From: a virus
Length of the DNA: 64,000 nt
Virus record (IMG/VR): IMGVR_UViG_3300028558_000029
Span: 1-64,000 of that record
Direction: 5' to 3' (one strand)
This document shows, in pieces, positions 1-64,000 of the stretch (within the stretch, counting starts at the first letter, position 1; every line of letters begins with the position of its first letter). Below the pieces are notes generated by a model. The model did not search any database, had not been told where the DNA came from, and saw only the letters and a list, made by a program, of their open reading frames with translations. The position numbers were made by a program, and so were the translations under genes.

Positions 1-1
1 C

Positions 2-172
2 GCTTTGGAGTTTTCCAGGTGCAGCGCTTCGCCAGACAAATCCCATCCTGACAACATGAAGCGGGCGTTTCTCGGCATGGGGCTGAAGAAGCCGGACCTT
101 GAGTTCGCCGCCATATCCAGAGAATTCGGGCCTTGCGGCCCGACCGGCACCCTGTTCGAGGCAAAGAAATGA
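2..172 (+). CDS. C-terminal end of an unrecognised upstream gene (partial)
   Basis: An open frame runs from the window edge to a TGA at 170-172, giving the last 56 residues of a protein whose start lies outside the window. The tail has several Lys, Arg and Phe residues and ends FEAKK. Its stop overlaps the ATG of the next gene (ATGA), the coupling style used throughout this phage. I do not recognise a family. Confidence 0.6.
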   Translation, partial: ALEFSRCSASPDKSHPDNMKRAFLGMGLKKPDLEFAAISREFGPCGPTGTLFEAKK

Positions 173-1545
173 ACGACATAACCACCCTCACCCCTCTCAA
201 GGAACCGCCGGGCCAGTCGCTGTTCCGCGCCTCGGCCCAGGCCCGCTCGCAGGGCGACCGCGCCACCGGCCGCAGGCTGACGGAGCAGGCCCTGCGCTTC
301 GACCCGGCCATCGGCGGGGCGTGGTTCAACCTCGGCACCGACTATATGCTGGAAGGCAAGCATGAGGCGGCGGAGGCTTGCTTCCGCAGGGCCGTCGAGC
401 TGCTCGGCGAGGAGCCTTACGCGCTCTCCAATGTCGGCTGGTCGCGCTACCTTCAGGGCGACGTGCATGGCGGGATCGCCTGGACGGAGCGCTCGCGCAA
501 GGTGACGACCAGCCTGCCCGGCCCGTTGAACAATCTGGCCCATATGTATATGGGGGTTAGGGATCATGAGAGCGGCCTGTCGCTTGCCGAGCAGGCGATC
601 GCCCTCGATCCGGGCAATCCGACCTACCGGGTGAGCCGGGCCTTCGCCCTTCTCTATAACGACGAAGTGTCGAAGGGCCTGCGCGAGTACGAATCGCGCT
701 TCCGCTTTAAGCTGAAGGAATTCGAGAACTATCCGATGCCGTTCTGGCGCGGCGAGAAGACCGGGCATCTGTTCATCGTCGGTGAGCAGGGCATCGGCGA
801 CACTATTCAGTTCGGACGGTTCATCAAGCGGGCCGGGATGTACGCGGAGCGCCTGACGATCAGCGTACACCCGGCCCTGGTCAAGCTGTTTACGGCGGAG
901 TTTGATGGGTTAGCGACGATCATCGGATCGCCGGCCCCGATGCCGGAGGCGGATTACTACTGTCCGATGATGAGCCTGCCGGTGGCGATGGGACTGAAGG
1001 ACAACGAAATCCTGGAGATCGGCGAAGAGTGGACAGGGCGGCCGATCGCCACGACCATACAGCCGGACTGGCTGGTCCCCAGTCGCAAGCTGCATGTCGG
1101 CATCGCCTGGGCCGGCAGCCCGGACATGGAGAACAACACCAACCGCTCGACGGTGCCGGAGGAGTTTCTCGCGCTCTACGACGCGCCCGGCATCCAGCTC
1201 TACAGCCTCCAGGTCGGGCCGGAAGCGCTGCCGAACAAGCATGCCCATCTCGGCAATCTGATCAAGGACCTGTCCTGGGAGATCAGGGATGTCACCGATA
1301 CCATGGCTATCATGGAGCATCTGGACGCGGTGGTGAGCGTCTGCACCTCGGTGGTCCATATCGCTGGCGCGGTCTGCCTTCCGTTCGCCGTGCTGTCGCC
1401 GTCCCGAGCCCCGCACTGGGTCTGGGGTTACAATGACCGCTCGGTATGGTATCCGGAGACGGCGCATGTGTTCCGTCAGCGCTTCGGTGGCGACTGGCGT
1501 CCGGCGATGAAGGAGGCTGCTGAATGGCTGACGACGCTAAAGTAA
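169..1545 (+). CDS. TPR-repeat glycosyltransferase-like protein (GT9-like fold)
   Basis: A 458-residue protein. TPR-type helical repeats fill about residues 15-180. A glycosyltransferase-like half follows, with GEQGIGD near 205, GIAWAGSP near 309 and VSVCTSVVHIAGA near 388. These blocks are typical of phage and bacterial TPR proteins fused to a heptosyltransferase-like (GT9/GT-B) domain that transfers sugar to a protein or glycan. The start at 169 was chosen because GAGG lies 7 bases upstream and the ATG overlaps the previous stop; an in-frame ATG at 133 lacks such support. The other sugar genes nearby suggest glycan or virion decoration. The acceptor is unknown. Confidence 0.75.
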   Translation: MNDITTLTPLKEPPGQSLFRASAQARSQGDRATGRRLTEQALRFDPAIGGAWFNLGTDYMLEGKHEAAEACFRRAVELLGEEPYALSNVGWSRYLQGDVHGGIAWTERSRKVTTSLPGPLNNLAHMYMGVRDHESGLSLAEQAIALDPGNPTYRVSRAFALLYNDEVSKGLREYESRFRFKLKEFENYPMPFWRGEKTGHLFIVGEQGIGDTIQFGRFIKRAGMYAERLTISVHPALVKLFTAEFDGLATIIGSPAPMPEADYYCPMMSLPVAMGLKDNEILEIGEEWTGRPIATTIQPDWLVPSRKLHVGIAWAGSPDMENNTNRSTVPEEFLALYDAPGIQLYSLQVGPEALPNKHAHLGNLIKDLSWEIRDVTDTMAIMEHLDAVVSVCTSVVHIAGAVCLPFAVLSPSRAPHWVWGYNDRSVWYPETAHVFRQRFGGDWRPAMKEAAEWLTTLK

Positions 1546-1799
1546 TCGGGCTGGTCACAGCGCCATTGGCGTCCGAAAAGATAAGGAATCAGATAGTTGA
1601 GTATCTGAAGGAATGCCTTTATCTGGCTGAGAAAGGGGAGGTGGACGATGTTCTGATCATCGTCAACCTGACCAGCCACAAATGGCGGGACTTTGTCAGC
1701 GGGACGAACAACTTTTCGGTAAGGATAGGCCGCCTTGAGATCGTCAAGGCAGCCATGATCGAGATGTACCGTCAGGAAGAGGAAAGCGAAAGTGACTGA
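1524..1799 (+). CDS. small phage protein, unknown function
   Basis: A 91-residue protein that begins 22 bases inside the preceding glycosyltransferase gene. It has an amphipathic helix (about 15-38), a hydrophobic strand VLIIVN and a C-terminal helix rich in Glu. The arrangement of a GEVDDVLI block, a WRDF block and a helical end resembles a common small phage protein without known role; that likeness is from memory. It is translationally coupled to both neighbours. Confidence 0.65.
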   Translation: MADDAKVIGLVTAPLASEKIRNQIVEYLKECLYLAEKGEVDDVLIIVNLTSHKWRDFVSGTNNFSVRIGRLEIVKAAMIEMYRQEEESESD

Positions 1800-2073
1800 A
1801 GACAAGGGATACGTTGTCAACGACGTCGATCCAGACGAACCCTCGCACCGCTTCACCATGTTCCTTGCCGATCTGTGCGGCAATGCGCTGGCCCAGGGGC
1901 TGGGGCTGGATACGGTTAGCAACGCGATGACCAGCGCCTTCGTCAACATCGCGTTCCACAATGGCGTGCCGGCCGAGCACGTCGCGGAGCGACTGCACCG
2001 GCTCGCCGAACTGATGCCGCGCATCTACCAGGACATGCGGCTGATCAATATGGATGTGCAAGGGAGCGCGTGA
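1792..2073 (+). CDS. small hypothetical protein
   Basis: A 93-residue, mostly helical acidic protein starting at GTG 1792, which overlaps the previous stop. The middle (LAQGLGLDTVSNAMTSAFV) is an alternating hydrophobic helix but is not a clear membrane span. No family is recognised. It lies in a run of tightly overlapping small genes, so it is probably expressed with the glycan cluster. Confidence 0.6.
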   Translation: MTEDKGYVVNDVDPDEPSHRFTMFLADLCGNALAQGLGLDTVSNAMTSAFVNIAFHNGVPAEHVAERLHRLAELMPRIYQDMRLINMDVQGSA

Positions 2074-2366
2074 TGAGCCTGATGGAGTTCATAAATTCCG
2101 CGAACCGCCGGTATCTGAGGTGGGCCGAGCGCAGAAGGAACGCGCGCCTCGCCCGCCGGGCGGTCAAGGCCGCAGGAAAGAGGCAGATCGTCATGACCAG
2201 ACTGATCTGGATCGATGAGGCGGAGCTGCGCGGAATGGGAGCTGTCACGGCCGAGGGCCTGTGGGTGGCCCCGACCGCAAAGCCGGTCTTTATCGCCGAG
2301 CGCGAGGATGGCTCCTACCTGATGTGGCCGACACCGCCGGTCGGCTTCAATGTGTTCGTGGAGTGA
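2073..2366 (+). CDS. small basic hypothetical protein
   Basis: A 97-residue protein starting at ATG 2073, with AGGGAG six bases upstream; a GTG one codon earlier is less well placed. The first half is a strongly basic helix (RRRNARLARRAVK) and the second half is beta-like, with W and P residues. This suggests nucleic-acid or membrane-surface contact, but no family is recognised. Confidence 0.6.
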   Translation: MSLMEFINSANRRYLRWAERRRNARLARRAVKAAGKRQIVMTRLIWIDEAELRGMGAVTAEGLWVAPTAKPVFIAEREDGSYLMWPTPPVGFNVFVE

Positions 2367-2369
2367 GCG

Positions 2370-2582
2370 ATGCCTGAAATGCGCAAGGTCTTCTCCAGTC
2401 ACGTCGACTCCATCGGCTATGAGGACGGTGAGCTGTTCGTGACCTATAAGTCCGGCAAGACCGCCGTCTACGAGAAGGTGCCGGAGAACGTGGCCGAGAT
2501 GGTGACGGGCGCGGCGAGCATTGGCAGCGCGCTCAACGCCTATATCAAGGATGTGTACGGCTTCAGGTATCTCGACGAATGA
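2370..2582 (+). CDS. KTSC-domain protein
   Basis: A 70-residue protein that fits the KTSC domain. It opens with an SSHVDSIGYED-like strand, then LFVTYKSGKTAVYEKVP and a closing helix with an aromatic YGFRYL end. KTSC domains are small beta-rich modules found alone in phages or fused to lysyl-tRNA synthetase, RelA and helicase proteins; their biochemical role is unclear. The match is visible along the whole length. Confidence 0.75.
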   Translation: MPEMRKVFSSHVDSIGYEDGELFVTYKSGKTAVYEKVPENVAEMVTGAASIGSALNAYIKDVYGFRYLDE

Positions 2583-3313
2583 ACCAGACTCTCATCACCT
2601 CCAGCTCGTTCATAAAGGATGACGCGCGGGCGCAGCTGGTCAGGCTGTGGGCCGACGTGCTGAACAAGCTGACGCCGCCGGACTGGCCGGTCATCCTGTT
2701 CGACAACGATTCGCCGATCAGCGCGGCTTCGGTGCTGGCCGACAAGGGGTTCGTCGAGCTGAAACATGATGAGCCGTGGGCACCGCACATCAAGCGGGCC
2801 ATCGTGGTCAACCGCGAGCCGAACAAGTACCTGCTAAACGGCTCCGACCACTGCACCGATGCCATTCTGTCGGCGGTCGAGGAGGGTGCGTGGACCGGCA
2901 TGGAGTACGCGCTCTATCTGGAGAGCGACATGATCCTGGCCCGGAAGCCGGAGTGGATCGTGGACCGGATGCAGACCTACGGCATGCTGTGTACGAGCGC
3001 ATGGAGCAAGATGCACGACTTCGTCGAGACCAATATCATGGGGTTTCACGTGAAACAGTGCGCTGCCATGGGTCTGGTCGAGGCGTGGCGCAAGCACGAG
3101 CGGCGCGGCGGCGAATGGCCGGAGGTATGGTTCGAGAAGTTCTTCGGCGACAATCTGCATATCCTTCCGCTGCGTGGCGACCGCGATGATCGGCATGAGT
3201 TGACACGTTTAAACTGTTTGTACGCCTATCCGCGCGGCTGGGACTATCTCACCCACTGCGATGATCTGGCGGTGTATCGTGAACTCCTGGCCAGGAATGG
3301 GGTGGAGGTATGA
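2579..3313 (+). CDS. putative GT-A-like glycosyltransferase or sugar-nucleotide-binding protein
   Basis: A 244-residue protein starting at an ATG that overlaps the KTSC stop. A Rossmann-like N-terminus (WPVILFDNDSP) is followed by ALYLESDMILARKPEW, which looks like the metal-binding Asp motif region of GT-A glycosyltransferases, although a strict DxD is replaced by ESD. Aromatic and charged motifs continue through WFEKFFGDN. It sits between other sugar-related genes. It could also be a non-catalytic relative. Confidence 0.5.
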   Translation: MNQTLITSSSFIKDDARAQLVRLWADVLNKLTPPDWPVILFDNDSPISAASVLADKGFVELKHDEPWAPHIKRAIVVNREPNKYLLNGSDHCTDAILSAVEEGAWTGMEYALYLESDMILARKPEWIVDRMQTYGMLCTSAWSKMHDFVETNIMGFHVKQCAAMGLVEAWRKHERRGGEWPEVWFEKFFGDNLHILPLRGDRDDRHELTRLNCLYAYPRGWDYLTHCDDLAVYRELLARNGVEV

Positions 3314-3783
3314 AGATTCCGGAATGGCTGCGCCTACGCCTGCTCGCCTACGCTCGCCGCACCATGGCTTCGCGGCCCGCTGACTTCGTCATCGCGCCGT
3401 ATGACGAGCCGTACCTGTACCGCTGGCATATCATCAAGACCAAGTGGTTCAGCCTGTATGTTCACAAGATGGTTCACGACGATGACGATCGCGCTCTGCA
3501 CGACCATCCTGGCGACAATGTCAGCGTGTTGCTGAGTGGCGCGTACTACGAGCATCTGGAGAATAGGCGTCGCATATCGCGAATCCAGGGTGACATGCTG
3601 TACCGGAAGGCCGAGGAGAAGCATCGTCTGGAGATGGTTTTTACAGAACAGACCATCTCGCTCTGGGTTGTCTTCCACAAGCGTCGCGTCTGGGGCTTCT
3701 GGCCAGACGGACAGTTCGTTCCGTGGCATGACTTCGTCGACCAGGATAGTCCGGGTCGGGTGCGTGCGGATAGGAGGGTGTGA
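3310..3783 (+). CDS. cupin-like protein
   Basis: A 157-residue protein with the beta-barrel signature of small phage cupins: HDHPGDNVSVLLSGAYYEH at about 64-82, a glycine turn (IQGDMLYRKAEEKHRLEM) and a WVVFHKRRVWGFW strand. The two histidines of the first motif and the later EKH could bind a metal. Cupins near glycan genes are often sugar epimerases or isomerases, but this one is short and its activity cannot be read from the sequence. Confidence 0.65.
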   Translation: MKIPEWLRLRLLAYARRTMASRPADFVIAPYDEPYLYRWHIIKTKWFSLYVHKMVHDDDDRALHDHPGDNVSVLLSGAYYEHLENRRRISRIQGDMLYRKAEEKHRLEMVFTEQTISLWVVFHKRRVWGFWPDGQFVPWHDFVDQDSPGRVRADRRV

Positions 3784-3992
3784 TGGGGAGGAAGAGGGTG
3801 CCCCTGCCGGGCCTGTCGATAGAGCTTCTCCATATGCTAAGGAACGACATGGGTTCAGAGATGAACGCGACGGTCCTGATGGCGGAAGCGTTTAGAGAGC
3901 ACCTGGTCCATGAGGGCTGGCGCGTCCTGCCGCCAATCCATCACCGCAAGCCGAAGCCTGACGAAAGACAGATCGAGATGTTCGATGAGTAA
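3783..3992 (+). CDS. small hypothetical protein
   Basis: A 69-residue protein. The ATG at 3783 is preceded by a perfect AGGAGG five bases upstream, which decides the start over a GTG one codon earlier. The N-terminal half looks like a short ribbon-helix or HTH-like helix pair (LSIELLHMLRND), and the C-terminus is basic and proline-rich. No confident family assignment. Confidence 0.6.
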   Translation: MGRKRVPLPGLSIELLHMLRNDMGSEMNATVLMAEAFREHLVHEGWRVLPPIHHRKPKPDERQIEMFDE

Positions 3993-4233
3993 GCAATCAA
4001 TCGCGAATCAGTTCCGCACCATGGCCGAGCGCATCGAGGCCGCCGAGGAGAGCGAGTTCGGCGGGGCTTTTGTGATCGTTCCGCCGGACGGTGAGCAGGC
4101 TCTGATCGCAATGGTCACGTCGAACGACGGCGCGGCCGACATGTTCTACCTGCTGCTCGCCACGCAGGTTCAGAAAGAGCGGGACCGCGTGGACGCGAAG
4201 CGGCCGGGCGGCATGGGGATCAGGGGGCGGTGA
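3985..4233 (+). CDS. small hypothetical protein
   Basis: An 82-residue protein. The start at ATG 3985 overlaps the preceding stop and gives MSKQSIANQF; the longer frame to 3910 would run over the previous gene without a ribosome site. The sequence is a short helix, a beta strand pair (AFVIVPPDGEQALIAMVT) and a long charged helix. No family is recognised. Confidence 0.6.
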   Translation: MSKQSIANQFRTMAERIEAAEESEFGGAFVIVPPDGEQALIAMVTSNDGAADMFYLLLATQVQKERDRVDAKRPGGMGIRGR

Positions 4234-4754
4234 AATACCGCGTCATCCTCGCCGATCCGCCGTGGTCCTTCGCCACCTGGAGCGACAGGGGCAAGGGGAA
4301 GTCGGCTGACCGGCACTATTCGGTCATGACCCTGAATGATATCTGCCGCCTGCCGGTCGCCGACCGGGTTGAGGACGACGCCGTCCTGTTCCTGTGGGCG
4401 ACTTGGCCGACGATCTTCTGGTCGCAGAAGGTGATCGAAGCCTGGGGCTTCACCTACTCTGGTCTGGCCTGGGAGTGGATCAAATTCAACCCCGTCACCG
4501 GAAAATACGCCTTCGGTTGCGGCTACGGGACGCGGAAGAACGTCGAGCCGTGCCTTCTGGCGAGGCGCGGCAAGCCCGTTCTGAAGAACCGGTCGGTGCG
4601 CGACTTCCTGTTTTCGCCGCGCCGCGCCCATTCGCAGAAGCCGGACGAACAATACGGGTTGATCGAGGCTATGTTCGACGGTCCGTACCTCGAAATGTTC
4701 GCGAGGCAGCGCCGATTCGGCTGGGATGCGTGGGGAAACGAGGTGCCGGGGTGA
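4230..4754 (+). CDS. MT-A70-family DNA N6-adenine methyltransferase
   Basis: A 174-residue methyltransferase starting at GTG 4230. The catalytic DPPW motif is at residues 9-12. Further MT-A70 features are a FLWATWP block, WEWIKFNP, and a C-terminal RRAHSQKPDE segment that helps bind S-adenosylmethionine. This family methylates adenine N6 in DNA or RNA; in phages it usually protects phage DNA from host restriction. The length is normal for phage copies. The target site is unknown. Confidence 0.85.
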   Translation: MKYRVILADPPWSFATWSDRGKGKSADRHYSVMTLNDICRLPVADRVEDDAVLFLWATWPTIFWSQKVIEAWGFTYSGLAWEWIKFNPVTGKYAFGCGYGTRKNVEPCLLARRGKPVLKNRSVRDFLFSPRRAHSQKPDEQYGLIEAMFDGPYLEMFARQRRFGWDAWGNEVPG

Positions 4755-5911
4755 GTCTGTTCGAAAACGCTGACCTGATTGTCGTCGGCGCTGGCTTTTT
4801 CGGCCTGACAATCGCCGAAAGAGCCGCATCAGCCGGCTTCAACGTCACGATTATCGACAAACGCAGCCATTCCGGCGGCTCCGCGAACGCCTATTTCGAC
4901 AAATCTACCGGAATCGAGGTGCATCGCTACGGTCCGCACGTCTTCCACACCAATTCCGACGATGTCTGGAACTACCTTTCGCGCTTCACCGGCTGGTATC
5001 CCTATACGCAGCGCACCTGGACGGTGGCGCGCGGCGGCGTCTGGCCCCTGCCGGTCAATCTGGCGACGATTTCGCTCTATACCGGCGCTGCGATGTCGCC
5101 TGGACTGGCGAGGAACTGGGTCGAGCAGCATGCGGCCGAGATCAGGGGTCGGCCTGGCAATCTGGAGGAGAAAGCCATCGCTTCGATCGGCCGTCCGCTC
5201 TACGAGCTGCTGATCAGGGGCTACACGGCCAAGCAATGGGACACCGATCCGAAGCTGCTGCCGCCGGAAACGGTGGCGCGCATGCCGGTGCGCTACACCT
5301 ACGACAACCGCTACTTCACCAGCAAGTATGAGGGCCTGCCGATCGACGGCTACGACACTATGTTTTCCAGGATGGTGAACCAGGACCATATCAGCTTGTA
5401 TGTCAACACGGAATGGGACGAAGTTAAGTCGCTGCGTTCGGATATACCGGTCGTTTACACGGGTCCGGTCGACGCCTATTTCGGCTATCGCCTGGGCCGG
5501 CTCAACTGGCGGGTGGTCGATCTGGAGATGGAGCGTCTGGCCGGCGACTTCCAGGGAATTCCAGTCATGTACTATGCCGACGAGCACATTCCGTTCACTC
5601 GCATCAGCGAGTTCAAGCACTTCCGTCCCGACCGTGACTACGGAGAGGAAACCATCATCGCTCGCGAGTACAGCCGGGCGGCGGTGCCGGGGGATGTGCC
5701 TCACTATCCCGTAAATACGCCGGGCGATCGCATGCTCTACGACGCCTACGCGACCATGGCGCGGTCTGAACCGAACACGTTCTTCGGCGGACGGCTGGCG
5801 ACGTATCGCTACCTGGATATGCACCAAGCGGTGGGATCGGCGCTGAAGATGTGGTCCAACCAGATAGAGCCGCAGCTATCTAATCGTCATAATCGTACTA
5901 TCCGCGCATAG
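4751..5911 (+). CDS. glf: UDP-galactopyranose mutase
   Basis: A 386-residue flavoenzyme starting at GTG 4751, overlapping the methyltransferase stop. The FAD-binding VVGAGFFGLTIA is at about 11-22. The family blocks EVHRYGPHVFHT and YTAKQWDTDP and the late GRLATYRYLDM are present, and the length is normal for the family. It converts UDP-galactopyranose to UDP-galactofuranose, the donor for galactofuranose-containing glycans. Together with the two glycosyltransferase-like genes upstream it suggests that this phage builds or alters a surface sugar. Confidence 0.9.
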   Translation: MSLFENADLIVVGAGFFGLTIAERAASAGFNVTIIDKRSHSGGSANAYFDKSTGIEVHRYGPHVFHTNSDDVWNYLSRFTGWYPYTQRTWTVARGGVWPLPVNLATISLYTGAAMSPGLARNWVEQHAAEIRGRPGNLEEKAIASIGRPLYELLIRGYTAKQWDTDPKLLPPETVARMPVRYTYDNRYFTSKYEGLPIDGYDTMFSRMVNQDHISLYVNTEWDEVKSLRSDIPVVYTGPVDAYFGYRLGRLNWRVVDLEMERLAGDFQGIPVMYYADEHIPFTRISEFKHFRPDRDYGEETIIAREYSRAAVPGDVPHYPVNTPGDRMLYDAYATMARSEPNTFFGGRLATYRYLDMHQAVGSALKMWSNQIEPQLSNRHNRTIRA

Positions 5912-5953
5912 CTCTATCGTAAAGGCCGGCCCCGCAATGTTAAATGCGTGGCT

Positions 5954-7867
5954 ATGGCCGATCTTGTCGAGAGCGGGGCTTGGACGCCGGAGAAGGTTGC
6001 TGCCTTCCGGGCCGGTTTCTACGAGTTCCTGAAATATGTCGTCATCAACTCGAAGGATACCGGCGGCCTCACGGTCATGGCCGACAATATCTATTTTGCG
6101 CAGCAACGCTTTCTCGACTCCGTGTTCGACGGGCTCTCTGAAGATGTTCATGACTTCAAGGCCCTGAAGAGCCGACAGCTCGGCATCTCCACCATCTCGC
6201 GAGCCCTCGCCCTCTTCTGGCTCGGCGTCCATCCCGGCCTCCAGGGCGCGATGATCTTCGACACCGACTCCAACAAGGAAGTGGCGAGGGCAGAGATCAC
6301 CACGATCCTGGACAATCTGCCGGCTCGCTTCGGATTCCCCGGAAAGAAGAGCGAGAACCGCTACGGCCTGCGCCTGTCCAACGACAGCTTCCTCCGCTTC
6401 ATGTCAGCCGGTGTGCGTTCCAATCGCTCCAGCGGTACGCTGGGCCGGTCGAGCGGCCTGAACATGGTCTGGGCCAGCGAAATGTGCAGCTGGGAAAACC
6501 CGGAAGGTATCGTCTCGCTCCGGCAGGCGCTGTCCGACAAATACAAGGACCGACTCTATATATGGGAGTCGACGGCGCGCGGCTTCAACGACTGGTATCG
6601 CATGTGGCAGGACGCGCGGGCCGATAGCCTGACCCAGCGCACCGTGTTCATCGGCTGGTGGGCGCGCGAGGACCAGCGCTTCGTCAAGGGCTCCAAGGGC
6701 TTCGATCTGTACGGCCTGGAGCCGCCAACCGAGGGCGAACAGGAGAAGATCGACGCGGTTCGCGACCAGTATGGCTACGAAGTCGACCAGGAGCAGCTGG
6801 CCTGGTATCGCTGGAAGTCCAATCCGATCGCCGCCGACGATGACGAGTTCGATGGCGAAGGCGAGGAGAGCGGCTATCTCCAGCAGGACCAGCCCTGGAC
6901 CGAAGACGAAGCGTTTATACAGACCGGAAGCCAGTTCTTTCCGGCCGACAAGCTGACCCAGATCACCAAGGAAACCGTAACCGACAATTACAAGCCGTAC
7001 TATTTCGTGCCGGCCACCGAGTTCGTCTACATGCAGGTTCATCCGGCGCTGAACCGCCGCATGACCCAGCTCAAGGTGTGGGAGGAGCCCGACGAGCACG
7101 GCCACTATGTCTTGTCCGGCGATCCGGCCTTTGGCCACAACGAGAAGAACGATCGCTCCGCCCTTCAGGTGCTGCGCTGCTATGCCGACTGCGTAGAGCA
7201 GGTTGCCGAGTTCGCCAGCCCGAACTTCCAGCCCCACCAGTTCGCCTGGGTCATGATGAGTCTGGCCGGATGGTACAAGAACTCACGCTTGATCATCGAA
7301 CTGAACGGACCCGGAGAGGCCATGCTGCGCGAGATGCAGCAGCTGCCCGCCGTGATCCAGCGTGGCTACCTGCGCCCGGTGGCCGAGGAGCTGGGGCTGA
7401 AGAACATCTTCAGCAACGTCAGACACTATATATATACGAAGACCGATTCGATGGGGGCCGGTCACGTCCTTCATTTGAAGACCAACAGCTCGCTCAAGGT
7501 CACCATCATGGAGCGTTGTCGGGACTTCACCTCGACCGGCCGGCTGATCATCCATTCCAGGGACCTGATCGACGAGATGAAGACCATCCGTCGCGAGGGG
7601 GACAAGATCGAAGCCGAAGCATCCAACAAGGACGACCGGGTCTTCTCAATGGCCATGGGGCTGCGGGCCTGGGAGCAGGCTGAGCGCATGGCCCTGGTGT
7701 CGCAGGGCAAGACTCGCGCTGTCGAGAACGCCAAGAAGCAATTCACCCTGGCCGATCAGATGGCCCTGCTCAACAAGATGCAGATCGAATCGTTCTTTAA
7801 ACGTAAGATCGCCACGCGCCGCAATCTGGCGGCGGACTTGCGTCGCAACACCTGGAGATATCGCTGA
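5954..7867 (+). CDS. terL: terminase large subunit
   Basis: A 637-residue packaging motor if started at ATG 5954; a GTG at 5948 is the alternative, and neither has a strong ribosome site. A Walker-A-like SRQLGIST lies near 73-80, Walker B MVWASEM near 171-177, and the coupling segment WESTARGFNDW near 205-215. A C-terminal RNase-H-type nuclease begins at LSGDPAFGHNEKNDRSA near 387. It would cut concatemers and pump DNA into the procapsid. No small subunit is recognised next to it. Confidence 0.85.
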   Translation: MADLVESGAWTPEKVAAFRAGFYEFLKYVVINSKDTGGLTVMADNIYFAQQRFLDSVFDGLSEDVHDFKALKSRQLGISTISRALALFWLGVHPGLQGAMIFDTDSNKEVARAEITTILDNLPARFGFPGKKSENRYGLRLSNDSFLRFMSAGVRSNRSSGTLGRSSGLNMVWASEMCSWENPEGIVSLRQALSDKYKDRLYIWESTARGFNDWYRMWQDARADSLTQRTVFIGWWAREDQRFVKGSKGFDLYGLEPPTEGEQEKIDAVRDQYGYEVDQEQLAWYRWKSNPIAADDDEFDGEGEESGYLQQDQPWTEDEAFIQTGSQFFPADKLTQITKETVTDNYKPYYFVPATEFVYMQVHPALNRRMTQLKVWEEPDEHGHYVLSGDPAFGHNEKNDRSALQVLRCYADCVEQVAEFASPNFQPHQFAWVMMSLAGWYKNSRLIIELNGPGEAMLREMQQLPAVIQRGYLRPVAEELGLKNIFSNVRHYIYTKTDSMGAGHVLHLKTNSSLKVTIMERCRDFTSTGRLIIHSRDLIDEMKTIRREGDKIEAEASNKDDRVFSMAMGLRAWEQAERMALVSQGKTRAVENAKKQFTLADQMALLNKMQIESFFKRKIATRRNLAADLRRNTWRYR

Positions 7868-8409
7868 TGCGCGAGCGTTGCTATCGCTGCCCTGATTGTG
7901 GCGGTTCGTTCTGGGTTCCGCTTGTCTCGGCCAACCAGCCGCCTCCGGACGACTGCCCGATCTGTCATGGAGCAGGAGCGCCGCCAGCCGAGCCGGTCGA
8001 CATCAGCGATCTGCGTTTTCCACACATCGCCAAGTCGATCGGCAAAGTGACCGACAAGGTCTACCGCGACATGGAGTCCGGTTCCCAGGCCAGGGCCGAG
8101 ATGGCCGCCGAGGTGCTGGGCGAGAGCGCCGCCGAAACCGGCATGGCGATGACCAATCTGAAGGACAGCCTGCGCGAGGGCGACACTGCCGCCGCCCTGC
8201 CGGTCAGCCCAGAGATGACCAGCTTCGTCCAGAACAACCCCAATGTCATGAACATGAAGTCGCCTGAAGTCGGGGCCGAATTCGCCGCCGCGACCCGGCA
8301 GGGACCGGCCGCTGGGGCCGGAGACTGGGTCCGCTCGCAGGTTCAGCGCCAGCACCACGTAACGGCGGCGTCGGTCATGCGTGCCGGCAATATGGGGGTG
8401 GCCAAGTGA
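7867..8409 (+). CDS. zinc-ribbon protein between terminase and portal
   Basis: A 180-residue protein coupled to terL (TGATG). The N-terminus carries two CxxC pairs, CYRCPDCGG and CPICHG, that form a zinc ribbon over residues 5-35. The rest is helical, rich in Ala and Met. Its place between TerL and portal suggests a role in packaging or head assembly, such as a DNA-binding adaptor; this is inference from position only. Confidence 0.6.
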   Translation: MRERCYRCPDCGGSFWVPLVSANQPPPDDCPICHGAGAPPAEPVDISDLRFPHIAKSIGKVTDKVYRDMESGSQARAEMAAEVLGESAAETGMAMTNLKDSLREGDTAAALPVSPEMTSFVQNNPNVMNMKSPEVGAEFAAATRQGPAAGAGDWVRSQVQRQHHVTAASVMRAGNMGVAK

Positions 8410-10079
8410 TCTTCCCGACTTCCCACAAGGAAACCCTCAAGTTCGCCCAGGAGCGGGTGGCCGAGTGCTCGATTTCGATGGGGTCCAGGCAGGCGCTCTG
8501 CCAGCAATACTACCAGTGGGTGGAGACTGGCCGGGCCAGCGGGGTTCGTGCCCTGGTCAACAAGCTGTACGCCCATCTCGACAATCTGGCGTCGCACCTG
8601 TTCAGCCCGTCCGACTTGCGATTCCATATCGATTTCGAGACTCCCTACGACACCGACTTTCTGAAGAAGGCCGAGATGGCATCGCGCGTCCTGACGCGCG
8701 AGTGGCAGCGCCACGACATCGATATGATCTTCGCCTCGGCGGTCCCGCCGGCCCTGCAATACGGGGCGGCGTTCATCTGCCAGAACGAAACCTTCAACGG
8801 CGTGACCGGGCGTCTGGTGATGCCGTGGAATCTCGGCGTCTACAACGAGACGATCAACAATCTGGACGACCAGGAAGCCATCCTGGAGACGATGTTCCTC
8901 ACCAAGTCCGAGGTGTGGCGTCGGATCAGCCACCTTCCTGACGCCGAGAAACTGTACAAGCGGATCGTCACCAATGCTCGCCAGCAGAGCGGCGTCGGCA
9001 CCGGAACCAGCTTCTTCCATCAGGTTCTGTCGACATCGACGCTCGATACCTCGTTGACCGGCACCGGCAACCGTATCCAGTCCGGCGGTATTGTCCAGCT
9101 TTCCAATGATCCCGGCTATGCGATCATGGGGCCGGACGTGGCGGCGGAGATGATCAAGTTCCACCAGCTCTACGTGGTCGACGACGAGCGCGGCGACTGG
9201 ACCACGATCCAGATGGTCGACCCGGACGTGATCATCGCGCCGATCTTCAAGCGCTCGAACATGTTCGTGAAGCACCGGCAGCCCTATTCGATCATCCAGC
9301 CCAACTACAAGCAGGGCTACATCTGGGGCCGGTCCGAGATTACCGATCTGATCGAGCCGCAGAACCTGTCGGCGACATGGTGGGACGACATCCGCCGCGT
9401 TATGGGCACCATGTACGACAAGCTGCTGGCCTTTCCTGGCTACGATGGCCTGACCGACGAACTGTATGACCAGTTCCGCGCCCAGGGCTATATGGGCCTG
9501 CCGCAGGGGGCCGATGTCAAGGATTTGACCCCAAAGCTGCCGCAGGAAGCCTTCACCGCTGTCGAGATGCTGTACCGGCAGATGGACGCCATCGCCGGCT
9601 TCGACAATATCCTGTCCGGTCAGGGCCAGTCCGGCGTCAGGGCCGGCGTTCACGCCGAGACGCTGACTCGCAATGCCAGTCCGCGATTGCGCGACCGTTC
9701 GCTTCTGGTCGAGCGCCAGTGCGCGGCGGCGGCCGACAAGACCTTCGCCCTGCTCCAGGCCAAGGATGCGTCGGCCTACTGGACGGACGCCAACAATCCG
9801 GAGCCGACCCAGTTCCTGCTGTCGCAGCTTCCGGATGACATCCACATCACGGTGGACAGCCACTCCTCAAGCCCGATCTACGAGGAGGATCATCGCGAGC
9901 TGATCGCGTTCGGCATCAAATCAGGATTCATTACCGGCGAAACAGCAATCGAAGAGCTGCCGTTCCCGTCCAAAGACCTGCTGCTTGCTCGCCTCAAGCA
10001 GCAGCAGGAGCAGCACGCCAAGCTGCTCCAGGAGCATCCAGAATTGCTCGCCAAGGAAGTCGGCAAGCACCACAGGTGA
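8406..10079 (+). CDS. portal (head-tail connector) protein
   Basis: A 557-residue protein starting at GTG 8406. Its features fit podovirus-type portals: a helical N-terminus, a beta-rich wing with acidic strands, a long central region containing IMGPDVAAEMIKFH, and a Gln-rich coiled tail (LKQQQEQHAKLLQEH). It lies directly after the terminase and before the scaffold and capsid, the usual order. The portal forms the ring through which DNA enters and leaves the head. Confidence 0.8.
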   Translation: MIFPTSHKETLKFAQERVAECSISMGSRQALCQQYYQWVETGRASGVRALVNKLYAHLDNLASHLFSPSDLRFHIDFETPYDTDFLKKAEMASRVLTREWQRHDIDMIFASAVPPALQYGAAFICQNETFNGVTGRLVMPWNLGVYNETINNLDDQEAILETMFLTKSEVWRRISHLPDAEKLYKRIVTNARQQSGVGTGTSFFHQVLSTSTLDTSLTGTGNRIQSGGIVQLSNDPGYAIMGPDVAAEMIKFHQLYVVDDERGDWTTIQMVDPDVIIAPIFKRSNMFVKHRQPYSIIQPNYKQGYIWGRSEITDLIEPQNLSATWWDDIRRVMGTMYDKLLAFPGYDGLTDELYDQFRAQGYMGLPQGADVKDLTPKLPQEAFTAVEMLYRQMDAIAGFDNILSGQGQSGVRAGVHAETLTRNASPRLRDRSLLVERQCAAAADKTFALLQAKDASAYWTDANNPEPTQFLLSQLPDDIHITVDSHSSSPIYEEDHRELIAFGIKSGFITGETAIEELPFPSKDLLLARLKQQQEQHAKLLQEHPELLAKEVGKHHR

Positions 10080-10080
10080 C

Positions 10081-10362
10081 CTAGTCCTGGGCTGGTTCGT
10101 CGCCATAGTCTGGCGGTGTCCAGTTCAGGCGTTCCTTCATGTAGTTTTCGATGTCCTCGCGGCGGTAGCGGATGGTCCTCTGACCAAACCAGTACCACGG
10201 CGGACCATCGTGCTTGCGACGGCGCGCATCGCGTAGCCAGTCGTGCGAGACGTGCAGCAGGTAAGCGGCCTGCGCCGTGTTCAGCATATTCCCGAACGTC
10301 TTCGAATCGAGCGGAGTGCGCGACTCGCCCCTTCCGGCCCGTCCGGTTGTGTCGGTGCTCAT
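10081..10362 (-). CDS. reverse-strand HTH DNA-binding protein
   Basis: A 93-residue protein opposed to the structural operon, ending one base after the portal stop. The start at ATG 10362 is favoured by GGAG seven bases upstream; an ATG two codons earlier is closer to that site. A winged-helix or MerR-type HTH of the excisionase class is seen at about 25-75 (LNTAQAAYLLHVSHDWLRD, then GPPWYWFGQRTIRYRREDIENYM). It is probably a transcription regulator acting on its own promoter region. Confidence 0.7.
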   Translation of the reverse strand: MSTDTTGRAGRGESRTPLDSKTFGNMLNTAQAAYLLHVSHDWLRDARRRKHDGPPWYWFGQRTIRYRREDIENYMKERLNWTPPDYGDEPAQD

Positions 10363-10563
10363 CGTCATTCTCCGATCAAATCGCGCTGATCTTTAATAAC
10401 ACCCTTAAACTGTTTAATCAACCTGTTGATGTTTACACCCACTCAAGCCGAACATGCGGGCACCCAAGGCAACCGCCTTCCTGCTTCCTCACGGACGCAA
10501 GATCGGCGGCTGAAAAGAGGAATCTCTTGGGTTTGTGCAACTCCAGCAGGAAGGAAGTTTGTC
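10363..10563. promoter_or_regulatory. divergent regulatory region with operator-like palindromes
   Basis: This gap between the reverse HTH gene and the head genes is AT-rich in its first half. Two inverted repeats are visible: TTAAAC-t-GTTTAA at 10405-10417 and ATCAAC-ct-GTTGAT at 10417-10430. GTTTACAC follows at 10431-10438. Reading leftward, TTGATT at 10416-10421 and TATTAA 17 bases away form a plausible promoter for the HTH gene, overlapped by both palindromes. This suggests autoregulation. The remainder up to 10563 leads into a strong ribosome site. Confidence 0.5.
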
Positions 10564-10608
10564 ATGAACATCCGTTTCCGTCGCGGTCACCGCAAGGGTC
10601 GCCGCTAA
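10564..10608 (+). CDS. 14-residue arginine-rich micro-ORF
   Basis: The ORF encodes MNIRFRRGHRKGRR, 14 residues of which seven are Arg and one Lys. It is preceded by AGGAAGGAAG with about six bases to the ATG, one of the best ribosome sites in the window. It lies 3 bases before the next gene. It could be a tiny DNA- or RNA-binding peptide in the head, or a leader that couples translation of the next gene. Confidence 0.4.
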   Translation: MNIRFRRGHRKGRR

Positions 10609-10611
10609 GCC

Positions 10612-11013
10612 ATGACGGGCGTTCCTCCAATCCAGCCAGGGCAGTCGATGCCGCAAGCTGGTGCGGGCACACAGCCGGGTCAGCCGCCTTTCGGTTCCTC
10701 CCCGACTTCAATGCCCACGCCGAATCGCGGTCTTGAGGCTTCCGGAATGGCGCAGATTGGGGTGATCGTCCGCCTCATGGAGCGAGCCCTCCAGCTATTG
10801 CCGGTGGGCTCCGAGCCTTGGAAGGACATGGCGAAGTCAATGAATCAGTTGGCTCGCCATGTCCCGCCAAACCCCGCCATGGGCGGCGTGGAAAATACCG
10901 CCATGAAGGGAATTATGCAGCAGCAGCAGCAGATGGCTCCGCTGATTGCGCAGATGAGAGGCGCGCCCGCCGCTCCGTCTGGACCACAACCGCAGCCCGG
11001 TCCGGGCGCGTGA
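10612..11013 (+). CDS. small head-region protein, Pro/Gln-rich
   Basis: A 133-residue protein with disordered Pro/Gly/Gln ends (first 40 residues; QQQQQ near 105) around a single predicted helical core (LMERALQLLPVGSEPWKDMAKSMNQLARH). A protein of this kind often sits between portal and scaffold in podoviruses. The function is not known; it may be a minor virion or chaperone component. Confidence 0.6.
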   Translation: MTGVPPIQPGQSMPQAGAGTQPGQPPFGSSPTSMPTPNRGLEASGMAQIGVIVRLMERALQLLPVGSEPWKDMAKSMNQLARHVPPNPAMGGVENTAMKGIMQQQQQMAPLIAQMRGAPAAPSGPQPQPGPGA

Positions 11014-11028
11014 GATAGGAAGACGACA

Positions 11029-11199
11029 ATGGTCAATATCTTTCAGGACAGCACCAAGTCGATCCCGAAGAACCCGCCCGATTCGATGATCGTGCGCGTG
11101 ACGATGGAGCAGTCCGAGATCGCCGGCCGCAAGGACCACCTTCCGAACATGGTCAGCTCGGCGGCGATGGGCATCGCTCACGTTCCGAACAAGAGCTGA
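11029..11199 (+). CDS. 56-residue hypothetical protein in the head operon
   Basis: A short ORF starting MVNIFQDSTK and ending VPNKS, with GGAAG seven bases before the ATG. It fills the gap between the Pro/Gln-rich protein and the scaffold exactly, four bases before the scaffold ATG. It has Met-rich helices and no membrane segment. The good ribosome site and tight packing support it as a real gene. Confidence 0.55.
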   Translation: MVNIFQDSTKSIPKNPPDSMIVRVTMEQSEIAGRKDHLPNMVSSAAMGIAHVPNKS

Positions 11200-11202
11200 T
11201 CC

Positions 11203-11781
11203 ATGGCGCTCGTCGAAATCGATGATGGCGAACTCGCGCTGCTCCATGGGCAGCGCGATACGATCGCCAAGATGCTGGCCCACCCGGATGCGCGCAAGCG
11301 AGTCCTGGAAGCCCAGAAGCTGATCAATCCGAACCTTCCGATCCCTGAAATCGATGCGGCGAAGCCGATCATGGATGCCGTCTCCGGCATGCGTGAGGAA
11401 ATGGCCAAGTTCATGAAGGAACAGGCCGATCGCGAAGCCGAGCGTGAGAAGACAGAGAAGATGAAGACCCTTCAGCAGCGCTGGGACACCGGTCGCGGCT
11501 ACGCGAAGGGCGAGGGCTACACCGACGATGGTTTGGCGGCCCTCGAAAAGTTCATGGAAGAGCGCGGCATCGCCGACCACGAGGACGCCATTCCGGCGTT
11601 CGAGCGCAAGCACCCGCCCGCCCCTCCAGCGATCCCGTCCGCGCCCGGTCGCTTCGACATCATGCAGCCGGAAACCCGCAAGGACGAGATGATGAAGATG
11701 CTGTTCGACGGCAATGAGGAGGCTTTCCTCGCTCAGGCGGTGCCGCAGGCAATTGGCGAGGTGCGGGGCGCGAAGCGCTAA
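11203..11781 (+). CDS. putative scaffolding protein
   Basis: A 192-residue highly charged helical protein with a coiled-coil stretch at about 60-95 (EEMAKFMKEQADREAEREK). It lies between portal and major capsid protein, the standard place for a scaffold that directs procapsid assembly. No protease domain is seen, so it would have to leave intact or be cut by an enzyme encoded elsewhere. The call rests on position and composition, not on a sequence match. Confidence 0.65.
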   Translation: MALVEIDDGELALLHGQRDTIAKMLAHPDARKRVLEAQKLINPNLPIPEIDAAKPIMDAVSGMREEMAKFMKEQADREAEREKTEKMKTLQQRWDTGRGYAKGEGYTDDGLAALEKFMEERGIADHEDAIPAFERKHPPAPPAIPSAPGRFDIMQPETRKDEMMKMLFDGNEEAFLAQAVPQAIGEVRGAKR

Positions 11782-11810
11782 CCGCTGAATCTGAGGGAAG
11801 GACTTAGAAA

Positions 11811-12839
11811 ATGCCGCTACCGGGCCAGGGTGCAGTTCCGACTGGAGCCCTTTACAACGAACTGACCGCCGCGACACGCCGCGCCTTCGTGCCGCGTCTG
11901 TTCGTGCAGATGTACTTCGCGTCGCCGTCGTGGTTCTACATGATGGGCAACGCGCAGAAGGCTGCGGGCGGCCTTTCCCAGATCACCATCCCGATCCAGG
12001 GCCAGTCGATGGTCCAGGGCGGATTCACCGGCTACGGCGGCGGCTTCAACCAGCCGGTCATCACCCCCGGTGTCCAGAACGCGCAGTTCCCGCTGTGCTA
12101 TTGGGTGGTTCCGGTCCCGCTGCCGTTCGGCGAAACCGTCATCCAGGCGACCGATCGCGAGATCAGCCTGCTGAAGGCCCGCATGAACGACGTGTACGCG
12201 GTCAGCGTCCAGACGCTGTCGCCGCTCATGTTCGTTCCGAACTCAGCCAACAGCCTGTATCCGAACGGCTTCGAGGACGGCTTCGACAACGGCACCAACT
12301 ATCCGACCTACGGCGGCATCAGCCGCCTGACGGCGGCGAACGCCAACTGGAAGGGCCAGTATTACAACGCGGCCACCGCCTCGGCTGCTGCGGGCATGAC
12401 CCGTCAGGTGCTGTCCCAGTACATCATCCAGATCACCGACGCCGCTGGCGGCGAGGCTCCGACCTTCGGGGTGATGAACCCATCGGATTTCTCGACTACC
12501 AACAACGACTTCATCGGTGTCGAGCAGGTTTTCGTCCGTCCCGGCACCCAGTACGGGATCGAGACGCCGGTCCGCTCGTCCTTCCCGAACATCAATATCG
12601 CTGGCGTGCCGATCTTCGCCGATCACTTCTGCCCGAAGGGCAACATGTTCTTCGTCAACACGAAGTACACGGCGTTCTACATGTCGGAAGACGCGGCCTG
12701 GGACTTCTCCGGCTTCTACAGCCTCGTTCCGCTTGGCCAGATCGGCCAGCAGGGCGTGGTGATCCTTGGTTACAACATCGTCACCGCCAAGCCTTCGGCA
12801 AACGCCTGGATCACAGGCATCGCTCACGGCGCATTCTAA
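11811..12839 (+). CDS. major capsid protein
   Basis: A 342-residue protein with ordered blocks typical of an HK97-fold capsid protein. An N-terminal arm leads to RRAFVPRLFVQMY, a glycine-rich E-loop-like region (GQSMVQGGFTGYGGGF) follows, and the C-terminal half carries NIAGVPIFADHFCPKGN and YNIVTAKPSANAW, a usual end for capsid proteins of this group. It is preceded by the scaffold and followed by a likely decoration protein and a strong terminator, fitting high expression. Confidence 0.85.
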   Translation: MPLPGQGAVPTGALYNELTAATRRAFVPRLFVQMYFASPSWFYMMGNAQKAAGGLSQITIPIQGQSMVQGGFTGYGGGFNQPVITPGVQNAQFPLCYWVVPVPLPFGETVIQATDREISLLKARMNDVYAVSVQTLSPLMFVPNSANSLYPNGFEDGFDNGTNYPTYGGISRLTAANANWKGQYYNAATASAAAGMTRQVLSQYIIQITDAAGGEAPTFGVMNPSDFSTTNNDFIGVEQVFVRPGTQYGIETPVRSSFPNINIAGVPIFADHFCPKGNMFFVNTKYTAFYMSEDAAWDFSGFYSLVPLGQIGQQGVVILGYNIVTAKPSANAWITGIAHGAF

Positions 12840-12851
12840 GGGGTAGCGCTC

Positions 12852-13973
12852 ATGTCACAGAACAATCTTGGTGGCGCTGGACTGGGGCTTCCGCTTCCCC
12901 AGTACGTTTCCCCGCCGCAGCTGTATAACGGCAACCTGCAAGGGGCGTCCGCTCCGATGGGTCTGGCTCCCGGTGACGCGGTTCCGGTTCCTCCTGGTGT
13001 GTGGGAGATCGTGCTGGGCTCCTACGCGATGCTCCAGTACCTCGATCCGCTGACCGGTGGCTGGTACAACTTCCCGACCGCCGACCAGTCCTCGAATCCG
13101 ATCCAGATCAAGTCGGACGGAGAGAACTTCCGCGTCGCCAACCTGACCGGTTGCGTGATCGGCGCGGTGGTGACCGGCGGTGGCTCGGCCTACGTGCAGT
13201 CCACCACCAGCGTCGTGGCCTCGTCTGGCGGCGCGGTATTCCAGCCGATCGTCGGCGGCGTGCTGACCTCGATCACTGTGACGACCGCCGGCACCGGCTA
13301 CACCATTCCGCCGGTTGTGTTCATTCCTGACCCGCCGGTTCCCGGACTTGCGGCCACGGCCGCCGCCACCATCGCGAATGGTACGGTTTCGGCCATCACC
13401 CTGCTTGCCCAGGGCGGCGGTTACGCTTCGGTGCCATCGATCACCCTACTGCCTTCGCCATACGATCCGAATCTGGCGAACATCACCAACGCCACAGCTG
13501 GCGTGACCTCGCTGACCGGGACCGGCTCGCTGGTTGCCGTGATCGTGACCAACAATGGCGCGGCGTCGGCTACTGCCGCAGTTCCGACCCTGACCGTGAC
13601 CGGGGCTGGTGCCAGCGCCACCGTCTCGGCCGTGGTGCTTTCGACCACGACCAGCGTGTCGGTGTCCGGTGTCGGCGTTGGCTACAATGCCAACACCTTG
13701 CTGTTCTCGGTCGGCGGTCGCGCGAACTTCGCCAACCTGTTCACCAACCCATATTGGGAGAACAGCATCCTGCCGGCTCCGCGCAATATCCAGCAGGCTT
13801 CGGTGACCATCTCCAGCACCTCGCTGACCGCCGCCACACTGTACGACGGCGGCCTGTTCACCGCCCAGCCCACTGGCGTGGTCCTGTCCAACGTGGCCTC
13901 GATCACCACCGCCGGCACCATCTCCCTGGTTCAGGGAGCGGCCAACACACACGTCTTCATGCAGCCTTGCTGA
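12852..13973 (+). CDS. virion surface or decoration protein with GxGYxxxP beta repeats
   Basis: A 373-residue protein. The first 95 residues (YAMLQYLDPLTGGWYNFP) look like a capsid-associated domain. The middle is Ala/Thr/Val-rich beta sequence with repeat units such as AGTGYTIPPVVF and GGGYASVPSITL. The C-terminus returns to an ordered segment. Placement right after the capsid gene and before a terminator suggests an abundant capsid decoration protein. The same repeats occur in two tail genes downstream. Confidence 0.6.
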   Translation: MSQNNLGGAGLGLPLPQYVSPPQLYNGNLQGASAPMGLAPGDAVPVPPGVWEIVLGSYAMLQYLDPLTGGWYNFPTADQSSNPIQIKSDGENFRVANLTGCVIGAVVTGGGSAYVQSTTSVVASSGGAVFQPIVGGVLTSITVTTAGTGYTIPPVVFIPDPPVPGLAATAAATIANGTVSAITLLAQGGGYASVPSITLLPSPYDPNLANITNATAGVTSLTGTGSLVAVIVTNNGAASATAAVPTLTVTGAGASATVSAVVLSTTTSVSVSGVGVGYNANTLLFSVGGRANFANLFTNPYWENSILPAPRNIQQASVTISSTSLTAATLYDGGLFTAQPTGVVLSNVASITTAGTISLVQGAANTHVFMQPC

Positions 13974-13995
13974 TCGTTCTCAGGGTGGGCGAGCC

Positions 13996-14038
13996 GGGCC
14001 GGGAAGGTGCTCCACCACCGACCCGGCCCTAATTTTTA
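13996..14038 (+). terminator. rho-independent terminator after the capsid genes
   Basis: GGGCCGGG (13996-14003) pairs with CCCGGCCC (14022-14029). The loop itself contains a GGTG/CACC hairpin. The stem is followed by TAATTTTTAG. This is the clearest forward terminator in the morphogenesis block and would set high capsid expression relative to the tail genes. Confidence 0.8.
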
Positions 14039-14047
14039 GAGGCGGCG

Positions 14048-14770
14048 GTGCTTAACACCTACATCGCGCAAACCCAGAGGCTGCTTCAGAATCCGGTCCC
14101 GTCGACCCCGCTTTACGCGACATCCGATCTGACGGCTTACATCAACACCGCTCGCGGCCAGATCGCGGGCGAGGCCCAGTGCATCCGGACGATTGGGCAA
14201 ATTCCAACTGTCGTCGACCAGCGTCCCTATGCCTTCTCGGCTATCGACGTGACCTTCGCGACCGTTGGCATCCACGGCGTCCAGGGCGTGCTGTCGATCG
14301 ACAATATCCTGACCGGAATCGGCACTGGCATGCAGTGGTTCCGGTCCAGGCCGTGGCCATGGTTCCTGCTTTACAAGCTGAACAACGCCAATCCGCAGGA
14401 AGGCCCGCCGTCCGAATGGGCGCAGATCGGCCAGGGCGCGAGCGGAGTCTTCTATCTCGATCCACTGCCTGATAGCGTTTACACGCTATATGTCGACAGC
14501 GTGTGCTACCCTGTCGCGCTGGTCGACGACACGACGGCCGAGGCGCTGCCCTATCTGTGGACCGATGCGGTTCCGTATTTCGCGGCGTATATGGCCTACA
14601 TGTCGTCCCAGCGCACGCAGGACGCCGACGCCATGTACAGCAAGTTCAAGGAATTCATGGCCAGGGCACGCGCTGCGGCGACGCCGGAAGTGCTGGCCCC
14701 GAACTATTCGCAAGGTCCCGACCCGGTGGCGGCGAACAGGCTTGGCATCAGGTCTGGGGGTGGGCAGTAA
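14048..14770 (+). CDS. tail tube / head-tail adaptor protein, copy 1
   Basis: A 240-residue protein starting at GTG 14048 with GAGG upstream. It has the pattern of podovirus tail-tubular-A or adaptor proteins: an N-terminal helix pair with LTAYINTARGQIAGEAQCIR, a beta core (VQGVLSIDNI, GVFYLDPLPDSVYTLYVDSVCYP), and a C-terminal helix with LPYLWTDAVPYFAAYMAY. It is a paralogue of the next gene, sharing the INTAR...AQC and WTDAV blocks. Confidence 0.65.
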   Translation: MLNTYIAQTQRLLQNPVPSTPLYATSDLTAYINTARGQIAGEAQCIRTIGQIPTVVDQRPYAFSAIDVTFATVGIHGVQGVLSIDNILTGIGTGMQWFRSRPWPWFLLYKLNNANPQEGPPSEWAQIGQGASGVFYLDPLPDSVYTLYVDSVCYPVALVDDTTAEALPYLWTDAVPYFAAYMAYMSSQRTQDADAMYSKFKEFMARARAAATPEVLAPNYSQGPDPVAANRLGIRSGGGQ

Positions 14771-15690
14771 TGCTGTTCAATTACATGCGCAGCGTGCAGC
14801 GCTTTGTTCGCGATAGCGGACAGAAACTGATCGATCCAGGCGACATCATTGAATATGTCAACACCGCGCGCCGTCAGGTGGCGATGCAGGCTCAGTGTGT
14901 TCGCATCCTTCCGTCGATCCAGAATGGGATCAAGACGATTGACGTGACGGCCAGCGGGTCCGGATACACCAACCCCACCGTGTCGATCAGTGCGCCTGAC
15001 TTTCCGAGCGCCATGCTGCCGTCGCCGAGCGGATTGCAGGCCACTGCTATCGCCACCCAGGCCGGTGGCAGCATCATTGGCGTGAATGTAGATGTCGGCG
15101 GAAGCGGGTATTTCCAGCCGGAGATCACCATCGTCGACCCGACCGGGTCTGGAGCATCGGTGGTTGCCCATATCGCGCCGATCAACCAGACCAACACGAA
15201 TCAGGAAGTCTACAACTTCAGCGATGTCGACCTGAGTGCGTTTCCTGGCGTGGAATCGATCCTGGCGATCAAGTCGATCAGCATCATCTACTCCAATTAC
15301 CGCTATACGCTGCCGTACTACAGCTTCACCACCTATCAGTCGATGATCCGGCAGTACCCGCTGCAATACTATTACGTGCCGGTCATGTGGTCGCAGTACG
15401 GGCAGGGTGCCGGCGGCAGCGTCTATGCCTATCCGATCGCCTCGCAGGCGTATCAGTGGGACTGGGATTGCATCTGCCTGCCGTCAGACCTGACCAGCGA
15501 CAACGATGTCGAAGCCATTCCGATGCCGTGGACGGATGCGGTCAAGTATCTCGCCACCCACTTCGCCTTCCTTGAACTGCAAAACCTGAACGCGGCGGAC
15601 TATTATTACAAAATGTTCATGATGCAAATCAACCGCTTCAGCGTTGCCGCTCGTCCTGGCCGAATGAACAACCCTTACGGCAGATTCTGA
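14770..15690 (+). CDS. tail tube / head-tail adaptor protein, copy 2 with inserted beta domain
   Basis: A 306-residue paralogue of the previous protein: VNTARRQVAMQAQCVRIL aligns with the same region of copy 1, and PMPWTDAVKYLATHFAF aligns with its end. An extra block of about 80 residues is inserted after the first helices; it contains GSGYTNPTVSI and GSGYFQPEITI repeats. This looks like a duplication followed by domain insertion. The start ATG overlaps the previous TAA. Confidence 0.65.
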   Translation: MLFNYMRSVQRFVRDSGQKLIDPGDIIEYVNTARRQVAMQAQCVRILPSIQNGIKTIDVTASGSGYTNPTVSISAPDFPSAMLPSPSGLQATAIATQAGGSIIGVNVDVGGSGYFQPEITIVDPTGSGASVVAHIAPINQTNTNQEVYNFSDVDLSAFPGVESILAIKSISIIYSNYRYTLPYYSFTTYQSMIRQYPLQYYYVPVMWSQYGQGAGGSVYAYPIASQAYQWDWDCICLPSDLTSDNDVEAIPMPWTDAVKYLATHFAFLELQNLNAADYYYKMFMMQINRFSVAARPGRMNNPYGRF

Positions 15691-17765
15691 TGGCTGACGA
15701 ACGCGGCGGCTCTCTTCCGGCGCATCCACCACAGACGCCGGGCTTTCCTGGCAACCCCATGCCCATCGTCTTCGATGGGTTCAGCGGGATGAACACGAAG
15801 CCGTCGCGCCCGGCTATCGAGGACCAGCAAGCCTTCTGGTCTGACGGCTTCATGATGATCGGGCCGAACAACGCCAGGACCCTGCCTGACGTTGGCCCTG
15901 CCATCTACATGGCCCCTCCGGGCCAGCTATCGTTTTTCGGCTTCGCCAATATCGGCGACACGCCGTACTCGATTGCCTTCCTGTCCACCGGCTCCATTGT
16001 CGCGATCAACACCAACACGACGATGACGACCAGCGTCGCGCCGGCCGGAACCATTCTGAACCCGGCCAATCAGATCGGCCTGAGCCAGTGGGGCAGCCAG
16101 TACGTCCTGATCTGCGCGCCGCAGACCAATGGCTACTTCATCTGGGATGGCACGACGCTCTATGAGGCCGGAACGCTCGGCCCAACCGTCCAGATAACCG
16201 ACGACGGTGCCGGCTACACCTCGGCCCCGACCATCAGCGTGATCGGCGGAGCCGGCTCCGGAGCGTCGCTGGTCGCGACAGTCACCAACGGCGGCGTCAC
16301 CGCCATATCGGTGGTCAATCCAGGCACCGGCTACCAGTTTGAGGATCAGCCCTATCTGGCCTTCTCTGGTGGCGGATCGAACACGACGGCGATCCTGACC
16401 GCCACGATTTCCTCTGGGACAATCGCATCGATCAACGTCGTCAATGGTGGCACCGGCTACACCAGTTCAGGGGCGGTGGTCGAGGTTATGGGGGGCGGCG
16501 GAACCGGCGGTGCGGTGACGGTCGGCATCAGTGGCGGGGCCGTCAATTCGACGACCATCACGGCAGCTGGCGAGGGCTACCTGACACCACCATCGATCTA
16601 TGTGACCGATCCAAACAATTCGGTTGCCGAAGCGACGGTCAACGTGATGCCGTTCGGCATCCAGGGCACCGGATTGGAAACCTACCAGGGCCGGGTATGG
16701 ATCGTTAATGGCGCGGCTCCGACCATCCCGCCGCCGCGCGGGCTGGTCCAGTTCAGCGCGCCCGGCGCGCCAGACGACTGGTCGGCCGGCAATGGCGCGG
16801 GCTCGTTTGTTTCGACCGACTCGTTCCTCCGTGTCGGCTTCCACGGGATCAAGCAGAGCAACGGCTTCCTGTATCTGGTCGGAGATTCGTCGCTGAACTA
16901 CATCTCGAACGTCCAGCAGTCGACCGGCGTGCCGCCGATCGTGCAGTTCAGCAACCAGAATGTCGACCCGCAGATCGGCTCGCCTTGGCCGAACACGGTC
17001 CAGGTGTTCAGCCGAAATGTGGTGTTCGCCAATCCGTTCGGCGTTCACGTCTCCTATGGCGGGGCCGTTACCAAGGTCAGCGATGCGCTGGATGGCGTTT
17101 ACACGACAGTTCCGAACTTCGGCAACTCCAACCCCAGCTCGGCCATCGCCGACATCTTCGGCATCCGCGTCTACATGCTGTTGCTGCCGATCATCGATCC
17201 GATCAGCCTCGCCCAGGTCAACAAGCTGCTGCTGTGGGACGGGAAGAAGTGGTTCGCGGCCTCACAAACCATCGGCCTGACCCAGGTTTCGTCGCAGGAA
17301 ATCAACTCGGAGCTGACTTCGTGGGGCACTGACGGGACCGGCATCTATCCACTGTTCCAGCTGCCGAGCGGCTCGCTTCAGAAGGTGATCGAGTCCAAGC
17401 TGTGGGACTTCCCTGGCTACGACTGGACCAAGACGGCGCTGCGCCTGTATGGCATGGTCTTCTATTATTCGCTGGTATCTCCCGATCTGGTCATCTCGAT
17501 TGACACTTCGGTTGCTGGCGTGTCCCAGCAGATCGTGGTGTCCGGAACCACCATCAAGATTTTCAACCAGTTCGGAGCGCTTGTTCCGGTGTTCAACAAT
17601 GTTGGAGCGCCGGTCAATGTAGGCGGCGCGGTCCTGAATGTGTTCGGACCTCTACCGACTTCCCAGGCCGGGCCGCTTATCGGGTTGACACTCACTACCG
17701 ACGCGGCCGATATGGTGCTATTGTCCCTGAAGATTTGGGAACGCGCTACCCAGGCGAACCTGTAA
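15690..17765 (+). CDS. tail hub / stabilisation protein with GxGY beta repeats
   Basis: A 691-residue beta-rich protein coupled to the gene before it. The N-terminal FDGFSGMNTKPSRPAI and the repeated strand pattern (FWSDGFMMIG, YVLICAPQTNGYFIWDG, FLYLVGDSSLNYI) resemble the propeller-like tail hub proteins of podoviruses. Four GxGYxxxP-type units lie at about 170-310, inserted in the core. It would close the head exit or form the tail knob. Confidence 0.6.
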   Translation: MADERGGSLPAHPPQTPGFPGNPMPIVFDGFSGMNTKPSRPAIEDQQAFWSDGFMMIGPNNARTLPDVGPAIYMAPPGQLSFFGFANIGDTPYSIAFLSTGSIVAINTNTTMTTSVAPAGTILNPANQIGLSQWGSQYVLICAPQTNGYFIWDGTTLYEAGTLGPTVQITDDGAGYTSAPTISVIGGAGSGASLVATVTNGGVTAISVVNPGTGYQFEDQPYLAFSGGGSNTTAILTATISSGTIASINVVNGGTGYTSSGAVVEVMGGGGTGGAVTVGISGGAVNSTTITAAGEGYLTPPSIYVTDPNNSVAEATVNVMPFGIQGTGLETYQGRVWIVNGAAPTIPPPRGLVQFSAPGAPDDWSAGNGAGSFVSTDSFLRVGFHGIKQSNGFLYLVGDSSLNYISNVQQSTGVPPIVQFSNQNVDPQIGSPWPNTVQVFSRNVVFANPFGVHVSYGGAVTKVSDALDGVYTTVPNFGNSNPSSAIADIFGIRVYMLLLPIIDPISLAQVNKLLLWDGKKWFAASQTIGLTQVSSQEINSELTSWGTDGTGIYPLFQLPSGSLQKVIESKLWDFPGYDWTKTALRLYGMVFYYSLVSPDLVISIDTSVAGVSQQIVVSGTTIKIFNQFGALVPVFNNVGAPVNVGGAVLNVFGPLPTSQAGPLIGLTLTTDAADMVLLSLKIWERATQANL

Positions 17766-18538
17766 TGCCCCTACCAATCATATTCGGCCCACTTACCAGC
17801 ATCGTCACGACCTACTTCGACGAGAACTTCGCCGCCGTGGGCGAGCTGGTGATTGCGCCGTGCTCGATTGCCGGCACGAACTCACTGGTCCTGACGCCGT
17901 TCGCCAACAATCCGACCGTATCGCTCTACGGCAACTACATGGTGTTCAGCGGTGTCGCGTCCGGCACCAACACCACGGCGGTCACAGCACAGCTCCTCGG
18001 GCTTGGCACATTGCCAGTTTACACGGATACAGCCGGCGGCCCGGTGGCGCTGACTGGTGGCGAGATCGTCATCGGCAATCTGGTGATGCTGGTCTACGAC
18101 GCCAATCTTGGTGGCGGCGGCGGCGGATTCCACCTCCTGTCCAGTTCTCAGGTCCAGCACTTCACGTCGCTGGCGGTTTCTGGCCTGCTTACGGCCGGAA
18201 CGGTTTCGGTCAGTGGAGCCGTTACCGCCGCCACCGTGTCGGCGACCTCGCTTGTGGTCGGCGGCGGGGCGGCTGTAAAGCATGTCCTGTCAGCCACCGC
18301 GTCGCTCACCTTCGCCTCGATCGTGCCGGGGGCCAGTCAGGACCAGACCGTGACCGTGACCGGAGCTGTGGTCGGCGACGGTGTATTCCTGGGGATGCCG
18401 GCTTCGGTTACGGCTGGGGTTGCCTACGATGGCCGCGTCTCGGCCACCAACCTTGTCGTGGTTCGCGCGACCAACGCCACCTCTGGAACGGTGACGCCGG
18501 CAGCCGGAACTTTCCGCGCGGTTGTCATGGGCTTCTGA
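17765..18538 (+). CDS. tail-associated structural protein with fibre-like C-terminus
   Basis: A 257-residue protein; the ATG 17765 overlaps the preceding stop. The N-terminal 110 residues have an ordered beta domain, then a hydrophobic beta-helix-like stretch rich in VSGAV/TAATVSAT repeats, and a C-terminal domain (VLSATASLTFASIVPGAS to RAVVMGF). That last domain is a common trimeric end of phage fibres and decoration proteins. It is probably a minor tail or fibre-adaptor protein. Confidence 0.55.
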   Translation: MPLPIIFGPLTSIVTTYFDENFAAVGELVIAPCSIAGTNSLVLTPFANNPTVSLYGNYMVFSGVASGTNTTAVTAQLLGLGTLPVYTDTAGGPVALTGGEIVIGNLVMLVYDANLGGGGGGFHLLSSSQVQHFTSLAVSGLLTAGTVSVSGAVTAATVSATSLVVGGGAAVKHVLSATASLTFASIVPGASQDQTVTVTGAVVGDGVFLGMPASVTAGVAYDGRVSATNLVVVRATNATSGTVTPAAGTFRAVVMGF

Positions 18539-18879
18539 TGTCGCTTGGTCAGCTCTATAACACGCCGGGCGATGGTCCGGGAATGAACGAGTTTTCGTTC
18601 GCCAATCAGGACCACCATCTTCAGATCGCTAGGGCAATCTATTCTCAGGCCGGAATTTTTATTCCGGTCTATTCGCTTGATCCAATCCACCTCGCCGACC
18701 CTGGCGTCTTCCTGTACCAGCATCAGCAGGCTCACAACGTCCAGAATTCTGTCCTTGGCATTCAAGGCAATGACTTGACAGACATCGACTTGACGAAGAG
18801 AAGTGAGCTGGAAGAGTGGATTCTGATCCACTTTCAGGAACACTTTGCTGCTCAACAGATATTGGGGTTGACCCTATGA
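18538..18879 (+). CDS. small tail-region protein, unknown
   Basis: A 113-residue protein starting MSLGQLYNTPGDG, with the ATG overlapping the preceding TGA. It has QDHHLQIARAIYSQ and HQQAHNVQNSVLGIQGNDL helices and no membrane span. The coding sequence contains a perfect CCGGAAT-tttt-ATTCCGG hairpin at 18650-18667. Proteins of this sort, with a conserved HQQAH-like helix, occur between tail and internal virion genes in related phages (from memory). Confidence 0.55.
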   Translation: MSLGQLYNTPGDGPGMNEFSFANQDHHLQIARAIYSQAGIFIPVYSLDPIHLADPGVFLYQHQQAHNVQNSVLGIQGNDLTDIDLTKRSELEEWILIHFQEHFAAQQILGLTL

Positions 18880-19475
18880 TCGATCTTCAGCCTGCCGTCG
18901 TTCCTGTCCGTCGCGGGCGTCCGCCTAGGAAGGACATCGAAGGAATCGAGCGAACCAAGAATCGCTTCGATGTCCTGGAGGACAGGGACACAAGCCGTCC
19001 AGAGCCCGTCCCTGAAAACCGACAGGAAGTCGTCTTCGATACGACAACCAAGGCCGATTTGTCGGTCACTCGCTTCATGTATGAGGACCTGCTGACCATA
19101 GGCCCGTGGCTGGCAATGCGGCTGCGCATGGATCGCCGGCCAGACCTGTCCGACCGAATGGTCATCGGGTGGCTGCGCGGCTGCATGGACAACAATCTAT
19201 TCTGCCTGCTGAAGAACGAGAATGCGGTCGGTCTGGCCCAGATCACCTACGATCCGCTTGACCCGCGCCCGGTCCTGGAAGAGCTGTTCGTTTACACGAA
19301 AGACGGCTGCGAGGCCGATGGTTTGCCGATCCTCGACCGCTTCATCGAATGGGGCAAGCAGATGCAGGCTTTCCGCGTGGTCTTCGGGGGCGAGAGCGAT
19401 GTCCCCGGACAGATGATCGAGGAGAGGTACGGGCGCACCAAGCAGAGGGTGTCGCACTACCTGCCGCTAAAGTGA
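18876..19475 (+). CDS. GNAT-fold-like virion-region protein 1
   Basis: A 199-residue protein starting at ATG 18876. It has a basic N-terminus, then LLKNENAVGLAQITYDPLDPRPVLEELFVY, the beta3-beta4 pair of a GNAT fold, followed by a DGLPILDRFIEWGKQMQ helix. A clear acetyl-CoA P-loop (RxxGxG/A) is not seen, so catalysis is doubtful. The next gene is a second GNAT-like protein. Such pairs are common near internal virion genes; their role is unknown. Confidence 0.5.
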   Translation: MIDLQPAVVPVRRGRPPRKDIEGIERTKNRFDVLEDRDTSRPEPVPENRQEVVFDTTTKADLSVTRFMYEDLLTIGPWLAMRLRMDRRPDLSDRMVIGWLRGCMDNNLFCLLKNENAVGLAQITYDPLDPRPVLEELFVYTKDGCEADGLPILDRFIEWGKQMQAFRVVFGGESDVPGQMIEERYGRTKQRVSHYLPLK

Positions 19476-20230
19476 TCATCGAGCGCCAATATGACGCCAG
19501 GAAGATTGATGGGTTCCTGAACCATCCCGAGGTGTACGAGGCTATCGCTGGCCCGCATGTCGGACCATTCAGCATGCAGTATCTGATCGACCAAAATCTT
19601 GGCATCATCCTGGCCGGAGAGTTCGGTGGGTTTGTCGTCTACCAGACCCAGCCAGGAACCTATGGATTTCACACCGCCGTAGTTCCGGAGGGGCGCGGTC
19701 GGTGGGCGATGAGGATGTTCATCGACGGACTGAGATGGATGTTTACACGAACTGACGCCGTGGAGCTGATGACCCACCGTCCGGCCGGGAATCTGGCGGC
19801 GCTGACTGCGCTGAAGCGTTCCGGGGCCTCTCATGAATTCACTACGCGCCCGCTGTGGCCGATCAACGGAATCCTGGTGAAGATGGACGTTTATGCTTTC
19901 CGTATCCAGGAGTGGGCGAAGTCAGTCCCGGGCATGACGGCGGTCGGCAGGGATTTTCACGAAACGCTTGAACGAAAGACCGCAGGTACAGGCAAGTTTA
20001 ATCATGAGGATGACGATTTGCACGACAGATATGTGGGGATCGCCATCGAGATGATCAGAAATGGCCAGACAAGCAAGGGGGTTGGGTTCTACAATCGATG
20101 GGCGGCGATGGCCGGTTATAAGCCGATTGTCATTCGGAGCACCAACCCGCTCACGATCGATATATGGGACGCCATTATAGAGATCTGGGCAGACGATTTC
20201 GAGGTAGTCAATGCCAACCGGAGGTCTTGA
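19472..20230 (+). CDS. GNAT-fold-like virion-region protein 2
   Basis: A 252-residue protein starting at GTG 19472. It carries the recurrent phage pattern FLNHPEVYEAIAGPHVGPF, then GEFGGFVVYQTQPGTYGFHTAVVPEGRGRWA and LRWMFTRTDAVELMTHRPAGN, which corresponds to a GNAT core with GRGRWA in the cofactor-loop position. An extra C-terminal segment of about 90 residues follows. It could be an active acetyltransferase or a structural derivative. Confidence 0.6.
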   Translation: MIIERQYDARKIDGFLNHPEVYEAIAGPHVGPFSMQYLIDQNLGIILAGEFGGFVVYQTQPGTYGFHTAVVPEGRGRWAMRMFIDGLRWMFTRTDAVELMTHRPAGNLAALTALKRSGASHEFTTRPLWPINGILVKMDVYAFRIQEWAKSVPGMTAVGRDFHETLERKTAGTGKFNHEDDDLHDRYVGIAIEMIRNGQTSKGVGFYNRWAAMAGYKPIVIRSTNPLTIDIWDAIIEIWADDFEVVNANRRS

Positions 20231-21464
20231 TGCACTGGCGATTGGGGCTCTGATCGGGGCCGGAACCGGTGCCGTTGAAGCGTCAACGGGCCACGGCAAG
20301 TGGTTGCCTGATGTTCTCGGGGGTGCGGTTGTAGGGGCGGCGACCGGTGGTCTGGCTGGCCCGATTGGCAGCGCAGTCGGCGGTGAGTTTGGTGGTCTGG
20401 TCGGCGGTGTGGGGGCTGGTGCGCTTGGTGGACTTGCTGACGCTGCGATCACCGGACAGAAGCCTGGGCCGGCGGCTCTGTTTGGCGGCATTACTGGCGG
20501 TATTGGCGCTGGGCTGAGCGGAAACATCTCAGGAGGGTCAGGCGGTCTGTTTGGCAGCGGGGCTCCCAGCGCCGCCGCTGGGCTTACGTCGGCCGCCGCA
20601 CCAAGCGGATTCGATGTCTCGGGTGGGCTTGGCGCGACTGGCGATTTAACATCGTCTGGGCTTGGCAATCTCGACCCATCGGCACTGGCGATTTCTGGCG
20701 GTGGCGGAAGTCTGCCTGTCGGAGGACTGACTGGCGTTGCACCGGCCTCGGTTGGTTCTGGAGACTCTCTTTCCGGTCTGATTGGTCCAGGCGGCGGCGG
20801 TGGCCAGGGATCGGTCCTTACTGGCACAATTCCTGTGGTTGGTTCTCCGACTGGGTCTGGAGTTGGGGTTCCTGGTGGGGCTCCTGGTACAGCAACTCCC
20901 GGAAGTGCAATCGATCCGACCAAGGCAGCATTCTCTAGCTTTATAGACAATCCGAGTTTTGGCGGCGCGGGCGATGTCTTGAAGTCGACCGTCACGAATC
21001 ATCCACTGGATATTCTGAACGCAGCGCTGCTTGGCAAGTCAGCTTTGGCCCAGAATAACATTCCTGGCATGAAGCAGCTTGAGGCTAACGCCGCCATCGT
21101 CAGCGCCAATTCGCAAGCGATGCAGAACGCCCTCAACGGCCAGCTGCCACCGCTCGCAGCCAACGCGCTCAAGGCCGCGTCGAATTCAGCCAAGGCTTCG
21201 GTCCGCTCCTATCTGGCGGCCAACGGCTTGGGCAACAGCACGATCGCGTCCAGCATGGAGCAGGCGATCGACGCCAACATGGCCCAGCAGACCTTCGCTA
21301 TCGCCGACAAGCTGGTCGCGCAAGGCGTCGATCTGGCAAGCATCAGCTCGAACATGTGGGCCAGCATTCTCCAGGCCAATACGACCCAGAACAATGCGCT
21401 CATGCAGAGCATCGCGTCGTTCTCGGCCGGTCTGGTGCCGGCGAAGCTCGGCAAGGCCGCGTGA
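20211..21464 (+). CDS. Gly/Ala-rich internal virion protein candidate
   Basis: A 417-residue protein. The first 240 residues are extremely Gly/Ala/Ser-rich with hydrophobic runs (AIGALIGAGTGAVEAST, VLGGAVVGAATGGLAGPIG), able to insert in a membrane. The C-terminal 180 residues are helical and Ala/Asn/Gln-rich. This composition and its place just before two long helical proteins suit an ejection or internal core protein that enters the host envelope with the DNA. No enzymatic motif is seen. Confidence 0.55.
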   Translation: MPTGGLDALAIGALIGAGTGAVEASTGHGKWLPDVLGGAVVGAATGGLAGPIGSAVGGEFGGLVGGVGAGALGGLADAAITGQKPGPAALFGGITGGIGAGLSGNISGGSGGLFGSGAPSAAAGLTSAAAPSGFDVSGGLGATGDLTSSGLGNLDPSALAISGGGGSLPVGGLTGVAPASVGSGDSLSGLIGPGGGGGQGSVLTGTIPVVGSPTGSGVGVPGGAPGTATPGSAIDPTKAAFSSFIDNPSFGGAGDVLKSTVTNHPLDILNAALLGKSALAQNNIPGMKQLEANAAIVSANSQAMQNALNGQLPPLAANALKAASNSAKASVRSYLAANGLGNSTIASSMEQAIDANMAQQTFAIADKLVAQGVDLASISSNMWASILQANTTQNNALMQSIASFSAGLVPAKLGKAA

Positions 21465-21467
21465 TAG

Positions 21468-22979
21468 ATGGCAGACGCAGCCGTAGCGGATGACGACACC
21501 AAGGTGCTGAACGGGACCGAGGGCGGCATAGCCGCGCCCGCCGAGGTCAGCATTCCGGACGATGCTTCGCCGCGCACAAAGACCATCGATTATGCGATGG
21601 ATCAGATCGCCAGGAACCATGCCGCCCTTCACGATCTGAGCATGGGCCTGGAGAAGCAGAACGCCGATCTGATGAAGGCTTCTCAGGCGTCTTCAGATAC
21701 GGCCAAGGCGCGCGGTCAGGCGCTCAAGCAGCCGCAGATTCCAGAGGACGCGACCAAGCCGTTCCAGTCCAACCAGCAGCCAACCTCGCCGCTGGAATCG
21801 TTCGGGTCGCTAGCGTCGACGTTCGGCCTGATGGCCTCGCTGTTCACCAAGACGCCGCTCACTTCGGCGCTGAACGCGGCTGGCAGCGCCATGCAGGCCG
21901 TCAAGCAGGGCGACATCGATGCCTACAACGCATCGCTGGCGGCCTGGAAGACCCACACCGAAATGGCGCTGAAGCAGTACGATCTGGAGAGCAAGTCGTA
22001 CCACGATGCCATGGAGCTGATCGGCAAGGACGATTCGCAGGCCCAGGCTCGCATCCGCACCATGGCGACGCTGAGCAACAATCAGTACATGCGTGCCGCC
22101 GCCGAGGCCGGGCGCTTCGATCTGGCGATGGAATATCTGACAAAGATGGACGGGCTGGCCAACAAGACCAGGAATCTGAAGTTCGATCCGCTCGAAACCA
22201 TGTACATGCAGATGCGGAAAGATGATCCGGAGGGGGACCCGGTCAAGCAGCTTCTGTCGGCCCAGAAGCAGTTGTCTGATGCCAAGGCCAAGGAAAACGA
22301 CAGCAGCAAGCAGTCGCCCTCCACTCAGGTTTTTGATGCCAGGGTCAAAGAATACAAGGGCCAGCACGACGGCCAGGAGCCGCCGGCCGATATGAAGCAG
22401 AAGTGGCTGTCGGAGATTCAGTTCCAGCAGGGTGCGACGAAGAACGCTCTTCCGACGCCGGCAGACGCCGCTCGCATGCGTGCCAGCGAAGATCAGATCA
22501 TCATCACCCAGGCCAAAATTGACAGCGCGATTGACGATGTGAACAAGACAATCGCCTCGGTTGGCTTCAAGGGCAGGATTGGCAAGGCGGCCGAGACGGT
22601 CGGCAACATCCTTGGTCTGACCGACGATGCTACCCGCCACGTCCTCCAGAGCAAGCTAGACGACATTGCGCTGGAAGCCTCCACCACCCTCAAGGGATGG
22701 GCGGTTTCGTCACGCATTCCGGTTGCTATGCAGAAGGTCGTGCGCGATATAGTCGGCGGTCGGCTTGATCCAGGGACGACGTGGCAGAACACGGTGGCTG
22801 GGCTCAAGTACGTCAAGAAGGCCCTTGAGGCACAGAAGGCGGCGAGCGAGGCCGAAAGACATGGCGACACGATTTCGCCTTTCGCAGCCAAGCGGCTCGT
22901 CGGGCCGGATGACAACTCTGGCGGCGGGGGCTCTGGCGGCAATCCGTGGGATAGCGATCCGGCTGTCGGGGGGCAGTGA
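21468..22979 (+). CDS. internal virion protein candidate, helical
   Basis: A 503-residue protein dominated by charged helices with coiled-coil tendency (SDAKAKENDSSKQ region and others) and a short hydrophobic stretch near 125. It is placed between the Gly-rich protein and the 1002-residue protein. Three consecutive large helical genes ahead of the fibres match the internal core or ejection proteins of podoviruses. No catalytic motif is evident. Confidence 0.5.
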   Translation: MADAAVADDDTKVLNGTEGGIAAPAEVSIPDDASPRTKTIDYAMDQIARNHAALHDLSMGLEKQNADLMKASQASSDTAKARGQALKQPQIPEDATKPFQSNQQPTSPLESFGSLASTFGLMASLFTKTPLTSALNAAGSAMQAVKQGDIDAYNASLAAWKTHTEMALKQYDLESKSYHDAMELIGKDDSQAQARIRTMATLSNNQYMRAAAEAGRFDLAMEYLTKMDGLANKTRNLKFDPLETMYMQMRKDDPEGDPVKQLLSAQKQLSDAKAKENDSSKQSPSTQVFDARVKEYKGQHDGQEPPADMKQKWLSEIQFQQGATKNALPTPADAARMRASEDQIIITQAKIDSAIDDVNKTIASVGFKGRIGKAAETVGNILGLTDDATRHVLQSKLDDIALEASTTLKGWAVSSRIPVAMQKVVRDIVGGRLDPGTTWQNTVAGLKYVKKALEAQKAASEAERHGDTISPFAAKRLVGPDDNSGGGGSGGNPWDSDPAVGGQ

Positions 22980-25900
22980 TGCCTGAAGTCAAGCCGCTGG
23001 ACATTCCGTCGGTCACCGACGCCGAAAGCTACGGCAAGATCACCGAGGGCGGGCAGTACACGACTCCTGAAGGCAAGCTTCAGGTCAAGCCCTATGTGGT
23101 CAACAAGGAAGACCCGTCGAGCTACCGTGACATTCCTGACGGCCGGCTGTACCGTGACCCAGAAGGCGTGCTCAGGACCAAGCCGACCTACGAGCCGATC
23201 CATCCTGGCGCGCAGACGCTTTTCGACATGACCGACAATGTCGAGGAGCAGGAAAAAGTCCTGTCCAAGTTCTACGGAGCCGACTCGATCAAGCGCGATC
23301 CGGTCGGCGACCCGTACATCGTTACCCAGGATGGCAAGCGCCTGAAGCCAGGACGTGGCATGCCGGCCGTGACCGGGGCAATCGCCAGCCAGGCCTTGCC
23401 TATGGGATTGGCGGCTGGCGGAGACTTTCTTGGCGGTGCCGGCGGCGGACCGGTCGGTGCCGTGGCTGGTGGTGCCGCAGGTTCGATGCTGGGCCAAGAA
23501 CTCAACAACACCATCCTGCGCGCCGCTGGCGTCTACGACGAGACGGGGGCGCAAGAGTTTAAACAACTGATGGGGGCTGCCCAAGGCGGTGGCATCGGCA
23601 GTGGTGTGGGGCGCGGAGCGGGGCTGATTGCCGGCGGCGCAGCCAAGGCGGCTGGTGTGGCTGGAAGTGTGATCCCGAGCTGGCTGCGCGGAGTCATGGG
23701 GGCCGACCCGGAAAGGCTGAAGATCGCTCTCGACCTGGATGCGCAGGGCGTCCGCTCATGGCCGAGCAAGTGGGCCACCCACACTCCGGTTCTGCCGTTC
23801 TACGAGGCCATGTCGCGCCGGTTCGGCTTCGATCCGGTCAGGACAACCGGCAAGGAATATTACGAGCGCACCGCAACCGATCTGCTTCATCAGCTTGGCG
23901 TCGAGCGTGGCAGTGCTGGCCGGTTGACTGAACAGGGTTCCATTCCAGGCGTGCGAGCGGCGAGCGCCGTCGATCCTGGTCAGGCCGGTCAGCTCCTTAG
24001 AGATCGTGTAAACAGAGATATGGCTGTCGCCGATGGCCGGCTTGAAGTGGCGCAGCGCGCTGCCGAGGCCGCCGCGCGTGAACGCGCCGCCGGCACATCG
24101 GCGGACGCTGATCGCACCTACCAGGATGCCCTGAAGGCGTTGAACGAGGAAGCCAACTCGGCAACGATGCAGGCGCAGCATCTTCTGGACGGTGAGTTCA
24201 AGTCGATCATCGACGACAACAAGAAGGCCATCGACATCGCCAAGGCCGGCGAAAACCCCGGCGATTTGGCTCGCAACATGGCCAACAAGATCGTGACGCT
24301 GCGTACCGCGATCACACGTCGCGCCCGCATGATGTATAGCGCGGCGGACAAGGCGGCCGGAGACGATATTCCTGATGTTTCCAAGCTGACCGGGGCGGTT
24401 GACGAGTTCCGTTCTCGTTTGCCGCAGGACATCAAGGAAAATCACCCAGGACTTGTGATCATGCTCGACAAGCTGGGCAAGCCCAAAGAAGCACAGGGCG
24501 GCGTTGGCGGGCAGGTTGCGGCCGACTTCGGCGCTGGTGGGGCCGGCGGTGAGCCGGCCAAGTCTGAGCCAATGACATTCGGTCAGCTACGCATGCTGCG
24601 CACAATGCTGCGCGATGTGCCAAACTGGGGCAATCTCGATCCGTCGTTTCGTGACGGCATGTACAAGTTCTTCTCCGGCAAGGTCGACGAGGCCATCCAC
24701 GACTCGGCCAACTCTCCTGGAATACAGCGCGCCGCCGGCCTTCTAGATCAGGCTGACTCGTTCTACTCCAAGAACATGGCGCAGTTTCGCGATACCAAGA
24801 TTCAGCAGATCACCGATACGATCAAGGCCGGAATGCCACCAGACCCTGGCGAGATTGCCTCCATGGCGATGCAGGGCGGCTGGACGGAGCGCATGGGCGC
24901 TTTGCGTCGCATCACCGGGCCGCAGGTATGGAAGGCCGTCCAGTCAGCCGACACCAACCAGATGATTCAGGCGAGCCGTCGTGTCGACGGCACGATCAGT
25001 GGCAAGGACTTCGCCCGTCAGGTCGAGGACCGTGTCCAGAACGGCGTGCTGGACGGAGCCTACGACAAGGTGACCGCCGACCGACTGAAACTCCAGGCCA
25101 GTCGGGCTCTGTTCCATGGTGGCGATAGCGATATCGTGCTCGCCCCTGGCGACACACTTGAGACGTTGTCCAAGCGCCTATTCGACGCCAGAGAGCAGAT
25201 CAAGCAAATGGCGCAGCAGAATCCGGAGCGAGTTCTGCGTGACGAGATGCAGCGAGCGCAGCGCGAATCCGCTATGCGCGCCAGAACGCTGACGGTCGAG
25301 CGCCGAAATGACCCACTGTCCTTTCTGGCCAGCCCATCCGTTGGCGCGGTCGATGCGGCGGAGAAGATTCTCGGAAGCCCCGACCTGATGAAGACGGTCA
25401 TGCAGCGTTACGGTCAGGACAGTCCAGAGTGGATAACTATCCGTAACGTCGCTGTCCGTCGCATCCTTCAGAGAGAATTCGATAGTACGGGAAAGCTGCT
25501 CGGCGACGTGGCCGGAAAGATTCCGGAAGAGGCGCAGCGCATGTTGTTCCCAGGTCAGGCGTATGACGACTTCCATAAGCTGGCGAGCAATATGGAATAT
25601 CTGATCTCCGACGTTCCTGACATGGGCTCGTCGCTGGCTACCGCCGCTGGCGTCATGAATCCCGCTTCGTGGCTTAACCGCCTGTCCCATCCGATTGGCA
25701 AGGTCGCCAAGGCGGTTCCGACCGTGGCCGCCCGTGCCGCTGTCGAAGGTGTGGTGGCAGCTTTCGCTCGCTTCGGTACTGGTGGCCCACTGCTGCGCTA
25801 CGTCGCCAAGGGCCTGGACGGCAGCCCGGCGCAACGCGAGGCGATTCGCGAGTTCGTGCGGAAAGCTATCGCTTCCGGTGGGGCCGGGTTCAGCGCGGCT

Positions 25901-25987
25901 GGGGCTGGCGGTGCCAACACACCTCCAGGCTTCGTTCCCGGTGATACGGCAACCTACGGCGGCACCGGCACCCCGGTCCAGCCGTGA
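22979..25987 (+). CDS. large internal virion / DNA-ejection protein
   Basis: A 1002-residue protein, the largest in the window. The start is ATG 22979; a GTG one codon earlier is also possible. The N-terminal region has repeated YTTPEGKLQVKPYVV / YRDPEGVLRTKPTY units. A Gly/Ala hydrophobic segment lies at about 130-230, then long helices follow. No lysozyme or transglycosylase motif is visible. By size and position it is the likely ejection-core protein. Confidence 0.6.
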   Translation: MPEVKPLDIPSVTDAESYGKITEGGQYTTPEGKLQVKPYVVNKEDPSSYRDIPDGRLYRDPEGVLRTKPTYEPIHPGAQTLFDMTDNVEEQEKVLSKFYGADSIKRDPVGDPYIVTQDGKRLKPGRGMPAVTGAIASQALPMGLAAGGDFLGGAGGGPVGAVAGGAAGSMLGQELNNTILRAAGVYDETGAQEFKQLMGAAQGGGIGSGVGRGAGLIAGGAAKAAGVAGSVIPSWLRGVMGADPERLKIALDLDAQGVRSWPSKWATHTPVLPFYEAMSRRFGFDPVRTTGKEYYERTATDLLHQLGVERGSAGRLTEQGSIPGVRAASAVDPGQAGQLLRDRVNRDMAVADGRLEVAQRAAEAAARERAAGTSADADRTYQDALKALNEEANSATMQAQHLLDGEFKSIIDDNKKAIDIAKAGENPGDLARNMANKIVTLRTAITRRARMMYSAADKAAGDDIPDVSKLTGAVDEFRSRLPQDIKENHPGLVIMLDKLGKPKEAQGGVGGQVAADFGAGGAGGEPAKSEPMTFGQLRMLRTMLRDVPNWGNLDPSFRDGMYKFFSGKVDEAIHDSANSPGIQRAAGLLDQADSFYSKNMAQFRDTKIQQITDTIKAGMPPDPGEIASMAMQGGWTERMGALRRITGPQVWKAVQSADTNQMIQASRRVDGTISGKDFARQVEDRVQNGVLDGAYDKVTADRLKLQASRALFHGGDSDIVLAPGDTLETLSKRLFDAREQIKQMAQQNPERVLRDEMQRAQRESAMRARTLTVERRNDPLSFLASPSVGAVDAAEKILGSPDLMKTVMQRYGQDSPEWITIRNVAVRRILQREFDSTGKLLGDVAGKIPEEAQRMLFPGQAYDDFHKLASNMEYLISDVPDMGSSLATAAGVMNPASWLNRLSHPIGKVAKAVPTVAARAAVEGVVAAFARFGTGGPLLRYVAKGLDGSPAQREAIREFVRKAIASGGAGFSAAGAGGANTPPGFVPGDTATYGGTGTPVQP

Positions 25988-26217
25988 AAAAAGTCGTCCA
26001 AGTCCCCGAGTTCGAGCAGTCCCTCAAGAAGCTGGCCCAGGACATCGCCGATCAGGCGTTGACCGAGCAGGACTTCAAGGCCAAGGTAGACGCCTTCAAG
26101 GCCCTGGCCGCATTCCATATCGGCGTGACCAGGGTCAAGGCCAAGATTCCAGAAGAAGACGACCAGGAGACATTCGGTGGCATCATCAGGGACATCGCGA
26201 CTACAGGCCGTGGGTGA
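25984..26217 (+). CDS. small helical hypothetical protein
   Basis: A 77-residue protein from GTG 25984, overlapping the end of the large virion gene. It is almost wholly helical and charged (FEQSLKKLAQDIADQALTEQDFKAKVDAFKALAAFH). No membrane span and no recognised family. It may be a small chaperone or virion factor. Confidence 0.55.
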   Translation: MKKVVQVPEFEQSLKKLAQDIADQALTEQDFKAKVDAFKALAAFHIGVTRVKAKIPEEDDQETFGGIIRDIATTGRG

Positions 26218-26497
26218 GCGGGAAGCACCGACGCTGGAGGAAATGCACGCTGATATGGTCGCCGCCCCGCCGACCGTAGGGCCGGGAATGGCGCTAGGCA
26301 TGGTGCTTCTCGGCATCAAAACCCTGTCCCAACGTGCGTTGGTGATGATCGGAAGCCTCGCGAATCTGGCGCTATGCGCCTCGGTTTGGTGGTTGTTCGT
26401 CCAAATGCCAGATAATCCCTCATGGCCCAAGATCGCAGCCAATGCCGGATATGGCATCTTCGTGCTTACTGCAATTTTCCTGACCAGACGAAGGTAG
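26210..26497 (+). CDS. small membrane protein, two spans
   Basis: A 95-residue protein if started at GTG 26210, which overlaps the previous stop; GTG 26177 and ATG 26255 are alternatives. Two hydrophobic stretches are seen, IGSLANLALCASVWWLFV and AANAGYGIFVLTAIFL, with a basic TRRR end. It directly precedes the signal-peptide fibre genes and could be a holin-like or export-associated membrane protein. No family match. Confidence 0.5.
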   Translation: MGEREAPTLEEMHADMVAAPPTVGPGMALGMVLLGIKTLSQRALVMIGSLANLALCASVWWLFVQMPDNPSWPKIAANAGYGIFVLTAIFLTRRR

Positions 26498-26509
26498 CGA
26501 GGGTGCGAC

Positions 26510-28099
26510 ATGCGGCTAGGCTGGCTTTCCATATTCTTTGCCGGCCTGATCGCATCGCTTCCGGCGGGTGCCGCCGAGTACATCCAGCAAGGCGGTAATG
26601 TAACCCAGGGGCATGTCGGCTCCTGGACGGCTCCCGGCATTCTTCAGGACGGTGGGCCGGCGACCGCTGGCAAGGTGACCGAACTCGGCATCACCCGGAA
26701 CGGCGGCCTGCCGTTCTGCATCTATACCGGGCCAACCTCCCCAACCGTTCGCCTGTGCTTCACCGTTAGCAGCACGGACGGCGCGACCATCACCATGGTC
26801 AACAGCGGGTCGCCGCTGCCGTTCAACGTAAATTACAATGGGGTAATTTCCCCATTCTCCATCCCTGTTCCGGTATCGCTCGCCAACGGCGGAACTGGAG
26901 TGGCACTGACCGCCAATAACGGCGGCATCGTCTATTCCAATGCCTCGACCCTGGCGATCCTGAGCGGAACCAGCACGGCCGGACTGCCGCTGATTTCTGG
27001 CTCGAATGCTGTGCCAAGCTGGGGCTCCAGGTCGGGCAACACCACGGTCTTCGGCACGGCAAGCGGCACGTTGACGGACGGTCATTGCGTGACCATCAAC
27101 GGCGGCAACTTCATCGATGCTGGCGGCCCCTGCACAACTGGCGGTGGCGGCGGAACCGTGTCGGCCGGCACGGCCGGTCAGATGACTTACTATGCCGGAT
27201 CGGGGACCGTGGTGGCTGGAAATGCCAACGCGACGATCAGCGGCGGCGCGCTGACGCTGGGCCAGTCCAGCTCGGTGGCCGGTTCCCTGATCCTCAACGG
27301 GTCTGGCAGCGGTCACGGGACGATCGTAGCCCAGGCGGCGGCGGGCACGCCAACCCTGACACTTCCGACCGGCAGCGGTACTTTCGCCAACTCGGCCTCC
27401 GCGCCCCTTTCTCTATCGGCCACAACCGGCGCGCTGACCATATCGTCGGCCACTTCCGGAGCGCTCGGTGTCGTCCAGGGCGACGGATCGACCCTGACGA
27501 TCTCGGCTGGCGTCATTTCTTGCACCACGGCGACCACCAGCCAGATCGGCTGCGTGAAGCCTGACGGCACATCGGTCACCATCTCCGGAGGCATCATATC
27601 GTCGGTCAACACTAGCGGTCCGGTCCTGCTGGCGACGCTGACCGCCAGCACCTCGGCATCGTTGACCGACACAACTCACATTACCAGCTCTTACAAGTCG
27701 TATGAGTTCAGGGTCATCAATCTACTGCCGGTGAACGCTAGCGCCACCCTGCAAATGCAGCTTTCGACCAATGCCGGCTCGTCCTATGACAGCACTCTTG
27801 GAAACTACTGGATCAACAACGCCAACAGCATGGCGTGTCCGAGCGCCGAACTCGATACGTCTAACTCCCTTCCGCTTGGCGGCATGAATTCGATCATGAA
27901 GCTGTATACGCCATCAACCAACGGCACCTACAAGATGCTCTACACGGCGGCTGTGGCGGCTTTTACCAGTTCGGATGTTCTGAGGGATGAGGTTGGCTGC
28001 ATGTATGTCGGCAGCACGTCGCCAGTGAACGCGATCAAGTTCATCGAGGACTCCGGCAGCATTAGCTCTGGCGTGATCGAGATATGGGGATACCCATGA
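26510..28099 (+). CDS. tail-fibre-like protein with Sec signal peptide (1)
   Basis: A 529-residue protein. The N-terminus is a textbook signal peptide: MRLG, a hydrophobic core and an AGA-type cleavage site before AEYIQQ. The mature start (VTQGHVGSWTAPGILQDGGPA) is a motif common at the head of phage fibres. The body is Gly/Ser/Thr-rich beta sequence, and the C-terminal 150 residues form an ordered domain with paired Cys (CPSAEL, CMYVG). The first 80 mature residues are paralogous to the next protein. Confidence 0.65.
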   Translation: MRLGWLSIFFAGLIASLPAGAAEYIQQGGNVTQGHVGSWTAPGILQDGGPATAGKVTELGITRNGGLPFCIYTGPTSPTVRLCFTVSSTDGATITMVNSGSPLPFNVNYNGVISPFSIPVPVSLANGGTGVALTANNGGIVYSNASTLAILSGTSTAGLPLISGSNAVPSWGSRSGNTTVFGTASGTLTDGHCVTINGGNFIDAGGPCTTGGGGGTVSAGTAGQMTYYAGSGTVVAGNANATISGGALTLGQSSSVAGSLILNGSGSGHGTIVAQAAAGTPTLTLPTGSGTFANSASAPLSLSATTGALTISSATSGALGVVQGDGSTLTISAGVISCTTATTSQIGCVKPDGTSVTISGGIISSVNTSGPVLLATLTASTSASLTDTTHITSSYKSYEFRVINLLPVNASATLQMQLSTNAGSSYDSTLGNYWINNANSMACPSAELDTSNSLPLGGMNSIMKLYTPSTNGTYKMLYTAAVAAFTSSDVLRDEVGCMYVGSTSPVNAIKFIEDSGSISSGVIEIWGYP

Positions 28100-29460
28100 T
28101 CCGGTCCGGCGCATTCCTGGCCGCTCTGCTGTGGGCCGTTCCGGCCCTGTCGGCTGACTATATCCAGCAGTCTGGCAGCGTCACACAGGGCCACGTCGCG
28201 TCGTGGGTGGGTTCCGGGCTTCAGCAGGACGCCGGACCGGCGACTGGCGGACGCATCACCGAACTTGGCATCACAAAGAATGGCGGGTTGCCGCTCTGTA
28301 TAAACACCGCACTGGTCGGCCTGCCGCTGGCCGAGGCGTGCCAGGGCGTCAGCTCGACGACCGGGGCATTCTTCTCGCTTCAGTCGTACAACGGTCAGGC
28401 GGCGATGCCGCTATCGTTCCTGATCAACGGCTTCACGCCGCTGGTTCTGAACGCTGACGGCACCATCACGACGAACATCACCGGGTCGACGCAGTGTCTA
28501 CAGGTCAGCACGGTGGGGCTGGTCAGCGGGAGTGGCGGAACCTGCGGTGGGGGTGGCGGGACGCCGGGCGGCTCTTCTGGGCAAGTTCAGTACAACAATA
28601 GCGGCTCATTTGGCGGCTTCACCGTCAGCGGAGACGGTACGCTTGACACCGGGACCGGGGCGCTGACCGTCAGCAGTGCGTTTGGTGGAGTGCCATTTGC
28701 TACTTCAGCTTTTGTTGACACTACGAACGCTAGCAACATTTCGTCAGGAACACTGATTCCATCGGCAGTGACCGGCACAGGCACGCTAACGGTCGGCGCA
28801 ACCGGGGCTGGATTTACGATTGATTTCGGGGCCAGCACCGTATCTGGACAGCTTGGGCTTTCTGGCGGCGGCACGGGAGCTAGCATCTCGGCAACTTCTG
28901 GCGGAATCCCATACTTCTCTTCGACCTCCGCTATGGGATCGAGCGGCCTTCTGACCCATTACGGACTGATATACGGCGGCGGTGCTGGAGCGGCTCCGGT
29001 ATCGATGGTGGCCTGCTCAAGCGGAGCCCCGGTGCTTGGCGGAAGCACAGCCCCAGTGTGTGGTTCAGATGTCAATCTGGCCTACACCGATGTGGCACAA
29101 GCGTTTACCAAGTCGCAGCGGGGGACGCCGGTCAACATCGCCATCTCTACCGCGACGTTCACCCCATCGTTCAACAATGCCCAAAATTTTGAAATCGACC
29201 TGACCTCCGCGTGTCCGTGTGCTCTGGCGAATCCAAGCACATCGCTGGTGGCCGGTCAGTCGGGAATGTTTGAGATTCACCAGGATGGCTCCGGCAGTCG
29301 CACCATCGTGACGTGGGGCAGCGACTATCAGTCGGTGGGCGGCACGAGCACGATCGTTCTCAGCACGGCCGCTAGCGCCATCGACTATCTCCCATACTAT
29401 GTCAACAACGCAGCGACCGCCATTGTGTTTGGCGGCCTGATCAGATCGCCGAGCCACTGA
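28096..29460 (+). CDS. tail-fibre-like protein with Sec signal peptide (2)
   Basis: A 454-residue protein starting at ATG 28096, overlapping the previous stop. The signal peptide ends ALSA before DYIQQSG. The mature start (SVTQGHVASWVGSGLQQDAGPA, split here as VTQGHVASW and LQQDAGPA) repeats that of the preceding protein, so the pair arose by duplication. The body is Gly-rich beta repeats. The C-terminus (SGMFEIHQDGSGSRTIVTWG) is an ordered domain seen in many fibres. Confidence 0.65.
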   Translation: MIRSGAFLAALLWAVPALSADYIQQSGSVTQGHVASWVGSGLQQDAGPATGGRITELGITKNGGLPLCINTALVGLPLAEACQGVSSTTGAFFSLQSYNGQAAMPLSFLINGFTPLVLNADGTITTNITGSTQCLQVSTVGLVSGSGGTCGGGGGTPGGSSGQVQYNNSGSFGGFTVSGDGTLDTGTGALTVSSAFGGVPFATSAFVDTTNASNISSGTLIPSAVTGTGTLTVGATGAGFTIDFGASTVSGQLGLSGGGTGASISATSGGIPYFSSTSAMGSSGLLTHYGLIYGGGAGAAPVSMVACSSGAPVLGGSTAPVCGSDVNLAYTDVAQAFTKSQRGTPVNIAISTATFTPSFNNAQNFEIDLTSACPCALANPSTSLVAGQSGMFEIHQDGSGSRTIVTWGSDYQSVGGTSTIVLSTAASAIDYLPYYVNNAATAIVFGGLIRSPSH

Positions 29461-30389
29461 TGCGCCAAGCCCTAATCACTGCTGTTTTGCTATTCTTTTA
29501 TACGGGGATCGGATTTCCAGCCGAAGCCCAGATCGTGGGGACTTTCGTTCAGGCGTCTCCATTTACAGGGCTGGGTGACGCGGTCACCGGAGCCACCGCC
29601 TATTGGTCCTGCTCAAGGGCCTACTCTTCGGTGACAACGGCGTCTAAGGCGTGCAACATATGCGATGCGGCCAATACTCATTGTGTTGATGTTTACAGTG
29701 ACGCCGGCACCGGGATTGTGCCGGTTCCAAAACCAGACGGCAGCACGCCATGCGACAACTCCGGCAACATCTGTACGGTTCAGACGGTATACAATCAGGT
29801 AAGCCCTGGAAATTACAACTTCGGGCAATCCACCGCCGCCAGCCGCCCAACTTTGGCAATATCTTCCTTGGGAAGCGCCGTCCAATACATAAAGTTTGTT
29901 GGGACTAGTTCTCAACATATGGACGGTAACACGGGTCCTAACCTAAGTAACAACCCGACTACTTATGTGTTTTACTCTCAAAGGAACGGTTCATTCACAA
30001 CCGAGGGGACTATACTAAGTAACCAAACTGGTCTTACCACCCAGCAAACTGATTATAAAAATGCCACCAACTCATTGTCTGTAGTGAATGTGATCAGCAA
30101 CACGGTGACTGCTTCTGATAGCGCATGGCATTCTATTCAGACCATTGCTAATGGTGCATCGCCGGCATCTTTCGTTTGGGTGGATAGCACGTTGACAACT
30201 GCCAACCTTAGCGCCACCGGGACCACAACAAAACTATGTATGGGTTCTCTTGGAAACGGCGGCACCACATGCACGGCCACTGGATTTTATGTGACCGCCA
30301 TTATCGGCGAGATCGCTATCTATGACGGTGTCGCCTTCAACGCCACTCAGCACGACAATGTCAACGCGAATCAGGCAGCGTTTTACTAA
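29460..30389 (+). CDS. secreted lectin / arabinofuranosidase-like protein
   Basis: A 309-residue protein with a signal peptide ending PAEA before QIVG. The mature part has GATAYWSCSRAYSS, VDVYSDAGTGIV and VYNQVSPGNYNFGQST, a degenerate form of the concanavalin-like or arabinofuranosidase-like module (SRAYxG ... YDQSGNxxDxxQ) used in many phage fibres to bind sugar. The second half is clearly more AT-rich than its surroundings, suggesting recent exchange. The family's catalytic residues could not be identified. Confidence 0.6.
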   Translation: MRQALITAVLLFFYTGIGFPAEAQIVGTFVQASPFTGLGDAVTGATAYWSCSRAYSSVTTASKACNICDAANTHCVDVYSDAGTGIVPVPKPDGSTPCDNSGNICTVQTVYNQVSPGNYNFGQSTAASRPTLAISSLGSAVQYIKFVGTSSQHMDGNTGPNLSNNPTTYVFYSQRNGSFTTEGTILSNQTGLTTQQTDYKNATNSLSVVNVISNTVTASDSAWHSIQTIANGASPASFVWVDSTLTTANLSATGTTTKLCMGSLGNGGTTCTATGFYVTAIIGEIAIYDGVAFNATQHDNVNANQAAFY

Positions 30390-30431
30390 ACCGTGAAGGT
30401 AGGCTACCATCTGCCCCAGGAGGGCGTTTAA

Positions 30432-31802
30432 ATGATCAAGCGTGTTCTAGGGGCGTTGGCATTGGTGACGGCGGTAGCGTTCTGGCATAGCGCCAGCGCC
30501 GCCGAGGCCGATCTGTACTGCCTGACCAGCAGCACGCCGCCGTTTCAGCCGTGCTCCGGCACCAACCCCCTCCAGGTCACCGCTTCCGTTAGCGCGACCA
30601 CGGCCTACACAGCAGCCGCCGCGCTGCCTTCGCTTTCTCCTGGAACGCAGGCCGGCTATGAGAGCCTGTCCGGCGGACAGTATGTTCAGCCGATCTTTGG
30701 CACGACTATCGTCGACCTGACCCATGGCTTGCCGGTCAATATTGTGGCCGGGGCCGGGGCCGGTGGTACGTCGTCGAACTATGGAGCCGCCTTCCCGACT
30801 GCCGGTACCGCCATTGGCTTGACCGATGGTACGAACATGCGAGCATTGACCGGCATCAATTATACCGGAACCTCGTATTCTGCTGCGACTTCGGTGGTTC
30901 AGGCGCTTCCTGCTGGGACAAACGTCATCGGTCACGTCATTACCGATACCGGGTCGACGACGGCAGTTACTGGCACCGTGACTGTATCCGGCACCGTCAC
31001 TGCCAACGCTGGCACGGGAACATTCAGTGTGGCCGGAACCGGTAGCGCCGGAACCGCCAACGCTGGCGTCGTTACCATACAGGGTATTGCGTCGATGACG
31101 CCGGTTCAGGTGTCGCAGGCCACTGCTGCCAACCTGAATGCCACTGTCGTTGGCGCGGGAACGGCCGGCAGCCCCAGCGGTGGCGTTGTATCTATTCAGG
31201 GCGTGGCCTCCGGAACCGTTGTCCCGGTGACAGCGACCAACCTTTCGACCAATCTCGCACAGGTCAATGGCGCGACGGTCAATGTTGGAACTGGTGCGGC
31301 CTCCACCGGTACCCAGCGAGTTACCACGTCGACTGATAGCACCATCGGGACCGTCACATCAGTCACCGCAATCGCCAATGCCTTGCCATCTGGCAGCAAC
31401 GTCATTGGTCATGTGGTAACCGACAGCGGCTCCCTGACCACGCAGACCCCGGCGACCAGCGGTGGCCTTTCCGTAGCCCGGACGATCCTGGCGAACAACA
31501 CCACTTCGGTGGCGGTCAAGGCCAGTGCCGGTCAAGTCTACCATATCGATGCGACTAACAATTCGACCAGCGTTAACGCCTATTTCAAGATTTACAACAT
31601 AGCCCAGGGCTCCAATACCTGCGGATCGAATACCCCGATCATGACGATCATGGTCCCGTTTGGCAGCGGCTTCGTGCTGGACGACGCCAATGGATTCGCC
31701 TTCTCCACAGCAATCTCGGTCTGCGTCACAACCGGGCTGGCGGATGCGGACACGGGCGCTCCTGCCGCCACGTCCGGCACCTGGAACGTAGGCTATAAGT
31801 GA
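30432..31802 (+). CDS. tail-fibre-like protein with Sec signal peptide (3)
   Basis: A 456-residue protein preceded by AGGAGG nine bases upstream. The signal peptide ends SASA before AEADLYC. The body has repeated units (NVIGHVITDTGS / NVIGHVVTDSGS; VVTIQGIAS / VVSIQGVAS) that look like a beta-helix. The C-terminal domain (ASAGQVYHIDATNNSTSVNAYFKIYN) is a fold seen at the end of phage receptor-binding proteins. It is probably a host-binding fibre. Confidence 0.65.
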   Translation: MIKRVLGALALVTAVAFWHSASAAEADLYCLTSSTPPFQPCSGTNPLQVTASVSATTAYTAAAALPSLSPGTQAGYESLSGGQYVQPIFGTTIVDLTHGLPVNIVAGAGAGGTSSNYGAAFPTAGTAIGLTDGTNMRALTGINYTGTSYSAATSVVQALPAGTNVIGHVITDTGSTTAVTGTVTVSGTVTANAGTGTFSVAGTGSAGTANAGVVTIQGIASMTPVQVSQATAANLNATVVGAGTAGSPSGGVVSIQGVASGTVVPVTATNLSTNLAQVNGATVNVGTGAASTGTQRVTTSTDSTIGTVTSVTAIANALPSGSNVIGHVVTDSGSLTTQTPATSGGLSVARTILANNTTSVAVKASAGQVYHIDATNNSTSVNAYFKIYNIAQGSNTCGSNTPIMTIMVPFGSGFVLDDANGFAFSTAISVCVTTGLADADTGAPAATSGTWNVGYK

Positions 31803-33514
31803 TGCGGGCGCTCGTCGCGGCTGTTCTGTTTGGGCTGACCCTGACGGCAGGGTTGCATCAGTCGGCCTATGCGGTTGGCGAGATGATGATGGGGGTTGGG
31901 AAGGCGGCGGCTGTTGGTGGCTGCTCGTACACCGGCCCTGTCGACGTGGTGGCTGGCCCGACGATCCTCTACTCGACCAGGGCCGCGAGCACCGCGACGT
32001 GCGGGAACAAGCTGATGAACGTCTGTAACGTCAGCGATGTGGCCTGTGGCGACCTTTCCAGCAGTGCATCGACCGGCAAGATGGTTATTTCGACCATCGG
32101 CGGATCGAACTGCTCCATCGTCACCTGCACGATCAAGACGTGGTATGACCTCTCCGGGAACGCCAACGACACAACGCAGAGCACCATTGCGAGCCGGGCG
32201 ACCTTCACGGTCAGTTGCCAGAACTCGCAGCCTTGCGCGACTTGCGCCGGTTCCTGCATCTATGCGTCGGGCAGCGCGATCTCGACGACCCAGCCGTTCA
32301 CAATGATCTCCTACGCCGAACGGACGGGGGCGACGACCTCGCTCAACTCCATCGCCCGTTCGGTCACGACCACTATCATCCTTGAGTTCACGACCTCGGC
32401 CAACCAGGCGGGGATCACGGCCGGGACGCTGGCGACGGCGACGGCCTCGGACAACGCCTTCCACAGCATCAACGCGGTGGCGAATGGGGCCTCCTCGCTG
32501 CTCTCGATCGATGGTGCGACGGCGACGGTATCGGCCAACACCAACGCGATGTCGGCCAAGGTGTTCTGCGTGGGGACCGGGAACAACGCCTGCACCAGCG
32601 CCGCTTCCGGCCTGAACGGGAACCTGACCGAGGTTGGAATCTGGGGCTCGACCGGCTTCACGACCAGCAACTTGACCTCCATGAACACCAATCAGGCGAC
32701 GTTCTGGGGGACGACCTTCGCCGGTGCGGGCGATGTTGTCTCGGGTGCCACGGCCTTCTGGTCAGCGAGCCGGGCCTATGCCGGGGCGACTCGGGGGCTC
32801 AAGGTCGCGAACGTCTGCAATGTTGCTGATGCGGCCTGCGCGGATATCAGCAGCGATATCTCAAGCGGAGTGGTAGCCGCCCCCACCATCGGGGGCAGCG
32901 CATGCTCGGTCGTCACCTGTACGATCAAGGTTATGTACGACCAAACCCTGGGCGGTTTCGATGCCACCCAGGCGACCATCGCAACGCGGGCCACGCTAAC
33001 CGTGGCTAGCCTAGGCAGTGCGGCTATCTACGCCTCCGGGAGCGGATCACAGTTTTACCCCTTGACTGCGGCTACCACCGTCGTGGAGCCATGGACGTTC
33101 ATATCCTTTAGTAAAAGGAGCGGGAATTTTACAGGCTTTGGAGGTGTTCTATCGGACATAAACTCAGGGACGCACCTATACTATAGGTCGATTGTCGATA
33201 GCGTTGGCTTCGATGTTAATGGAACGGCGATAACCATTTCCGGAGCAGTTCCAGATGCGTCATATCATTCTCTTATCGGCGTATCTGCTTCAGTTGGAAG
33301 TAATAGCCTTTTAGTTGTAGATGGCTCGGCCACCACTGGAACCACAGGGACATCATCTCTAAGTGGTGGATTTTGTTTGTTTTCGACTTCTAATGGGAGT
33401 GTTTGCGGAACGATTGCATCGACTGCAAATATAGGGGAGCTTGCTGTATACCCCATTGGGTTCAACTCCACGCAATACGGCAATATGAACACCAACGAGG
33501 CGGCATTCTACTGA
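31802..33514 (+). CDS. secreted protein with two tandem lectin / arabinofuranosidase-like modules
   Basis: A 570-residue protein starting at ATG 31802. The signal peptide ends SAYA before VGEM. Two copies of one module follow, at about 45-300 and 305-570: each has a TRA/SRAY start, NVCNVxDxAC, TIGGSxC, CTIK and a YDxxxG...DxTQxTIA block, plus a C-terminal strand region. The second copy becomes AT-rich from about 33040. It is homologous to the 29460 gene and probably binds or cuts a surface glycan. Confidence 0.6.
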   Translation: MRALVAAVLFGLTLTAGLHQSAYAVGEMMMGVGKAAAVGGCSYTGPVDVVAGPTILYSTRAASTATCGNKLMNVCNVSDVACGDLSSSASTGKMVISTIGGSNCSIVTCTIKTWYDLSGNANDTTQSTIASRATFTVSCQNSQPCATCAGSCIYASGSAISTTQPFTMISYAERTGATTSLNSIARSVTTTIILEFTTSANQAGITAGTLATATASDNAFHSINAVANGASSLLSIDGATATVSANTNAMSAKVFCVGTGNNACTSAASGLNGNLTEVGIWGSTGFTTSNLTSMNTNQATFWGTTFAGAGDVVSGATAFWSASRAYAGATRGLKVANVCNVADAACADISSDISSGVVAAPTIGGSACSVVTCTIKVMYDQTLGGFDATQATIATRATLTVASLGSAAIYASGSGSQFYPLTAATTVVEPWTFISFSKRSGNFTGFGGVLSDINSGTHLYYRSIVDSVGFDVNGTAITISGAVPDASYHSLIGVSASVGSNSLLVVDGSATTGTTGTSSLSGGFCLFSTSNGSVCGTIASTANIGELAVYPIGFNSTQYGNMNTNEAAFY

Positions 33515-34014
33515 TGCGCAAGATCATCCTCTTCTTCCTGCTCGTGGCCTCCCCGGCCTTCGCCCAGGTCACGACCAACAGCTATCTGCCGCAATCCGAT
33601 CTCAGCACGGCCGCTGGACGGAGTCAGCTTGAGGCTCAGGCGATGGGGGCGACTCCGGACGGGAAGGGCAACTATCCGGGGTGGTGGGAATACCGGGCCT
33701 ATCCATGTACCAAGGGGCCGACCGTGTTCATCACCATAGAGGCCGCGCCGCGCCAGCTCGCCACCGTGGGCTCCGACGACTTCACCGCCAATCCGCGCGC
33801 TCCGGTGATCGCGGCGACGGGGCGCAGCGTGCTCGCGCCTGCGGTCAACGGCCGGCTGAACATGGTCGCGGAGATGGCCCCGGTGATCGATCAGCAAACG
33901 GGGAAGGCCCAGCGCGCAGCGCCGACTGGCCTGAGTGCCGACGAGATCATTGCGCTGGTGCCCTACGAAACGATGCAGTCAAACGGGTGTTTCCCCGACC
34001 CAGGCCAGAACTGA
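33514..34014 (+). CDS. small secreted protein, unknown
   Basis: A 166-residue protein with a short clear signal peptide (MRKIILFFLLVASPAFA, then QVTTNS). The mature part has LPQSDLSTAAGRSQLEAQAMG, a PGWWEYRAYPC block and a LNMVAEMAPVIDQQTGKAQRAAP block; two Cys could form a disulfide. It ends the run of fibre genes. The role is unknown; it could be a periplasmic chaperone, or a fibre tip. Confidence 0.55.
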   Translation: MRKIILFFLLVASPAFAQVTTNSYLPQSDLSTAAGRSQLEAQAMGATPDGKGNYPGWWEYRAYPCTKGPTVFITIEAAPRQLATVGSDDFTANPRAPVIAATGRSVLAPAVNGRLNMVAEMAPVIDQQTGKAQRAAPTGLSADEIIALVPYETMQSNGCFPDPGQN

Positions 34015-34078
34015 CATTGACAAATCAGTGTGACCATCAGCAACCTGCGACAGGCTCGTAACCCGTCAAGGAACGATC

Positions 34079-34378
34079 ATGATGACACGAATTGCCGCGA
34101 TTGCGTTTGGTGGAGTAGCGATGGCTCTCTCCCTGTTTGCTCCGGCCATGGCTGCCGACGCACCACCGGCCCCGCCTGAAAAGCCAGCGCTGGCGGAGCC
34201 AGCCAAGCCAGCCAATTACACCATCACCCTGACCATGGACCAGCTCGTCGCCCTGGACTCGATCCTGAACGAGTCCAATTCGCCGTACCGTCTGGTTGCC
34301 GCCCTGCGGCAGTCCATCATCACCCAGTATCAGGCACAGCTCTCAAAGGCCGACCCGGCCAAGGCAGAAGGAAAATAA
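34079..34378 (+). CDS. small secreted protein, unknown
   Basis: A 99-residue protein with an N-terminal signal-like segment (IAAIAFGGVAMALSLFAPAMA, shown here as its parts IAAIAFGGVAM and ALSLFAPAMA) followed by ADAPPAPPEKP, a Pro-rich linker, and a helical end (TMDQLVALDSILNESNSPY). The composition would also fit an outer-membrane spanin-type subunit, but no lipobox Cys is present. It is the seventh consecutive gene with a signal peptide and precedes the lysis genes. Confidence 0.5.
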   Translation: MMTRIAAIAFGGVAMALSLFAPAMAADAPPAPPEKPALAEPAKPANYTITLTMDQLVALDSILNESNSPYRLVAALRQSIITQYQAQLSKADPAKAEGK

Positions 34379-34381
34379 GCA

Positions 34382-34639
34382 ATGGCCGGCGACTCAAGCG
34401 ATTCTGGAGCCTATGAGCGCCGGTCTGACGATGGCTGGATGGGAAAGCGGTTCGACCGCATGCTCAACATCATCCAGGTGTCGGCGATCATCATTGGTGG
34501 GGTCTACGCCCTCGCCCAGATGAGGGAGCAGGTTTCCGGGCTGCGATCCGACCTGACCGGGTTCGAGGATCGCATGGACAAAACGGTCACGGATATGGGC
34601 AGGCGTATCGACTCCATTCTTCTTTCTGGCAAGAAATGA
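34382..34639 (+). CDS. membrane protein with coiled coil (spanin- or XhlA-like candidate)
   Basis: An 85-residue protein with one membrane span (IQVSAIIIGGVYALA, about 31-45) followed by a coiled coil (LRSDLTGFEDRMDKTVTDMG). Topology and the overlap with the endolysin gene suggest a lysis accessory such as an inner-membrane spanin or XhlA-type protein. The family is not certain. Confidence 0.5.
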   Translation: MAGDSSDSGAYERRSDDGWMGKRFDRMLNIIQVSAIIIGGVYALAQMREQVSGLRSDLTGFEDRMDKTVTDMGRRIDSILLSGKK

Positions 34640-35082
34640 CCATCCGTATAAACGATGCCGGCATGGCGATTCTGAAGAAGCATGAGAAGTGCTCTTTGGT
34701 CTCCTATTGGGACATCGATGGCTGGTCGATCGGCTGGGGTTGTCATAACCACCCCCTGGTCGATGCGCTTACGCGGTGGAGCCAAGAACAGTGCGACCAG
34801 CAGCTGATCGAGGATATCGAAGCCGTCGAGTCTGAACTGGACCATCTGCTGACCATTATCGTCACGTCCAATGAGTGGTCCGCCCTGGTCGACTTTCTGT
34901 ACAATGAGGGATATAGCCACCTGAGTGGTTCGACCCTGCTCAAGCTGGTCAATGCCGGAGACTTCAAAGGGGCGGCCGACGAGTTTCCGAAGTGGCGCGT
35001 GGCGGGCGGCAAGCCAAACGCCGATCTGGAGGCGAGGCGCGCTGACGAACGAGCACTATTTTTGACTCCAGATCAAGCATAA
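34636..35082 (+). CDS. endolysin, GH24-type lysozyme (muramidase)
   Basis: A 148-residue protein overlapping the previous stop. The N-terminal KKHEKCSLVSYWDIDGWSIGWG matches the GH24 catalytic region (E...Y.D..G..TIGYG): Glu17 as acid, Asp26, and Ser31 where most members have Thr. The NEWSALVDFLYNEGYSHL and FPKWRVAGGK blocks are also typical. It would cut the glycan strands of peptidoglycan at lysis. There is no signal or anchor, so it should need the holin. Confidence 0.8.
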   Translation: MTIRINDAGMAILKKHEKCSLVSYWDIDGWSIGWGCHNHPLVDALTRWSQEQCDQQLIEDIEAVESELDHLLTIIVTSNEWSALVDFLYNEGYSHLSGSTLLKLVNAGDFKGAADEFPKWRVAGGKPNADLEARRADERALFLTPDQA

Positions 35083-35207
35083 ACAGCATTTCATATATGC
35101 ACTGATTGTGGCAGAATAACGGTTGCGCCGGGGGCACTGCGTTCCTCCCCCGCTTCGCAGCCGGCCCCTCCCCCCATAGGCCAGCCCTCGGCGCTCGGAG
35201 TTTTCTA
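35083..35207. promoter_or_regulatory. short gap between endolysin and holin with an operator-like half
   Basis: This 125-base gap contains TTCATATATGCAC at 35090, a variant of the TGCA-N4-TGCA motif found before other operons, and a TTGACT at 35062 inside the end of the lysozyme gene. No matching -10 is clear. The rest is GC-rich and holds nothing else I can name. The holin ribosome site GGAG is at 35197-35200. Confidence 0.3.
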
Positions 35208-35459
35208 GTGACCGACATTGCGCCGAAGAGCACAGCGACATCGATGGGGACCGCCACTGGCGGTGCTCTGATGATCTACGTTTTCAAGTGCTGGACGGCC
35301 CATCAGATTATCGTTCCAGACGAAACCGTAGCGATCATCCTGGCCGGAACGATCGCGCCGATTGTCGAGATGCTCGGCCGCATCGTGGTTGCACTGATCG
35401 AGAAGTTCACCGGGGCCGATATCAACCAGAATGGCGTTGTGGGAAACGGCGCACATTGA
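35208..35459 (+). CDS. holin candidate
   Basis: An 83-residue protein starting at GTG 35208 with GGAG seven bases upstream. Two membrane spans are visible (GGALMIYVFKCW and VAIILAGTIAPIVEMLGRIVVALI), and the C-terminus is short and polar. Size, topology and position right after the endolysin fit a two-span holin that releases the lysozyme through the inner membrane. Confidence 0.65.
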   Translation: MTDIAPKSTATSMGTATGGALMIYVFKCWTAHQIIVPDETVAIILAGTIAPIVEMLGRIVVALIEKFTGADINQNGVVGNGAH

Positions 35460-35470
35460 GGAGTCTGATC

Positions 35471-35812
35471 ATGAATTTGCTTAGCTGGGTACGCTCGCTT
35501 GGTGCGGGCTGGTTCGTCGAGTGGCGCGATGCGGTCGAGAACAAGGCCAAGGCCGCTTTTCAGGCCATCCTGAACAGCATCGAAGAGGATGCGCAGCCGG
35601 TGGCAATCGCTGGCTTCGACGCGGCGAAGACCGCCGTACTGGCCAAGCTGGCGAGCGGTGGCTCGGTCCAGGACGCCGAAGGCGCGGCTATCGATGCGCT
35701 GAAGGCGACTCTGGCGGCGAATGGCAAGACCCTGGCCGAGGATGCGTTCACCCACATCGTGGCTGCCGTCATGGCGAGCGCCACGGCCAGCCAGACCACG
35801 GCGACGGCGTGA
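35471..35812 (+). CDS. Ala-rich hypothetical protein
   Basis: A 113-residue protein with GGAG seven bases before ATG 35471. The amphipathic N-terminus (MNLLSWVRSLGAGWFVEWRD) is followed by Ala-rich helices. It sits between the holin and a probable anti-defence gene and could be membrane-associated. No family is recognised. Confidence 0.5.
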   Translation: MNLLSWVRSLGAGWFVEWRDAVENKAKAAFQAILNSIEEDAQPVAIAGFDAAKTAVLAKLASGGSVQDAEGAAIDALKATLAANGKTLAEDAFTHIVAAVMASATASQTTATA

Positions 35813-36057
35813 TGGCGAACGTCTTCGACGGCAAGCCAGACGAGAGGCAGTCTGACAAGTCAATTCAGGTATCGCGTTTCCGTCCGATGTATCGCGCCCT
35901 AAGCGATGAGGAGAAGGCGCTGCACGACGCCATCAAAGCCAAGGCTGTCGAACTGGAAACGCTTTTCGATACGGTGAAGGCCGGGCGCTATCGCTCTCTC
36001 GCCTATACCGAGCTGGAGCTAGCGGTCATGTGGATCATCAAGGAGCTGACTTCGTGA
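35812..36057 (+). CDS. Acb2/Tad1-type hairpin protein candidate (anti-CBASS/anti-Thoeris sponge)
   Basis: An 81-residue protein coupled to the previous gene. The segment RFRPMYRALSDEEKALHDAIKAKAVELETLF followed by YRSLAYTELELAVMWIIKELT gives the two-helix pattern (shown in parts: RALSDEEKALHDAIKAKA and SLAYTELELAVMWIIKEL) common to small phage proteins of the Acb2/Tad1 hairpin family. Members of that family bind cyclic-nucleotide or cADPR-type immune messengers and so block CBASS or Thoeris. The family call is from memory of its sequence pattern; ligand-binding residues cannot be verified here. Confidence 0.5.
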   Translation: MANVFDGKPDERQSDKSIQVSRFRPMYRALSDEEKALHDAIKAKAVELETLFDTVKAGRYRSLAYTELELAVMWIIKELTS

Positions 36058-36332
36058 GCCTCCTCTCAGAAATCGGCTTGGAGGGTGGCGAGCTGATTCT
36101 GAAGGCGCTCGCCACCATTCCCAATCCGTTCATTGCCGAAGCGCGCATCGCCGAGGCTGTGCTTCCTCACGTCCAGGAGGCCATCGATCTCGGCAAGAAG
36201 CTGTGGAACGATGTGGCCGGAGCTGTCAAGAACGACATTCCTCTGACGGCCGAACAGGTCGATACGGCACAGAAGGCTCAGGACGCCTACTACATCGCTA
36301 TGGCGATCCAGGCCACTCCGCCATCAGACTGA
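36054..36332 (+). CDS. small helical hypothetical protein
   Basis: A 92-residue protein from GTG 36054, overlapping the preceding stop. It has helices LILKALATIPNPFIAEARIAEAV and VQEAIDLGKKLWNDVAGAVK with an amphipathic character, and no true membrane span. It is the last gene of the lysis block; GTTTAAAC follows at 36335. Confidence 0.5.
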   Translation: MSLLSEIGLEGGELILKALATIPNPFIAEARIAEAVLPHVQEAIDLGKKLWNDVAGAVKNDIPLTAEQVDTAQKAQDAYYIAMAIQATPPSD

Positions 36333-36336
36333 TCGT

Positions 36337-36729
36337 TTAAACTAACTTAGATTTCTTCATCGGAACATTCCACCACCCAAGCTGCGCGGCCACATCGTCA
36401 ACCGATCTGGCTATCGCAACGTGGTGGTGGAGTTCCATGAGCTGAGCGGTCATCAGAAGCTGCGATTCCGACAGCCTTCCCTTGGCCGACTTCAGTTCGA
36501 TCCACCCGACGATAGGTTGCTTGGTGTCGGGATCGCTCCACATCAGGCACAGGTCCGGCATCCCAGCCCTCACCCCCATGCCTTTGAGTCGCTTGGCGGT
36601 TATCAGTGAGCGCTGCTCGCCGTTGGGGATATGGAACCACAGGACCGATTTGTGGAGCACCGCCGACAGGTAGCGCGCGACGGCGGAGTGGATGGCGGCC
36701 TCGCTCGGCCCCTTGCGTATCTGCACCAT
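36337..36729 (-). CDS. VRR-NUC domain nuclease
   Basis: A 130-residue protein read leftward from ATG 36729. The frame stays open far upstream but overlaps the regulator and tRNA region, so the short form is preferred. Motifs: SEAAIHSAVARYL, FHIPNGEQRS, GVRAGMPDLCLMW and VGWIELKSAKGRLSESQ, the last two being the PD...ExK active site of the VRR-NUC fold. Such stand-alone phage enzymes are likely structure-specific endonucleases. Its start is 18 bases from the divergent HTH gene. Confidence 0.8.
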   Translation of the reverse strand: MVQIRKGPSEAAIHSAVARYLSAVLHKSVLWFHIPNGEQRSLITAKRLKGMGVRAGMPDLCLMWSDPDTKQPIVGWIELKSAKGRLSESQLLMTAQLMELHHHVAIARSVDDVAAQLGWWNVPMKKSKLV

Positions 36730-36747
36730 GCAGTGTATATAGCGCAC
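36713..36747 (+). promoter_or_regulatory. promoter for a probably leaderless regulator mRNA
   Basis: TTGCGT (36713-36718), a 17-base spacer and TATATA (36736-36741) are followed seven bases later by the ATG of the HTH gene, so transcription would begin at the start codon. The spacer holds TGCACC and the stretch matches the 45794 promoter closely (TTGCRTATCTGCACC ... AGTGTAATAT). A TGCG-N4-TGCA operator-like site covers the -35. Confidence 0.55.
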
Positions 36748-36978
36748 ATGCTGATCATTGACTACCTGATCGAAAACAAAATGTCGGCCGGTGGGCTGGT
36801 CAACTTGATAGAGGAGAGGACCGGCTACAAAGTCAGCCGGACAACCCTTACCCGGATCATGCGTGGCGACGTTCGCGACCCGAGCGTCAATCTGGCAATC
36901 GCCATAGAGCAGGCCACGGATGGCGATGTAAGGGTGTGGGAGGTGGCTCCCCCAAATATCGATGCACTTTCGCATTGA
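36748..36978 (+). CDS. Cro/CI-like HTH regulator
   Basis: A 76-residue protein starting at ATG 36748 with no ribosome site, consistent with leaderless translation. The core LIEERTGYKVSRTTLTRIMRG is a lambda-repressor-type HTH (helix, turn, recognition helix), followed by a C-terminal dimer helix. It lies divergent to the VRR-NUC gene, and the shared promoter has operator-like repeats. It may control the TGCA-N4-TGCA regulon. Confidence 0.65.
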   Translation: MLIIDYLIENKMSAGGLVNLIEERTGYKVSRTTLTRIMRGDVRDPSVNLAIAIEQATDGDVRVWEVAPPNIDALSH

Positions 36979-37003
36979 CAGGTTCGGTTGATCGGCGTAT
37001 AAG
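36975..37003 (+). promoter_or_regulatory. consensus promoter of the tRNA array
   Basis: TTGACA (36975-36980), a 17-base spacer and TATAAG (36998-37003) form a near-perfect sigma70 promoter. The first tRNA begins at 37021, so the whole array is probably read from here. The -35 overlaps the stop region of the HTH gene. Confidence 0.8.
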
Positions 37004-37020
37004 CCGCCCTCACGAATTGA

Positions 37021-37096
37021 CGCGGATTGGAGCAGTGGCCAGCTCGCCAGCCTCATAAGCTGGAGGTCGGTAGTTCGAATCTATCATCCGCCTCCA
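37021..37096 (+). tRNA. tRNA-fMet-like (CAT), initiator type
   Basis: CCA is encoded. The first pair is a C1-C72 mismatch, the hallmark position of bacterial initiator tRNA, and the body follows initiator tRNA (GGAGCAG in the D-arm, CTCATAA loop). The three consecutive G:C pairs next to the anticodon loop of normal initiators are not kept (stem CCAGC/GCTGG). Confidence 0.85.
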
Positions 37097-37112
37097 ATTC
37101 GATTGACAGTGA

Positions 37113-37186
37113 CGCGGGATCGTATAACGGTAGTATGACTGGCTCTGATCCAGTAGGCAGCGGATCAACACCGCTTCCCGTATCCA
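37113..37186 (+). tRNA. tRNA-Gln (CTG)
   Basis: The acceptor stem pairs at positions 2-7 with a C1-A72 mismatch, consistent with the weak first pair of Gln tRNAs. The anticodon loop is CTCTGAT and CCA is encoded. The T-loop is ATCAACA, with A in place of the usual T54. Confidence 0.85.
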
Positions 37187-37204
37187 AAATTTCCGGACCG
37201 AGAG

Positions 37205-37274
37205 GTGCGGAGACGGTGTGACAGCAGTGGCTCCGGCTAGACCGGTGGGGATCGCAAGGTCCGTCCCAGCGCAC
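37205..37274 (+). other. tRNA-like degenerate element 1
   Basis: GGTGCG pairs with CGCACC over six bases as an acceptor-like stem, and TGGGG/TCCCA forms a T-arm-like stem with an enlarged loop beginning ATCG. The central hairpin CCGG-CTAGA-CCGG has only five loop bases, so there is no normal anticodon loop. It lies in the array at the spacing of a tRNA. It may be a decayed tRNA. Confidence 0.35.
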
Positions 37275-37328
37275 CAAAAAGAACGCTAGACGGCGGCGTA
37301 ACAATGGCCTTCTTCAATTTTTGAATAT

Positions 37329-37412
37329 GGGTTGGTTTGCGGTGGTCCGCAGCCGTGTCTGTAAAACACGCGCCTATGGCAATGAGGGTTCGATTCCTCT
37401 CCCGACCCACCA
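37329..37412 (+). tRNA. tRNA-Tyr (GTA)
   Basis: A class II tRNA with a full seven-pair acceptor (one G-T pair), anticodon stem CGTGT/ACACG, loop CTGTAAA and a long variable arm. CCA is encoded. Confidence 0.9.
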
Positions 37413-37418
37413 TTCAAT

Positions 37419-37492
37419 GCGGGGCTGGTATAGTGGCTGTGCCCTAGCCTTCCAAGCTAGAAACAGGGGTTCGATCCCCCTGCCCCGCTCCA
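37419..37492 (+). tRNA. tRNA-Gly (TCC)
   Basis: Acceptor GCGGGGC/GCCCCGC, anticodon stem CTAGC/GCTAG, loop CTTCCAA and a canonical T-loop. CCA is encoded. Confidence 0.92.
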
Positions 37493-37495
37493 ATC

Positions 37496-37569
37496 GCGAC
37501 CGTAATTCAATGGCAGAACGAGACGTTGCCAACGTCGGTACAGCGGTTCGATTCCGCTCGGTCGCTCCA
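37496..37569 (+). tRNA. tRNA-Gly (GCC)
   Basis: Acceptor GCGACCG/CGGTCGC, anticodon loop TTGCCAA within GACG/CGTC, canonical T-loop TTCGATT. CCA is encoded. Confidence 0.92.
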
Positions 37570-37632
37570 TGGGGTTTCCTCTAGGGCCGTGAGGAATTAT
37601 AGCGGCGCGATCTCCAGCCGCTTCCCCGCCAT
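37570..37632 (+). other. tRNA-like element 2, apparently without an anticodon arm
   Basis: This 62-base element ends in CCA and is spaced like its neighbours. It shows GGGG/CCCC acceptor pairs and a D-arm-like CCTC-TAGGGCCGT-GAGG. Only one further stem is present, AGCGG/CCGCT with a 12-base loop. One arm of a normal tRNA is missing, so it is either decayed or an unusual tRNA-like RNA. Confidence 0.4.
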
Positions 37633-37637
37633 TTCAT

Positions 37638-37716
37638 CAGCGTGTAGCTCAGTCTGGCCTAGAGTACCTGTCTCGGACACAGGGGGTCGGTGGTTCGAAT
37701 CCACTCACGCTGACCA
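37638..37716 (+). tRNA. tRNA-Pro (CGG)
   Basis: Acceptor CAGCGTG/CACGCTG, anticodon stem CCTGT/ACAGG, loop CTCGGAC, canonical T-loop. CCA is encoded. Confidence 0.92.
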
Positions 37717-37722
37717 TTTCAT

Positions 37723-37799
37723 GCGCCCGTAGTCCAACTGGATAGGGCACCTGCCTACGAAGCAGGAGTGTGGGGGTTCGAATCCCTCCGGGCGCACCA
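37723..37799 (+). tRNA. tRNA-Arg (ACG)
   Basis: Acceptor GCGCCCG/CGGGCGC, anticodon stem CCTGC/GCAGG, loop CTACGAA, canonical T-loop. CCA is encoded. A34 would need deamination to inosine to read CGC. Confidence 0.92.
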
Positions 37800-37802
37800 T
37801 TT

Positions 37803-37879
37803 CGACTCGTCGCCCAAATGGATAGGGCACCGCCCTCCGAAGGCGGAGGCTGGGAGTTCGACTCTCCCCGAGTCGGCCA
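37803..37879 (+). tRNA. tRNA-Arg (CCG)
   Basis: Acceptor CGACTCG/CGAGTCG, anticodon stem CCGCC/GGCGG, loop CTCCGAA. CCA is encoded. It is similar to the neighbouring Arg(ACG) gene in the D-arm. Confidence 0.92.
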
Positions 37880-37881
37880 AT

Positions 37882-37956
37882 GGGGCTGTGCTGATTGGAT
37901 CAGCGCCGGGTTTCCTAAACCTGGACCAGTGGGTTCGAATCCCTCCGGCCTCGCCA
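37882..37956 (+). tRNA. tRNA-Arg (CCT)
   Basis: The acceptor GGGGCTG pairs with CGGCCTC using two G-T pairs. Anticodon loop TTCCTAA within CGGGT/ACCTG, canonical T-loop. CCA is encoded. Confidence 0.9.
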
Positions 37957-37962
37957 CTCAAT

Positions 37963-38037
37963 GGTCTGCGAAGCATCTGGCGAGGCTGTCCCGCTGTCTA
38001 CGGGACGAGACGGGTCCGATTCCCGTGCAGACCGCCA
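37963..38037 (+). tRNA. tRNA-Asp (GTC)
   Basis: Acceptor GGTCTGC/GCAGACC, anticodon stem TCCCG/CGGGA, loop CTGTCTA. CCA is encoded. The discriminator base is G, as expected for Asp. The D-arm is irregular. Confidence 0.88.
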
Positions 38038-38043
38038 TTCAAT

Positions 38044-38118
38044 GCCCGTGTGGTGCAAGGTAGACACGCTGCGTCTCAAAAACGCGCTCGCTCGGATCGT
38101 TACCGGGCACGGGCACCA
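38044..38118 (+). tRNA. tRNA-Leu by anticodon (CAA), short variable loop
   Basis: Acceptor GCCCGTG/CACGGGC, anticodon stem GCGT/ACGC, loop CTCAAAA. CCA is encoded. The long variable arm normal for Leu is absent. The T-loop is ATCGTTA with A54 and T58. The amino acid identity is therefore less certain than the anticodon. Confidence 0.75.
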
Positions 38119-38121
38119 ATT

Positions 38122-38196
38122 CTTCGGATGATGCAACGGTAGACATACACTGGGTCAGGCCAAGTCGTGTCGGTTCGACTCCGACTCCGAAGACCA
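38122..38196 (+). tRNA. tRNA-Leu by anticodon (CAG), short variable loop
   Basis: Acceptor CTTCGGA/TCCGAAG, discriminator A, CCA encoded. The anticodon stem ACTGG/CAAGT has one G-A mismatch and loop GTCAGGC. The variable loop is only about three bases, unlike a standard Leu tRNA. Confidence 0.7.
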
Positions 38197-38202
38197 ATTC
38201 AA

Positions 38203-38277
38203 CCGGGCGTGGGTCAGTGGCTGACCGCTAGTTTTGGGAACTAGTCCAGGCAAGTTCGATTCTTGCCGTCCGGACCA
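38203..38277 (+). tRNA. tRNA-Pro (TGG)
   Basis: Acceptor CCGGGCG with CGTCCGG (one G-T pair), anticodon stem CTAGT/ACTAG, loop TTTGGGA. CCA is encoded. Confidence 0.9.
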
Positions 38278-38284
38278 TTTAAAC

Positions 38285-38357
38285 GGGGAGCCCGCAGGGG
38301 CGGCGCTGTGTTTTGCAAACACGGACGGGGTCGGATCGTTACCGACGCTCTCCACCA
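38285..38357 (+). tRNA. tRNA-Ala (TGC)
   Basis: The acceptor GGGGAGC pairs with GCTCTCC; the G3-T70 wobble is the classic alanine identity pair. Anticodon loop TTTGCAA. The T-loop is ATCGTTA. CCA is encoded. Confidence 0.88.
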
Positions 38358-38362
38358 ATTCA

Positions 38363-38438
38363 TGCTCCGATAGGCAACAGGCAGACCACTCGCCCTCAAA
38401 ATGCGAGATGCTGACGGCTCGAATCCGTCTCGGAGTAC
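38363..38438 (+). tRNA. tRNA-Leu by anticodon (CAA), second copy, no encoded CCA
   Basis: The acceptor TGCTCCG pairs with CGGAGTA. The anticodon stem has a C31-T39 mismatch and loop CTCAAAA. The variable loop is short. The last base (position 73) abuts the first base of the next tRNA, so CCA must be added after processing. Confidence 0.7.
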
Positions 38439-38514
38439 GCTCGGCTAGTTCAGTGGTAGAACGCGGCTCTCGTACAGCCGATGTCCGGGGTCCGATTCCT
38501 CCGGCCGAGCACCA
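38439..38514 (+). tRNA. tRNA-Thr (CGT)
   Basis: Acceptor GCTCGGC/GCCGAGC, anticodon stem CGGCT/AGCCG, loop CTCGTAC. CCA is encoded. It starts with no spacer after the previous tRNA. Confidence 0.92.
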
Positions 38515-38515
38515 T

Positions 38516-38590
38516 GCCGTCGTAGCTCAACAGGAAGAGCCCTGCCTTGTAAGCAGGATGATCGGGGTTCGAGGCCTCGCGTCGGCTCCA
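38516..38590 (+). tRNA. tRNA-Thr (TGT)
   Basis: The acceptor GCCGTCG/CGTCGGC has one T-T mismatch. Anticodon stem CCTGC/GCAGG, loop CTTGTAA. CCA is encoded. Confidence 0.88.
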
Positions 38591-38596
38591 TTTCAT

Positions 38597-38674
38597 CCCC
38601 TCGTAGCCCAATTGGTAGAGGTGACTCGCTTAGAACGAGTAGGTTGGCAGTTCGAATCTAGCCCGAGGGGACCA
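38597..38674 (+). tRNA. tRNA-Leu by anticodon (TAG), short variable loop
   Basis: Acceptor CCCCTCG/CGAGGGG, anticodon stem ACTCG/CGAGT, loop CTTAGAA. CCA is encoded. The variable loop is about five bases. The T-stem GGCAG pairs with CT-A-GCC, leaving a bulged A. Confidence 0.75.
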
Positions 38675-38680
38675 ATTCAC

Positions 38681-38755
38681 GCTGATATAGGCCAGTGGCA
38701 GACCGCGATCTTGGTAAGATCGATGACGATGGTCCGATTCCATCTATCAGCTCCA
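38681..38755 (+). tRNA. tRNA-Thr (GGT)
   Basis: Acceptor GCTGATA/TATCAGC, anticodon stem CGATC/GATCG, loop TTGGTAA, T-loop TCCGATT. CCA is encoded. Confidence 0.9.
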
Positions 38756-38761
38756 TTCAAC

Positions 38762-38830
38762 GGCAGTGCGAGGAAGGCGCTGGCTCTCATAAGGCCGGCA
38801 GCGCTGGGTCAGGTCCAGCCACTGTCACCA
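38762..38830 (+). tRNA. tRNA-Met (CAT), elongator-like, short
   Basis: Acceptor GGCAGTG/CACTGTC, anticodon stem TGGCT/GGCCG with loop CTCATAA, and encoded CCA. It is only 69 bases long, with a compact D-arm and an unusual T-loop GTCAGGT. The paired first position separates it from the initiator-like gene. Ile after C34 modification is an alternative. Confidence 0.75.
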
Positions 38831-38836
38831 ATTCAC

Positions 38837-38928
38837 GGGCGGTGGCGTTGGACGCAAGAGGGCCTTATAAACCCTGCTAGCAGTAGATGACTGTTCTCGA
38901 CACGGATCGTAACCGTGGCCGCCTACCA
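38837..38928 (+). tRNA. class II tRNA of uncertain identity, anticodon TAT by position
   Basis: A 92-base tRNA with acceptor GGGCGGT/GCCGCCT, encoded CCA and a variable arm that folds as CAGT-agatg-ACTG. The anticodon stem is AGGG/CCCT with an apparent nine-base loop (CCTTATAAA), so C31-A39 is unpaired and the standard register gives TAT. The long arm would suit Leu, Ser or Tyr, but TAT reads Ile AUA. The T-loop is ATCGTAA. Confidence 0.6.
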
Positions 38929-38934
38929 TTCCAT

Positions 38935-39008
38935 GGGCATGTAGCTCAACGGCAGAGCCGGCGGTCGATAACCGTCAGACCGTGGTTCGACACCACGCTT
39001 GCCTACCA
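38935..39008 (+). tRNA. tRNA-Ile (GAT)
   Basis: The acceptor GGGCATG has one T-T mismatch. Anticodon stem GGCGG/CCGTC, loop TCGATAA, which has C rather than T at position 33. CCA is encoded. Confidence 0.82.
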
Positions 39009-39015
39009 TTTCGAC

Positions 39016-39090
39016 GGGCGGTTAGCTCAGAAGAAGAGCGGGGTTCTTACAAAACTCAGGTCGGGATTGCGAAATTCTCACCGCCTACCA
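39016..39090 (+). tRNA. tRNA-Val (TAC)
   Basis: Acceptor GGGCGGT/ACCGCCT, anticodon stem GGGTT/AACTC, loop CTTACAA. CCA is encoded. The T-arm is weak, with loop TGCGAAA. Confidence 0.85.
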
Positions 39091-39147
39091 ATTAACCCGC
39101 CCTCCCGTTCGGGATGAGCCAGTAGCGCTGTGGCGGCAGCAAGTTAT

Positions 39148-39221
39148 TCTCTCCTCTTTCAATGGCAGGAAGTTCGGCTGTTAACCGAATAATCGGGGTT
39201 CGAGTCCCTGGGAGAGAGCCA
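39148..39221 (+). tRNA. tRNA-Asn (GTT)
   Basis: Acceptor TCTCTCC/GGAGAGA, discriminator G, anticodon stem TTCGG/CCGAA, loop CTGTTAA. CCA is encoded. The 57 bases before it (39091-39147) hold a CCCG/CGGG hairpin but no gene that I can support. Confidence 0.9.
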
Positions 39222-39223
39222 AT

Positions 39224-39299
39224 CGCGCGTCCGTCTATCGGAATGGACATCTGGTTCTCAACCAGAAGATGTAGGGTTCGACTCCCTAACGCGCGTCCA
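39224..39299 (+). tRNA. tRNA-Glu (CTC)
   Basis: Acceptor CGCGCGT/ACGCGCG, anticodon stem CTGG/CCAG, loop TTCTCAA. CCA is encoded. Confidence 0.9.
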
Positions 39300-39302
39300 T
39301 AT

Positions 39303-39377
39303 CGCCCTGTCGTCTATAGGAAGGACACGCCGCCTTTCAAGCGGGGAACCGGGATTCGAATTCCCGCAGGGCGTCCA
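39303..39377 (+). tRNA. tRNA-Glu (TTC)
   Basis: Acceptor CGCCCTG/CAGGGCG, anticodon stem CCGC/GCGG, loop CTTTCAA. CCA is encoded. The spacer to the next tRNA is exactly GTTTACAC. Confidence 0.9.
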
Positions 39378-39385
39378 GTTTACAC

Positions 39386-39457
39386 ACTCTAGCCGTTGGA
39401 TCGGAGCCGGGCCTTCTAATCCCAGCCGAGTGGGTTCGACCCCCACCTAGAGTTCCA
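39386..39457 (+). tRNA. tRNA-Arg (TCT)
   Basis: Acceptor ACTCTAG/CTAGAGT. Anticodon loop CTTCTAA, with the closing C31-T39 pair mismatched and GGG/CCC below it. Canonical T-loop. CCA is encoded. Confidence 0.82.
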
Positions 39458-39462
39458 TTCGA

Positions 39463-39532
39463 CGGGGTGCGCTAGGAGCCGAGCGAGCCTTTGACACTCG
39501 CAGCGAGATTTCGATTATCTCCACCCCCACCA
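39463..39532 (+). tRNA. tRNA-Gln (TTG)
   Basis: The acceptor pairs at positions 2-7 (GGGGTG/CACCCC) with C1-C72 unpaired, like the other Gln tRNA here. Anticodon loop CTTTGAC with a C31-A39 mismatch. The T-arm GAGAT-TTCGATT-ATCTC is normal. CCA is encoded. Confidence 0.82.
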
Positions 39533-39535
39533 ATC

Positions 39536-39618
39536 GGACAGGTGACCTGAGCGGCCGAAGGCACGGACTCTTAATCCGTTATTCCACATCGTGGGTTCGA
39601 ATCCCACCCTGTCCTCCA
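39536..39618 (+). tRNA. tRNA with Ser-like body and CTT (Lys) anticodon
   Basis: Acceptor GGACAGG/CCTGTCC. The D-arm (GTGACCTGAGCGGCCGAAGGCAC, shown in parts GTGACCTGAG and CGGCCGAAGGCAC) is of the serine type. The anticodon stem ACGGA/TCCGT has loop CTCTTAA, giving CTT for Lys AAG. The variable region is about 11 bases, intermediate between classes. CCA is encoded. Confidence 0.7.
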
Positions 39619-39623
39619 CCGAA

Positions 39624-39706
39624 ACACCGGAAGCGTAAACCCTGGCTGGGCTGGGAACGGCCTTTTAACCCGTGCGCAAGGGGTCCGATTCCCCTCCGGT
39701 GTTCCA
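39624..39706 (+). tRNA. tRNA-Lys (TTT)
   Basis: Acceptor ACACCGG/CCGGTGT. Anticodon loop CTTTTAA, with the C31-C39 pair open above ACGG/CCGT. The D-arm region is longer than usual. CCA is encoded. Confidence 0.82.
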
Positions 39707-39735
39707 TATGTTAAATTCAGAACCAGGAGGTAGCG

Positions 39736-40287
39736 ATGATGACCGATCTTCCGCCATCCCTGGTTCTGAATGCCGATTTCCGCCCCGTCCAATGCCTGCC
39801 GCTGTCGACGATGTCCTGGCAGGAAACCATCCACAACACAGTGGCGGGCGATGTCTCGGTGGTCGCCGAGTACGATATCGACGTTCACTCGCAGAACGTA
39901 ACGATGCGGCTGCCTAGCGTCATCGCGCTCCGCGCGTTCGTCAAGCCACGGCTCCGGCCATCGCTGACCCGGCACAACCTTCTGGTCCTCCGGGACAAGT
40001 CGTGCTGCGCGTACTGCGGACAGCGCTTCCCGATGGACATGCTGACCTATGATCACGTCGTGCCGCGCTCTCATGGCGGCCGGACGAGCTGGGAAAACAT
40101 GGTTTCAGCGTGCGAGCGTTGCAACTCGACGAAGCTGGACCGGACGCCTGAAAAGGCCGGTATGCCCCTCCTGTGGAGGCCGCGCCTGCCGAGCATGGAG
40201 GAGCTGGCTCGCGCTGACTACTATCTGCGCCAGCGCAAGATTCACGAGACGTGGAAAGAGTTCCTGCCGTTCCTTGAGGCAGCCTGA
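39736..40287 (+). CDS. HNH endonuclease inside the tRNA array
   Basis: A 183-residue protein with AGGAGG just before ATG 39736 (a second ATG follows). The HNH core is complete: CCAYCG near 90, YDHVVPRSHGG near 104-114, WENMVSACERCN and a final zinc-binding pair of Cys. A free-standing HNH gene within a tRNA array is a typical place for a homing-type nuclease, but RNA repair or anti-host roles are possible. tRNAs resume four bases after its stop. Confidence 0.85.
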   Translation: MMTDLPPSLVLNADFRPVQCLPLSTMSWQETIHNTVAGDVSVVAEYDIDVHSQNVTMRLPSVIALRAFVKPRLRPSLTRHNLLVLRDKSCCAYCGQRFPMDMLTYDHVVPRSHGGRTSWENMVSACERCNSTKLDRTPEKAGMPLLWRPRLPSMEELARADYYLRQRKIHETWKEFLPFLEAA

Positions 40288-40291
40288 GTTT

Positions 40292-40365
40292 ATCCGATAG
40301 GTGTTACGGTAGCATGGCTGGCTCCAACCCAGCTGGAGAGGGTTCAATTCCTTCATCGGATGCCA
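40292..40365 (+). tRNA. tRNA-Trp (CCA)
   Basis: Acceptor ATCCGAT/ATCGGAT, discriminator G, anticodon stem GCTGG/CCAGC, loop CTCCAAC. CCA is encoded. Confidence 0.92.
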
Positions 40366-40368
40366 ATT

Positions 40369-40438
40369 GCATGGTGAACAGATGGTGAGTGGGCGAGCTG
40401 CAACCTCGCCAAAGCCCGTTCGATTCGGGCACCATGCT
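40369..40438 (+). tRNA. tRNA-Cys (GCA)
   Basis: Acceptor GCATGGT/ACCATGC, anticodon stem GCGAG/CTCGC, loop CTGCAAC. The 3' end reads T-CCC, so a true CCA is not encoded. Confidence 0.88.
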
Positions 40439-40446
40439 CCCACTAC

Positions 40447-40516
40447 CCCTGCGGCCCTTCACCGGGGCGGCTTTCGCGACGAGTAGCGCTACGTCCATCG
40501 CCACGCTACCGCAGGG
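40447..40516 (+). other. tRNA-like degenerate element 3
   Basis: A seven-pair acceptor-like stem (CCCTGCG/CGCAGGG, then A) encloses a D-arm-like GCCC-TTCACCG-GGGC and a second long stem GTAGCG/CGCTAC with a large loop. There is no anticodon arm and no encoded CCA. It resembles the element at 37570 in lacking one arm. Confidence 0.35.
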
Positions 40517-40526
40517 ACTGGTTTAT

Positions 40527-40603
40527 GGTGACGTTGGCTGAGAGGCTATGGCGCTGGATTGTGAGTCCAGAAAACGTCGGTTCGATCCCGACACGTCACC
40601 CCA
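40527..40603 (+). tRNA. tRNA-His (GTG)
   Basis: G(-1) pairs with C73, the defining feature of His tRNA. The acceptor is GTGACGT/ACGTCAC, the anticodon stem CTGGA/TCCAG and the loop TTGTGAG. CCA is encoded. Confidence 0.92.
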
Positions 40604-40609
40604 ATTCAC

Positions 40610-40685
40610 GCGCTGCTAGCAATGGTGGTCCATGCGCCGGTCTGAAGAGCCGGACATCTCCGTTCGATCCGGAGGCAGCGCACCA
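40610..40685 (+). tRNA. tRNA-Phe (GAA)
   Basis: Acceptor GCGCTGC/GCAGCGC, anticodon stem CCGGT/GCCGG, loop CTGAAGA, canonical T-loop. CCA is encoded. Confidence 0.92.
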
Positions 40686-40691
40686 TTCCAA

Positions 40692-40792
40692 GGGTGGTTT
40701 CGCAGGGCGGCCCCTGTCACGGTCCCGAAAACCGATGATAGCAGCGATGCTATGGAGATCGACACTACCAGCCACCCGCCAACATGGAGAGC
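40692..40792 (+). tRNA. tRNA-Ser (CGA)
   Basis: A 101-base class II tRNA with acceptor GGGTGGT/GCCACCC and variable arm ATAGC/GCTAT. The anticodon loop CCCGAAA gives CGA, with C at position 33. The T-loop is ATCGACA and the T-stem has a bulged A. CCA is encoded. Confidence 0.78.
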
Positions 40793-40796
40793 AGAG

Positions 40797-40873
40797 CCAG
40801 CCGGGCTGGACCGAGTTTGCTAAACTCGTGATGCCTGAAATGGCATGGGGTCCAACTCCCCCACTCTCCGCCA
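40797..40873 (+). tRNA. tRNA-Ser (GCT)
   Basis: Acceptor GGAGAG/CTCTCC (position 7 unpaired), anticodon stem CGAGT/ACTCG, loop TTGCTAA, variable arm ATGCC/GGCAT. CCA is encoded. It is the last tRNA of the array. Confidence 0.9.
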
Positions 40874-40876
40874 TTC

Positions 40877-40990
40877 ATGAAGAAGACCAAGCCCAGGAAG
40901 CCACGGATACGGTGGTCGGTGCGCCCGGTGACGAAAGTCATTCCGGACAAGCGCAACCGGCCACCGCGTTTTCGCGCGCCTATCGTTTAA
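40877..40990 (+). CDS. 37-residue basic peptide ORF (doubtful)
   Basis: The ORF begins MKKTKPRKPRIRW and is strongly basic (13 Lys/Arg). It starts four bases after the last tRNA and has no ribosome site of its own. The stop TAA lies inside GTTTAAAC at 40985-40992. It could be chance in GC-rich DNA, or a small nucleic-acid-binding peptide. Confidence 0.25.
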   Translation: MKKTKPRKPRIRWSVRPVTKVIPDKRNRPPRFRAPIV

Positions 40991-41164
40991 ACTTAACGAT
41001 CCGACGGCACTCCGCCAGGACAACATTGTCCTCCCCGACCCACCCGATCCGCTCACGATTACAGGCCAGCTCGGTTTCAAACTGGCCTGTAGCCATGCTC
41101 CAGCAGTTTGGCTGCCGGGTGACCTCAGACCACCCGGCGCACCACACTATGAGCAACGTGAAGG
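40991..41164. other. gap after the tRNA array with a strong stem-loop
   Basis: This gap separates the forward tRNA array from a reverse-strand gene. ACAGGCCAG (41061-41069) pairs perfectly with CTGGCCTGT (41082-41090) around a 12-base loop. No T-run follows on either side, so it is not a classic terminator. The right arm AAACTGGCCTGTAGC recurs in near-identical form at 58771 and, inverted, at 52060. I see no gene here. Confidence 0.45.
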
Positions 41165-41968
41165 TCACGCTTGCGAAGCGTTCAGGATGGCCATCTTGAT
41201 GCTGGTCTGTGGCGACGGCTTCGGCCACTTGCGCGCAAGCAAAACCTCCCTGGTCAAGCCAAGGCTGGCCAGGGACTTTTCGACGTTGATCTTCCGGTAC
41301 GGGACGGCAGTATTGCTGCTATTGTACCAACGGTAGACGCGGTCATAGCAGAGGCCGGTTTCTTCGTCCTTCTCCCGGAGAACCTTGACCACCTCGCCGT
41401 TCTTGTAGGCCGTGCCACTCTTCTTCGCGGCGACAACTATGGGATCGGCGTCGGGACGTAGCCCACCGCCGTTGGCAAGCGCCTTGCGACGGTTGATAGA
41501 GGCCTGGAGTCGGCTCAGGTCGCTGTGTTTGTCACCGTGACGGCCGAAGGCAACTTCGTCCTCTGTCTTGCCAAGCGCCTTGAGCGACGCCTCGACATTG
41601 ATCACGTCGCGCCACGTGCGATTACGGTAGACCTTGTCGTAGACAAGGCGGTCGACAGAAGTAGATGGGGTGCCGCCGAACTTCTCGGTCATTACCCTGA
41701 TCTCTTCGGCACTTTTCGGTGCTGGTCGGGCTTTTGGCGTGAGCGGAACGATCTTCTCAGGCTTTGTGGAGAGTGGTCCAACCGCAGCGATCACGGCCTC
41801 CTCGAAGCTGATTTCTCCGTATGAATTGATGTTGGCGACATCGACGGTTTCGGTAAGGACCTTGGTGAACCTAACCCCCTTGGCCTGTAGGGCGCGCAGC
41901 GCCCGCACCACCGCCGTCTCTGGCTCAAGTGTCTCAAAGCGAACGATCATCCGTATTTGGTCACTCAT
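41165..41968 (-). CDS. unknown protein with duplicated C-terminal motif, possible regulator
   Basis: A 267-residue protein read leftward from ATG 41968, with GGAGG six bases upstream. The C-terminal half holds two related units: YDKVYRNRTWRDVINVEASLKALG and YDRVYRWYNSSN...YRKINVEKSLASLG (each shown as the shared YDxVYR and INVExSLxxLG pattern). The N-terminal 90 residues have an alternating beta pattern. It faces the recombination operon across a shared promoter region, so a regulatory or DNA-binding role is possible. No family recognised. Confidence 0.6.
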   Translation of the reverse strand: MSDQIRMIVRFETLEPETAVVRALRALQAKGVRFTKVLTETVDVANINSYGEISFEEAVIAAVGPLSTKPEKIVPLTPKARPAPKSAEEIRVMTEKFGGTPSTSVDRLVYDKVYRNRTWRDVINVEASLKALGKTEDEVAFGRHGDKHSDLSRLQASINRRKALANGGGLRPDADPIVVAAKKSGTAYKNGEVVKVLREKDEETGLCYDRVYRWYNSSNTAVPYRKINVEKSLASLGLTREVLLARKWPKPSPQTSIKMAILNASQA

Positions 41969-42095
41969 AATTTCCTCCAAATTGCAAACACAAAACCGAT
42001 CGTCTTATATATCGGCGATCGTCTAAATGCAAGATAATTGTTGCATACATGCACTGGTCGATATATTGTGTTGCTCGACCTTGATGAGGGGACCG
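41969..42095. promoter_or_regulatory. divergent promoter region for the recombination operon
   Basis: Leftward: TTGCAT (complement of 42027-42032), 17-base spacer, TATAAG (complement of 42004-42009). Rightward: TTGCAT at 42041-42046, 17 bases, TATTGT. The operator-like TGCATACATGCA at 42042-42053 overlaps the rightward -35. A direct repeat CGATCGTC occurs on both sides of the leftward -10. This fits coordinated, repressible divergent transcription. Confidence 0.6.
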
Positions 42096-42569
42096 ATGCG
42101 AAATCTGCCTGAATTGAAGGATGTGGCAGCCACCTCCGACACCGATCTGGCTAAGCTGGATACGGACGCCATACTGGCGCTGCGAAGCGAGGCCGCCGAG
42201 AAAATCGAGTGGCTGGCCAAGGCGATCAATCGCCTTAACATGACGGTTCGCTCTCGCTACCAGAGCGAGCTGACCGCGCTGCGCCTGTCTTCCAAGAAGG
42301 ACACCGGCACCGTCTCGTTCCAGAGCGGCGACTACATGGTCAAGTCGGAAATCGGCAAGACCGTGAAGTGGGACCAGGACAAGCTGGAGACGATTTACAA
42401 GGCCATCCTGATGGCGGGCGACCAGCCGTCGGAGTACATAAAGGTCACCTACTCGGTCGGCGAGCGCGAGTACAATGCGTGGCCGGACCTGATCAAGGCG
42501 AGGTTCGCGCCCGCCCGCACCGTCAAGCCGGGCGCTGAAAACATCACCGTGGAGAAGATCGAGGAATGA
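42096..42569 (+). CDS. first gene of the recombination operon, unknown
   Basis: A 157-residue protein; ATG 42096 is preferred because GAGGGG lies just upstream, although ATG 42084 is in frame. It is helical and acidic, with a beta segment (TGTVSFQSGDYMVKSEIGKTVKWD). It is directly coupled to a Sak4-like ATPase and an SSB-like protein, so a role in single-strand DNA handling is likely. No family is recognised with confidence. Confidence 0.6.
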   Translation: MRNLPELKDVAATSDTDLAKLDTDAILALRSEAAEKIEWLAKAINRLNMTVRSRYQSELTALRLSSKKDTGTVSFQSGDYMVKSEIGKTVKWDQDKLETIYKAILMAGDQPSEYIKVTYSVGEREYNAWPDLIKARFAPARTVKPGAENITVEKIEE

Positions 42570-43411
42570 CCCTACGCATCGTATCGGCCGATGAGCGTCT
42601 GGCCCAGCTGACCAAGAAGGATACTGTCGCCATCTTTGGTCCGGTTTCGTCTGGGAAAACCAGCCTGCTCCGCACCATCGATCCGGCGACCGTGCTGGTA
42701 ATCGACATGGAGTCGGGCCTGCGCTCGGTCAGTGACGTGCCTTTTGACACGGCGGCCGTCAAGTCGTTCATGGACTTCGCTGACCTGTCGGTGATCCTCG
42801 GCGGACCGAACCCGGCGCTGCGAGCGCAGGACCTTCTGTCCAGCGCCCACTATGCGGCGGCCATCGAACGGCAGGGCAAGATCGACACCAGTAAATACAA
42901 CCTTCTGTTCGTCGACAGCCTGACCGAGCTGACGCGGCTGGCCGCCCAGTACGTCAAGACGCTGCCCGGCTCCATGGTCGAGAAAAAGAACAGCGGCGGG
43001 CAGATGATCGACGACAATTTCTTCGTCTATCGCGAGCTGGCCGGCGGCGTTCTGGGCTGCCTGCGCCACCTTCAGCACAATGCGCCGATGACCGTAGTCA
43101 TGGTCGGCATCCTGGAACAGCGCACCGACGACTTCAATCGCGTGACGTGGCAGCCGCAGATGGCAGGCGCGGCGATCGGCCGCGAGCTGCCCGGCCTGCT
43201 CGACCACGTCTTCATCCTGAGCCAGTTCAACTATGAGAACGGTTCGTTTACACATGCCCCCGGTATCGGTGAGCATCGCTGTTTCGTCACCCAGGTTCCC
43301 AATAGCTGGGGCCTGCCGGCCAAGAGTCGCAGCCAGCATCTTCTCGACGTTGTCGAGAAAGGCGACCTAGGCTACATCCTTTCCAAGATCAACGGAGGTA
43401 AGCAAGCATGA
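42566..43411 (+). CDS. Sak4-like RecA-type ATPase (single-strand annealing recombinase)
   Basis: A 281-residue ATPase. Walker A GPVSSGKTSL lies at about 25-34, followed by VLVIDMESGLRS, and Walker B NLLFVDSLTEL lies at about 111-121. The size and the neighbouring SSB-like protein match phage Sak4 proteins, RecA-core ATPases that help anneal single strands together with their SSB. The start ATG overlaps the previous stop. Confidence 0.75.
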   Translation: MTLRIVSADERLAQLTKKDTVAIFGPVSSGKTSLLRTIDPATVLVIDMESGLRSVSDVPFDTAAVKSFMDFADLSVILGGPNPALRAQDLLSSAHYAAAIERQGKIDTSKYNLLFVDSLTELTRLAAQYVKTLPGSMVEKKNSGGQMIDDNFFVYRELAGGVLGCLRHLQHNAPMTVVMVGILEQRTDDFNRVTWQPQMAGAAIGRELPGLLDHVFILSQFNYENGSFTHAPGIGEHRCFVTQVPNSWGLPAKSRSQHLLDVVEKGDLGYILSKINGGKQA

Positions 43412-44079
43412 CTGGTTTCATGAATTTCAACGATGCCGGCCCGCAATACGAGATGGGGACCGTCATTCCTGACGGCACCCTGGCGCGCGTAACGCTTCAT
43501 ATCGTCGACGGCCCGGTCCCCGGTCCATCCCAGACCGATGGCGCGATCCTGCACCCATCCAAGACCAGCGACGTGCTCCAGCTGCGCACCGAGTTCACCG
43601 TGGTCGCCGGTCCCTTCACCAAGCGCAAGTTCTGGCCGAACTTCACCATCTCCGGCGGAGAGCAGGACGATCATGGCGTGTCGAAGGGCTGGAACATCAG
43701 CAAGGCGCAGATCAGGGCGATCATCGAGTCGGCCTTCAATTTCCGTCCCGACGACATGTCGGCCGTGGCGCAGCAGCGCCGCCAGCTCAACGGCTTCCGG
43801 GCCCTTGAGGGTCTGGAGTTTGCTGTGAAGATCGGGATCGAGAAGGGCACCGGCCAGTACAAGGACAAGAACCGCCTGACCGCCATCATCACGCCAGACG
43901 ACAAGAACTACGGACTGGTCATGGGCACGGCGACGATGACGCCGGGCGGCTGGACCATCCAGAGCCAGCCGGCTCCGGCCCCTGTCCAGGGTGGCGTGAT
44001 GGCTCCGGTGAACAATGGCGGCGCTGCCGGTGGCGGCGCAGTGCCGCTGGCGCAGAAGCCGGCATGGCTGAACGACTGA
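43408..44079 (+). CDS. SSB-like protein
   Basis: A 223-residue protein with GGAGG upstream of ATG 43408. The beta-rich core (ARVTLHIVDG, LQLRTEFTVVAGPFTKRKFWPNFTI in parts) fits an OB-like fold. The C-terminal 50 residues are Pro/Gly/Ala-rich and disordered and end in PAWLND, an acidic-hydrophobic tail like that of single-strand binding proteins. It follows the Sak4-like gene, as these partners often do. Confidence 0.65.
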   Translation: MTGFMNFNDAGPQYEMGTVIPDGTLARVTLHIVDGPVPGPSQTDGAILHPSKTSDVLQLRTEFTVVAGPFTKRKFWPNFTISGGEQDDHGVSKGWNISKAQIRAIIESAFNFRPDDMSAVAQQRRQLNGFRALEGLEFAVKIGIEKGTGQYKDKNRLTAIITPDDKNYGLVMGTATMTPGGWTIQSQPAPAPVQGGVMAPVNNGGAAGGGAVPLAQKPAWLND

Positions 44080-44294
44080 CGGAGAACGAATGGCAGGCCC
44101 GGACCACCGAACAGGCCGGGCTTGCCATTGGTGAGTGGCTGCTGGCCGGGAACAAGCTGAAATGGCGGGTAGAGCAACTTACAAGAGCCGATCTGGCCGC
44201 TATGGCAAGCAACGCCATAAGCCGGTACATCCAGCTGCGCCAGGATCGGGAGTCCGAAGGAAAGCTGTCCCCCTGGTTCGAACAGGATGTGTAG
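44064..44294 (+). CDS. small helical hypothetical protein
   Basis: A 76-residue protein starting 16 bases inside the SSB-like gene. It is mostly helical (EWQARTTEQAGLAIGEWLLAG, LTRADLAAMASNAISRYIQL in parts) and acidic at the end. No family is recognised. The next ORF overlaps it in another frame, so one of the two starts is wrong. Confidence 0.55.
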   Translation: MAERLTENEWQARTTEQAGLAIGEWLLAGNKLKWRVEQLTRADLAAMASNAISRYIQLRQDRESEGKLSPWFEQDV

Positions 44295-44617
44295 TCTGCG
44301 GCTGGGAATGCGGGGGCATCGCCTATCAGAAGCCGAACACGGCCAATGCCCCCACCTACCATTTCTGCTCCATGGTGTGCAGCGACATCGCCATGCTTTC
44401 GATCAATGACAGGGGTCAATTCATGCCGAACGAGCTGACCAGTATGGAGGCCAAGGCAATTCGGTTCGCCAGGGCCTACTTCGCCGACGCCCTGGCCACG
44501 ACTGGGCTGATGGAGCCATTCGCCAATGCCAACGCGCAGCAGATCGACACGCTGATCGAGGCGTGCTGGCGCGGGTGCCGGCGGGGGATGGCAGAGCAAT
44601 CGGAGGTGCCTTTCTGA
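44162..44617 (+). CDS. zinc-binding phage protein, DUF6511-like (start uncertain)
   Basis: The conserved part begins at CVVCGWECGG (nucleotide 44286 onward). It continues with FCSMVC, giving a four-Cys zinc site, and then a helical C-terminus (LTSMEAKAIRFARAYFADAL, IDTLIEACWRGCRRGM). This order resembles DUF6511 proteins of phage recombination regions, from memory. No ATG or GTG lies between 44162 and the zinc motif; a CTG at 44273 with AAGGA upstream is a possible start that would avoid the overlap. Confidence 0.5.
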   Translation: MAGRATYKSRSGRYGKQRHKPVHPAAPGSGVRRKAVPLVRTGCVVCGWECGGIAYQKPNTANAPTYHFCSMVCSDIAMLSINDRGQFMPNELTSMEAKAIRFARAYFADALATTGLMEPFANANAQQIDTLIEACWRGCRRGMAEQSEVPF

Positions 44618-44844
44618 TGGCAAAATTCCGTGAAGTCCGTGACATCGCGCTTCGAACGCTCGCCGATCACGGCGTCGACGACTATTCGATCGAGCCGACC
44701 GGCAGCACTCACTTCCGATTGCGATGGGAGCACAATGGCAAGAAGCTGGCCTACATGCTGGCCGCATCGCCATCCGATCGACGTGTAAACAAAACTATTC
44801 GGGCCGACCTTCGGCGAATGATGAGGGGGATTAATTATGAATGA
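44617..44844 (+). CDS. small hypothetical protein, possibly RNA- or DNA-binding
   Basis: A 75-residue protein with GGAGG nine bases before ATG 44617. It pairs a helix (FREVRDIALRTLADHG) with strands (HFRLRWEHNGKKLAYMLAAS) and ends in a basic helix (RRVNKTIRADLRRMMRG). It resembles small alpha-beta phage proteins of about this size; the function is unknown. Confidence 0.55.
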   Translation: MAKFREVRDIALRTLADHGVDDYSIEPTGSTHFRLRWEHNGKKLAYMLAASPSDRRVNKTIRADLRRMMRGINYE

Positions 44845-44980
44845 ACACAAGCCTTCTGCTGAAGAAATTCTTCAGAACGAACGCCATGGCTACGACGATG
44901 CGATTATCGCCAAAATGGTTGAGGACTTCGCTTTTCGTTGGGGACCGAAACCAAAAATACGAATTCGTAGAATTTGTTAG
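44837..44980 (+). CDS. 47-residue hypothetical protein
   Basis: The ORF begins MNEHKPSAEEILQNERHGYD and ends in a basic tail (PKIRIRRIC). It overlaps the preceding stop by eight bases, the coupling used by its neighbours. A competing frame starting at 44841 has a low-complexity hydrophobic translation and no support. The small hairpin AGCC-ttgc-GGCT at 44982-44993 follows. Confidence 0.5.
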   Translation: MNEHKPSAEEILQNERHGYDDAIIAKMVEDFAFRWGPKPKIRIRRIC

Positions 44981-45028
44981 CAGCCTTGCGGCTATTCTTT
45001 ATGTAGTCAATACAAAAGCGTCCAGGCA

Positions 45029-45790
45029 GTGATCGACACTAATCACGGCAGCGGCTACGTGCCACAGGCCCCAGCCCTGTCCCCAACAGAGCGTGTAAAC
45101 ATAGCCATAGACAGCGCTCTGGTTTACCGCCAAAGCCTCCAGACGCCGCGCGCCTATCTGGGCGGGTCCAGGCTCGGCGAGCCATGCTCCAGGCTGCTGT
45201 GCTACGAACTGATGGGCGTGCCGGCCGACGAGGGCAGGGAGTTTACCGGCCGGACTCTGCGCATATTCGAGGTTGGGCACCGGTTCGAAGCGATGATGGC
45301 CGACTGGCTGACGCAAGCCGGCTTCGGTCTGCGCATCGCCAAGCGAGATGGGAGTCAGTTCGGCTTCAGCATCGCGGGCGGCAAGATCGCCGGACACATC
45401 GATGGTGTGATCACCGATGGGCCTGTCTTGGAGGTTCCGTACCCGATCGGCTGGGAACACAAGTCGCTCGGCGACAAGGGGTGGTCGAAGATCGCCAACC
45501 ACGGCCTGCGCCTGGGAAACGAAACCTATTTCGGTCAGGTCCAGATTTACATGGCCTACATGGACTTGCCAGCCTTCCTGTTCACCGCGATCAACAAGAA
45601 CGACGAGTCTATCTACGCCGAGATCGTTCGTTTCGATCCGGCTGCGGCCCAAGCCCTGTCAGACAAGGCGGTGACCATCGTCAGCGCTGTCGAGCGCGGC
45701 GAGCTGCTGTCCAGGATCGCCAGCCAACGCGATTTTTACAAATGCCGCATGTGCAATCATCAGGACCGCTGCTGGTCTGATCCAAACTAG
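45029..45790 (+). CDS. PD-(D/E)XK exonuclease, RecB/Cas4-like, with cysteine cluster
   Basis: A 253-residue nuclease from GTG 45029. Active-site elements are GGKIAGHIDGVIT (Asp near 125) and GWEHKSLGDKGW (Glu-x-Lys near 142-144), with QVQIYMAYM downstream. Cysteines at about 52 and 57 plus CRMCNHQDRCW at the C-terminus suggest an iron-sulfur cluster as in Cas4 and AddB. It probably resects DNA ends for the Sak4-SSB annealing system next door. Confidence 0.8.
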   Translation: MIDTNHGSGYVPQAPALSPTERVNIAIDSALVYRQSLQTPRAYLGGSRLGEPCSRLLCYELMGVPADEGREFTGRTLRIFEVGHRFEAMMADWLTQAGFGLRIAKRDGSQFGFSIAGGKIAGHIDGVITDGPVLEVPYPIGWEHKSLGDKGWSKIANHGLRLGNETYFGQVQIYMAYMDLPAFLFTAINKNDESIYAEIVRFDPAAAQALSDKAVTIVSAVERGELLSRIASQRDFYKCRMCNHQDRCWSDPN

Positions 45791-45793
45791 CCA

Positions 45794-45822
45794 TTGCATA
45801 TCTGCACCGGATAGTGTAATAT
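45794..45822 (+). promoter_or_regulatory. promoter with TGCATATCTGCA operator-like site
   Basis: TTGCAT (45794-45799), a 17-base spacer and TAATAT (45817-45822). The symmetric-type site TGCATATCTGCA (45795-45806) overlaps the -35. About 25 of the bases match the promoter at 36713. It would drive the GcrA-like gene at 45845 and the small genes after it. Confidence 0.7.
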
Positions 45823-45844
45823 CCACCATTGAAGTGAGGTTCAT

Positions 45845-46033
45845 ATGGTTCGTGAAGCGATGCGCGCCGATCGACAGCCAACGGGCTGTCGCTACGTGAT
45901 AGGCGATGTGAGGCAAGGCAACTGGCGGTTCTGCCAGAAGCCCGTGCTGCGCTCGTCCTACTGTCCGGAACACGACGCGCTGTGCATCAGGGCGCGCGAG
46001 CCGGCCGAGTTGATATTGAGGAAGAAGCCGTGA
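45845..46033 (+). CDS. GcrA C-terminal-like zinc-motif protein
   Basis: A 62-residue protein. The segment GCRYVIGD ... WRFCQKP ... SYCPEHDALC is the C-terminal signature of GcrA-family proteins (CRxPIGD, FCG, YCxxH). The DNA-binding N-terminus of GcrA is missing here but is found in a separate protein at 48619. GcrA binds RNA polymerase sigma70 domain 2 at methylated promoters in alphaproteobacteria, so this may redirect host transcription. Confidence 0.65.
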   Translation: MVREAMRADRQPTGCRYVIGDVRQGNWRFCQKPVLRSSYCPEHDALCIRAREPAELILRKKP

Positions 46034-46320
46034 CCGCCAAGACGCCAACCGAGATCGCCGCTCTAGCTTACAGAATCTCGACCGCCGAAACTTTCTATGA
46101 CGCGACAGCCATACTTGAATCCGCCCTCACCACCTACGGCCTCGCCCAGCGCCGGGAGGGGTTGGAGGAGGCGAAGAGGATGTTCGCGGAGTGGACGGTG
46201 GACCATTTCGCGGAGTGGACGGTGGACCATGATTTTAAAAGTGTAGACCTGCGCAGTGTTCGTAAGGAAATGCGAGATTTCGCCCGCTCCCTCACCCCGT
46301 CAGACGAGGAGAAGAAATAG
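46030..46320 (+). CDS. small hypothetical protein with 8-residue tandem repeat
   Basis: A 96-residue acidic helical protein from GTG 46030. It contains two identical repeats of FAEWTVDH encoded by a perfect 24-base tandem duplication at 46183-46230, which keeps the frame. No family recognised. The repeat looks recent because the two DNA units are identical. Confidence 0.55.
   Translation: MTAKTPTEIAALAYRISTAETFYDATAILESALTTYGLAQRREGLEEAKRMFAEWTVDHFAEWTVDHDFKSVDLRSVRKEMRDFARSLTPSDEEKK
46183..46230 (+). repeat. perfect 24-base tandem duplication
   Basis: Two identical units, 46183-46206 and 46207-46230, each begin TTCGCGGAGTGG and end GGTGGACCAT. They add eight residues in frame. Confidence 0.9.
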
Positions 46321-46488
46321 ATGGCCCTGATGTATTGCCGCATACATGGCACCTTTACTGCCTGGGGCTGCCGAAAGTGCTTGGAAGAACATACGGTTTT
46401 AGCGGCGAAGGAAGCAGCCGATCGTATCCATGAGATCATCAGGAAAGCGCTAGAGACACCCAAGAAGAAAGACCCCACCCATGACTGA
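46321..46488 (+). CDS. 55-residue protein with possible zinc pair
   Basis: The ORF begins MALMYCRIHGTF and has CRKC about 17 residues later, a C/H...CxxC pattern that could bind zinc. A basic helix follows (KKKDPTHD end). It starts immediately after the preceding stop and overlaps the next gene by eight bases, which supports translation by coupling. The function is unknown. Confidence 0.5.
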   Translation: MALMYCRIHGTFTAWGCRKCLEEHTVLAAKEAADRIHEIIRKALETPKKKDPTHD

Positions 46489-47662
46489 CCGCCCCTCCGA
46501 GACGCGCGTCTCCGCGGCTCACGTAGCCATTTCTGAATTTACCGGCGCCTCTCAAAAGGCGCGTGAGTTCGTCGCCATGCTTGACGCCGTTCTCCCCCTG
46601 ATGCCCCCGCGCCCCATGTCCGACGCAGGGTGGGCTCTTCTAGAGACGCTGGCGGCTTCGGTAGCTGGATATTCCGGCCCGATCAGAAAGGCCCTCGATG
46701 CCGCCCACGCATCCCGTGCCGAGCGGCAGCCCACTACGCCATCCGGCAACGCCCGCTGGGAAGATCATGGCGGCCCGATTGTTCGGGCAGACCCTGACCG
46801 TCGTCAATCCCCAACCGAAAGCGAGGTGATGCCAAATTCTACCCGATCCGGTCACGTCGGTTCCAAAGATACGACGAAGCCCCCGTCCATGGCGGCGGGG
46901 GCGGTCGATCCCAAGACGTGGGACGGGGGCGAGCGCAGGGAGAAGCAGCGGCGCGTCAAGGCTATGGCGGGCGAACACCTCCCAGCACGACGCGTCGGTG
47001 AAGACCGCCGCCAACCCCCTCCTCCAGATTGGAAGCAAGACGCGGCCGAGACTTCGCGCGTGATGCTGGCCAAGTCCCCAGCACCGCCGAAAGCCGGATC
47101 GACTGCTGGCGCTGGAGGAGCCCAAGCCATGACCACCATCACCGAAGCCCGGCTGACCGCAGAGCAACTGGACGAACTGCGGAAGGTGGCGGAAGCGGCT
47201 ACGCCGGGGCCGTGGACCGAAAAAGAGATTGGTTGGTGGCAGAACGACATCCTAGCCCCTGATGGTCATGCCGTTGTGAAGGCTGCCACCAGACCGGCCG
47301 GGGCATCAAATGCCAATGGAGGTGTTGCCCGCGTTAAGGACCGCACCCACATCGCCTCCTTCGATCCACCCACCGCCCTCGCCCTCCTCGACCGGATCGC
47401 GGTGCTGACGGAGGCGCTTCAATATTACGCAAAGACCTTCTGTGAAGGCGTCGAAAACGGGTGTGGGCACCTACATGAAAACGTTTGTAGTGGATGCAGC
47501 GCTTATGCCGCCCTATCTGCCCTCCCCCGGCCCGACAACCGCAAGCCGGGGAGGGAGAGGCGCAAGGAAGATCAGGGCTACTTCCCGCTTTCCGATGGCG
47601 GACGCAGAGGCCCACCCAATCAAGGCCCAAACCGCCGCCTCACCCAGCGGAGGAAAGCATGA
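46481..47662 (+). CDS. composite protein with Ea22-like C-terminal half
   Basis: A 393-residue frame. The N-terminal 210 residues are disordered, Pro/Arg-rich and contain repeated DRRQ/ERR motifs. From residue 217 (an in-frame ATG at 47129) the sequence LTAEQLDELRKVAEAATPGPW ... FDPPTALALLDRI (shown in part) fits the Ead/Ea22-like family seen in many phage early regions, with a CGHLHENVCSGC cysteine group after it. It may be two proteins made from nested starts. Confidence 0.5.
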   Translation: MTDRPSETRVSAAHVAISEFTGASQKAREFVAMLDAVLPLMPPRPMSDAGWALLETLAASVAGYSGPIRKALDAAHASRAERQPTTPSGNARWEDHGGPIVRADPDRRQSPTESEVMPNSTRSGHVGSKDTTKPPSMAAGAVDPKTWDGGERREKQRRVKAMAGEHLPARRVGEDRRQPPPPDWKQDAAETSRVMLAKSPAPPKAGSTAGAGGAQAMTTITEARLTAEQLDELRKVAEAATPGPWTEKEIGWWQNDILAPDGHAVVKAATRPAGASNANGGVARVKDRTHIASFDPPTALALLDRIAVLTEALQYYAKTFCEGVENGCGHLHENVCSGCSAYAALSALPRPDNRKPGRERRKEDQGYFPLSDGGRRGPPNQGPNRRLTQRRKA

Positions 47663-47982
47663 CCGCCCCCACCGACCGCGAGGAAACGCTTGAGGAGATG
47701 GCGGCGAGGCTTGGACATTGCGGTCGCCCGGTGATCTGCTACGAAACACTTAGCCCCGCTGGTTGCATTGGAACACGAGATACTTGCCAGCAGCACCGCA
47801 TCCTCTCCGCCCTTCGCGCCGCAGAAAATCGCGGGCTTGAGCGGGTCGGCCATGCAGTAGAGCACGCACCGGCTCCGTTTTGCGGGGACACGTCCGGAGA
47901 CGTTCGCCAAGAGGTTCTCCGTTTCATCCGCGCCCTAGCCAACGCCCCTGCCGAACCGGAGGATAGTAATCATGGGCGTTAG
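47659..47982 (+). CDS. small Cys-containing hypothetical protein
   Basis: A 107-residue protein with GGAGG five bases before ATG 47659. It has spaced Cys/His (GHCGRPVICY, GCIGTRDTCQQH) that could form a zinc site, and a helical C-terminus. It belongs to a run of small coupled early genes. No family recognised. Confidence 0.55.
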   Translation: MTAPTDREETLEEMAARLGHCGRPVICYETLSPAGCIGTRDTCQQHRILSALRAAENRGLERVGHAVEHAPAPFCGDTSGDVRQEVLRFIRALANAPAEPEDSNHGR

Positions 47983-48616
47983 GATTCATCCCTGCTACCG
48001 CTGCCCTCTCCGGAAGGGTTGCCCCGATCGAGAGCGCTGGGCACAGAAAGTCCAAGGTCTCGGACTGACGGCAGCGCGCTTCAAATGCCCCCGCCTCGGC
48101 TTTCAGCTTCGCCTTGGTCGTCGCATCGAAATCCGCGTTCCGGTCAGAGACACGAAATACCAACACGATGGCGTTGCATGGAAGCGTGCGAAGGCCACGA
48201 TCAGCGCTGTCCAGTCCTTGCGGGATCGGGCAGAAACTTTTCGTATTCGCATGGAGATTGCGGAAGACAACCTTACCAAGGTTTGTATTCAACGAGACCA
48301 AGCCAAAGCCGAACTCGCCGCTACTTCCAAATGGCTGGGCGAACTTCTCGCCATCATCCACCGAGACGGCGGGCACTATTCCCAAGAGCGCGGCTGGCAG
48401 AAATCGGTCAACGACGCGCACCTGATCTGGGCAGACCTTATTGGCAAGGCGGAAGAACTCGCCGCCCTCAAGTCCCGCCCCGAGGGGAGAGTGGTGACGG
48501 CGGAGGCGTTGCAAGACGCCATGCAGTTCATCGCCGGCAAGGGATTGAAGGTCGAATTGAACGATGCTCGTCGAGTGCTGGAACTCCTCGGACCCATCCT
48601 CTCAAGCATGGACTGA
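47972..48616 (+). CDS. hypothetical protein with N-terminal Cys motif and coiled coil
   Basis: A 214-residue protein. The first 15 residues carry CYRCPLRKGC, a likely zinc knuckle. A central charged coiled coil follows (AETFRIRMEIAEDNLTKV), then a helical C-terminus. It overlaps the preceding gene by 11 bases. No family recognised. Confidence 0.55.
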   Translation: MGVRIHPCYRCPLRKGCPDRERWAQKVQGLGLTAARFKCPRLGFQLRLGRRIEIRVPVRDTKYQHDGVAWKRAKATISAVQSLRDRAETFRIRMEIAEDNLTKVCIQRDQAKAELAATSKWLGELLAIIHRDGGHYSQERGWQKSVNDAHLIWADLIGKAEELAALKSRPEGRVVTAEALQDAMQFIAGKGLKVELNDARRVLELLGPILSSMD

Positions 48617-48618
48617 CC

Positions 48619-48957
48619 ATGGCTCCGCCAATCACCGTCTGGACTCCAGACCGCGTTGCCAAGCTGCGCGAGCTATTCGCCGCCGGCCTCCCTGTGGGTG
48701 CTATCGCCAAGCAGCTGAGCACTAGTAAAGCGAGTGCTTACGTGCATCTTCTCAAGCTGGGCCTGTCGACTCGCGCTAGACGCAATCTCAGGCCGCTCGA
48801 CGAGCGCAACCGAACCATCCTCGCCATGTTCGAGGCTGGTTACCAACGGAAGGAAATAGCGGCCGAGCTGGGCCTGACATCCTGCCACATCGGCAATCTG
48901 CTCACAACCTTCGGACTGAGCATCCGGGCACGCAACAAAGAAAGGAAAACAAAATGA
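48619..48957 (+). CDS. GcrA N-terminal-like HTH protein
   Basis: A 112-residue protein. The start VWTPDRVAKLRELFAAGLPVGAIAKQL (in parts VWTPDRVAKLREL and AGLPVGAIAKQL) matches the N-terminal HTH of GcrA-like proteins. A second HTH-like repeat follows (ILAMFEAGYQRKEIAAELGL). It lacks the C-terminal GcrA motif, which occurs alone in the 45845 gene. It probably binds DNA and regulates host or phage genes. Confidence 0.65.
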   Translation: MAPPITVWTPDRVAKLRELFAAGLPVGAIAKQLSTSKASAYVHLLKLGLSTRARRNLRPLDERNRTILAMFEAGYQRKEIAAELGLTSCHIGNLLTTFGLSIRARNKERKTK

Positions 48958-49298
48958 AGATTCTCATCTTTGGTGGCTCCAACAGCCACAATGTCTATCT
49001 GGTCTACAAAACGCTGACTCCGCTTCACCGGAGCAAGCCGATCACCAGCGTCGCCCACACCAACGAATCCGGTATCGGCCGGATCATCGCCAAGTGGGCC
49101 AAACAGCACGGGGTCGAGGAGATCGTTTACACGCCATCCTGGTACGACCAGAAAGAGCCGGTCCTGCGCAACGCCATGCTGCTGGCATTCGAGTCGCCGG
49201 ACGTGGTTATCGCCATGTCCGACGACCTCGCGACACGCAATCTGGTGGCCATGGCGCGCAAGAATCATATCAAGACACTAGAGGTGGGGTCAAAATAG
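48954..49298 (+). CDS. SLOG-domain protein (DUF2493/YspA-like)
   Basis: A 114-residue Rossmann-like protein. It opens MKILIFGGSNS, then KPITSVAHTNESGIGRIIAKWAKQHG (in part TNESGIGRIIAKWA), and ends with PDVVIAMSDDLATRNLVAMARKNHI. This is the order of the DUF2493/YspA branch of the SLOG superfamily, which binds nucleotide-derived ligands. In phages and defence systems SLOG proteins sense NAD- or ADP-ribose-like signals; the ligand here is unknown. Confidence 0.6.
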   Translation: MKILIFGGSNSHNVYLVYKTLTPLHRSKPITSVAHTNESGIGRIIAKWAKQHGVEEIVYTPSWYDQKEPVLRNAMLLAFESPDVVIAMSDDLATRNLVAMARKNHIKTLEVGSK

Positions 49299-49406
49299 TC
49301 ATCAAGGCCCCACCTATATGGAGAATTCATTCCTAATTGCGGGGCCTCGAAACTGTGACTAGGCTGGTTGCCTCACTGGTGGTGGTGAGATTCAATCGGG
49401 GCTAAA
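49299..49406. promoter_or_regulatory. leader before the primase-helicase gene with stem-loops
   Basis: GGCCCC near 49306 can pair with GGGGCC near 49340 across 28 bases, and CTCAC-tggtggtg-GTGAG forms a hairpin near 49372-49389. The second stem lies about 17 bases before the start codon and could affect ribosome access. No convincing promoter boxes are seen. Confidence 0.35.
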
Positions 49407-51602
49407 ATGACCGGGGACAAGCTGGCTTCCTTCATGGAAGCTATGGCCAGGAGGGGGATTGCTTCTGGCCACATAATTCCGGACGGTAAGCTGCATCGCT
49501 GCGACACGACAGCTCGAAACGGGTCTGGCGATGCGGCTTACGTTCTGTACATGAACGGAATAGCCCATGGCGGCTTTCAGAACTGGCAGGATGGCCAGGG
49601 CTGGGAGGACTGGCAGAGCGGCGAGGAGTCGTCGCTCTCATGGGAACAGCGCCAATCCTACTACCGGGCGGTGCAGGAACAGCGGAGGCAGCGAGATGAG
49701 GAGTCGGCGAGGCGTCGAGAGAGTGCAGCTCAAAGCGCGCAAAAACTCTGGACATTGGGCGCGGAAATTCAGCGGACGGACGTTGTTCATCCCTATCTCG
49801 AAAGAAAGCATGTCGGCGCTCACGGCATCCGGTCGGATGGCGGACGCCTGCTTGTACCGGCATGGGGTATGGATGGAGTTCTTCACACGCTCCAGACGAT
49901 CGACATATCTGGTCAAAAACTCTACCTTCCAGGCGGCAGCGTCCAAGGGCACTTCCACGTTGTCGGGGTTCCTCGCGAGTCGACACCCCTCCTGATCGCC
50001 GAAGGCTACGCCACGGCTGCCAGCCTGCATGAGTCGACGGGCTATCCGGTCATTGTCACCTTCCAGGCCAACAACCTTCTGCCGGTCGCGCAGGCATGGC
50101 GTGAGCGCATGCCGACGGCCAGGATCGCCGTCTGTGCCGATGACGACTGGAAGACCGTCGTCGGCGGCAGGCCGACCAATGTCGGCGTGATCAAGGCCAC
50201 CGAAGCCGCACAGGCCATCGCTGGTTTTCTTATCGTGCCCAAGTTTGTCAAAAATAGGGTGGACAAGGACACCGACTTCAACGATCTGGCAATTTCAGAA
50301 GGGCCGGACGCCGTTCGCCGCCAGATCGAGTCGGTCATCAACAACCGGCTGGTCCATGCCACACCGTTTACATGGATGGATGAGTCGACCATCCCGCCGC
50401 GTGCCTGGCTCTATGGCCGGCACCTGATTCGCCGCCACGTCAGCCTGACCATCGCGCCCGGTGCCATGGGCAAGTCAAGCCTGCTGATCGGGGACGCCAT
50501 AGCGATGGCGAGCGGCAAGGATTTGTTGAACAGCTATGTGCATCCGGGGCGGGATGGTGGCCAGGGGGATGACCGAGGCGCATCCCGGGACAATAACCGA
50601 GACACCCTATCGGGCGTCTCGTCCCAACCCGGAGTCCAAGGGCACCGGGTTTGGTACTGGAACCTTGAAGACCCCGCCGACGAGCTGCAACGCCGCTTCA
50701 TCGCCGCCATCCGTCACTATGGCGTGGAGCCCGAGTCCCTAGCCGACCGGCTGTTTGTCGATTCAGGCCGACAGCAAGGGCTGACCATGGCCCGGCAGGA
50801 CCGTGGCGAAACCATCATCATGGAGCCGATCGTCGACGCTGTGATCAAGGAGATCAAGGAACGGAAGATCGACGTGCTTATCGTCGATCCGTTCGTCTCC
50901 TGCCACACCGTGCCCGAGAACGACAATGGGGCCGTGGATGCCGTGATCAAGCGGTGGGCCAAGGTGGCCGACGAATGCGATTGCGCCATAGAGTTGGTCC
51001 ACCACAGCCGCAAGCTGGGTGGGGGCGAAGCGACAGCGGAGTCTTCGCGAGGAGCATCGGCCCTCCTGGCCGCCGCGCGCTCGGTGCGCGTGCTCAACCG
51101 GATGACCAAGGAGGAGGCCGAGGAGGCCAGCGTTCCGACTTATGGAAAGTCCGGACATTTGAGTTATTTCCGGGTCAGCCATGACAAGGAGAACCTGACT
51201 CCAGCCAGCCCGGAAAGCAGCTGGTTCCATTTTTTGAGCGTCGAGCTGGCCAATGGGGACAATGTCGGCGTGATCGAACCGTGGAAGTGGCCGAGCGCGT
51301 TCGACGGCATCTCCGCGAGCATCCTGCCGGCCGTGCAGCGGGCCGTGTCAGGCAAGGGGCTGAGGTACGACAGCCGATCGGAAGAGTGGGTTGGATTCGC
51401 CGTGGCCCGCATTGCCGGGCTGGATCACCAGGACATGGCGGCCAGGGCGCAGATACGGCGCATGGTCGACCAGTGGATTCAGAACGCCGTGCTGCGCAAG
51501 ATCGAGGTGGTGACGGAGCGCCGGCAGACCAAGGTGGCCATCGAAGTGGGGCGGTGGGTCGAGGGTTTCGTGGGCGCTACAGTCGTTGACGAGGAACTGT
51601 AG
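49407..51602 (+). CDS. primase-helicase: Toprim domain fused to RepA-type ATPase
   Basis: A 731-residue replication protein. The N-terminal third contains a TraC-like Toprim domain: LLIAEGYATAAS near 193-204 and VCADDDWK near 242-249, whose acidic residues bind metal. From about 340 follows an AAA_25/RepA-like helicase core with Walker A PGAMGKSSL near 351 and Walker B VLIVDPFVS near 490, then VHHSRK. It would unwind and prime phage DNA. An inserted Gly/Asp/Arg-rich low-complexity loop lies near 380-410. Confidence 0.8.
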   Translation: MTGDKLASFMEAMARRGIASGHIIPDGKLHRCDTTARNGSGDAAYVLYMNGIAHGGFQNWQDGQGWEDWQSGEESSLSWEQRQSYYRAVQEQRRQRDEESARRRESAAQSAQKLWTLGAEIQRTDVVHPYLERKHVGAHGIRSDGGRLLVPAWGMDGVLHTLQTIDISGQKLYLPGGSVQGHFHVVGVPRESTPLLIAEGYATAASLHESTGYPVIVTFQANNLLPVAQAWRERMPTARIAVCADDDWKTVVGGRPTNVGVIKATEAAQAIAGFLIVPKFVKNRVDKDTDFNDLAISEGPDAVRRQIESVINNRLVHATPFTWMDESTIPPRAWLYGRHLIRRHVSLTIAPGAMGKSSLLIGDAIAMASGKDLLNSYVHPGRDGGQGDDRGASRDNNRDTLSGVSSQPGVQGHRVWYWNLEDPADELQRRFIAAIRHYGVEPESLADRLFVDSGRQQGLTMARQDRGETIIMEPIVDAVIKEIKERKIDVLIVDPFVSCHTVPENDNGAVDAVIKRWAKVADECDCAIELVHHSRKLGGGEATAESSRGASALLAAARSVRVLNRMTKEEAEEASVPTYGKSGHLSYFRVSHDKENLTPASPESSWFHFLSVELANGDNVGVIEPWKWPSAFDGISASILPAVQRAVSGKGLRYDSRSEEWVGFAVARIAGLDHQDMAARAQIRRMVDQWIQNAVLRKIEVVTERRQTKVAIEVGRWVEGFVGATVVDEEL

Positions 51603-51734
51603 CATGACTGTAGCAACTGTAGCACCAGGCTGCGAAGGTGACCATTGCTACAGTCGCTACAGATATTACCCCCATAGGGGGGAATAATATCTGTAAAGCC
51701 CTGCGGGCTAGCGACTGTAGCAGCCATGGTCACC
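51576..51734. other. candidate replication origin: iteron-like repeats and branched inverted repeat
   Basis: CTGTAGC or its complement occurs seven times in 146 bases (51576, 51597, 51608, 51617, 51647, 51656, 51715). GGTGACCA/TGGTCACC (51637/51727) encloses GCTACAGTCGCT/AGCGACTGTAGC (51647/51710). Inside are two hairpins, ACAGATATT/AATATCTGT (51659/51686) capped by CCCCC/GGGGG, and AGCCC-tgc-GGGCT (51697-51709). It follows the primase-helicase gene directly. Confidence 0.6.
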
Positions 51735-51839
51735 GTAGGCGAGTGTAGCGGGGTGCGGCGGGCAGGATGGTCAGACGGAAAATCGGAGATATTGTTTTGG
51801 AATTGGTCGAACGGAAAATCGGGGGCTGGGTTTGAAAAA

Positions 51840-52037
51840 ATGATATGGCTGGTTCAGATCGACGCGCCGCAGCCTGACGCCGCGATCATCGTCGCGTCCG
51901 GCGAAGTGGTTTTCGCGACTCCGGCCCTCGGATGGGCGGTGGGGAAGTCGGCGACGGAAATTTACGAATGGTGCGAGAGGAAGGGGTATCAGACATCGGC
52001 TGCGAGGATCGCTAGCAGGCGCGATAGCGCGACATAG
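51840..52037 (+). CDS. small hypothetical protein
   Basis: A 65-residue protein from ATG 51840 (MIWLVQIDAPQPDAAIIVAS). The frame stays open to an ATG at 51726, but that start lies in the right arm of the inverted repeat. The fold looks like two strand pairs and a helix (SATEIYEWCERKGYQ). It is the last forward gene before the convergent region. Confidence 0.5.
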   Translation: MIWLVQIDAPQPDAAIIVASGEVVFATPALGWAVGKSATEIYEWCERKGYQTSAARIASRRDSAT

Positions 52038-52172
52038 CGATTGCGTGCGTTCTGGTGAGGCTACAGGCCGGTTTGTGGGTTGTCTGGTATGGTGGTAGCT
52101 GATGGGGTGGTTTGTGAGGCCTGTACGGGGCTTAGAATGGATTGCGGATTCGGCTGGCCTGGGTGGTTCGGC

Positions 52173-52206
52173 AAAAGAAAGCCCGGCACGCGGTAGCGGC
52201 CGGGCT
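52173..52206 (-). terminator. rho-independent terminator of the reverse-strand operon
   Basis: Read leftward, AGCCCGGC (52206-52199) pairs with GCCGGGCT (52187-52180) over eight bases and is followed by TTTCTTTT (52179-52172). It lies 25 bases after the last reverse gene. The 52038-52172 stretch between the convergent genes also holds ACAGGCCGGTTTGTG at 52062, a repeat discussed separately, and no gene. Confidence 0.85.
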
Positions 52207-52230
52207 GGTAGTGTGTAAACGGTTAGTGGT

Positions 52231-52647
52231 TCAGTCTTCCCATTCGACCTTGATAGTGGCGAAATAACCTTCGCTAGGCGGTCTGGCATAGCCAGCCGTG
52301 ATTGCTTGGTCTCTGGATTCGTAAAGCCTGATTCCAGGCCCGGCCGTCATGGGTGGGCGCGGTTCGCGCTCTTTGCCGGGGTGGCGATAGAGATTGAGCC
52401 AACCGACACGCTTGGTGGGGATGTTGACAAGATCGCCCGGCATATTCCCTTTTGAACCATAGCCAAGCCCACCGGCGGTGAAGCAGGCTACCGCCTCCCC
52501 GTATCCAGCCATATCGTCAATCAGGGCAACAATAGACATGCTGCCCCCGACTCGGTTTGTCGAAATGATCCGGGCTCTCCGCCCATCGCGAGTCTGGACG
52601 GGTTTGGCGGGGTCGAAGGGCTTTGGTATGGTTGCGCTGCAAGCCAT
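52231..52647 (-). CDS. hypothetical protein, last gene of reverse operon
   Basis: A 138-residue protein, beta-rich with Gly (IVALIDDMAGYGEAVACFTAGGLGYG in parts). The upstream leader CGTTTAAACTAAAGGA is identical to that of the 54297 gene. Small beta proteins with a GRRARIISTNRVG-like opening occur in phages without assigned function. No catalytic motif. Confidence 0.55.
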   Translation of the reverse strand: MACSATIPKPFDPAKPVQTRDGRRARIISTNRVGGSMSIVALIDDMAGYGEAVACFTAGGLGYGSKGNMPGDLVNIPTKRVGWLNLYRHPGKEREPRPPMTAGPGIRLYESRDQAITAGYARPPSEGYFATIKVEWED

Positions 52648-52673
52648 TGTGATAGATCCTTTAGTTTAAACGT

Positions 52674-52739
52674 TCAGTCGCTATGCGCCACGGCATAGAT
52701 GACCAGGATGAGGCTGACGAAGATGAGGGTCGCGGTCAT
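52674..52739 (-). CDS. 21-residue membrane micro-protein
   Basis: Read leftward: MTATLIFVSLILVIYAVAHSD, one membrane span of about 16 residues. GGAGGAAGC directly precedes the ATG, which overlaps the stop of the next upstream micro-ORF (ATGA). It is the last of three chained tiny ORFs and could modulate a membrane protein or signal toxicity to the host. Confidence 0.5.
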   Translation of the reverse strand: MTATLIFVSLILVIYAVAHSD

Positions 52740-52783
52740 GCTTCCTCCGCCTCGTAGTGGCGGGCCTGAAATTTTGGTTTCAT
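52736..52783 (-). CDS. 15-residue micro-ORF
   Basis: Read leftward: MKPKFQARHYEAEEA. It has GAGGAG five bases before the ATG, and overlaps the stops or starts of both neighbours by four bases. The strong ribosome site suggests translation, perhaps only to couple the flanking micro-ORFs. Confidence 0.4.
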   Translation of the reverse strand: MKPKFQARHYEAEEA

Positions 52784-52845
52784 GATAGCTCCTCTTTGTG
52801 CAGCCCGCGCGAGCGGGCAAGGAGGAACTGACGGGGTGTGATCAT
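52780..52845 (-). CDS. 21-residue micro-ORF
   Basis: Read leftward: MITPRQFLLARSRGLHKEELS. The ATG overlaps the TGA of the 99-residue gene upstream, and its own TGA overlaps the next ATG. It is basic and amphipathic. A CCCGC-TCGC-GCGGG stem lies within it. Confidence 0.4.
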   Translation of the reverse strand: MITPRQFLLARSRGLHKEELS

Positions 52846-53141
52846 GGCGTAGACTCCGCCAGTCCGCAGGCTTCGAGCAACCGCCGCCGAAGGCGGGGAT
52901 TGTGACCATGCAAGCGATTCTGGGCCAGGAAGACAGCTAGGATATCGCCCTTGATCGCCAGGAACTTAATGGCCGGGCGAGCGGACTCGACAAGGCATTG
53001 AGCGGTAGCGGGAGAACATGTCCGGCCGGCGGGATCGTTCGGGATCGGGGCGCGAATGCAGCCATCGCGCAACTCCCATCGAAGGCCGGCGGGATTGTCT
53101 TTCAGGTAGTCAACGATCTGACAGACGGTAGGTTGAGTCAT
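52842..53141 (-). CDS. hypothetical protein
   Basis: A 99-residue protein read leftward from ATG 53141 with AGGA eight bases upstream. It is helical with several Cys and a basic C-terminus (HNPRLRRRLLEACG). The frame extends upstream without ribosome-site support. No family recognised. Confidence 0.55.
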   Translation of the reverse strand: MTQPTVCQIVDYLKDNPAGLRWELRDGCIRAPIPNDPAGRTCSPATAQCLVESARPAIKFLAIKGDILAVFLAQNRLHGHNPRLRRRLLEACGLAESTP

Positions 53142-53226
53142 GGTCTGGTTCCTATCGGTTAGGCTGGCACCGCAAAGCCCCGCCAATGGGGCTACCACGG
53201 GCGGGGCGGGGCGGGGCTAGGTCTGA

Positions 53227-53454
53227 CTACTCGTCGTATTCGCTGGGGTCTAGGAGCGGCAGAATCTCGACGGGATCGGCCCATCCTTCGGTGGCTTCGT
53301 TTGCCTCCGCTTCGTCGCGAAAGGGACCGTAGGCAGCAAAGCCGGTGTAGATCGATCCGACCAGCACTATCGCGAGCGGTTCGGGCAGCGGCAGGGGTGG
53401 GCGTTTCGCCGGTTCGGCCGGCTCCTCGGTTGTGGGTGTTCCATCCATGCTCAT
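53227..53454 (-). CDS. small acidic hypothetical protein
   Basis: A 75-residue protein starting at ATG 53454 (MSMDGTP), with ATG 53448 as a better-spaced alternative to GGAG. It is Pro/Glu-rich at the start, then IVLVGSIYTGFAAYGPFRDEAEANEA, a strand-helix unit like that of small phage proteins that act on nucleotides or form coats. The function is unknown. A GC-rich stretch without genes (53142-53226) follows it. Confidence 0.5.
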   Translation of the reverse strand: MSMDGTPTTEEPAEPAKRPPLPLPEPLAIVLVGSIYTGFAAYGPFRDEAEANEATEGWADPVEILPLLDPSEYDE

Positions 53455-53564
53455 TGTCTCCAGGTATGTCGATTGAGCCACCATGAGGCGGCAAAGATGG
53501 CAAGGGAGGCGATAGCGGTAACGCCAGCCCTTGCCAGTGACCAGATCAACCGGGGAGCGGCCAT
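53451..53564 (-). CDS. 37-residue membrane peptide
   Basis: Read leftward the ORF begins MAAPRLIWSLARAG and has a span (VTAIASLAIFAASWWL). Its TGA overlaps the ATG of the next gene. A competing 15-residue frame (53546-53593, MKNETELSGQWPLPG) starts in the stop of the 234-residue gene and overlaps it; one or both may be translated. Confidence 0.45.
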   Translation of the reverse strand: MAAPRLIWSLARAGVTAIASLAIFAASWWLNRHTWRQ

Positions 53565-53592
53565 TGTCCGGACAATTCAGTTTCGTTTTTCA

Positions 53593-54297
53593 TTATCGAA
53601 TCCACTCGGTGGTGAAGATCGCGTTTGCGTAGGGATCGCGGTCTGGCGACGTGACGGCGAGTCGCTTCGCTGCTTTCGCGACCGGATCGGCCGCTTTCGG
53701 CTTGTGTCCGGTCTTCAGTTCGGCGTAGGGCCGGACTGGCAGCTTGGGCGGATTCGCCGCTTTCTCCGCTTTCACTTTTCGTGCGTTTACACGAACAAAC
53801 TCAAGAACAGCCTCGGCTTGCGATAGCTCGAGTGGACGGGGCGGAGTCGCCTGTGAGCGGAGGAAGAAGAACGATTGGGCGAATCGCCGTGCTGTCTCGG
53901 TTCCCCCGAATCTTTCCAAGTGCTGGATTCCGGCTTGTGGGTCGGACAGGACCATGTGGACGTTGGGGAAGTGATAGACGTGAACCGGGCGCGAGGCGGG
54001 ATGCGCGCGCGTTCGCAGGTTAAGGATAGCGTCGCTGGCTAGCACGATATGCTGGCGGACATACCGATTGACGCTGCCGTTTCGAACGAACGCAACGATA
54101 TGGTCGCCGAAATCGCCGATAGCGGCGATAACGGTTGATTCGCTGTTGCCGGTCGGGCGCGAGTATAGAACCTGACATACCATCGCCTCCGATCTCTCCG
54201 GGGATGTTCGGAGCGTCTGGTGACGATTCGTCATGCGGCGACTCGTCATGTTGACAAAGCCGTAGATGATCTGGGCATTCGTGAAAGCGCGGGGCAT
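53593..54297 (-). CDS. hypothetical protein
   Basis: A 234-residue protein read from ATG 54297 after AAGGAG, with leader CGTTTAAACTAAAGGA. The N-terminal 150 residues are mixed alpha-beta (STVIAAIGDFGDHIVAFVRNG, ARPVHVYHFPNVHMV-like strands); the C-terminus is Lys/Ala/Pro-rich and disordered. No family recognised. It could act with the amidotransferase pair upstream in the operon. Confidence 0.55.
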   Translation of the reverse strand: MPRAFTNAQIIYGFVNMTSRRMTNRHQTLRTSPERSEAMVCQVLYSRPTGNSESTVIAAIGDFGDHIVAFVRNGSVNRYVRQHIVLASDAILNLRTRAHPASRPVHVYHFPNVHMVLSDPQAGIQHLERFGGTETARRFAQSFFFLRSQATPPRPLELSQAEAVLEFVRVNARKVKAEKAANPPKLPVRPYAELKTGHKPKAADPVAKAAKRLAVTSPDRDPYANAIFTTEWIR

Positions 54298-54323
54298 GGT
54301 TGAGTCTCCTTTAGTTTAAACGG

Positions 54324-55373
54324 TTAGGCGATTTCGTCGTCCAGGGGCTGGACGGGACTGGCGATGCGACAGGAGTCGCCAAGGCTTTCGATGTGCTTCG
54401 CCATGTCGATGATCAGGGTTGCCGCGCGGTACGGATAGCGATTAATGACGGCGCAGATTTGCCGGTATGTCATCTGCGCCAAATCTTCCGGGCTATAGCC
54501 GGTCGTGGGCATCTGTGGCAAATCGACGTCGTCATAGATGCCGGGGCGGAGATAGGCTTTCTTGTGGTTATCCGCCGCGCGTTGGGCGGGGGTTTTGTCC
54601 GCCCATGTCACCTTGGTTTCGCCAGTCGACATGACGGTTACTTTGGGGTCCGCCGTAGTGCCGTCAGTCGTTTCCGGGGCCGTGGAAGGCGACGGAGTCT
54701 TGGCGCCTGTGGTCGCCGGCAGGTTGGCGTCCTTCGCCTTGCTGGCGCTACTGTAGGAGCGCGAATAGCTATAGCCGTCTGCGTCCACCCACGTATGCGA
54801 AGCGTGGTCCCAATGTCCGCCGCTGTACGTGTTGACATACGGTTGATAGTTCGAATTGCTGAACCTTGCACCGCTCTTGTCCTTGACCCATCGGCCCACA
54901 AAGATCGATTTTCCGGCCTTGTTCAGGAACACGAGTCGATTGCCTTCGGTGACGGACTTCAACCCCTTGGCTCCCCACGTCTTGGGATCGAACACCATGC
55001 CGGGGCGCGACTCGACGTAGGGTCGAAGCATGTCGGCGAACGCGGCCGTGTCAGATTTGTGCTCATCCGGGATAGGCACAGAGATGACTCCGTTGTGCAT
55101 GAGATGCACGCCCGCGCCGCAGTCGAAAGGGTGGCAATTGGACTCGTCCTTGTCGCCATGGGTGCGCCAGCGGAAATGGATGAACAGCGTGCGGCGCTTG
55201 AGTTTGTCATACTCTTTCATGAATTCGTCGAAGGTGCCCATCGACTTGATCGTTTCGACCTTCGCGCCGGTTGCGAACATGATCCCGTAGCCATCCGGAT
55301 TCTGGTAATAGCATCGGCGCAGGGTGGACTCTTCCAGGGCGACGTCATGTGGCTTGGCGATGATGATACACAT
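54324..55373 (-). CDS. class II glutamine amidotransferase
   Basis: A 349-residue protein starting at ATG 55373 (AGGAG eight bases upstream). Cys2 follows the initiator Met, as required of Ntn-type glutamine amidotransferases after Met removal. Family blocks: NPDGYGIMF, RTLFIHFRWRTHGDKDESNCHPF, HLMHNGVISV and DTAAFADML. It would hydrolyse glutamine to supply ammonia to a partner. The partner is probably the amidoligase encoded by the gene before it. The C-terminal 130 residues are Ser/Thr-rich and then helical. Confidence 0.85.
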   Translation of the reverse strand: MCIIIAKPHDVALEESTLRRCYYQNPDGYGIMFATGAKVETIKSMGTFDEFMKEYDKLKRRTLFIHFRWRTHGDKDESNCHPFDCGAGVHLMHNGVISVPIPDEHKSDTAAFADMLRPYVESRPGMVFDPKTWGAKGLKSVTEGNRLVFLNKAGKSIFVGRWVKDKSGARFSNSNYQPYVNTYSGGHWDHASHTWVDADGYSYSRSYSSASKAKDANLPATTGAKTPSPSTAPETTDGTTADPKVTVMSTGETKVTWADKTPAQRAADNHKKAYLRPGIYDDVDLPQMPTTGYSPEDLAQMTYRQICAVINRYPYRAATLIIDMAKHIESLGDSCRIASPVQPLDDEIA

Positions 55374-55402
55374 GGGTTGACTCCTATTTCGAGTGGAATG
55401 GT

Positions 55403-56770
55403 TCAGGCTTGATCGGTAACGACTGCCGGCGCATTCGGTGCCGGGTTGCGGTTCAGGCGGATATAGCCGCGCCTGTCCAGCCACGTCGCCAGATTTGGGT
55501 AGAGTCCGACTTGCTGGGGCGTGCAGACAAACCGGCAGAAAGACGGGATGTCCAAGTCACGGTTAGAGGTTGCCATGGCGAATCCCGCCGCTGCCGCCGT
55601 GAATTCCAGGTTCTTGAAAAAGCCCAGCTTGGCGACGTTGGACTTGAAGATGCGGACTTCCACGGTTGCGCGCGTATGACCGCTGATCGACACGGCGTCG
55701 TAATGATCCGTGTAGTTCAGTGCGCCATCCGAGACTTTCTTTGGACTCCGCCGACAGTATTCGTTCTGATCGCGCCCGGCGATTTCGGACATGAATCGAT
55801 TGTTGGCGGGATCGGTTATGAACGCCATGAGTCGGCCGATGCCTAGCTTGCTCATCGATGCGCGGGCGATATGGACGTGCATGCCGCAGTTCCGGGCGCG
55901 AAACCCGGACAACTTGGGCGCGGTTTCGGCAAAGAACCTGTCCCACGCGGTTTGATGGTAGGCCAGCGTCGCCGGAACGGTACAGATTTCGAATCCGTTG
56001 GAAACACTGCCGTCGTGCTTCGCAATGGCGAATTCGCCGAGCGTGTCCCGGAACGAACGGAATCCGTCGTCTATGCCGTACCCGTCGCGCGGACATACCT
56101 CCAGCTCGACTCCGAGGAACATGGTCTGATCCATCTTGCGCTCGGTGGACGCGACCAGGAACGACGGCAGGCGTTGAATCGGGTTGGCGGAATAGCTGAG
56201 AAGCTGATCCTGCTGGCGTGCGCGGTGCTCGGATCGAAGATAATAGATGCCGTCGTCTTCATCCTGGACGTAGTGGTCGCACCGGCAATTGGCGCAGATG
56301 GTGATGTGCCGGCCGGCATGCTGCGCTTGCCAGAACCATCCAAGCGGCAGGCTTTCGACTCCGCAGTGTCCGCACGTTGCGGGCTGGCCATAACTACGGA
56401 GTCTGATCGGCCCGCGCTCTCCGGTCATACGCGCGTGTCCGCCGTTACGATCAATCCATCGCCAAACCGGCTCACGGATTGTGTCGGACTCGGGGTAGAC
56501 ATCGGAGCCAACCAGGACGAAAGTCTGACCGCGTGTGTTGTGGTTCAGCCAATCGCGGACTCGCGTGCGGTGCCAGATGGTTTCAGTGCCGGTCAGGCCG
56601 TTGGCGAATTGACGGGTAAGTAGCGCGATGGCGTCGCGGTCCCATCGGCCGCGCCGGCACATGTCGATTGCCCATCGAATCGCGATGTACTGGCGACGCT
56701 TGATCGCGTGCCGAATCTGCCCGTGACGATCCTGGTACATACCGGCCGGGATGCCTGGATTGCGTGGCAT
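55403..56770 (-). CDS. amidoligase-family protein with zinc ribbon
   Basis: A 455-residue protein. A zinc ribbon (CGHCGVES ... CANCRCD) sits at about 133-165. An Amidoligase_2-type domain begins near 218 with LGVELEVCPRDGY, then AKHDGSVSNGFEICTVPA, RNCGMHVHIARA and TRATVEVRIFKS. This is the glutamine-synthetase-like amidoligase fold, which joins an amine to a carboxylate using ATP. Pairing with a class II amidotransferase in phages is a known arrangement; the target may be peptide, protein or cell wall. Confidence 0.8.
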   Translation of the reverse strand: MPRNPGIPAGMYQDRHGQIRHAIKRRQYIAIRWAIDMCRRGRWDRDAIALLTRQFANGLTGTETIWHRTRVRDWLNHNTRGQTFVLVGSDVYPESDTIREPVWRWIDRNGGHARMTGERGPIRLRSYGQPATCGHCGVESLPLGWFWQAQHAGRHITICANCRCDHYVQDEDDGIYYLRSEHRARQQDQLLSYSANPIQRLPSFLVASTERKMDQTMFLGVELEVCPRDGYGIDDGFRSFRDTLGEFAIAKHDGSVSNGFEICTVPATLAYHQTAWDRFFAETAPKLSGFRARNCGMHVHIARASMSKLGIGRLMAFITDPANNRFMSEIAGRDQNEYCRRSPKKVSDGALNYTDHYDAVSISGHTRATVEVRIFKSNVAKLGFFKNLEFTAAAAGFAMATSNRDLDIPSFCRFVCTPQQVGLYPNLATWLDRRGYIRLNRNPAPNAPAVVTDQA

Positions 56771-56887
56771 GTCCTGTTTCCTCTTGTGCGGCTTGCTGGC
56801 GGGATTGCCGGCTTACCTGACGCCTTGGCCCGGCGCGGGGTTGTCATGTCCCGGCCGGGCTGGCGATTGGCTTGTGGTGGCGTTGGG

Positions 56888-57496
56888 CTAGTCGCCCGCG
56901 TCGCCACCATCAACGCCCATTTCGCCATGGTTAGGGCAATGCGGTGCGCCAACGTCGGTTAACCATTTACGTGTCGTCCGAACCACGTAACCACAATCGC
57001 CGCATTCGCATTTGACCATACGAGTCGTCTGCTTCTTCTCGCCTTCTGGCATGGCAATGATGCGAGCGTGCGGGATGTTGCCCAGGTCGGCGATGACTCG
57101 TTGCGCGTGCCGTGTAAACGACTCGCCGGCCTTTGTGGCTGTCGCCTTGCCTTCCAGGCCGATGGATCGGACAAGCGGGACAAACGGCCCCTTGTGTCCG
57201 ACTCCTGGCCCAAGCGCCAAATGGGCCAACTCATGGGCCAGCGTCGCCAGCACGTCCACCGAGTCCACGCGGTCAAGGCGTGGCGAGATGAATATCTGGC
57301 CGATGCCGTCAGCCGTTGCTGTACCGTGCCACGCTTGCCCAATGATGGCTTTGCGGGCGCGAGTCCCGCCCTTGTCCGGCCATCCGATGCTGATTCGTAC
57401 CTGTCGGGGCAGGGGATGGCCGGCTTGAGCGTAGAGCGGGCGCAATTGCTCGGTTGCGCGCTCAAGCCATGCTTCGCGAGTCTGGGGTTGCGACAC
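56888..57496 (-). CDS. SprT-like zinc metalloprotease-fold protein
   Basis: A 202-residue protein from GTG 57496, with GGAGG eight bases upstream. HELAHLALG at 88-96 supplies the HExxH metal site, with GHKGPF downstream. A C-terminal zinc ribbon (CECGDCGY ... CPNH) completes the SprT/Spartan-like layout. SprT-family proteins act on DNA-bound proteins; phage versions are uncharacterised. Confidence 0.75.
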   Translation of the reverse strand: MSQPQTREAWLERATEQLRPLYAQAGHPLPRQVRISIGWPDKGGTRARKAIIGQAWHGTATADGIGQIFISPRLDRVDSVDVLATLAHELAHLALGPGVGHKGPFVPLVRSIGLEGKATATKAGESFTRHAQRVIADLGNIPHARIIAMPEGEKKQTTRMVKCECGDCGYVVRTTRKWLTDVGAPHCPNHGEMGVDGGDAGD

Positions 57497-57500
57497 GGTG

Positions 57501-57734
57501 CTATTCCTCCGCGTTAAGTAAGCGGTATAGTTCGGCGCGATACCTGGAAACAAGCGCAGCGCCGTCACCTTCCCGCATGAATTGATTGGTCATGTGTGTT
57601 ATTTGGTTATTTATTTCCGAGTCTGACGCGGGATAGCCCTCGTTGCGACATTCCACAATCCAGCTAAAGGTTAGGCGCGCCTCATCCTCTGGCCAATTGG
57701 ATTCCGCCTCTTGCATCATACGGGCATATGACAT
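57501..57734 (-). CDS. small acidic hypothetical protein
   Basis: A 77-residue protein with GGAGG six bases before ATG 57734. It is wholly helical and acidic (EAESNWPEDEARLTFSWIVECRNEG). No family recognised. Confidence 0.55.
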   Translation of the reverse strand: MSYARMMQEAESNWPEDEARLTFSWIVECRNEGYPASDSEINNQITHMTNQFMREGDGAALVSRYRAELYRLLNAEE

Positions 57735-57737
57735 GGC

Positions 57738-57920
57738 CTATTCCTCCGCGTGTATGGCGCTAGCGATACCGCGCGCGCCCTCGAACACATCGTCATAGCG
57801 TGCGAAATCGGCATCGATGCCAGCGGACACGCGGTCGAGGCGATCCGCCTCCGCACGCTGGACTCGAATGATCCTGGCGATGGCCGGACGGTTGATGATG
57901 ATGATTCGCTTGGTTTGCAT
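57738..57920 (-). CDS. small hypothetical protein
   Basis: A 60-residue protein, AGGAG eight bases before ATG 57920. It opens MQTKRIIIINRPAIARIIR, a hydrophobic-basic strand, and then becomes an acidic helix. No family recognised. Confidence 0.5.
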   Translation of the reverse strand: MQTKRIIIINRPAIARIIRVQRAEADRLDRVSAGIDADFARYDDVFEGARGIASAIHAEE

Positions 57921-57931
57921 GGTGTGGACTC

Positions 57932-58141
57932 CTATTCGCCCTTGGTTTCATCGTACGCGCGCCACGTGGCGACCGCCGCCGCAATCCTGTCGGCATCTTC
58001 ATATGACAGGTACAGAATCTCCCCTCCCGTAGTGAGGAGGCGGATTGTTTTGTTTCGGCAGGATGAGACATTGGTGATGATTTTACCTATGTCCCTGTCT
58101 TTGCTTTCGCGCCCGGTGCGGCTTGTCCTGGCTATTTTCAT
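57932..58141 (-). CDS. small basic hypothetical protein
   Basis: A 69-residue protein from ATG 58141, with GGAG upstream. Its Arg/Lys-rich start (MKIARTSRTGRESKDRDIGK) leads to a beta hairpin and a helix. The longer frame to 58348 would overlap the next gene almost entirely. Confidence 0.5.
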   Translation of the reverse strand: MKIARTSRTGRESKDRDIGKIITNVSSCRNKTIRLLTTGGEILYLSYEDADRIAAAVATWRAYDETKGE

Positions 58142-58157
58142 CGCCTCTCTCCGTTCC

Positions 58158-58373
58158 TTAGCGTATGCGCAGAATGTCTGCCGGCGATTCGCCCGTATCC
58201 TCTCCCCATTGATCGCGCGGCGCGAGGCGCTGTCCGCTGCTATTGTAGTCAGCCCCGCAATCGTCACAGGTGTTCGTAAAGCCGCGCAGCACAACATGCG
58301 CATTGCAGTCGCACCGCCCGACTCGCGGGGATCCGGGATATTCAGCATTGCGCTGTCTGATAATCATGATCAT
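58158..58373 (-). CDS. zinc-ribbon phage protein
   Basis: A 71-residue protein from ATG 58373 (ATG 58367 also possible). Cys pairs RCDC and CDDCG form a zinc site, followed by YNSSGQRLAPRDQWGEDTGESPADIL, a recurrent end in small phage zinc proteins of this type. It is the first gene of the reverse-strand operon. Confidence 0.6.
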   Translation of the reverse strand: MIMIIRQRNAEYPGSPRVGRCDCNAHVVLRGFTNTCDDCGADYNSSGQRLAPRDQWGEDTGESPADILRIR

Positions 58374-58419
58374 TTGTTCTATCTCCGTTCCTATCGCGGT
58401 CAGCCGCGATGGCCCATTC

Positions 58420-58448
58420 AAGCTAGTGCAAATCTGCACCGGTTGCAA
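58420..58448 (-). promoter_or_regulatory. putative promoter/operator of the reverse-strand operon
   Basis: Read leftward: TTGCAA (58448-58443), a 17-base spacer and TAGCTT (58425-58420). The spacer contains TGCAAATCTGCA (58427-58438 on the forward strand), a member of the TGCA-N4-TGCA family. The -10 is weak, which fits activation or repression by a bound factor. Confidence 0.5.
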
Positions 58449-58548
58449 GCCTCGCGATGAGAGGAATCGCCCACTCGCACGAATGCAATGGTTGTGCCAT
58501 GGCGATTCCAGCGTCGATTGAGCGGCGGAATCCCCCATCGCCGACATG

Positions 58549-58881
58549 AGACAGAATTGCGTGTAATGGCAAAATGTATAGCAATGTCATGGCGTTATGT
58601 TGAAACTCTCAACCATGCGAGTGTTGACTGAGTCCACAACATTTTGATCGATCGATGGCTATTCGGTGGGTCGATTAGGATTCTGACCGCCCGGAAAGCC
58701 GCAGAAACCCTGGATTTAGGTGCTGAACTGGCGAAGGCAAGTTTTAAGCTATAACTGGCCGGTCAGGATCAAACCGGCCTGTAGGCCTGTTAAAACGCAA
58801 TTGCGGGGCTATGGGGTTTGCGTGGTTGTGGCGACTGGTGAGAGAGGCGAGTCCATCAATCGAAAACATCGATTGATCGTG
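58549..58881. other. non-coding stretch with two inverted repeats
   Basis: No ORF with a ribosome site is seen. GGCCGGT (58757-58763) pairs with ACCGGCC (58773-58779), and ATCAATCG (58855-58862) pairs with CGATTGAT (58870-58877). The segment AAACCGGCCTGTAGGCC at 58771 repeats a sequence found near 41079 and 52060. GATCGATCGATGG near 58646 is a further small repeat. The region is more AT-rich than average and could hold an origin, operators or a small RNA. Confidence 0.35.
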
Positions 58882-59394
58882 CTAGCGCTGATTCCAGCGG
58901 CGCCCGGAGCGGGGGATTGATCCTTCGCCATCGCGTTGTCTGACGATCATGGCTCCACCCATTCGAGCGATCACGGCCTGCTGTCGGATGATCTCAGAGT
59001 CGATCTCTGCGAGTATGGCGATTGCATCATTTACACGTTCAGCAATGACGTGTCGTAGGGCTGCCAGAGCAACGATTGGCGCATGTCTTCCGTACCTGTG
59101 CCACCGCTTAACCGTGATGGTGGAGTAGCCTGGCACAAGCATCTGAATGAGTTTCCATCGGCCAGGGCAATCCCAATGTGTTGCATATGGAGCGAGCCAC
59201 ATAACCGCCCGTGACCAGGGGCCGCGTCCTGCCTCAATAGCCGGGGACGACTGCCACCGGGCTTCGCGCCTGATGCGGTTTCTGTTTACACGATCTACTC
59301 GCTCCGCGAGCGCGGCGCGCACAGCGTCTGGCGCGGGAATTGCATTGGCGCGCGGAACTGGCTTGACGAGGGTGGATGTGGCGTCTAGTGGCAC
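58882..59394 (-). CDS. hypothetical protein with HTH-like segment
   Basis: A 170-residue protein read from GTG 59394. The middle (CPGRWKLIQMLVPGYSTITVKRWHRYGRH, in parts) looks like an HTH, with YSTITVKRW as the recognition helix, followed by a helix bundle. The N-terminus is Ala/Arg-rich. The ribosome site is weak. It may be a DNA-binding regulator of the flanking non-coding elements. Confidence 0.45.
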   Translation of the reverse strand: MPLDATSTLVKPVPRANAIPAPDAVRAALAERVDRVNRNRIRREARWQSSPAIEAGRGPWSRAVMWLAPYATHWDCPGRWKLIQMLVPGYSTITVKRWHRYGRHAPIVALAALRHVIAERVNDAIAILAEIDSEIIRQQAVIARMGGAMIVRQRDGEGSIPRSGRRWNQR

Positions 59395-59449
59395 CAGAGT
59401 CGACCTACTAGATGTAGTGGGTCATATAATCGAGAAGCACGCTCAACGA

Positions 59450-59506
59450 CTAAGCCATTGAAATAGGCTGCGATGGTTTTCGCATAATGTGTATTACGGT
59501 GCTCAT
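59450..59506 (-). CDS. 18-residue micro-ORF
   Basis: Read leftward: MSTVIHIMRKPSQPISMA, with AGGA seven bases before the ATG. It precedes the 170-residue gene by about 55 bases. It could be a leader peptide or a chance ORF. Confidence 0.25.
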   Translation of the reverse strand: MSTVIHIMRKPSQPISMA

Positions 59507-59661
59507 GGTCTATTCCTAGCCTTTCCTGGCTGGTCTGCGGTCGCGCGCGAGCGCGTCGGACGCGGCGTCTGACAACATTGATGACCCCACCCCCTACGGC
59601 CCCCAAAGAAAAATCGTATCGCGCGCCCCGGAAAATTCCGGACTGTTCGTGCTAATCGTCC

Positions 59662-59691
59662 TTGACTTCAATTATCCCCATGTGCTTATAT
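59662..59691 (+). promoter_or_regulatory. promoter with operator-like site before the structured leader
   Basis: TTGACT (59662-59667), an 18-base spacer and TTATAT (59686-59691). TGCTTATATGCA (59683-59694) covers the -10. Transcription should begin near 59698, at the foot of the long stem below. Just upstream lies the palindrome CCGGAA-aa-TTCCGG (59628-59641). Confidence 0.6.
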
Positions 59692-59696
59692 GCACA

Positions 59697-59791
59697 TCGA
59701 TGAGCGGCGTGCCCGCCGCCGAGCCCGGCCCGACCCCCAAAGCCTCGCCAGCTCGGCTTTCCCCCAGAGCCCCGGTCACGCCGCTCATCGA
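59697..59791 (+). ncRNA. structured 5' leader RNA with 15-bp terminal stem
   Basis: TCGATGAGCGGCGTG (59697-59711) pairs perfectly with CACGCCGCTCATCGA (59777-59791). Inside, GCCGAGC (59718-59724) pairs with GCTCGGC (59751-59757), with C-rich single strands between. The 5' arm begins at the predicted start of transcription, and the gene ribosome site GGGAG is six bases after the 3' arm. It matches no riboswitch class I know; it could be a cis-regulator or a stable small RNA. Confidence 0.5.
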
Positions 59792-59810
59792 CATCTGGGG
59801 AGATCAATCG

Positions 59811-60017
59811 ATGCCTGAACTCAAGCCCTGCCCCTTCTGCGGCTACCCCGCGCGCCTATCGGTCGCGCTGGTCCAGCAGGTCTGGCACGGCACCGCCGGC
59901 TGCTCGCACTGCACGGCGCAGACGCAAGCGAATGGCGAGACGTATCTATCGACGCGCGAGGTGACGGCCGAGGGTTGGAACCAGCGCGCGAGGCCGAAGA
60001 GAGAGTGGATCATATAG
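59811..60017 (+). CDS. Lar-like zinc protein
   Basis: A 68-residue protein with GGGAG nine bases before ATG 59811. CPFCGYPARL ... GCSHCTAQT gives the two CxxC pairs, and the end (EVTAEGWNQRA) has the WNxR motif of Lar-type restriction-alleviation family proteins. Many phages encode such small zinc proteins. Lar relieves type I restriction in Rac prophage; that role is not proven for this relative. Confidence 0.6.
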   Translation: MPELKPCPFCGYPARLSVALVQQVWHGTAGCSHCTAQTQANGETYLSTREVTAEGWNQRARPKREWII

Positions 60018-60027
60018 GAGAGTGACT

Positions 60028-60939
60028 ATGGGTGGCGGAACCTTTGACCACAATGCCTATCGTGCCTACGCCTCGACGACCAGGGGGAAGAGTACTGATG
60101 AAATTTATCGGGCGCGGGAAATCAATGCCGACCTGAACCCGCTCGGCGTGAAGCTGCGCGAGTCACGCGACAGTGTTGACAATCCGCGCTCTACGCCGCT
60201 CATCGTTGGCATCGATGTGACCGGCAGCATGGGAATCATCGCCGATACGTTGGCTCGCGAGGGTCTTGGCACCCTGTTCAGGGGTGTTCTGGAGCGCAAG
60301 CCAATCTCCGACCCACACGTCATGTTCATGGCGATCGGTGACGCCTATATCGACCGCGCACCGCTCCAGGTGTCGCAGTTCGAGGCGGACAACCGCATCG
60401 TTCAGCAGCTGGCTTCGATTTATCTGGAGCACGGCGGCGGTAGCAACGATTTCGAGAGCTATAACCTGCCCTGGTATTTCGCCGCGATGCACACGAAGCA
60501 CGACAGCATGGAGAAACGCGGAAAGCGCGGCTATCTGTTCACGGTTGGCGACGAGGAGGCACCGAAGGCGTTGACCAAAGAGCAGCTGAAGAAGATTTGC
60601 GGAGACGACGCGCAGGCCGATATGTCGAGTCTTGACCTGCTCCACATGGCGCAGCGCTCCTATGACGTGTTCCACATCGTCATTGAGCAGGGAAGCTACG
60701 CCAGTCGCGCCATCGACAGGGTGATGAGCAGCTGGACGCCGTTGCTCGGTCAGCGTGTGATCCGCCTGTCTGACTACACCAAGCTGGCCGAGACGATCGT
60801 CAGTGCGATCGAGGTTGCCGAGGGCCGGGACGCCAGCGATTCGGCTGCTGGTTGGGGCAGCGGATCGTCGGCTGTCCTGGCGGCGGTAAAGGGTATCGAC
60901 CGCATCGGTGCGACCAGGGTGCTGGGAGGGCCACGCTGA
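60028..60939 (+). CDS. von Willebrand A-like protein
   Basis: A 303-residue protein from ATG 60028, with GGAG seven bases upstream. LIVGIDVTGSMG at about 58-69 resembles the MIDAS metal site of vWA domains (DxSxS form, here DxTxS). Later blocks are HVMFMAIGDAYIDRAPLQV and GKRGYLFTVGDEE, fitting the alternating strands of that fold. Phage vWA proteins are little studied; it is directly coupled to the PurA/PurZ-like gene. Confidence 0.65.
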   Translation: MGGGTFDHNAYRAYASTTRGKSTDEIYRAREINADLNPLGVKLRESRDSVDNPRSTPLIVGIDVTGSMGIIADTLAREGLGTLFRGVLERKPISDPHVMFMAIGDAYIDRAPLQVSQFEADNRIVQQLASIYLEHGGGSNDFESYNLPWYFAAMHTKHDSMEKRGKRGYLFTVGDEEAPKALTKEQLKKICGDDAQADMSSLDLLHMAQRSYDVFHIVIEQGSYASRAIDRVMSSWTPLLGQRVIRLSDYTKLAETIVSAIEVAEGRDASDSAAGWGSGSSAVLAAVKGIDRIGATRVLGGPR

Positions 60940-61985
60940 TGCGAGCGCGCGTCGTCATCGGAGCGAACTTCGGCGATGAGGGCAAGGGCCTTGTCACCGA
61001 CTGGCTTTGCGCTACGCAAGGGGCTGGTGTGGTTGTGCGCTTCAATGGCGGCGCGCAGGCGGCCCACACGGTGGTCACGCCAGAAGGTGAACGGCATGTG
61101 TTTTCGCACTTTGGGTCGGGATCGTTCTTGGGTGTGCCGACCTTTCTGTCGAAGTTCTTCGTCTGCAATCCGATCGCGTTCTTCGACGAGGCCAGGCAGC
61201 TTGACGCGATCGGCGTCACGCCGGATGTCTACGCTCATCCGGACTGTCTGGTCACGACCTTCGCCGACATGATTATCAACCAGCGCATGGAGGATGCCCG
61301 TGGTGAAGGCCGCCACGGCAGCGTTGGGTTCGGGGTTGGCGAGACGGTGGTTCGCTCGTCGATGCCGAACCTCCAGATCACCATGAGTGATCTGTGGAAC
61401 CGCACGTCGCTCAGGGACCGGTTGACTGAAATCTGTACGAAGTATGCGGAATTCCGGACCGGAGCGCCGATTGAGAAGGCTGATCAGATGATCGAGGCTT
61501 TCCTGGCGTGCTGCGAGCGGTTTGCCGAGTCAATTGGCTCGGCCGGCATTGGCCAGTGCCAGGAACCGGTGTTCGAGGGTGCCCAGGGGCTACTACTGGA
61601 CCAGGATAACAAGGAGTTCTTTCCTCACGTCACCCGGTCGAGCACTGGCCTGAAGAATGTCCTGTCGATCTGTAGCGGCACGGAGTTCGGCGACCTGGAC
61701 ATCTATTACGTTTCCAGGACGTACATGACCCGGCACGGTGCCGGTCCACTGCCGGGGCACGATCCGGCCATGTCGTACCATGACGATACCAACCTGGATC
61801 ATGCCTACCAGGGAAGGATTCGTTTCGGCAGGCTGGACGGCCCGGCCCTGGTCAAGCGCTGCACCGCCGATGCGGCTGGACGTGACTTCAAGCTGGTCAT
61901 GACCCACTGCGACCAGCTTGCGTCGTCGGTCAAGGCTGATGTGTATTCGTTTGGCCCCAAGAGAACGGACGTGACAGATGGTTAA
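60939..61985 (+). CDS. adenylosuccinate synthetase family enzyme (PurA/PurZ-like)
   Basis: A 348-residue protein, shorter than host PurA (about 430) and near the size of phage PurZ. The P-loop region NFGDEGKG is at 10-17, with Asp13 kept. RFNGGAQAAHTV carries the second catalytic His, FEGAQGLLLDQD follows near 207, and TRHGAGPLPGHD lies near 269. PurA joins aspartate to IMP, whereas PurZ uses dGMP on the way to 2-aminoadenine DNA. In PurZ of the S-2L type the Asp13 position is replaced, as I recall, so the substrate here is open. Confidence 0.8.
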   Translation: MRARVVIGANFGDEGKGLVTDWLCATQGAGVVVRFNGGAQAAHTVVTPEGERHVFSHFGSGSFLGVPTFLSKFFVCNPIAFFDEARQLDAIGVTPDVYAHPDCLVTTFADMIINQRMEDARGEGRHGSVGFGVGETVVRSSMPNLQITMSDLWNRTSLRDRLTEICTKYAEFRTGAPIEKADQMIEAFLACCERFAESIGSAGIGQCQEPVFEGAQGLLLDQDNKEFFPHVTRSSTGLKNVLSICSGTEFGDLDIYYVSRTYMTRHGAGPLPGHDPAMSYHDDTNLDHAYQGRIRFGRLDGPALVKRCTADAAGRDFKLVMTHCDQLASSVKADVYSFGPKRTDVTDG

Positions 61986-62094
61986 GATCATCCACCTCGC
62001 GATCTTTATCGTCCTCATCCTCCCTAACCTGATCAGCTATCCCGGTCATGGCAAAGAGATCGAACCGTCGACGCCGCCCAAGCCAGTCTCCTGA
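61978..62094 (+). CDS. 38-residue membrane peptide
   Basis: The ORF begins MVKIIHLAIFIVLILPNL, one membrane span with a polar Pro-rich tail (IEPSTPPKPVS). It overlaps the end of the synthetase gene by eight bases. Coupling and composition support it as a real small membrane protein of unknown role. Confidence 0.45.
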   Translation: MVKIIHLAIFIVLILPNLISYPGHGKEIEPSTPPKPVS

Positions 62095-62242
62095 ACGGCC
62101 GTGGGATGGCAAGGCTTTTGATGCCACCGGTCAGCTGACGACGCCGTTGATTGTGTCGGCGGTGTCGCGGCGGATCATGAAGGGCATCGACGAGATGGAG
62201 CCGGAAGAGCGTCGGAAGTGGCATGAGAGCGACAATGGATAA
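62048..62242 (+). CDS. small basic hypothetical protein
   Basis: A 64-residue protein with an Arg-rich start (MAKRSNRRRRPSQSPERPW) and a helical end. It overlaps the membrane peptide in another frame by 47 bases, so one of the two could be spurious. No family recognised. Confidence 0.45.
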   Translation: MAKRSNRRRRPSQSPERPWDGKAFDATGQLTTPLIVSAVSRRIMKGIDEMEPEERRKWHESDNG

Positions 62243-62711
62243 TCTGCCCATATTCCACGGCGGCAAACTGATCGGCAGGATTCGCAACGCGCCGGAGCCG
62301 GACAACGCCTATCTGGTGTTCCCTTCGATCGGCCGCCCCCCAAGTATGGCTTACGGCCAAATGAGGGCACCAGTCACAACTATCATTACCAGCGTCACTG
62401 TCAGGCTGGTCAGGGCTGGTGATATCACAATTGGCACGACGGACGATCCTGGCGCTATGCTGGGCGTCAAGGGCTATGAGCGACTGGTTGGCGGCCTGTT
62501 TGTGGGACTGACTGACGAATGGGAGCCAGGCGTCGAGCGTGTGGCGAGGGCTATGTGTCGTCAATACCTACACGGTGAGCTGGCTGTGGGTGGGGCGTAT
62601 GAGGCTGTCCTGGAGAAATGTGTCGACCTGGAGTGGTCGTGGCGTTTCGGCAGGCTCGCCTACGTTGCGATCATGACGATGGAGGGATCGAAGCGTGACG
62701 ACCGAGGTTGA
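62235..62711 (+). CDS. hypothetical protein
   Basis: A 158-residue protein from ATG 62235 (ATG 62223 is an alternative). The N-terminal half is beta-rich (LPIFHGGKLIGRI, TTIITSVTVRLVRAGDITIGT in parts) and the C-terminal half helical (VERVARAMCRQYLHG). No family recognised. Confidence 0.5.
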   Translation: MDNLPIFHGGKLIGRIRNAPEPDNAYLVFPSIGRPPSMAYGQMRAPVTTIITSVTVRLVRAGDITIGTTDDPGAMLGVKGYERLVGGLFVGLTDEWEPGVERVARAMCRQYLHGELAVGGAYEAVLEKCVDLEWSWRFGRLAYVAIMTMEGSKRDDRG

Positions 62712-62997
62712 AGCAAACAGTTTGATCTGTGGCGAGATGTCCAAGCCAGTGGTTCGCCTCAATGGTGAGGCGGGGCTGTTCAGAGTCCAATGCTACGCAT
62801 CGCTCTGCGGTCACTGGCGCTGGGCCGAGCCCTCGACAGAAATCAAGGACCTTGCCCGTGAAGAGGATGTGCCGGAGGGCGAGGGCTGGGTGAAGCAGCC
62901 AGGCACGATTAACAAGCACTACCGCTGGTCCCGCCGGAATCCTGACCGGCACGGCTTCTGCGGGCTGGCTGGAGCGCAGGGAGCGCCGATATCATGA
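62695..62997 (+). CDS. small Cys/Trp-containing hypothetical protein
   Basis: A 100-residue protein from GTG 62695. It has LICGE, CYASLCGHWRW and a late FCGLAG, a Cys spread that could bind zinc. The end is Gly/Ala-rich. It is coupled to both neighbours. Confidence 0.5.
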   Translation: MTTEVEANSLICGEMSKPVVRLNGEAGLFRVQCYASLCGHWRWAEPSTEIKDLAREEDVPEGEGWVKQPGTINKHYRWSRRNPDRHGFCGLAGAQGAPIS

Positions 62998-63221
62998 GTG
63001 ACCCGTGGCCGTTTCTGCTGTGCGGTTGGTTTGCTTGCGGGTGGATGGCATCCGCCGGGTGCGTTGCGGAGTGGCGCGCTCGGTTTAACAGCCACCCCGG
63101 AGTGGCGCTCGTTGTGGCGCTGATCGTGTTCGGCCCGGTCGGCCTGCTGACCCAGGTGACGACGAGCTGGATTGACAATGGTGGCCCGTTTAGCCACGGA
63201 TTTATCTGGAGTCTGAAATGA
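62994..63221 (+). CDS. small membrane protein
   Basis: A 75-residue protein with two hydrophobic stretches, FLLCGWFACGWMASAGCVA and GVALVVALIVFGPVGLL. The topology suggests a two-span membrane protein. No lysis genes lie beside it, so a holin role is less likely than for the 35208 gene. Confidence 0.55.
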   Translation: MSDPWPFLLCGWFACGWMASAGCVAEWRARFNSHPGVALVVALIVFGPVGLLTQVTTSWIDNGGPFSHGFIWSLK

Positions 63222-63454
63222 TCGACCGGGGAACCGCGTCAGTAACTATCCGCACAGCCCTCTCCATGCAGGTTTGCGTGCCACGACACTGGACGGACGA
63301 TCAGGTGATCGAGTTCGCCGAAGAGCAGAACCGCTGCGGTACCGTCAATGGCTGGCAGATCAGGCGCGAGGGTGACCGGCTGCTGGCTGGCGCGAAAGAG
63401 CGGGTGACGTGTGCCGACAGCATCGGTCACGTCCACATCGTCCTGGATGCCTGA
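63218..63454 (+). CDS. small hypothetical protein
   Basis: A 78-residue protein coupled to the membrane gene. The segment VCVPRHWTDDQVIEFAEEQNRCG followed by WQIRREGD is a strand-helix-strand unit seen in several small phage proteins. No function assigned. Confidence 0.5.
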   Translation: MIDRGTASVTIRTALSMQVCVPRHWTDDQVIEFAEEQNRCGTVNGWQIRREGDRLLAGAKERVTCADSIGHVHIVLDA

Positions 63455-63457
63455 CCG

Positions 63458-63706
63458 ATGAAGATCGTCAATCTACGTGCCGCCAACCTGACCAATATCC
63501 CCGCGATGTTGCGCGAGGTGGCGGACTCGATCGAGAAGGGCCGGCACGGCGAGGTGCGCGCGATGAGCGCTGTCATGTTGGCCGATGGCCGTGACCCGGT
63601 GATCTTCGGGTGGGGCTTGACCGATAGTATCCACTCGCTCGGCGTGCTTCAGATCGGCCTGACATGGCTGGCGCAGTCGCACCGGGCTCCGGGGGAGAAG
63701 AAATAA
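63458..63706 (+). CDS. small hypothetical protein
   Basis: An 82-residue protein. The layout NIPAMLREVADSIEKG ... AVMLADGRDPVIFGWG ... LQIGLTWLAQ matches a frequent small phage protein (one helix, strands, one helix) whose function is unknown; the likeness is from memory. Confidence 0.55.
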   Translation: MKIVNLRAANLTNIPAMLREVADSIEKGRHGEVRAMSAVMLADGRDPVIFGWGLTDSIHSLGVLQIGLTWLAQSHRAPGEKK

Positions 63707-63996
63707 TGCCTTGTTTAAGCGGTCCATCCGAAGCGGAGCTGTGGCATGAAGAGAGGCTGAAGAATGACCGGGTTACGGCCCTGCTTTGTGCGCTTTGCCA
63801 GAGAATCGAGGAGGGCCCGTCTAGCAAGGTGATCAACGAGGACCCGGCCCTGGTGGCGTGGTGGCAGGAGCACAAGCGGCTGGACGCTGAGCGCAAGGCT
63901 CAGGAGGCCAGGGATTTCAGGCGCAAGCGTGTCGCCGAGGAGGCCCGGTCAAAGCTGACACGAGAAGAGCGCATTGCGCTGGGGATTGAAAGATGA
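63706..63996 (+). CDS. charged helical hypothetical protein
   Basis: A 96-residue protein from ATG 63706, overlapping the previous TAA. It is nearly all helix, with a basic-acidic C-terminal coiled coil (ERKAQEARDFRRKRVAEEA). No family recognised. Confidence 0.55.
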   Translation: MPCLSGPSEAELWHEERLKNDRVTALLCALCQRIEEGPSSKVINEDPALVAWWQEHKRLDAERKAQEARDFRRKRVAEEARSKLTREERIALGIER

Positions 63997-64000
63997 ACGA
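63993..64000 (+). CDS. start of a further gene, cut by the window end
   Basis: ATG at 63993 overlaps the TGA of the preceding gene (ATGA), in the manner of the coupled starts before it. Only two codons are visible, so nothing can be said of the product. Confidence 0.3.

Follow-up and report, generated by a model that had tools for sequence, protein, structure and literature searches.

The gene module and its predicted signal peptides

The window, that is, the whole stretch of 64,000 nucleotides analyzed here, represents nearly all of a 64,355-base IMG/VR virus record. It encodes a phage with genes for the large terminase, the portal, the MCP, and a putative tail nozzle (15690), the last being 43% identical to L053_12684 and L066_12581 and 40% identical to L061_12169 in related loci. 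The nozzle gene is followed in order by three large ejection-type genes (20211, 21468, and 22976), seven consecutive genes with a predicted signal peptide (SP), an endolysin gene, and 27 tRNA genes, which places the seven-gene module between the ejection-type genes and the lysis genes (table 1). The tRNA genes lie within approximately 3.7 kb (37021-40685), with an HNH endonuclease gene among them (39736-40287); so complete a set is unusual in a phage of 64 kb. An adenylosuccinate synthetase-like gene at 60852-61985 (Pfam, 1.7e-40) is possibly PurZ from the 2-aminoadenine (Z-genome) pathway.

Table 1. Genes of the module and its surroundings in the window, with two groups of proteins in related loci (SP+ and SP-, with and without a predicted signal peptide)
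Feature	Position	Strand	Length	SP score and other properties
Putative tail nozzle (short-tail protein)	15690..17765	+	691 aa	PHROGs structural matches
Small membrane protein, upstream of module	26177..26497	+	106 aa	blastp to SP+ and SP- relatives
SP+ fibre/spike	26510..28099	+	529 aa	SP score 9.3; 8 mature Cys
SP+ fibre/spike, paralogue of 26510	28084..29460 (start 28084 or 28096)	+	458 aa	SP score 11.7; 8 mature Cys
SP+ fibre-like, domain family of 31799	29460..30389	+	309 aa	SP score 6.9; 8 mature Cys
SP+ fibre-like	30432..31802	+	456 aa	SP score 17.2; 4 mature Cys
SP+ fibre-like	31799..33514 (start 31799 or 31802)	+	570-571 aa	SP score 12.0; 18 mature Cys
Small SP+ protein, non-fibre composition	33514..34014	+	166 aa	SP score 12.2; 2 mature Cys
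Small SP+ Pro/Ala-rich protein, adjoins lysis genes	34079..34378	+	99 aa	SP score 16.2; 0 mature Cys
Endolysin without signal peptide, after module	34636..35082	+		phrog_7 endolysin 5.8e-37; SP score -5.9
Short SP- motif proteins of relatives	L060:9447-9938, L064:9450-9953, L067:9027-9515, L074:9983-10477, L081:9992-10480, others		~160 aa	Cys-poor
ADxPxKAP-like proteins of relatives	L063:12992-13807, L069:13370-14128, L075:13028-13867, L076:13581-14597, L081:13985-14710, L196 (18890)		~240-340 aa

Signal peptides were called throughout with a purpose-built scorer (three-region n/h/c log-odds, threshold 6) rather than with SignalP. Its training set comprised 53 E. coli signal peptides; in leave-one-out runs on these, the median score was 14.9 and the cleavage site was exact in 48. 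Among 45 E. coli K-12 control genes, four exceeded 6, namely ModA and YbgS, which have true signal peptides, and the membrane proteins YbhN and YbhI. Apart from the seven, no plausible gene of the window passed, and the sole other ORF above 6 was a doubtful antisense ORF (1476-2024). When all frames were taken with the first start, nine of the 357 ORFs of at least 60 aa in the window passed. All seven proteins scored between 6.9 and 17.2, and each has a basic n-region, a hydrophobic core, and small residues at -3/-1; the predicted signal peptides are, for example, MRLGWLSIFFAGLIASLPAGA/AEYIQQ in 26510 and MIRSGAFLAALLWAVPALS/ADYIQQ in 28084/28096. Shuffling of the N-terminal 30 residues gave the score in 0-1 of 500 trials for each gene, and 200,000 gene-order shuffles produced no run of seven such genes. 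These results bear out the first-pass annotation, made from the same DNA, in its claim that seven consecutive genes start with a Sec-type signal peptide. The lipoprotein and Tat routes were rejected for the seven proteins, in which we found no lipobox, no cysteine at the predicted cleavage sites (the first occurs at residue 30 or later), and no twin-arginine (RR) motif.

Five of the seven proteins (26510, 28084/28096, 29460, 30432, and 31799/31802) are rich in Gly, Ser, Thr, and Asn, poor in charge, and thus fibre-like in composition. The description of all seven as fibre-region genes stands for these five but not for 33514 and 34079. Several of them had also been thought to bear classic fibre or lectin domains; however, no such Pfam domain was detectable in any of the seven, and PHROGs gave weak matches to virion structural families for 26510 (phrog_27494, 2e-6; also phrog_14820, 1.6e-12) and 31799 (phrog_10356, 1.7e-8) only. 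The 31799 protein consists of two repeats of the 29460 domain, which is homologous to both halves and to SP+ proteins in L069, L075, and L168.

The small membrane protein encoded at 26177 had been suggested to belong to the module. Its blastp matches lie in L070, L051, L012, L057, L068, L048, and L049, and it is conserved beside SP-less fibres as well (L048 and L049); thus, it is not tied to export, and we dropped it as a part of the module. The endolysin lacks a signal peptide, which sets the spike export proposed below apart from any exported lysis system. Small His-rich proteins with predicted export occur near the module in some relatives (L064:15462-15923, L070:19529-19936, and L072:15563-16315); the one in L064 has a weak CHAP-domain match (0.005), and these proteins are perhaps exported lysins.

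The related loci, designated by L-numbers, form a coherent family obtained from IMG/VR scans, many of them on 52-67 kb contigs. No cultured relative was found for the spikes or for the spike N-terminal domain, and a scan with 31802 as the query gave no match. The MCP and terminase of the window match only Manatee Spring metagenome phages and distant phages, in none of which the SP fibre module was seen. Scanned bacterial genomes contained no relative, so neither a prophage nor a host was identified; the host is likely a Gram-negative bacterium and possibly an alphaproteobacterium. SP+ fibre-like genes were also observed in otherwise unrelated-looking phages (L003:8063-11341 and 11343-12197, L002:10001-11362, L005:488-1903, and L006:9599-11401), which suggests that exported fibres may extend past this family.

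Cysteine content as a test of export

In Gram-negative bacteria, the cysteines of exported proteins pair in the periplasm, and their number per protein therefore tends to be even (PMC7678975). In the window, the mature parts of all seven proteins have even cysteine counts (table 1), and their cysteine content is 1.97%, versus 0.28% in the virion genes from the MCP to 22976. Across approximately 45 loci of the family, 81 of the 89 SP+ proteins with any cysteine have an even count (p 2.5e-16), compared with 126 of 275 SP- proteins (p 0.18); when one protein was taken per sequence cluster, about 36 of 42 SP+ proteins were even (p 3e-6). We regarded this parity as the strongest evidence for export, since it concerns the mature part, whereas the SP+ and SP- groups were defined by the N-terminus.

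Individual domains showed the same pattern. All 24 complete SP+ proteins with the N-terminal motif described below have an even mature count. Within the motif domain, 25 of 26 SP+ proteins but 2 of 28 SP- proteins have a cysteine pair (Fisher 1e-11), and in the C-terminal domain of 30432, which is unrelated to the motif domain, a pair TCG...CxT (NTCGSNTP / SVCVTTG in 30432 itself) occurs in 14 of 16 SP+ members and in none of 66 SP- members from many phages; these covariations correspond to about 4 and about 5 label changes, respectively, on poorly resolved trees, and Fisher p-values are inflated by relatedness and by the small number of changes. The cultured Caulobacter phages S2B and Cr30 carry an SP-less version of the 30432 C-terminal domain without the cysteine pair. 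In a third domain, that of 29460 and 31799, the cysteine number is even in all six copies, all of which come from SP+ proteins. A few SP- motif proteins are nevertheless rich in cysteine, such as the exception L078:10264-12159, which has 18 cysteines and no signal peptide. The similar spikes L069:9932-12208 and L075:9920-11932 differ by two cysteines gained together (AWTTNGVLQDGG to WCVTTNGIAQDCG); they are near-identical over the N-terminal 100 residues of the body, whereas their signal peptide sequences diverge yet stay SP-like.

Export of these proteins by Sec is thus a well-supported prediction. Earlier, the whole module had been described as apparently sent to the periplasm; for the fibres, this is supported by cysteine parity, by the cysteine pairs that covary with the signal peptide, and by conservation in the family.

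The N-terminal motif and the relation to tail spikes

The proteins 26510 and 28084 share an N-terminal domain that opens with QxGxVTxGHxxxW. In 47 sequences, the motif [IV]xQSGxVTPGHxxxWxxxGVxQDxG is near-invariant, and the C-terminal parts are divergent. Predicted cleavage of the SP+ proteins leaves 3-7 residues ahead of the motif (4 in 26510), and in SP- proteins the distance from the initial Met to the motif is mostly 3-7 residues as well. Both versions can be compared within one genome, as in L060, where the predicted mature SP+ protein begins /QTGSPVKQSGFVTP and the SP- protein begins MPTGSPILQSGNVTP. In L048 and L049, whose MCPs are 80% and 79% identical to that of the window, the motif fibres have no signal peptide and start at the would-be mature N-terminus. 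As to whether relatives keep the signal peptides, the answer was mixed: the family has many SP+ members, but the motif fibres of these two close relatives lack them. Many relatives carry between one and four additional SP+ genes in this region, and none showed a run as long as the seven of the window. The proteins 29460, 30432, and 31799 lack the motif, and docking through the motif as proposed below covers 26510 and 28084 only.

The motif domain of 28084 was modelled with a pLDDT of 85. A fold search with it gave no match at E <= 0.001, and the weak top BFVD matches include several phage fibre or chaperone-bearing proteins. The model of the 29460 domain (pLDDT 40) was set aside.

Evidence that these are tail spikes came through relatives. 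The SP+ motif homologue of L047 (1320 aa) has a C-terminal S74 intramolecular chaperone (3e-14) and matches a PHROG tail spike family (2.7e-20), and the SP- motif homologues of L066 and L061 match tail spike/EPS depolymerase families. Gene position agrees: the slot between the adaptor and nozzle genes, immediately ahead of the latter, is occupied by an SP+ spike in L053 and L058 and by an SP- spike in L061 and L066. No other tail-fibre candidate was found in the window. On the best reading of these data, 26510 and 28084 are probably tail spikes.

Some relatives (e.g., L070) carry SP+ and SP- spikes together. In addition, many relatives have a short Cys-poor SP- protein with a QSGxVTPGH N-terminus, encoded immediately ahead of the SP+ spike (table 1); the one in L064 had no family match. 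This coexistence makes a division of labour possible. The window, L047, L053, and L058 yielded no SP- motif protein.

Proposed assembly route, alternatives, and known systems

Taken together, we consider it fairly probable that the module encodes receptor-binding tail spikes and fibres that are exported, acquire disulfides in the periplasm, and join the virions at lysis. The broader proposal, that a tailed-phage lineage uses split assembly with heads and tails made in the cytoplasm and spikes exported by Sec, oxidised by Dsb, and docked only when the cell opens, the infectious particle thus being finished outside the cytoplasm, has in our judgment a slightly better than even chance of being correct. 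From the sequences, we infer a route of Sec export, cleavage, Dsb oxidation, and docking by the motif at lysis. A cleavable predicted Sec signal peptide would take each protein across the inner membrane, and disulfides would form in the oxidising periplasm; both steps are strongly indicated. In the two motif proteins, signal peptidase would bare the motif-carrying N-terminus, which we read as a virion-docking peptide because the unexported spikes of relatives carry the motif at the same distance from their own N-terminus. The cytoplasm would meanwhile fill with spikeless particles, the folded spikes being held in the periplasm, and docking would follow once holin and endolysin opened the cell. 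Purified P22 tail spikes were classically added in vitro to spikeless heads, which makes such late docking biochemically plausible. Export would probably benefit the phage by letting disulfides stabilise long beta-rich spikes and by sparing the cytoplasm glycan-active or sticky ones; the small proteins 33514 and 34079 may act as helpers or in lysis.

The main alternative, which we consider unlikely although it deserves serious weight, is that the module is an exported non-virion library of spike-derived proteins that mask receptors or digest surface glycans in the periplasm or at the cell surface, the masking serving superinfection exclusion or keeping progeny from sticking to debris. The presence of seven different proteins in one phage and their high turnover between relatives would fit such a library, lambda Lom is a known example of an exported envelope protein encoded by a phage (PMC12309495), and in many relatives the virion partner could be the short SP- motif protein that accompanies the SP+ one. 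However, the window and the three loci L047, L053, and L058 lack an SP- partner, and the window offers no other fibre; moreover, the SP+ spike of L053 and L058 sits within the core tail gene order, in the slot that SP- spikes occupy in L061 and L066, and the mature N-terminus stays similar to that of SP- spikes.

Two further alternatives are much less probable. The hydrophobic segment might stay uncleaved and anchor the fibres in the inner membrane, facing the periplasm; we regard this as improbable, even though the scorer separates signal peptides from N-terminal anchors incompletely, as the two E. coli membrane proteins that passed illustrate, and cysteine parity would be expected here as well. 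Each hydrophobic core is followed by an A-x-A-type site, predicted cleavage there restores the N-terminus of the unexported homologues, and no clear second membrane segment was seen. Still more improbable, if only by a shade, is the absence of any export, with ordinary cytoplasmic fibres using their hydrophobic N-termini for virion docking or oligomerisation. Cytoplasmic assembly is the norm for the virion proteins of tailed phages, which favours this explanation, but the explanation accounts neither for the cysteine parity nor for the cysteine pairs linked to the signal peptide; the docking-type motif follows the hydrophobic segment rather than lying in it and exists without the segment, and signal peptide sequences diverge with their character kept. 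The first-pass annotation offered four readings, namely assembly on exported parts, masking of receptors, secreted glycan-active enzymes, and membrane-tethered fibres; of these, assembly on exported parts fits best, given the shared mature N-terminal motif, the gene position beside core tail genes, and the tail-spike matches; receptor masking keeps a place, and membrane tethering has become less likely.

If spikes are exported, particles would become infectious only at lysis, in departure from the textbook cytoplasmic assembly of tailed phages. Host range would then depend on the export and disulfide machinery of the host, and spikes could bear disulfides impossible for cytoplasmic ones. Closely related phages, some with SP+ and some with SP- spikes, provide a ready natural experiment, and the even-cysteine test is a simple route to other exported virion parts in metagenomes. 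A search of the open-licence literature, where absence is not proof, gave no account of a tailed phage that exports its tail fibres or spikes.

Compared with known systems, the proteins resemble the spikes and fibres of short-tailed Caudoviricetes (PHROG tail spike, EPS depolymerase, Peptidase_S74): they are beta-rich and rich in Gly, Ser, and Thr, with a conserved N-terminal docking-type motif, swapped C-terminal domains, core tail neighbours, and S74 in one SP+ relative. However, the known tail spikes and fibres of this group are not known to carry signal peptides, whereas those predicted here have a Sec signal peptide and paired cysteines. The filamentous phage coat proteins pIII and pVIII carry Sec signal peptides when synthesised and undergo processing at the inner membrane, as is predicted here for virion proteins; in contrast to filamentous phages, which are extruded through the membrane, the window phage is tailed and lytic with cytoplasmic packaging, and no sequence relation exists. 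T5 Llp-type receptor maskers are phage-coded and exported. Like Lom and Llp, the proteins here are phage-coded and predicted to be Sec-exported, and some are encoded between tail genes; unlike those small beta-barrels or lipoproteins, they are, on our reading, tail spikes and lack a lipobox. Phage proteins with a signal peptide followed by an ADxPxKAP-like N-terminus (table 1), which resemble alphaproteobacterial outer-membrane proteins and had no Pfam match in the four examined, may be a host clue or have a Lom-like function. Finally, the module proteins share a signal peptide and even cysteines with exported host proteins of the DsbA type (PMC7678975), and the even-cysteine rule of those cellular proteins is applied here as a test on phage proteins.
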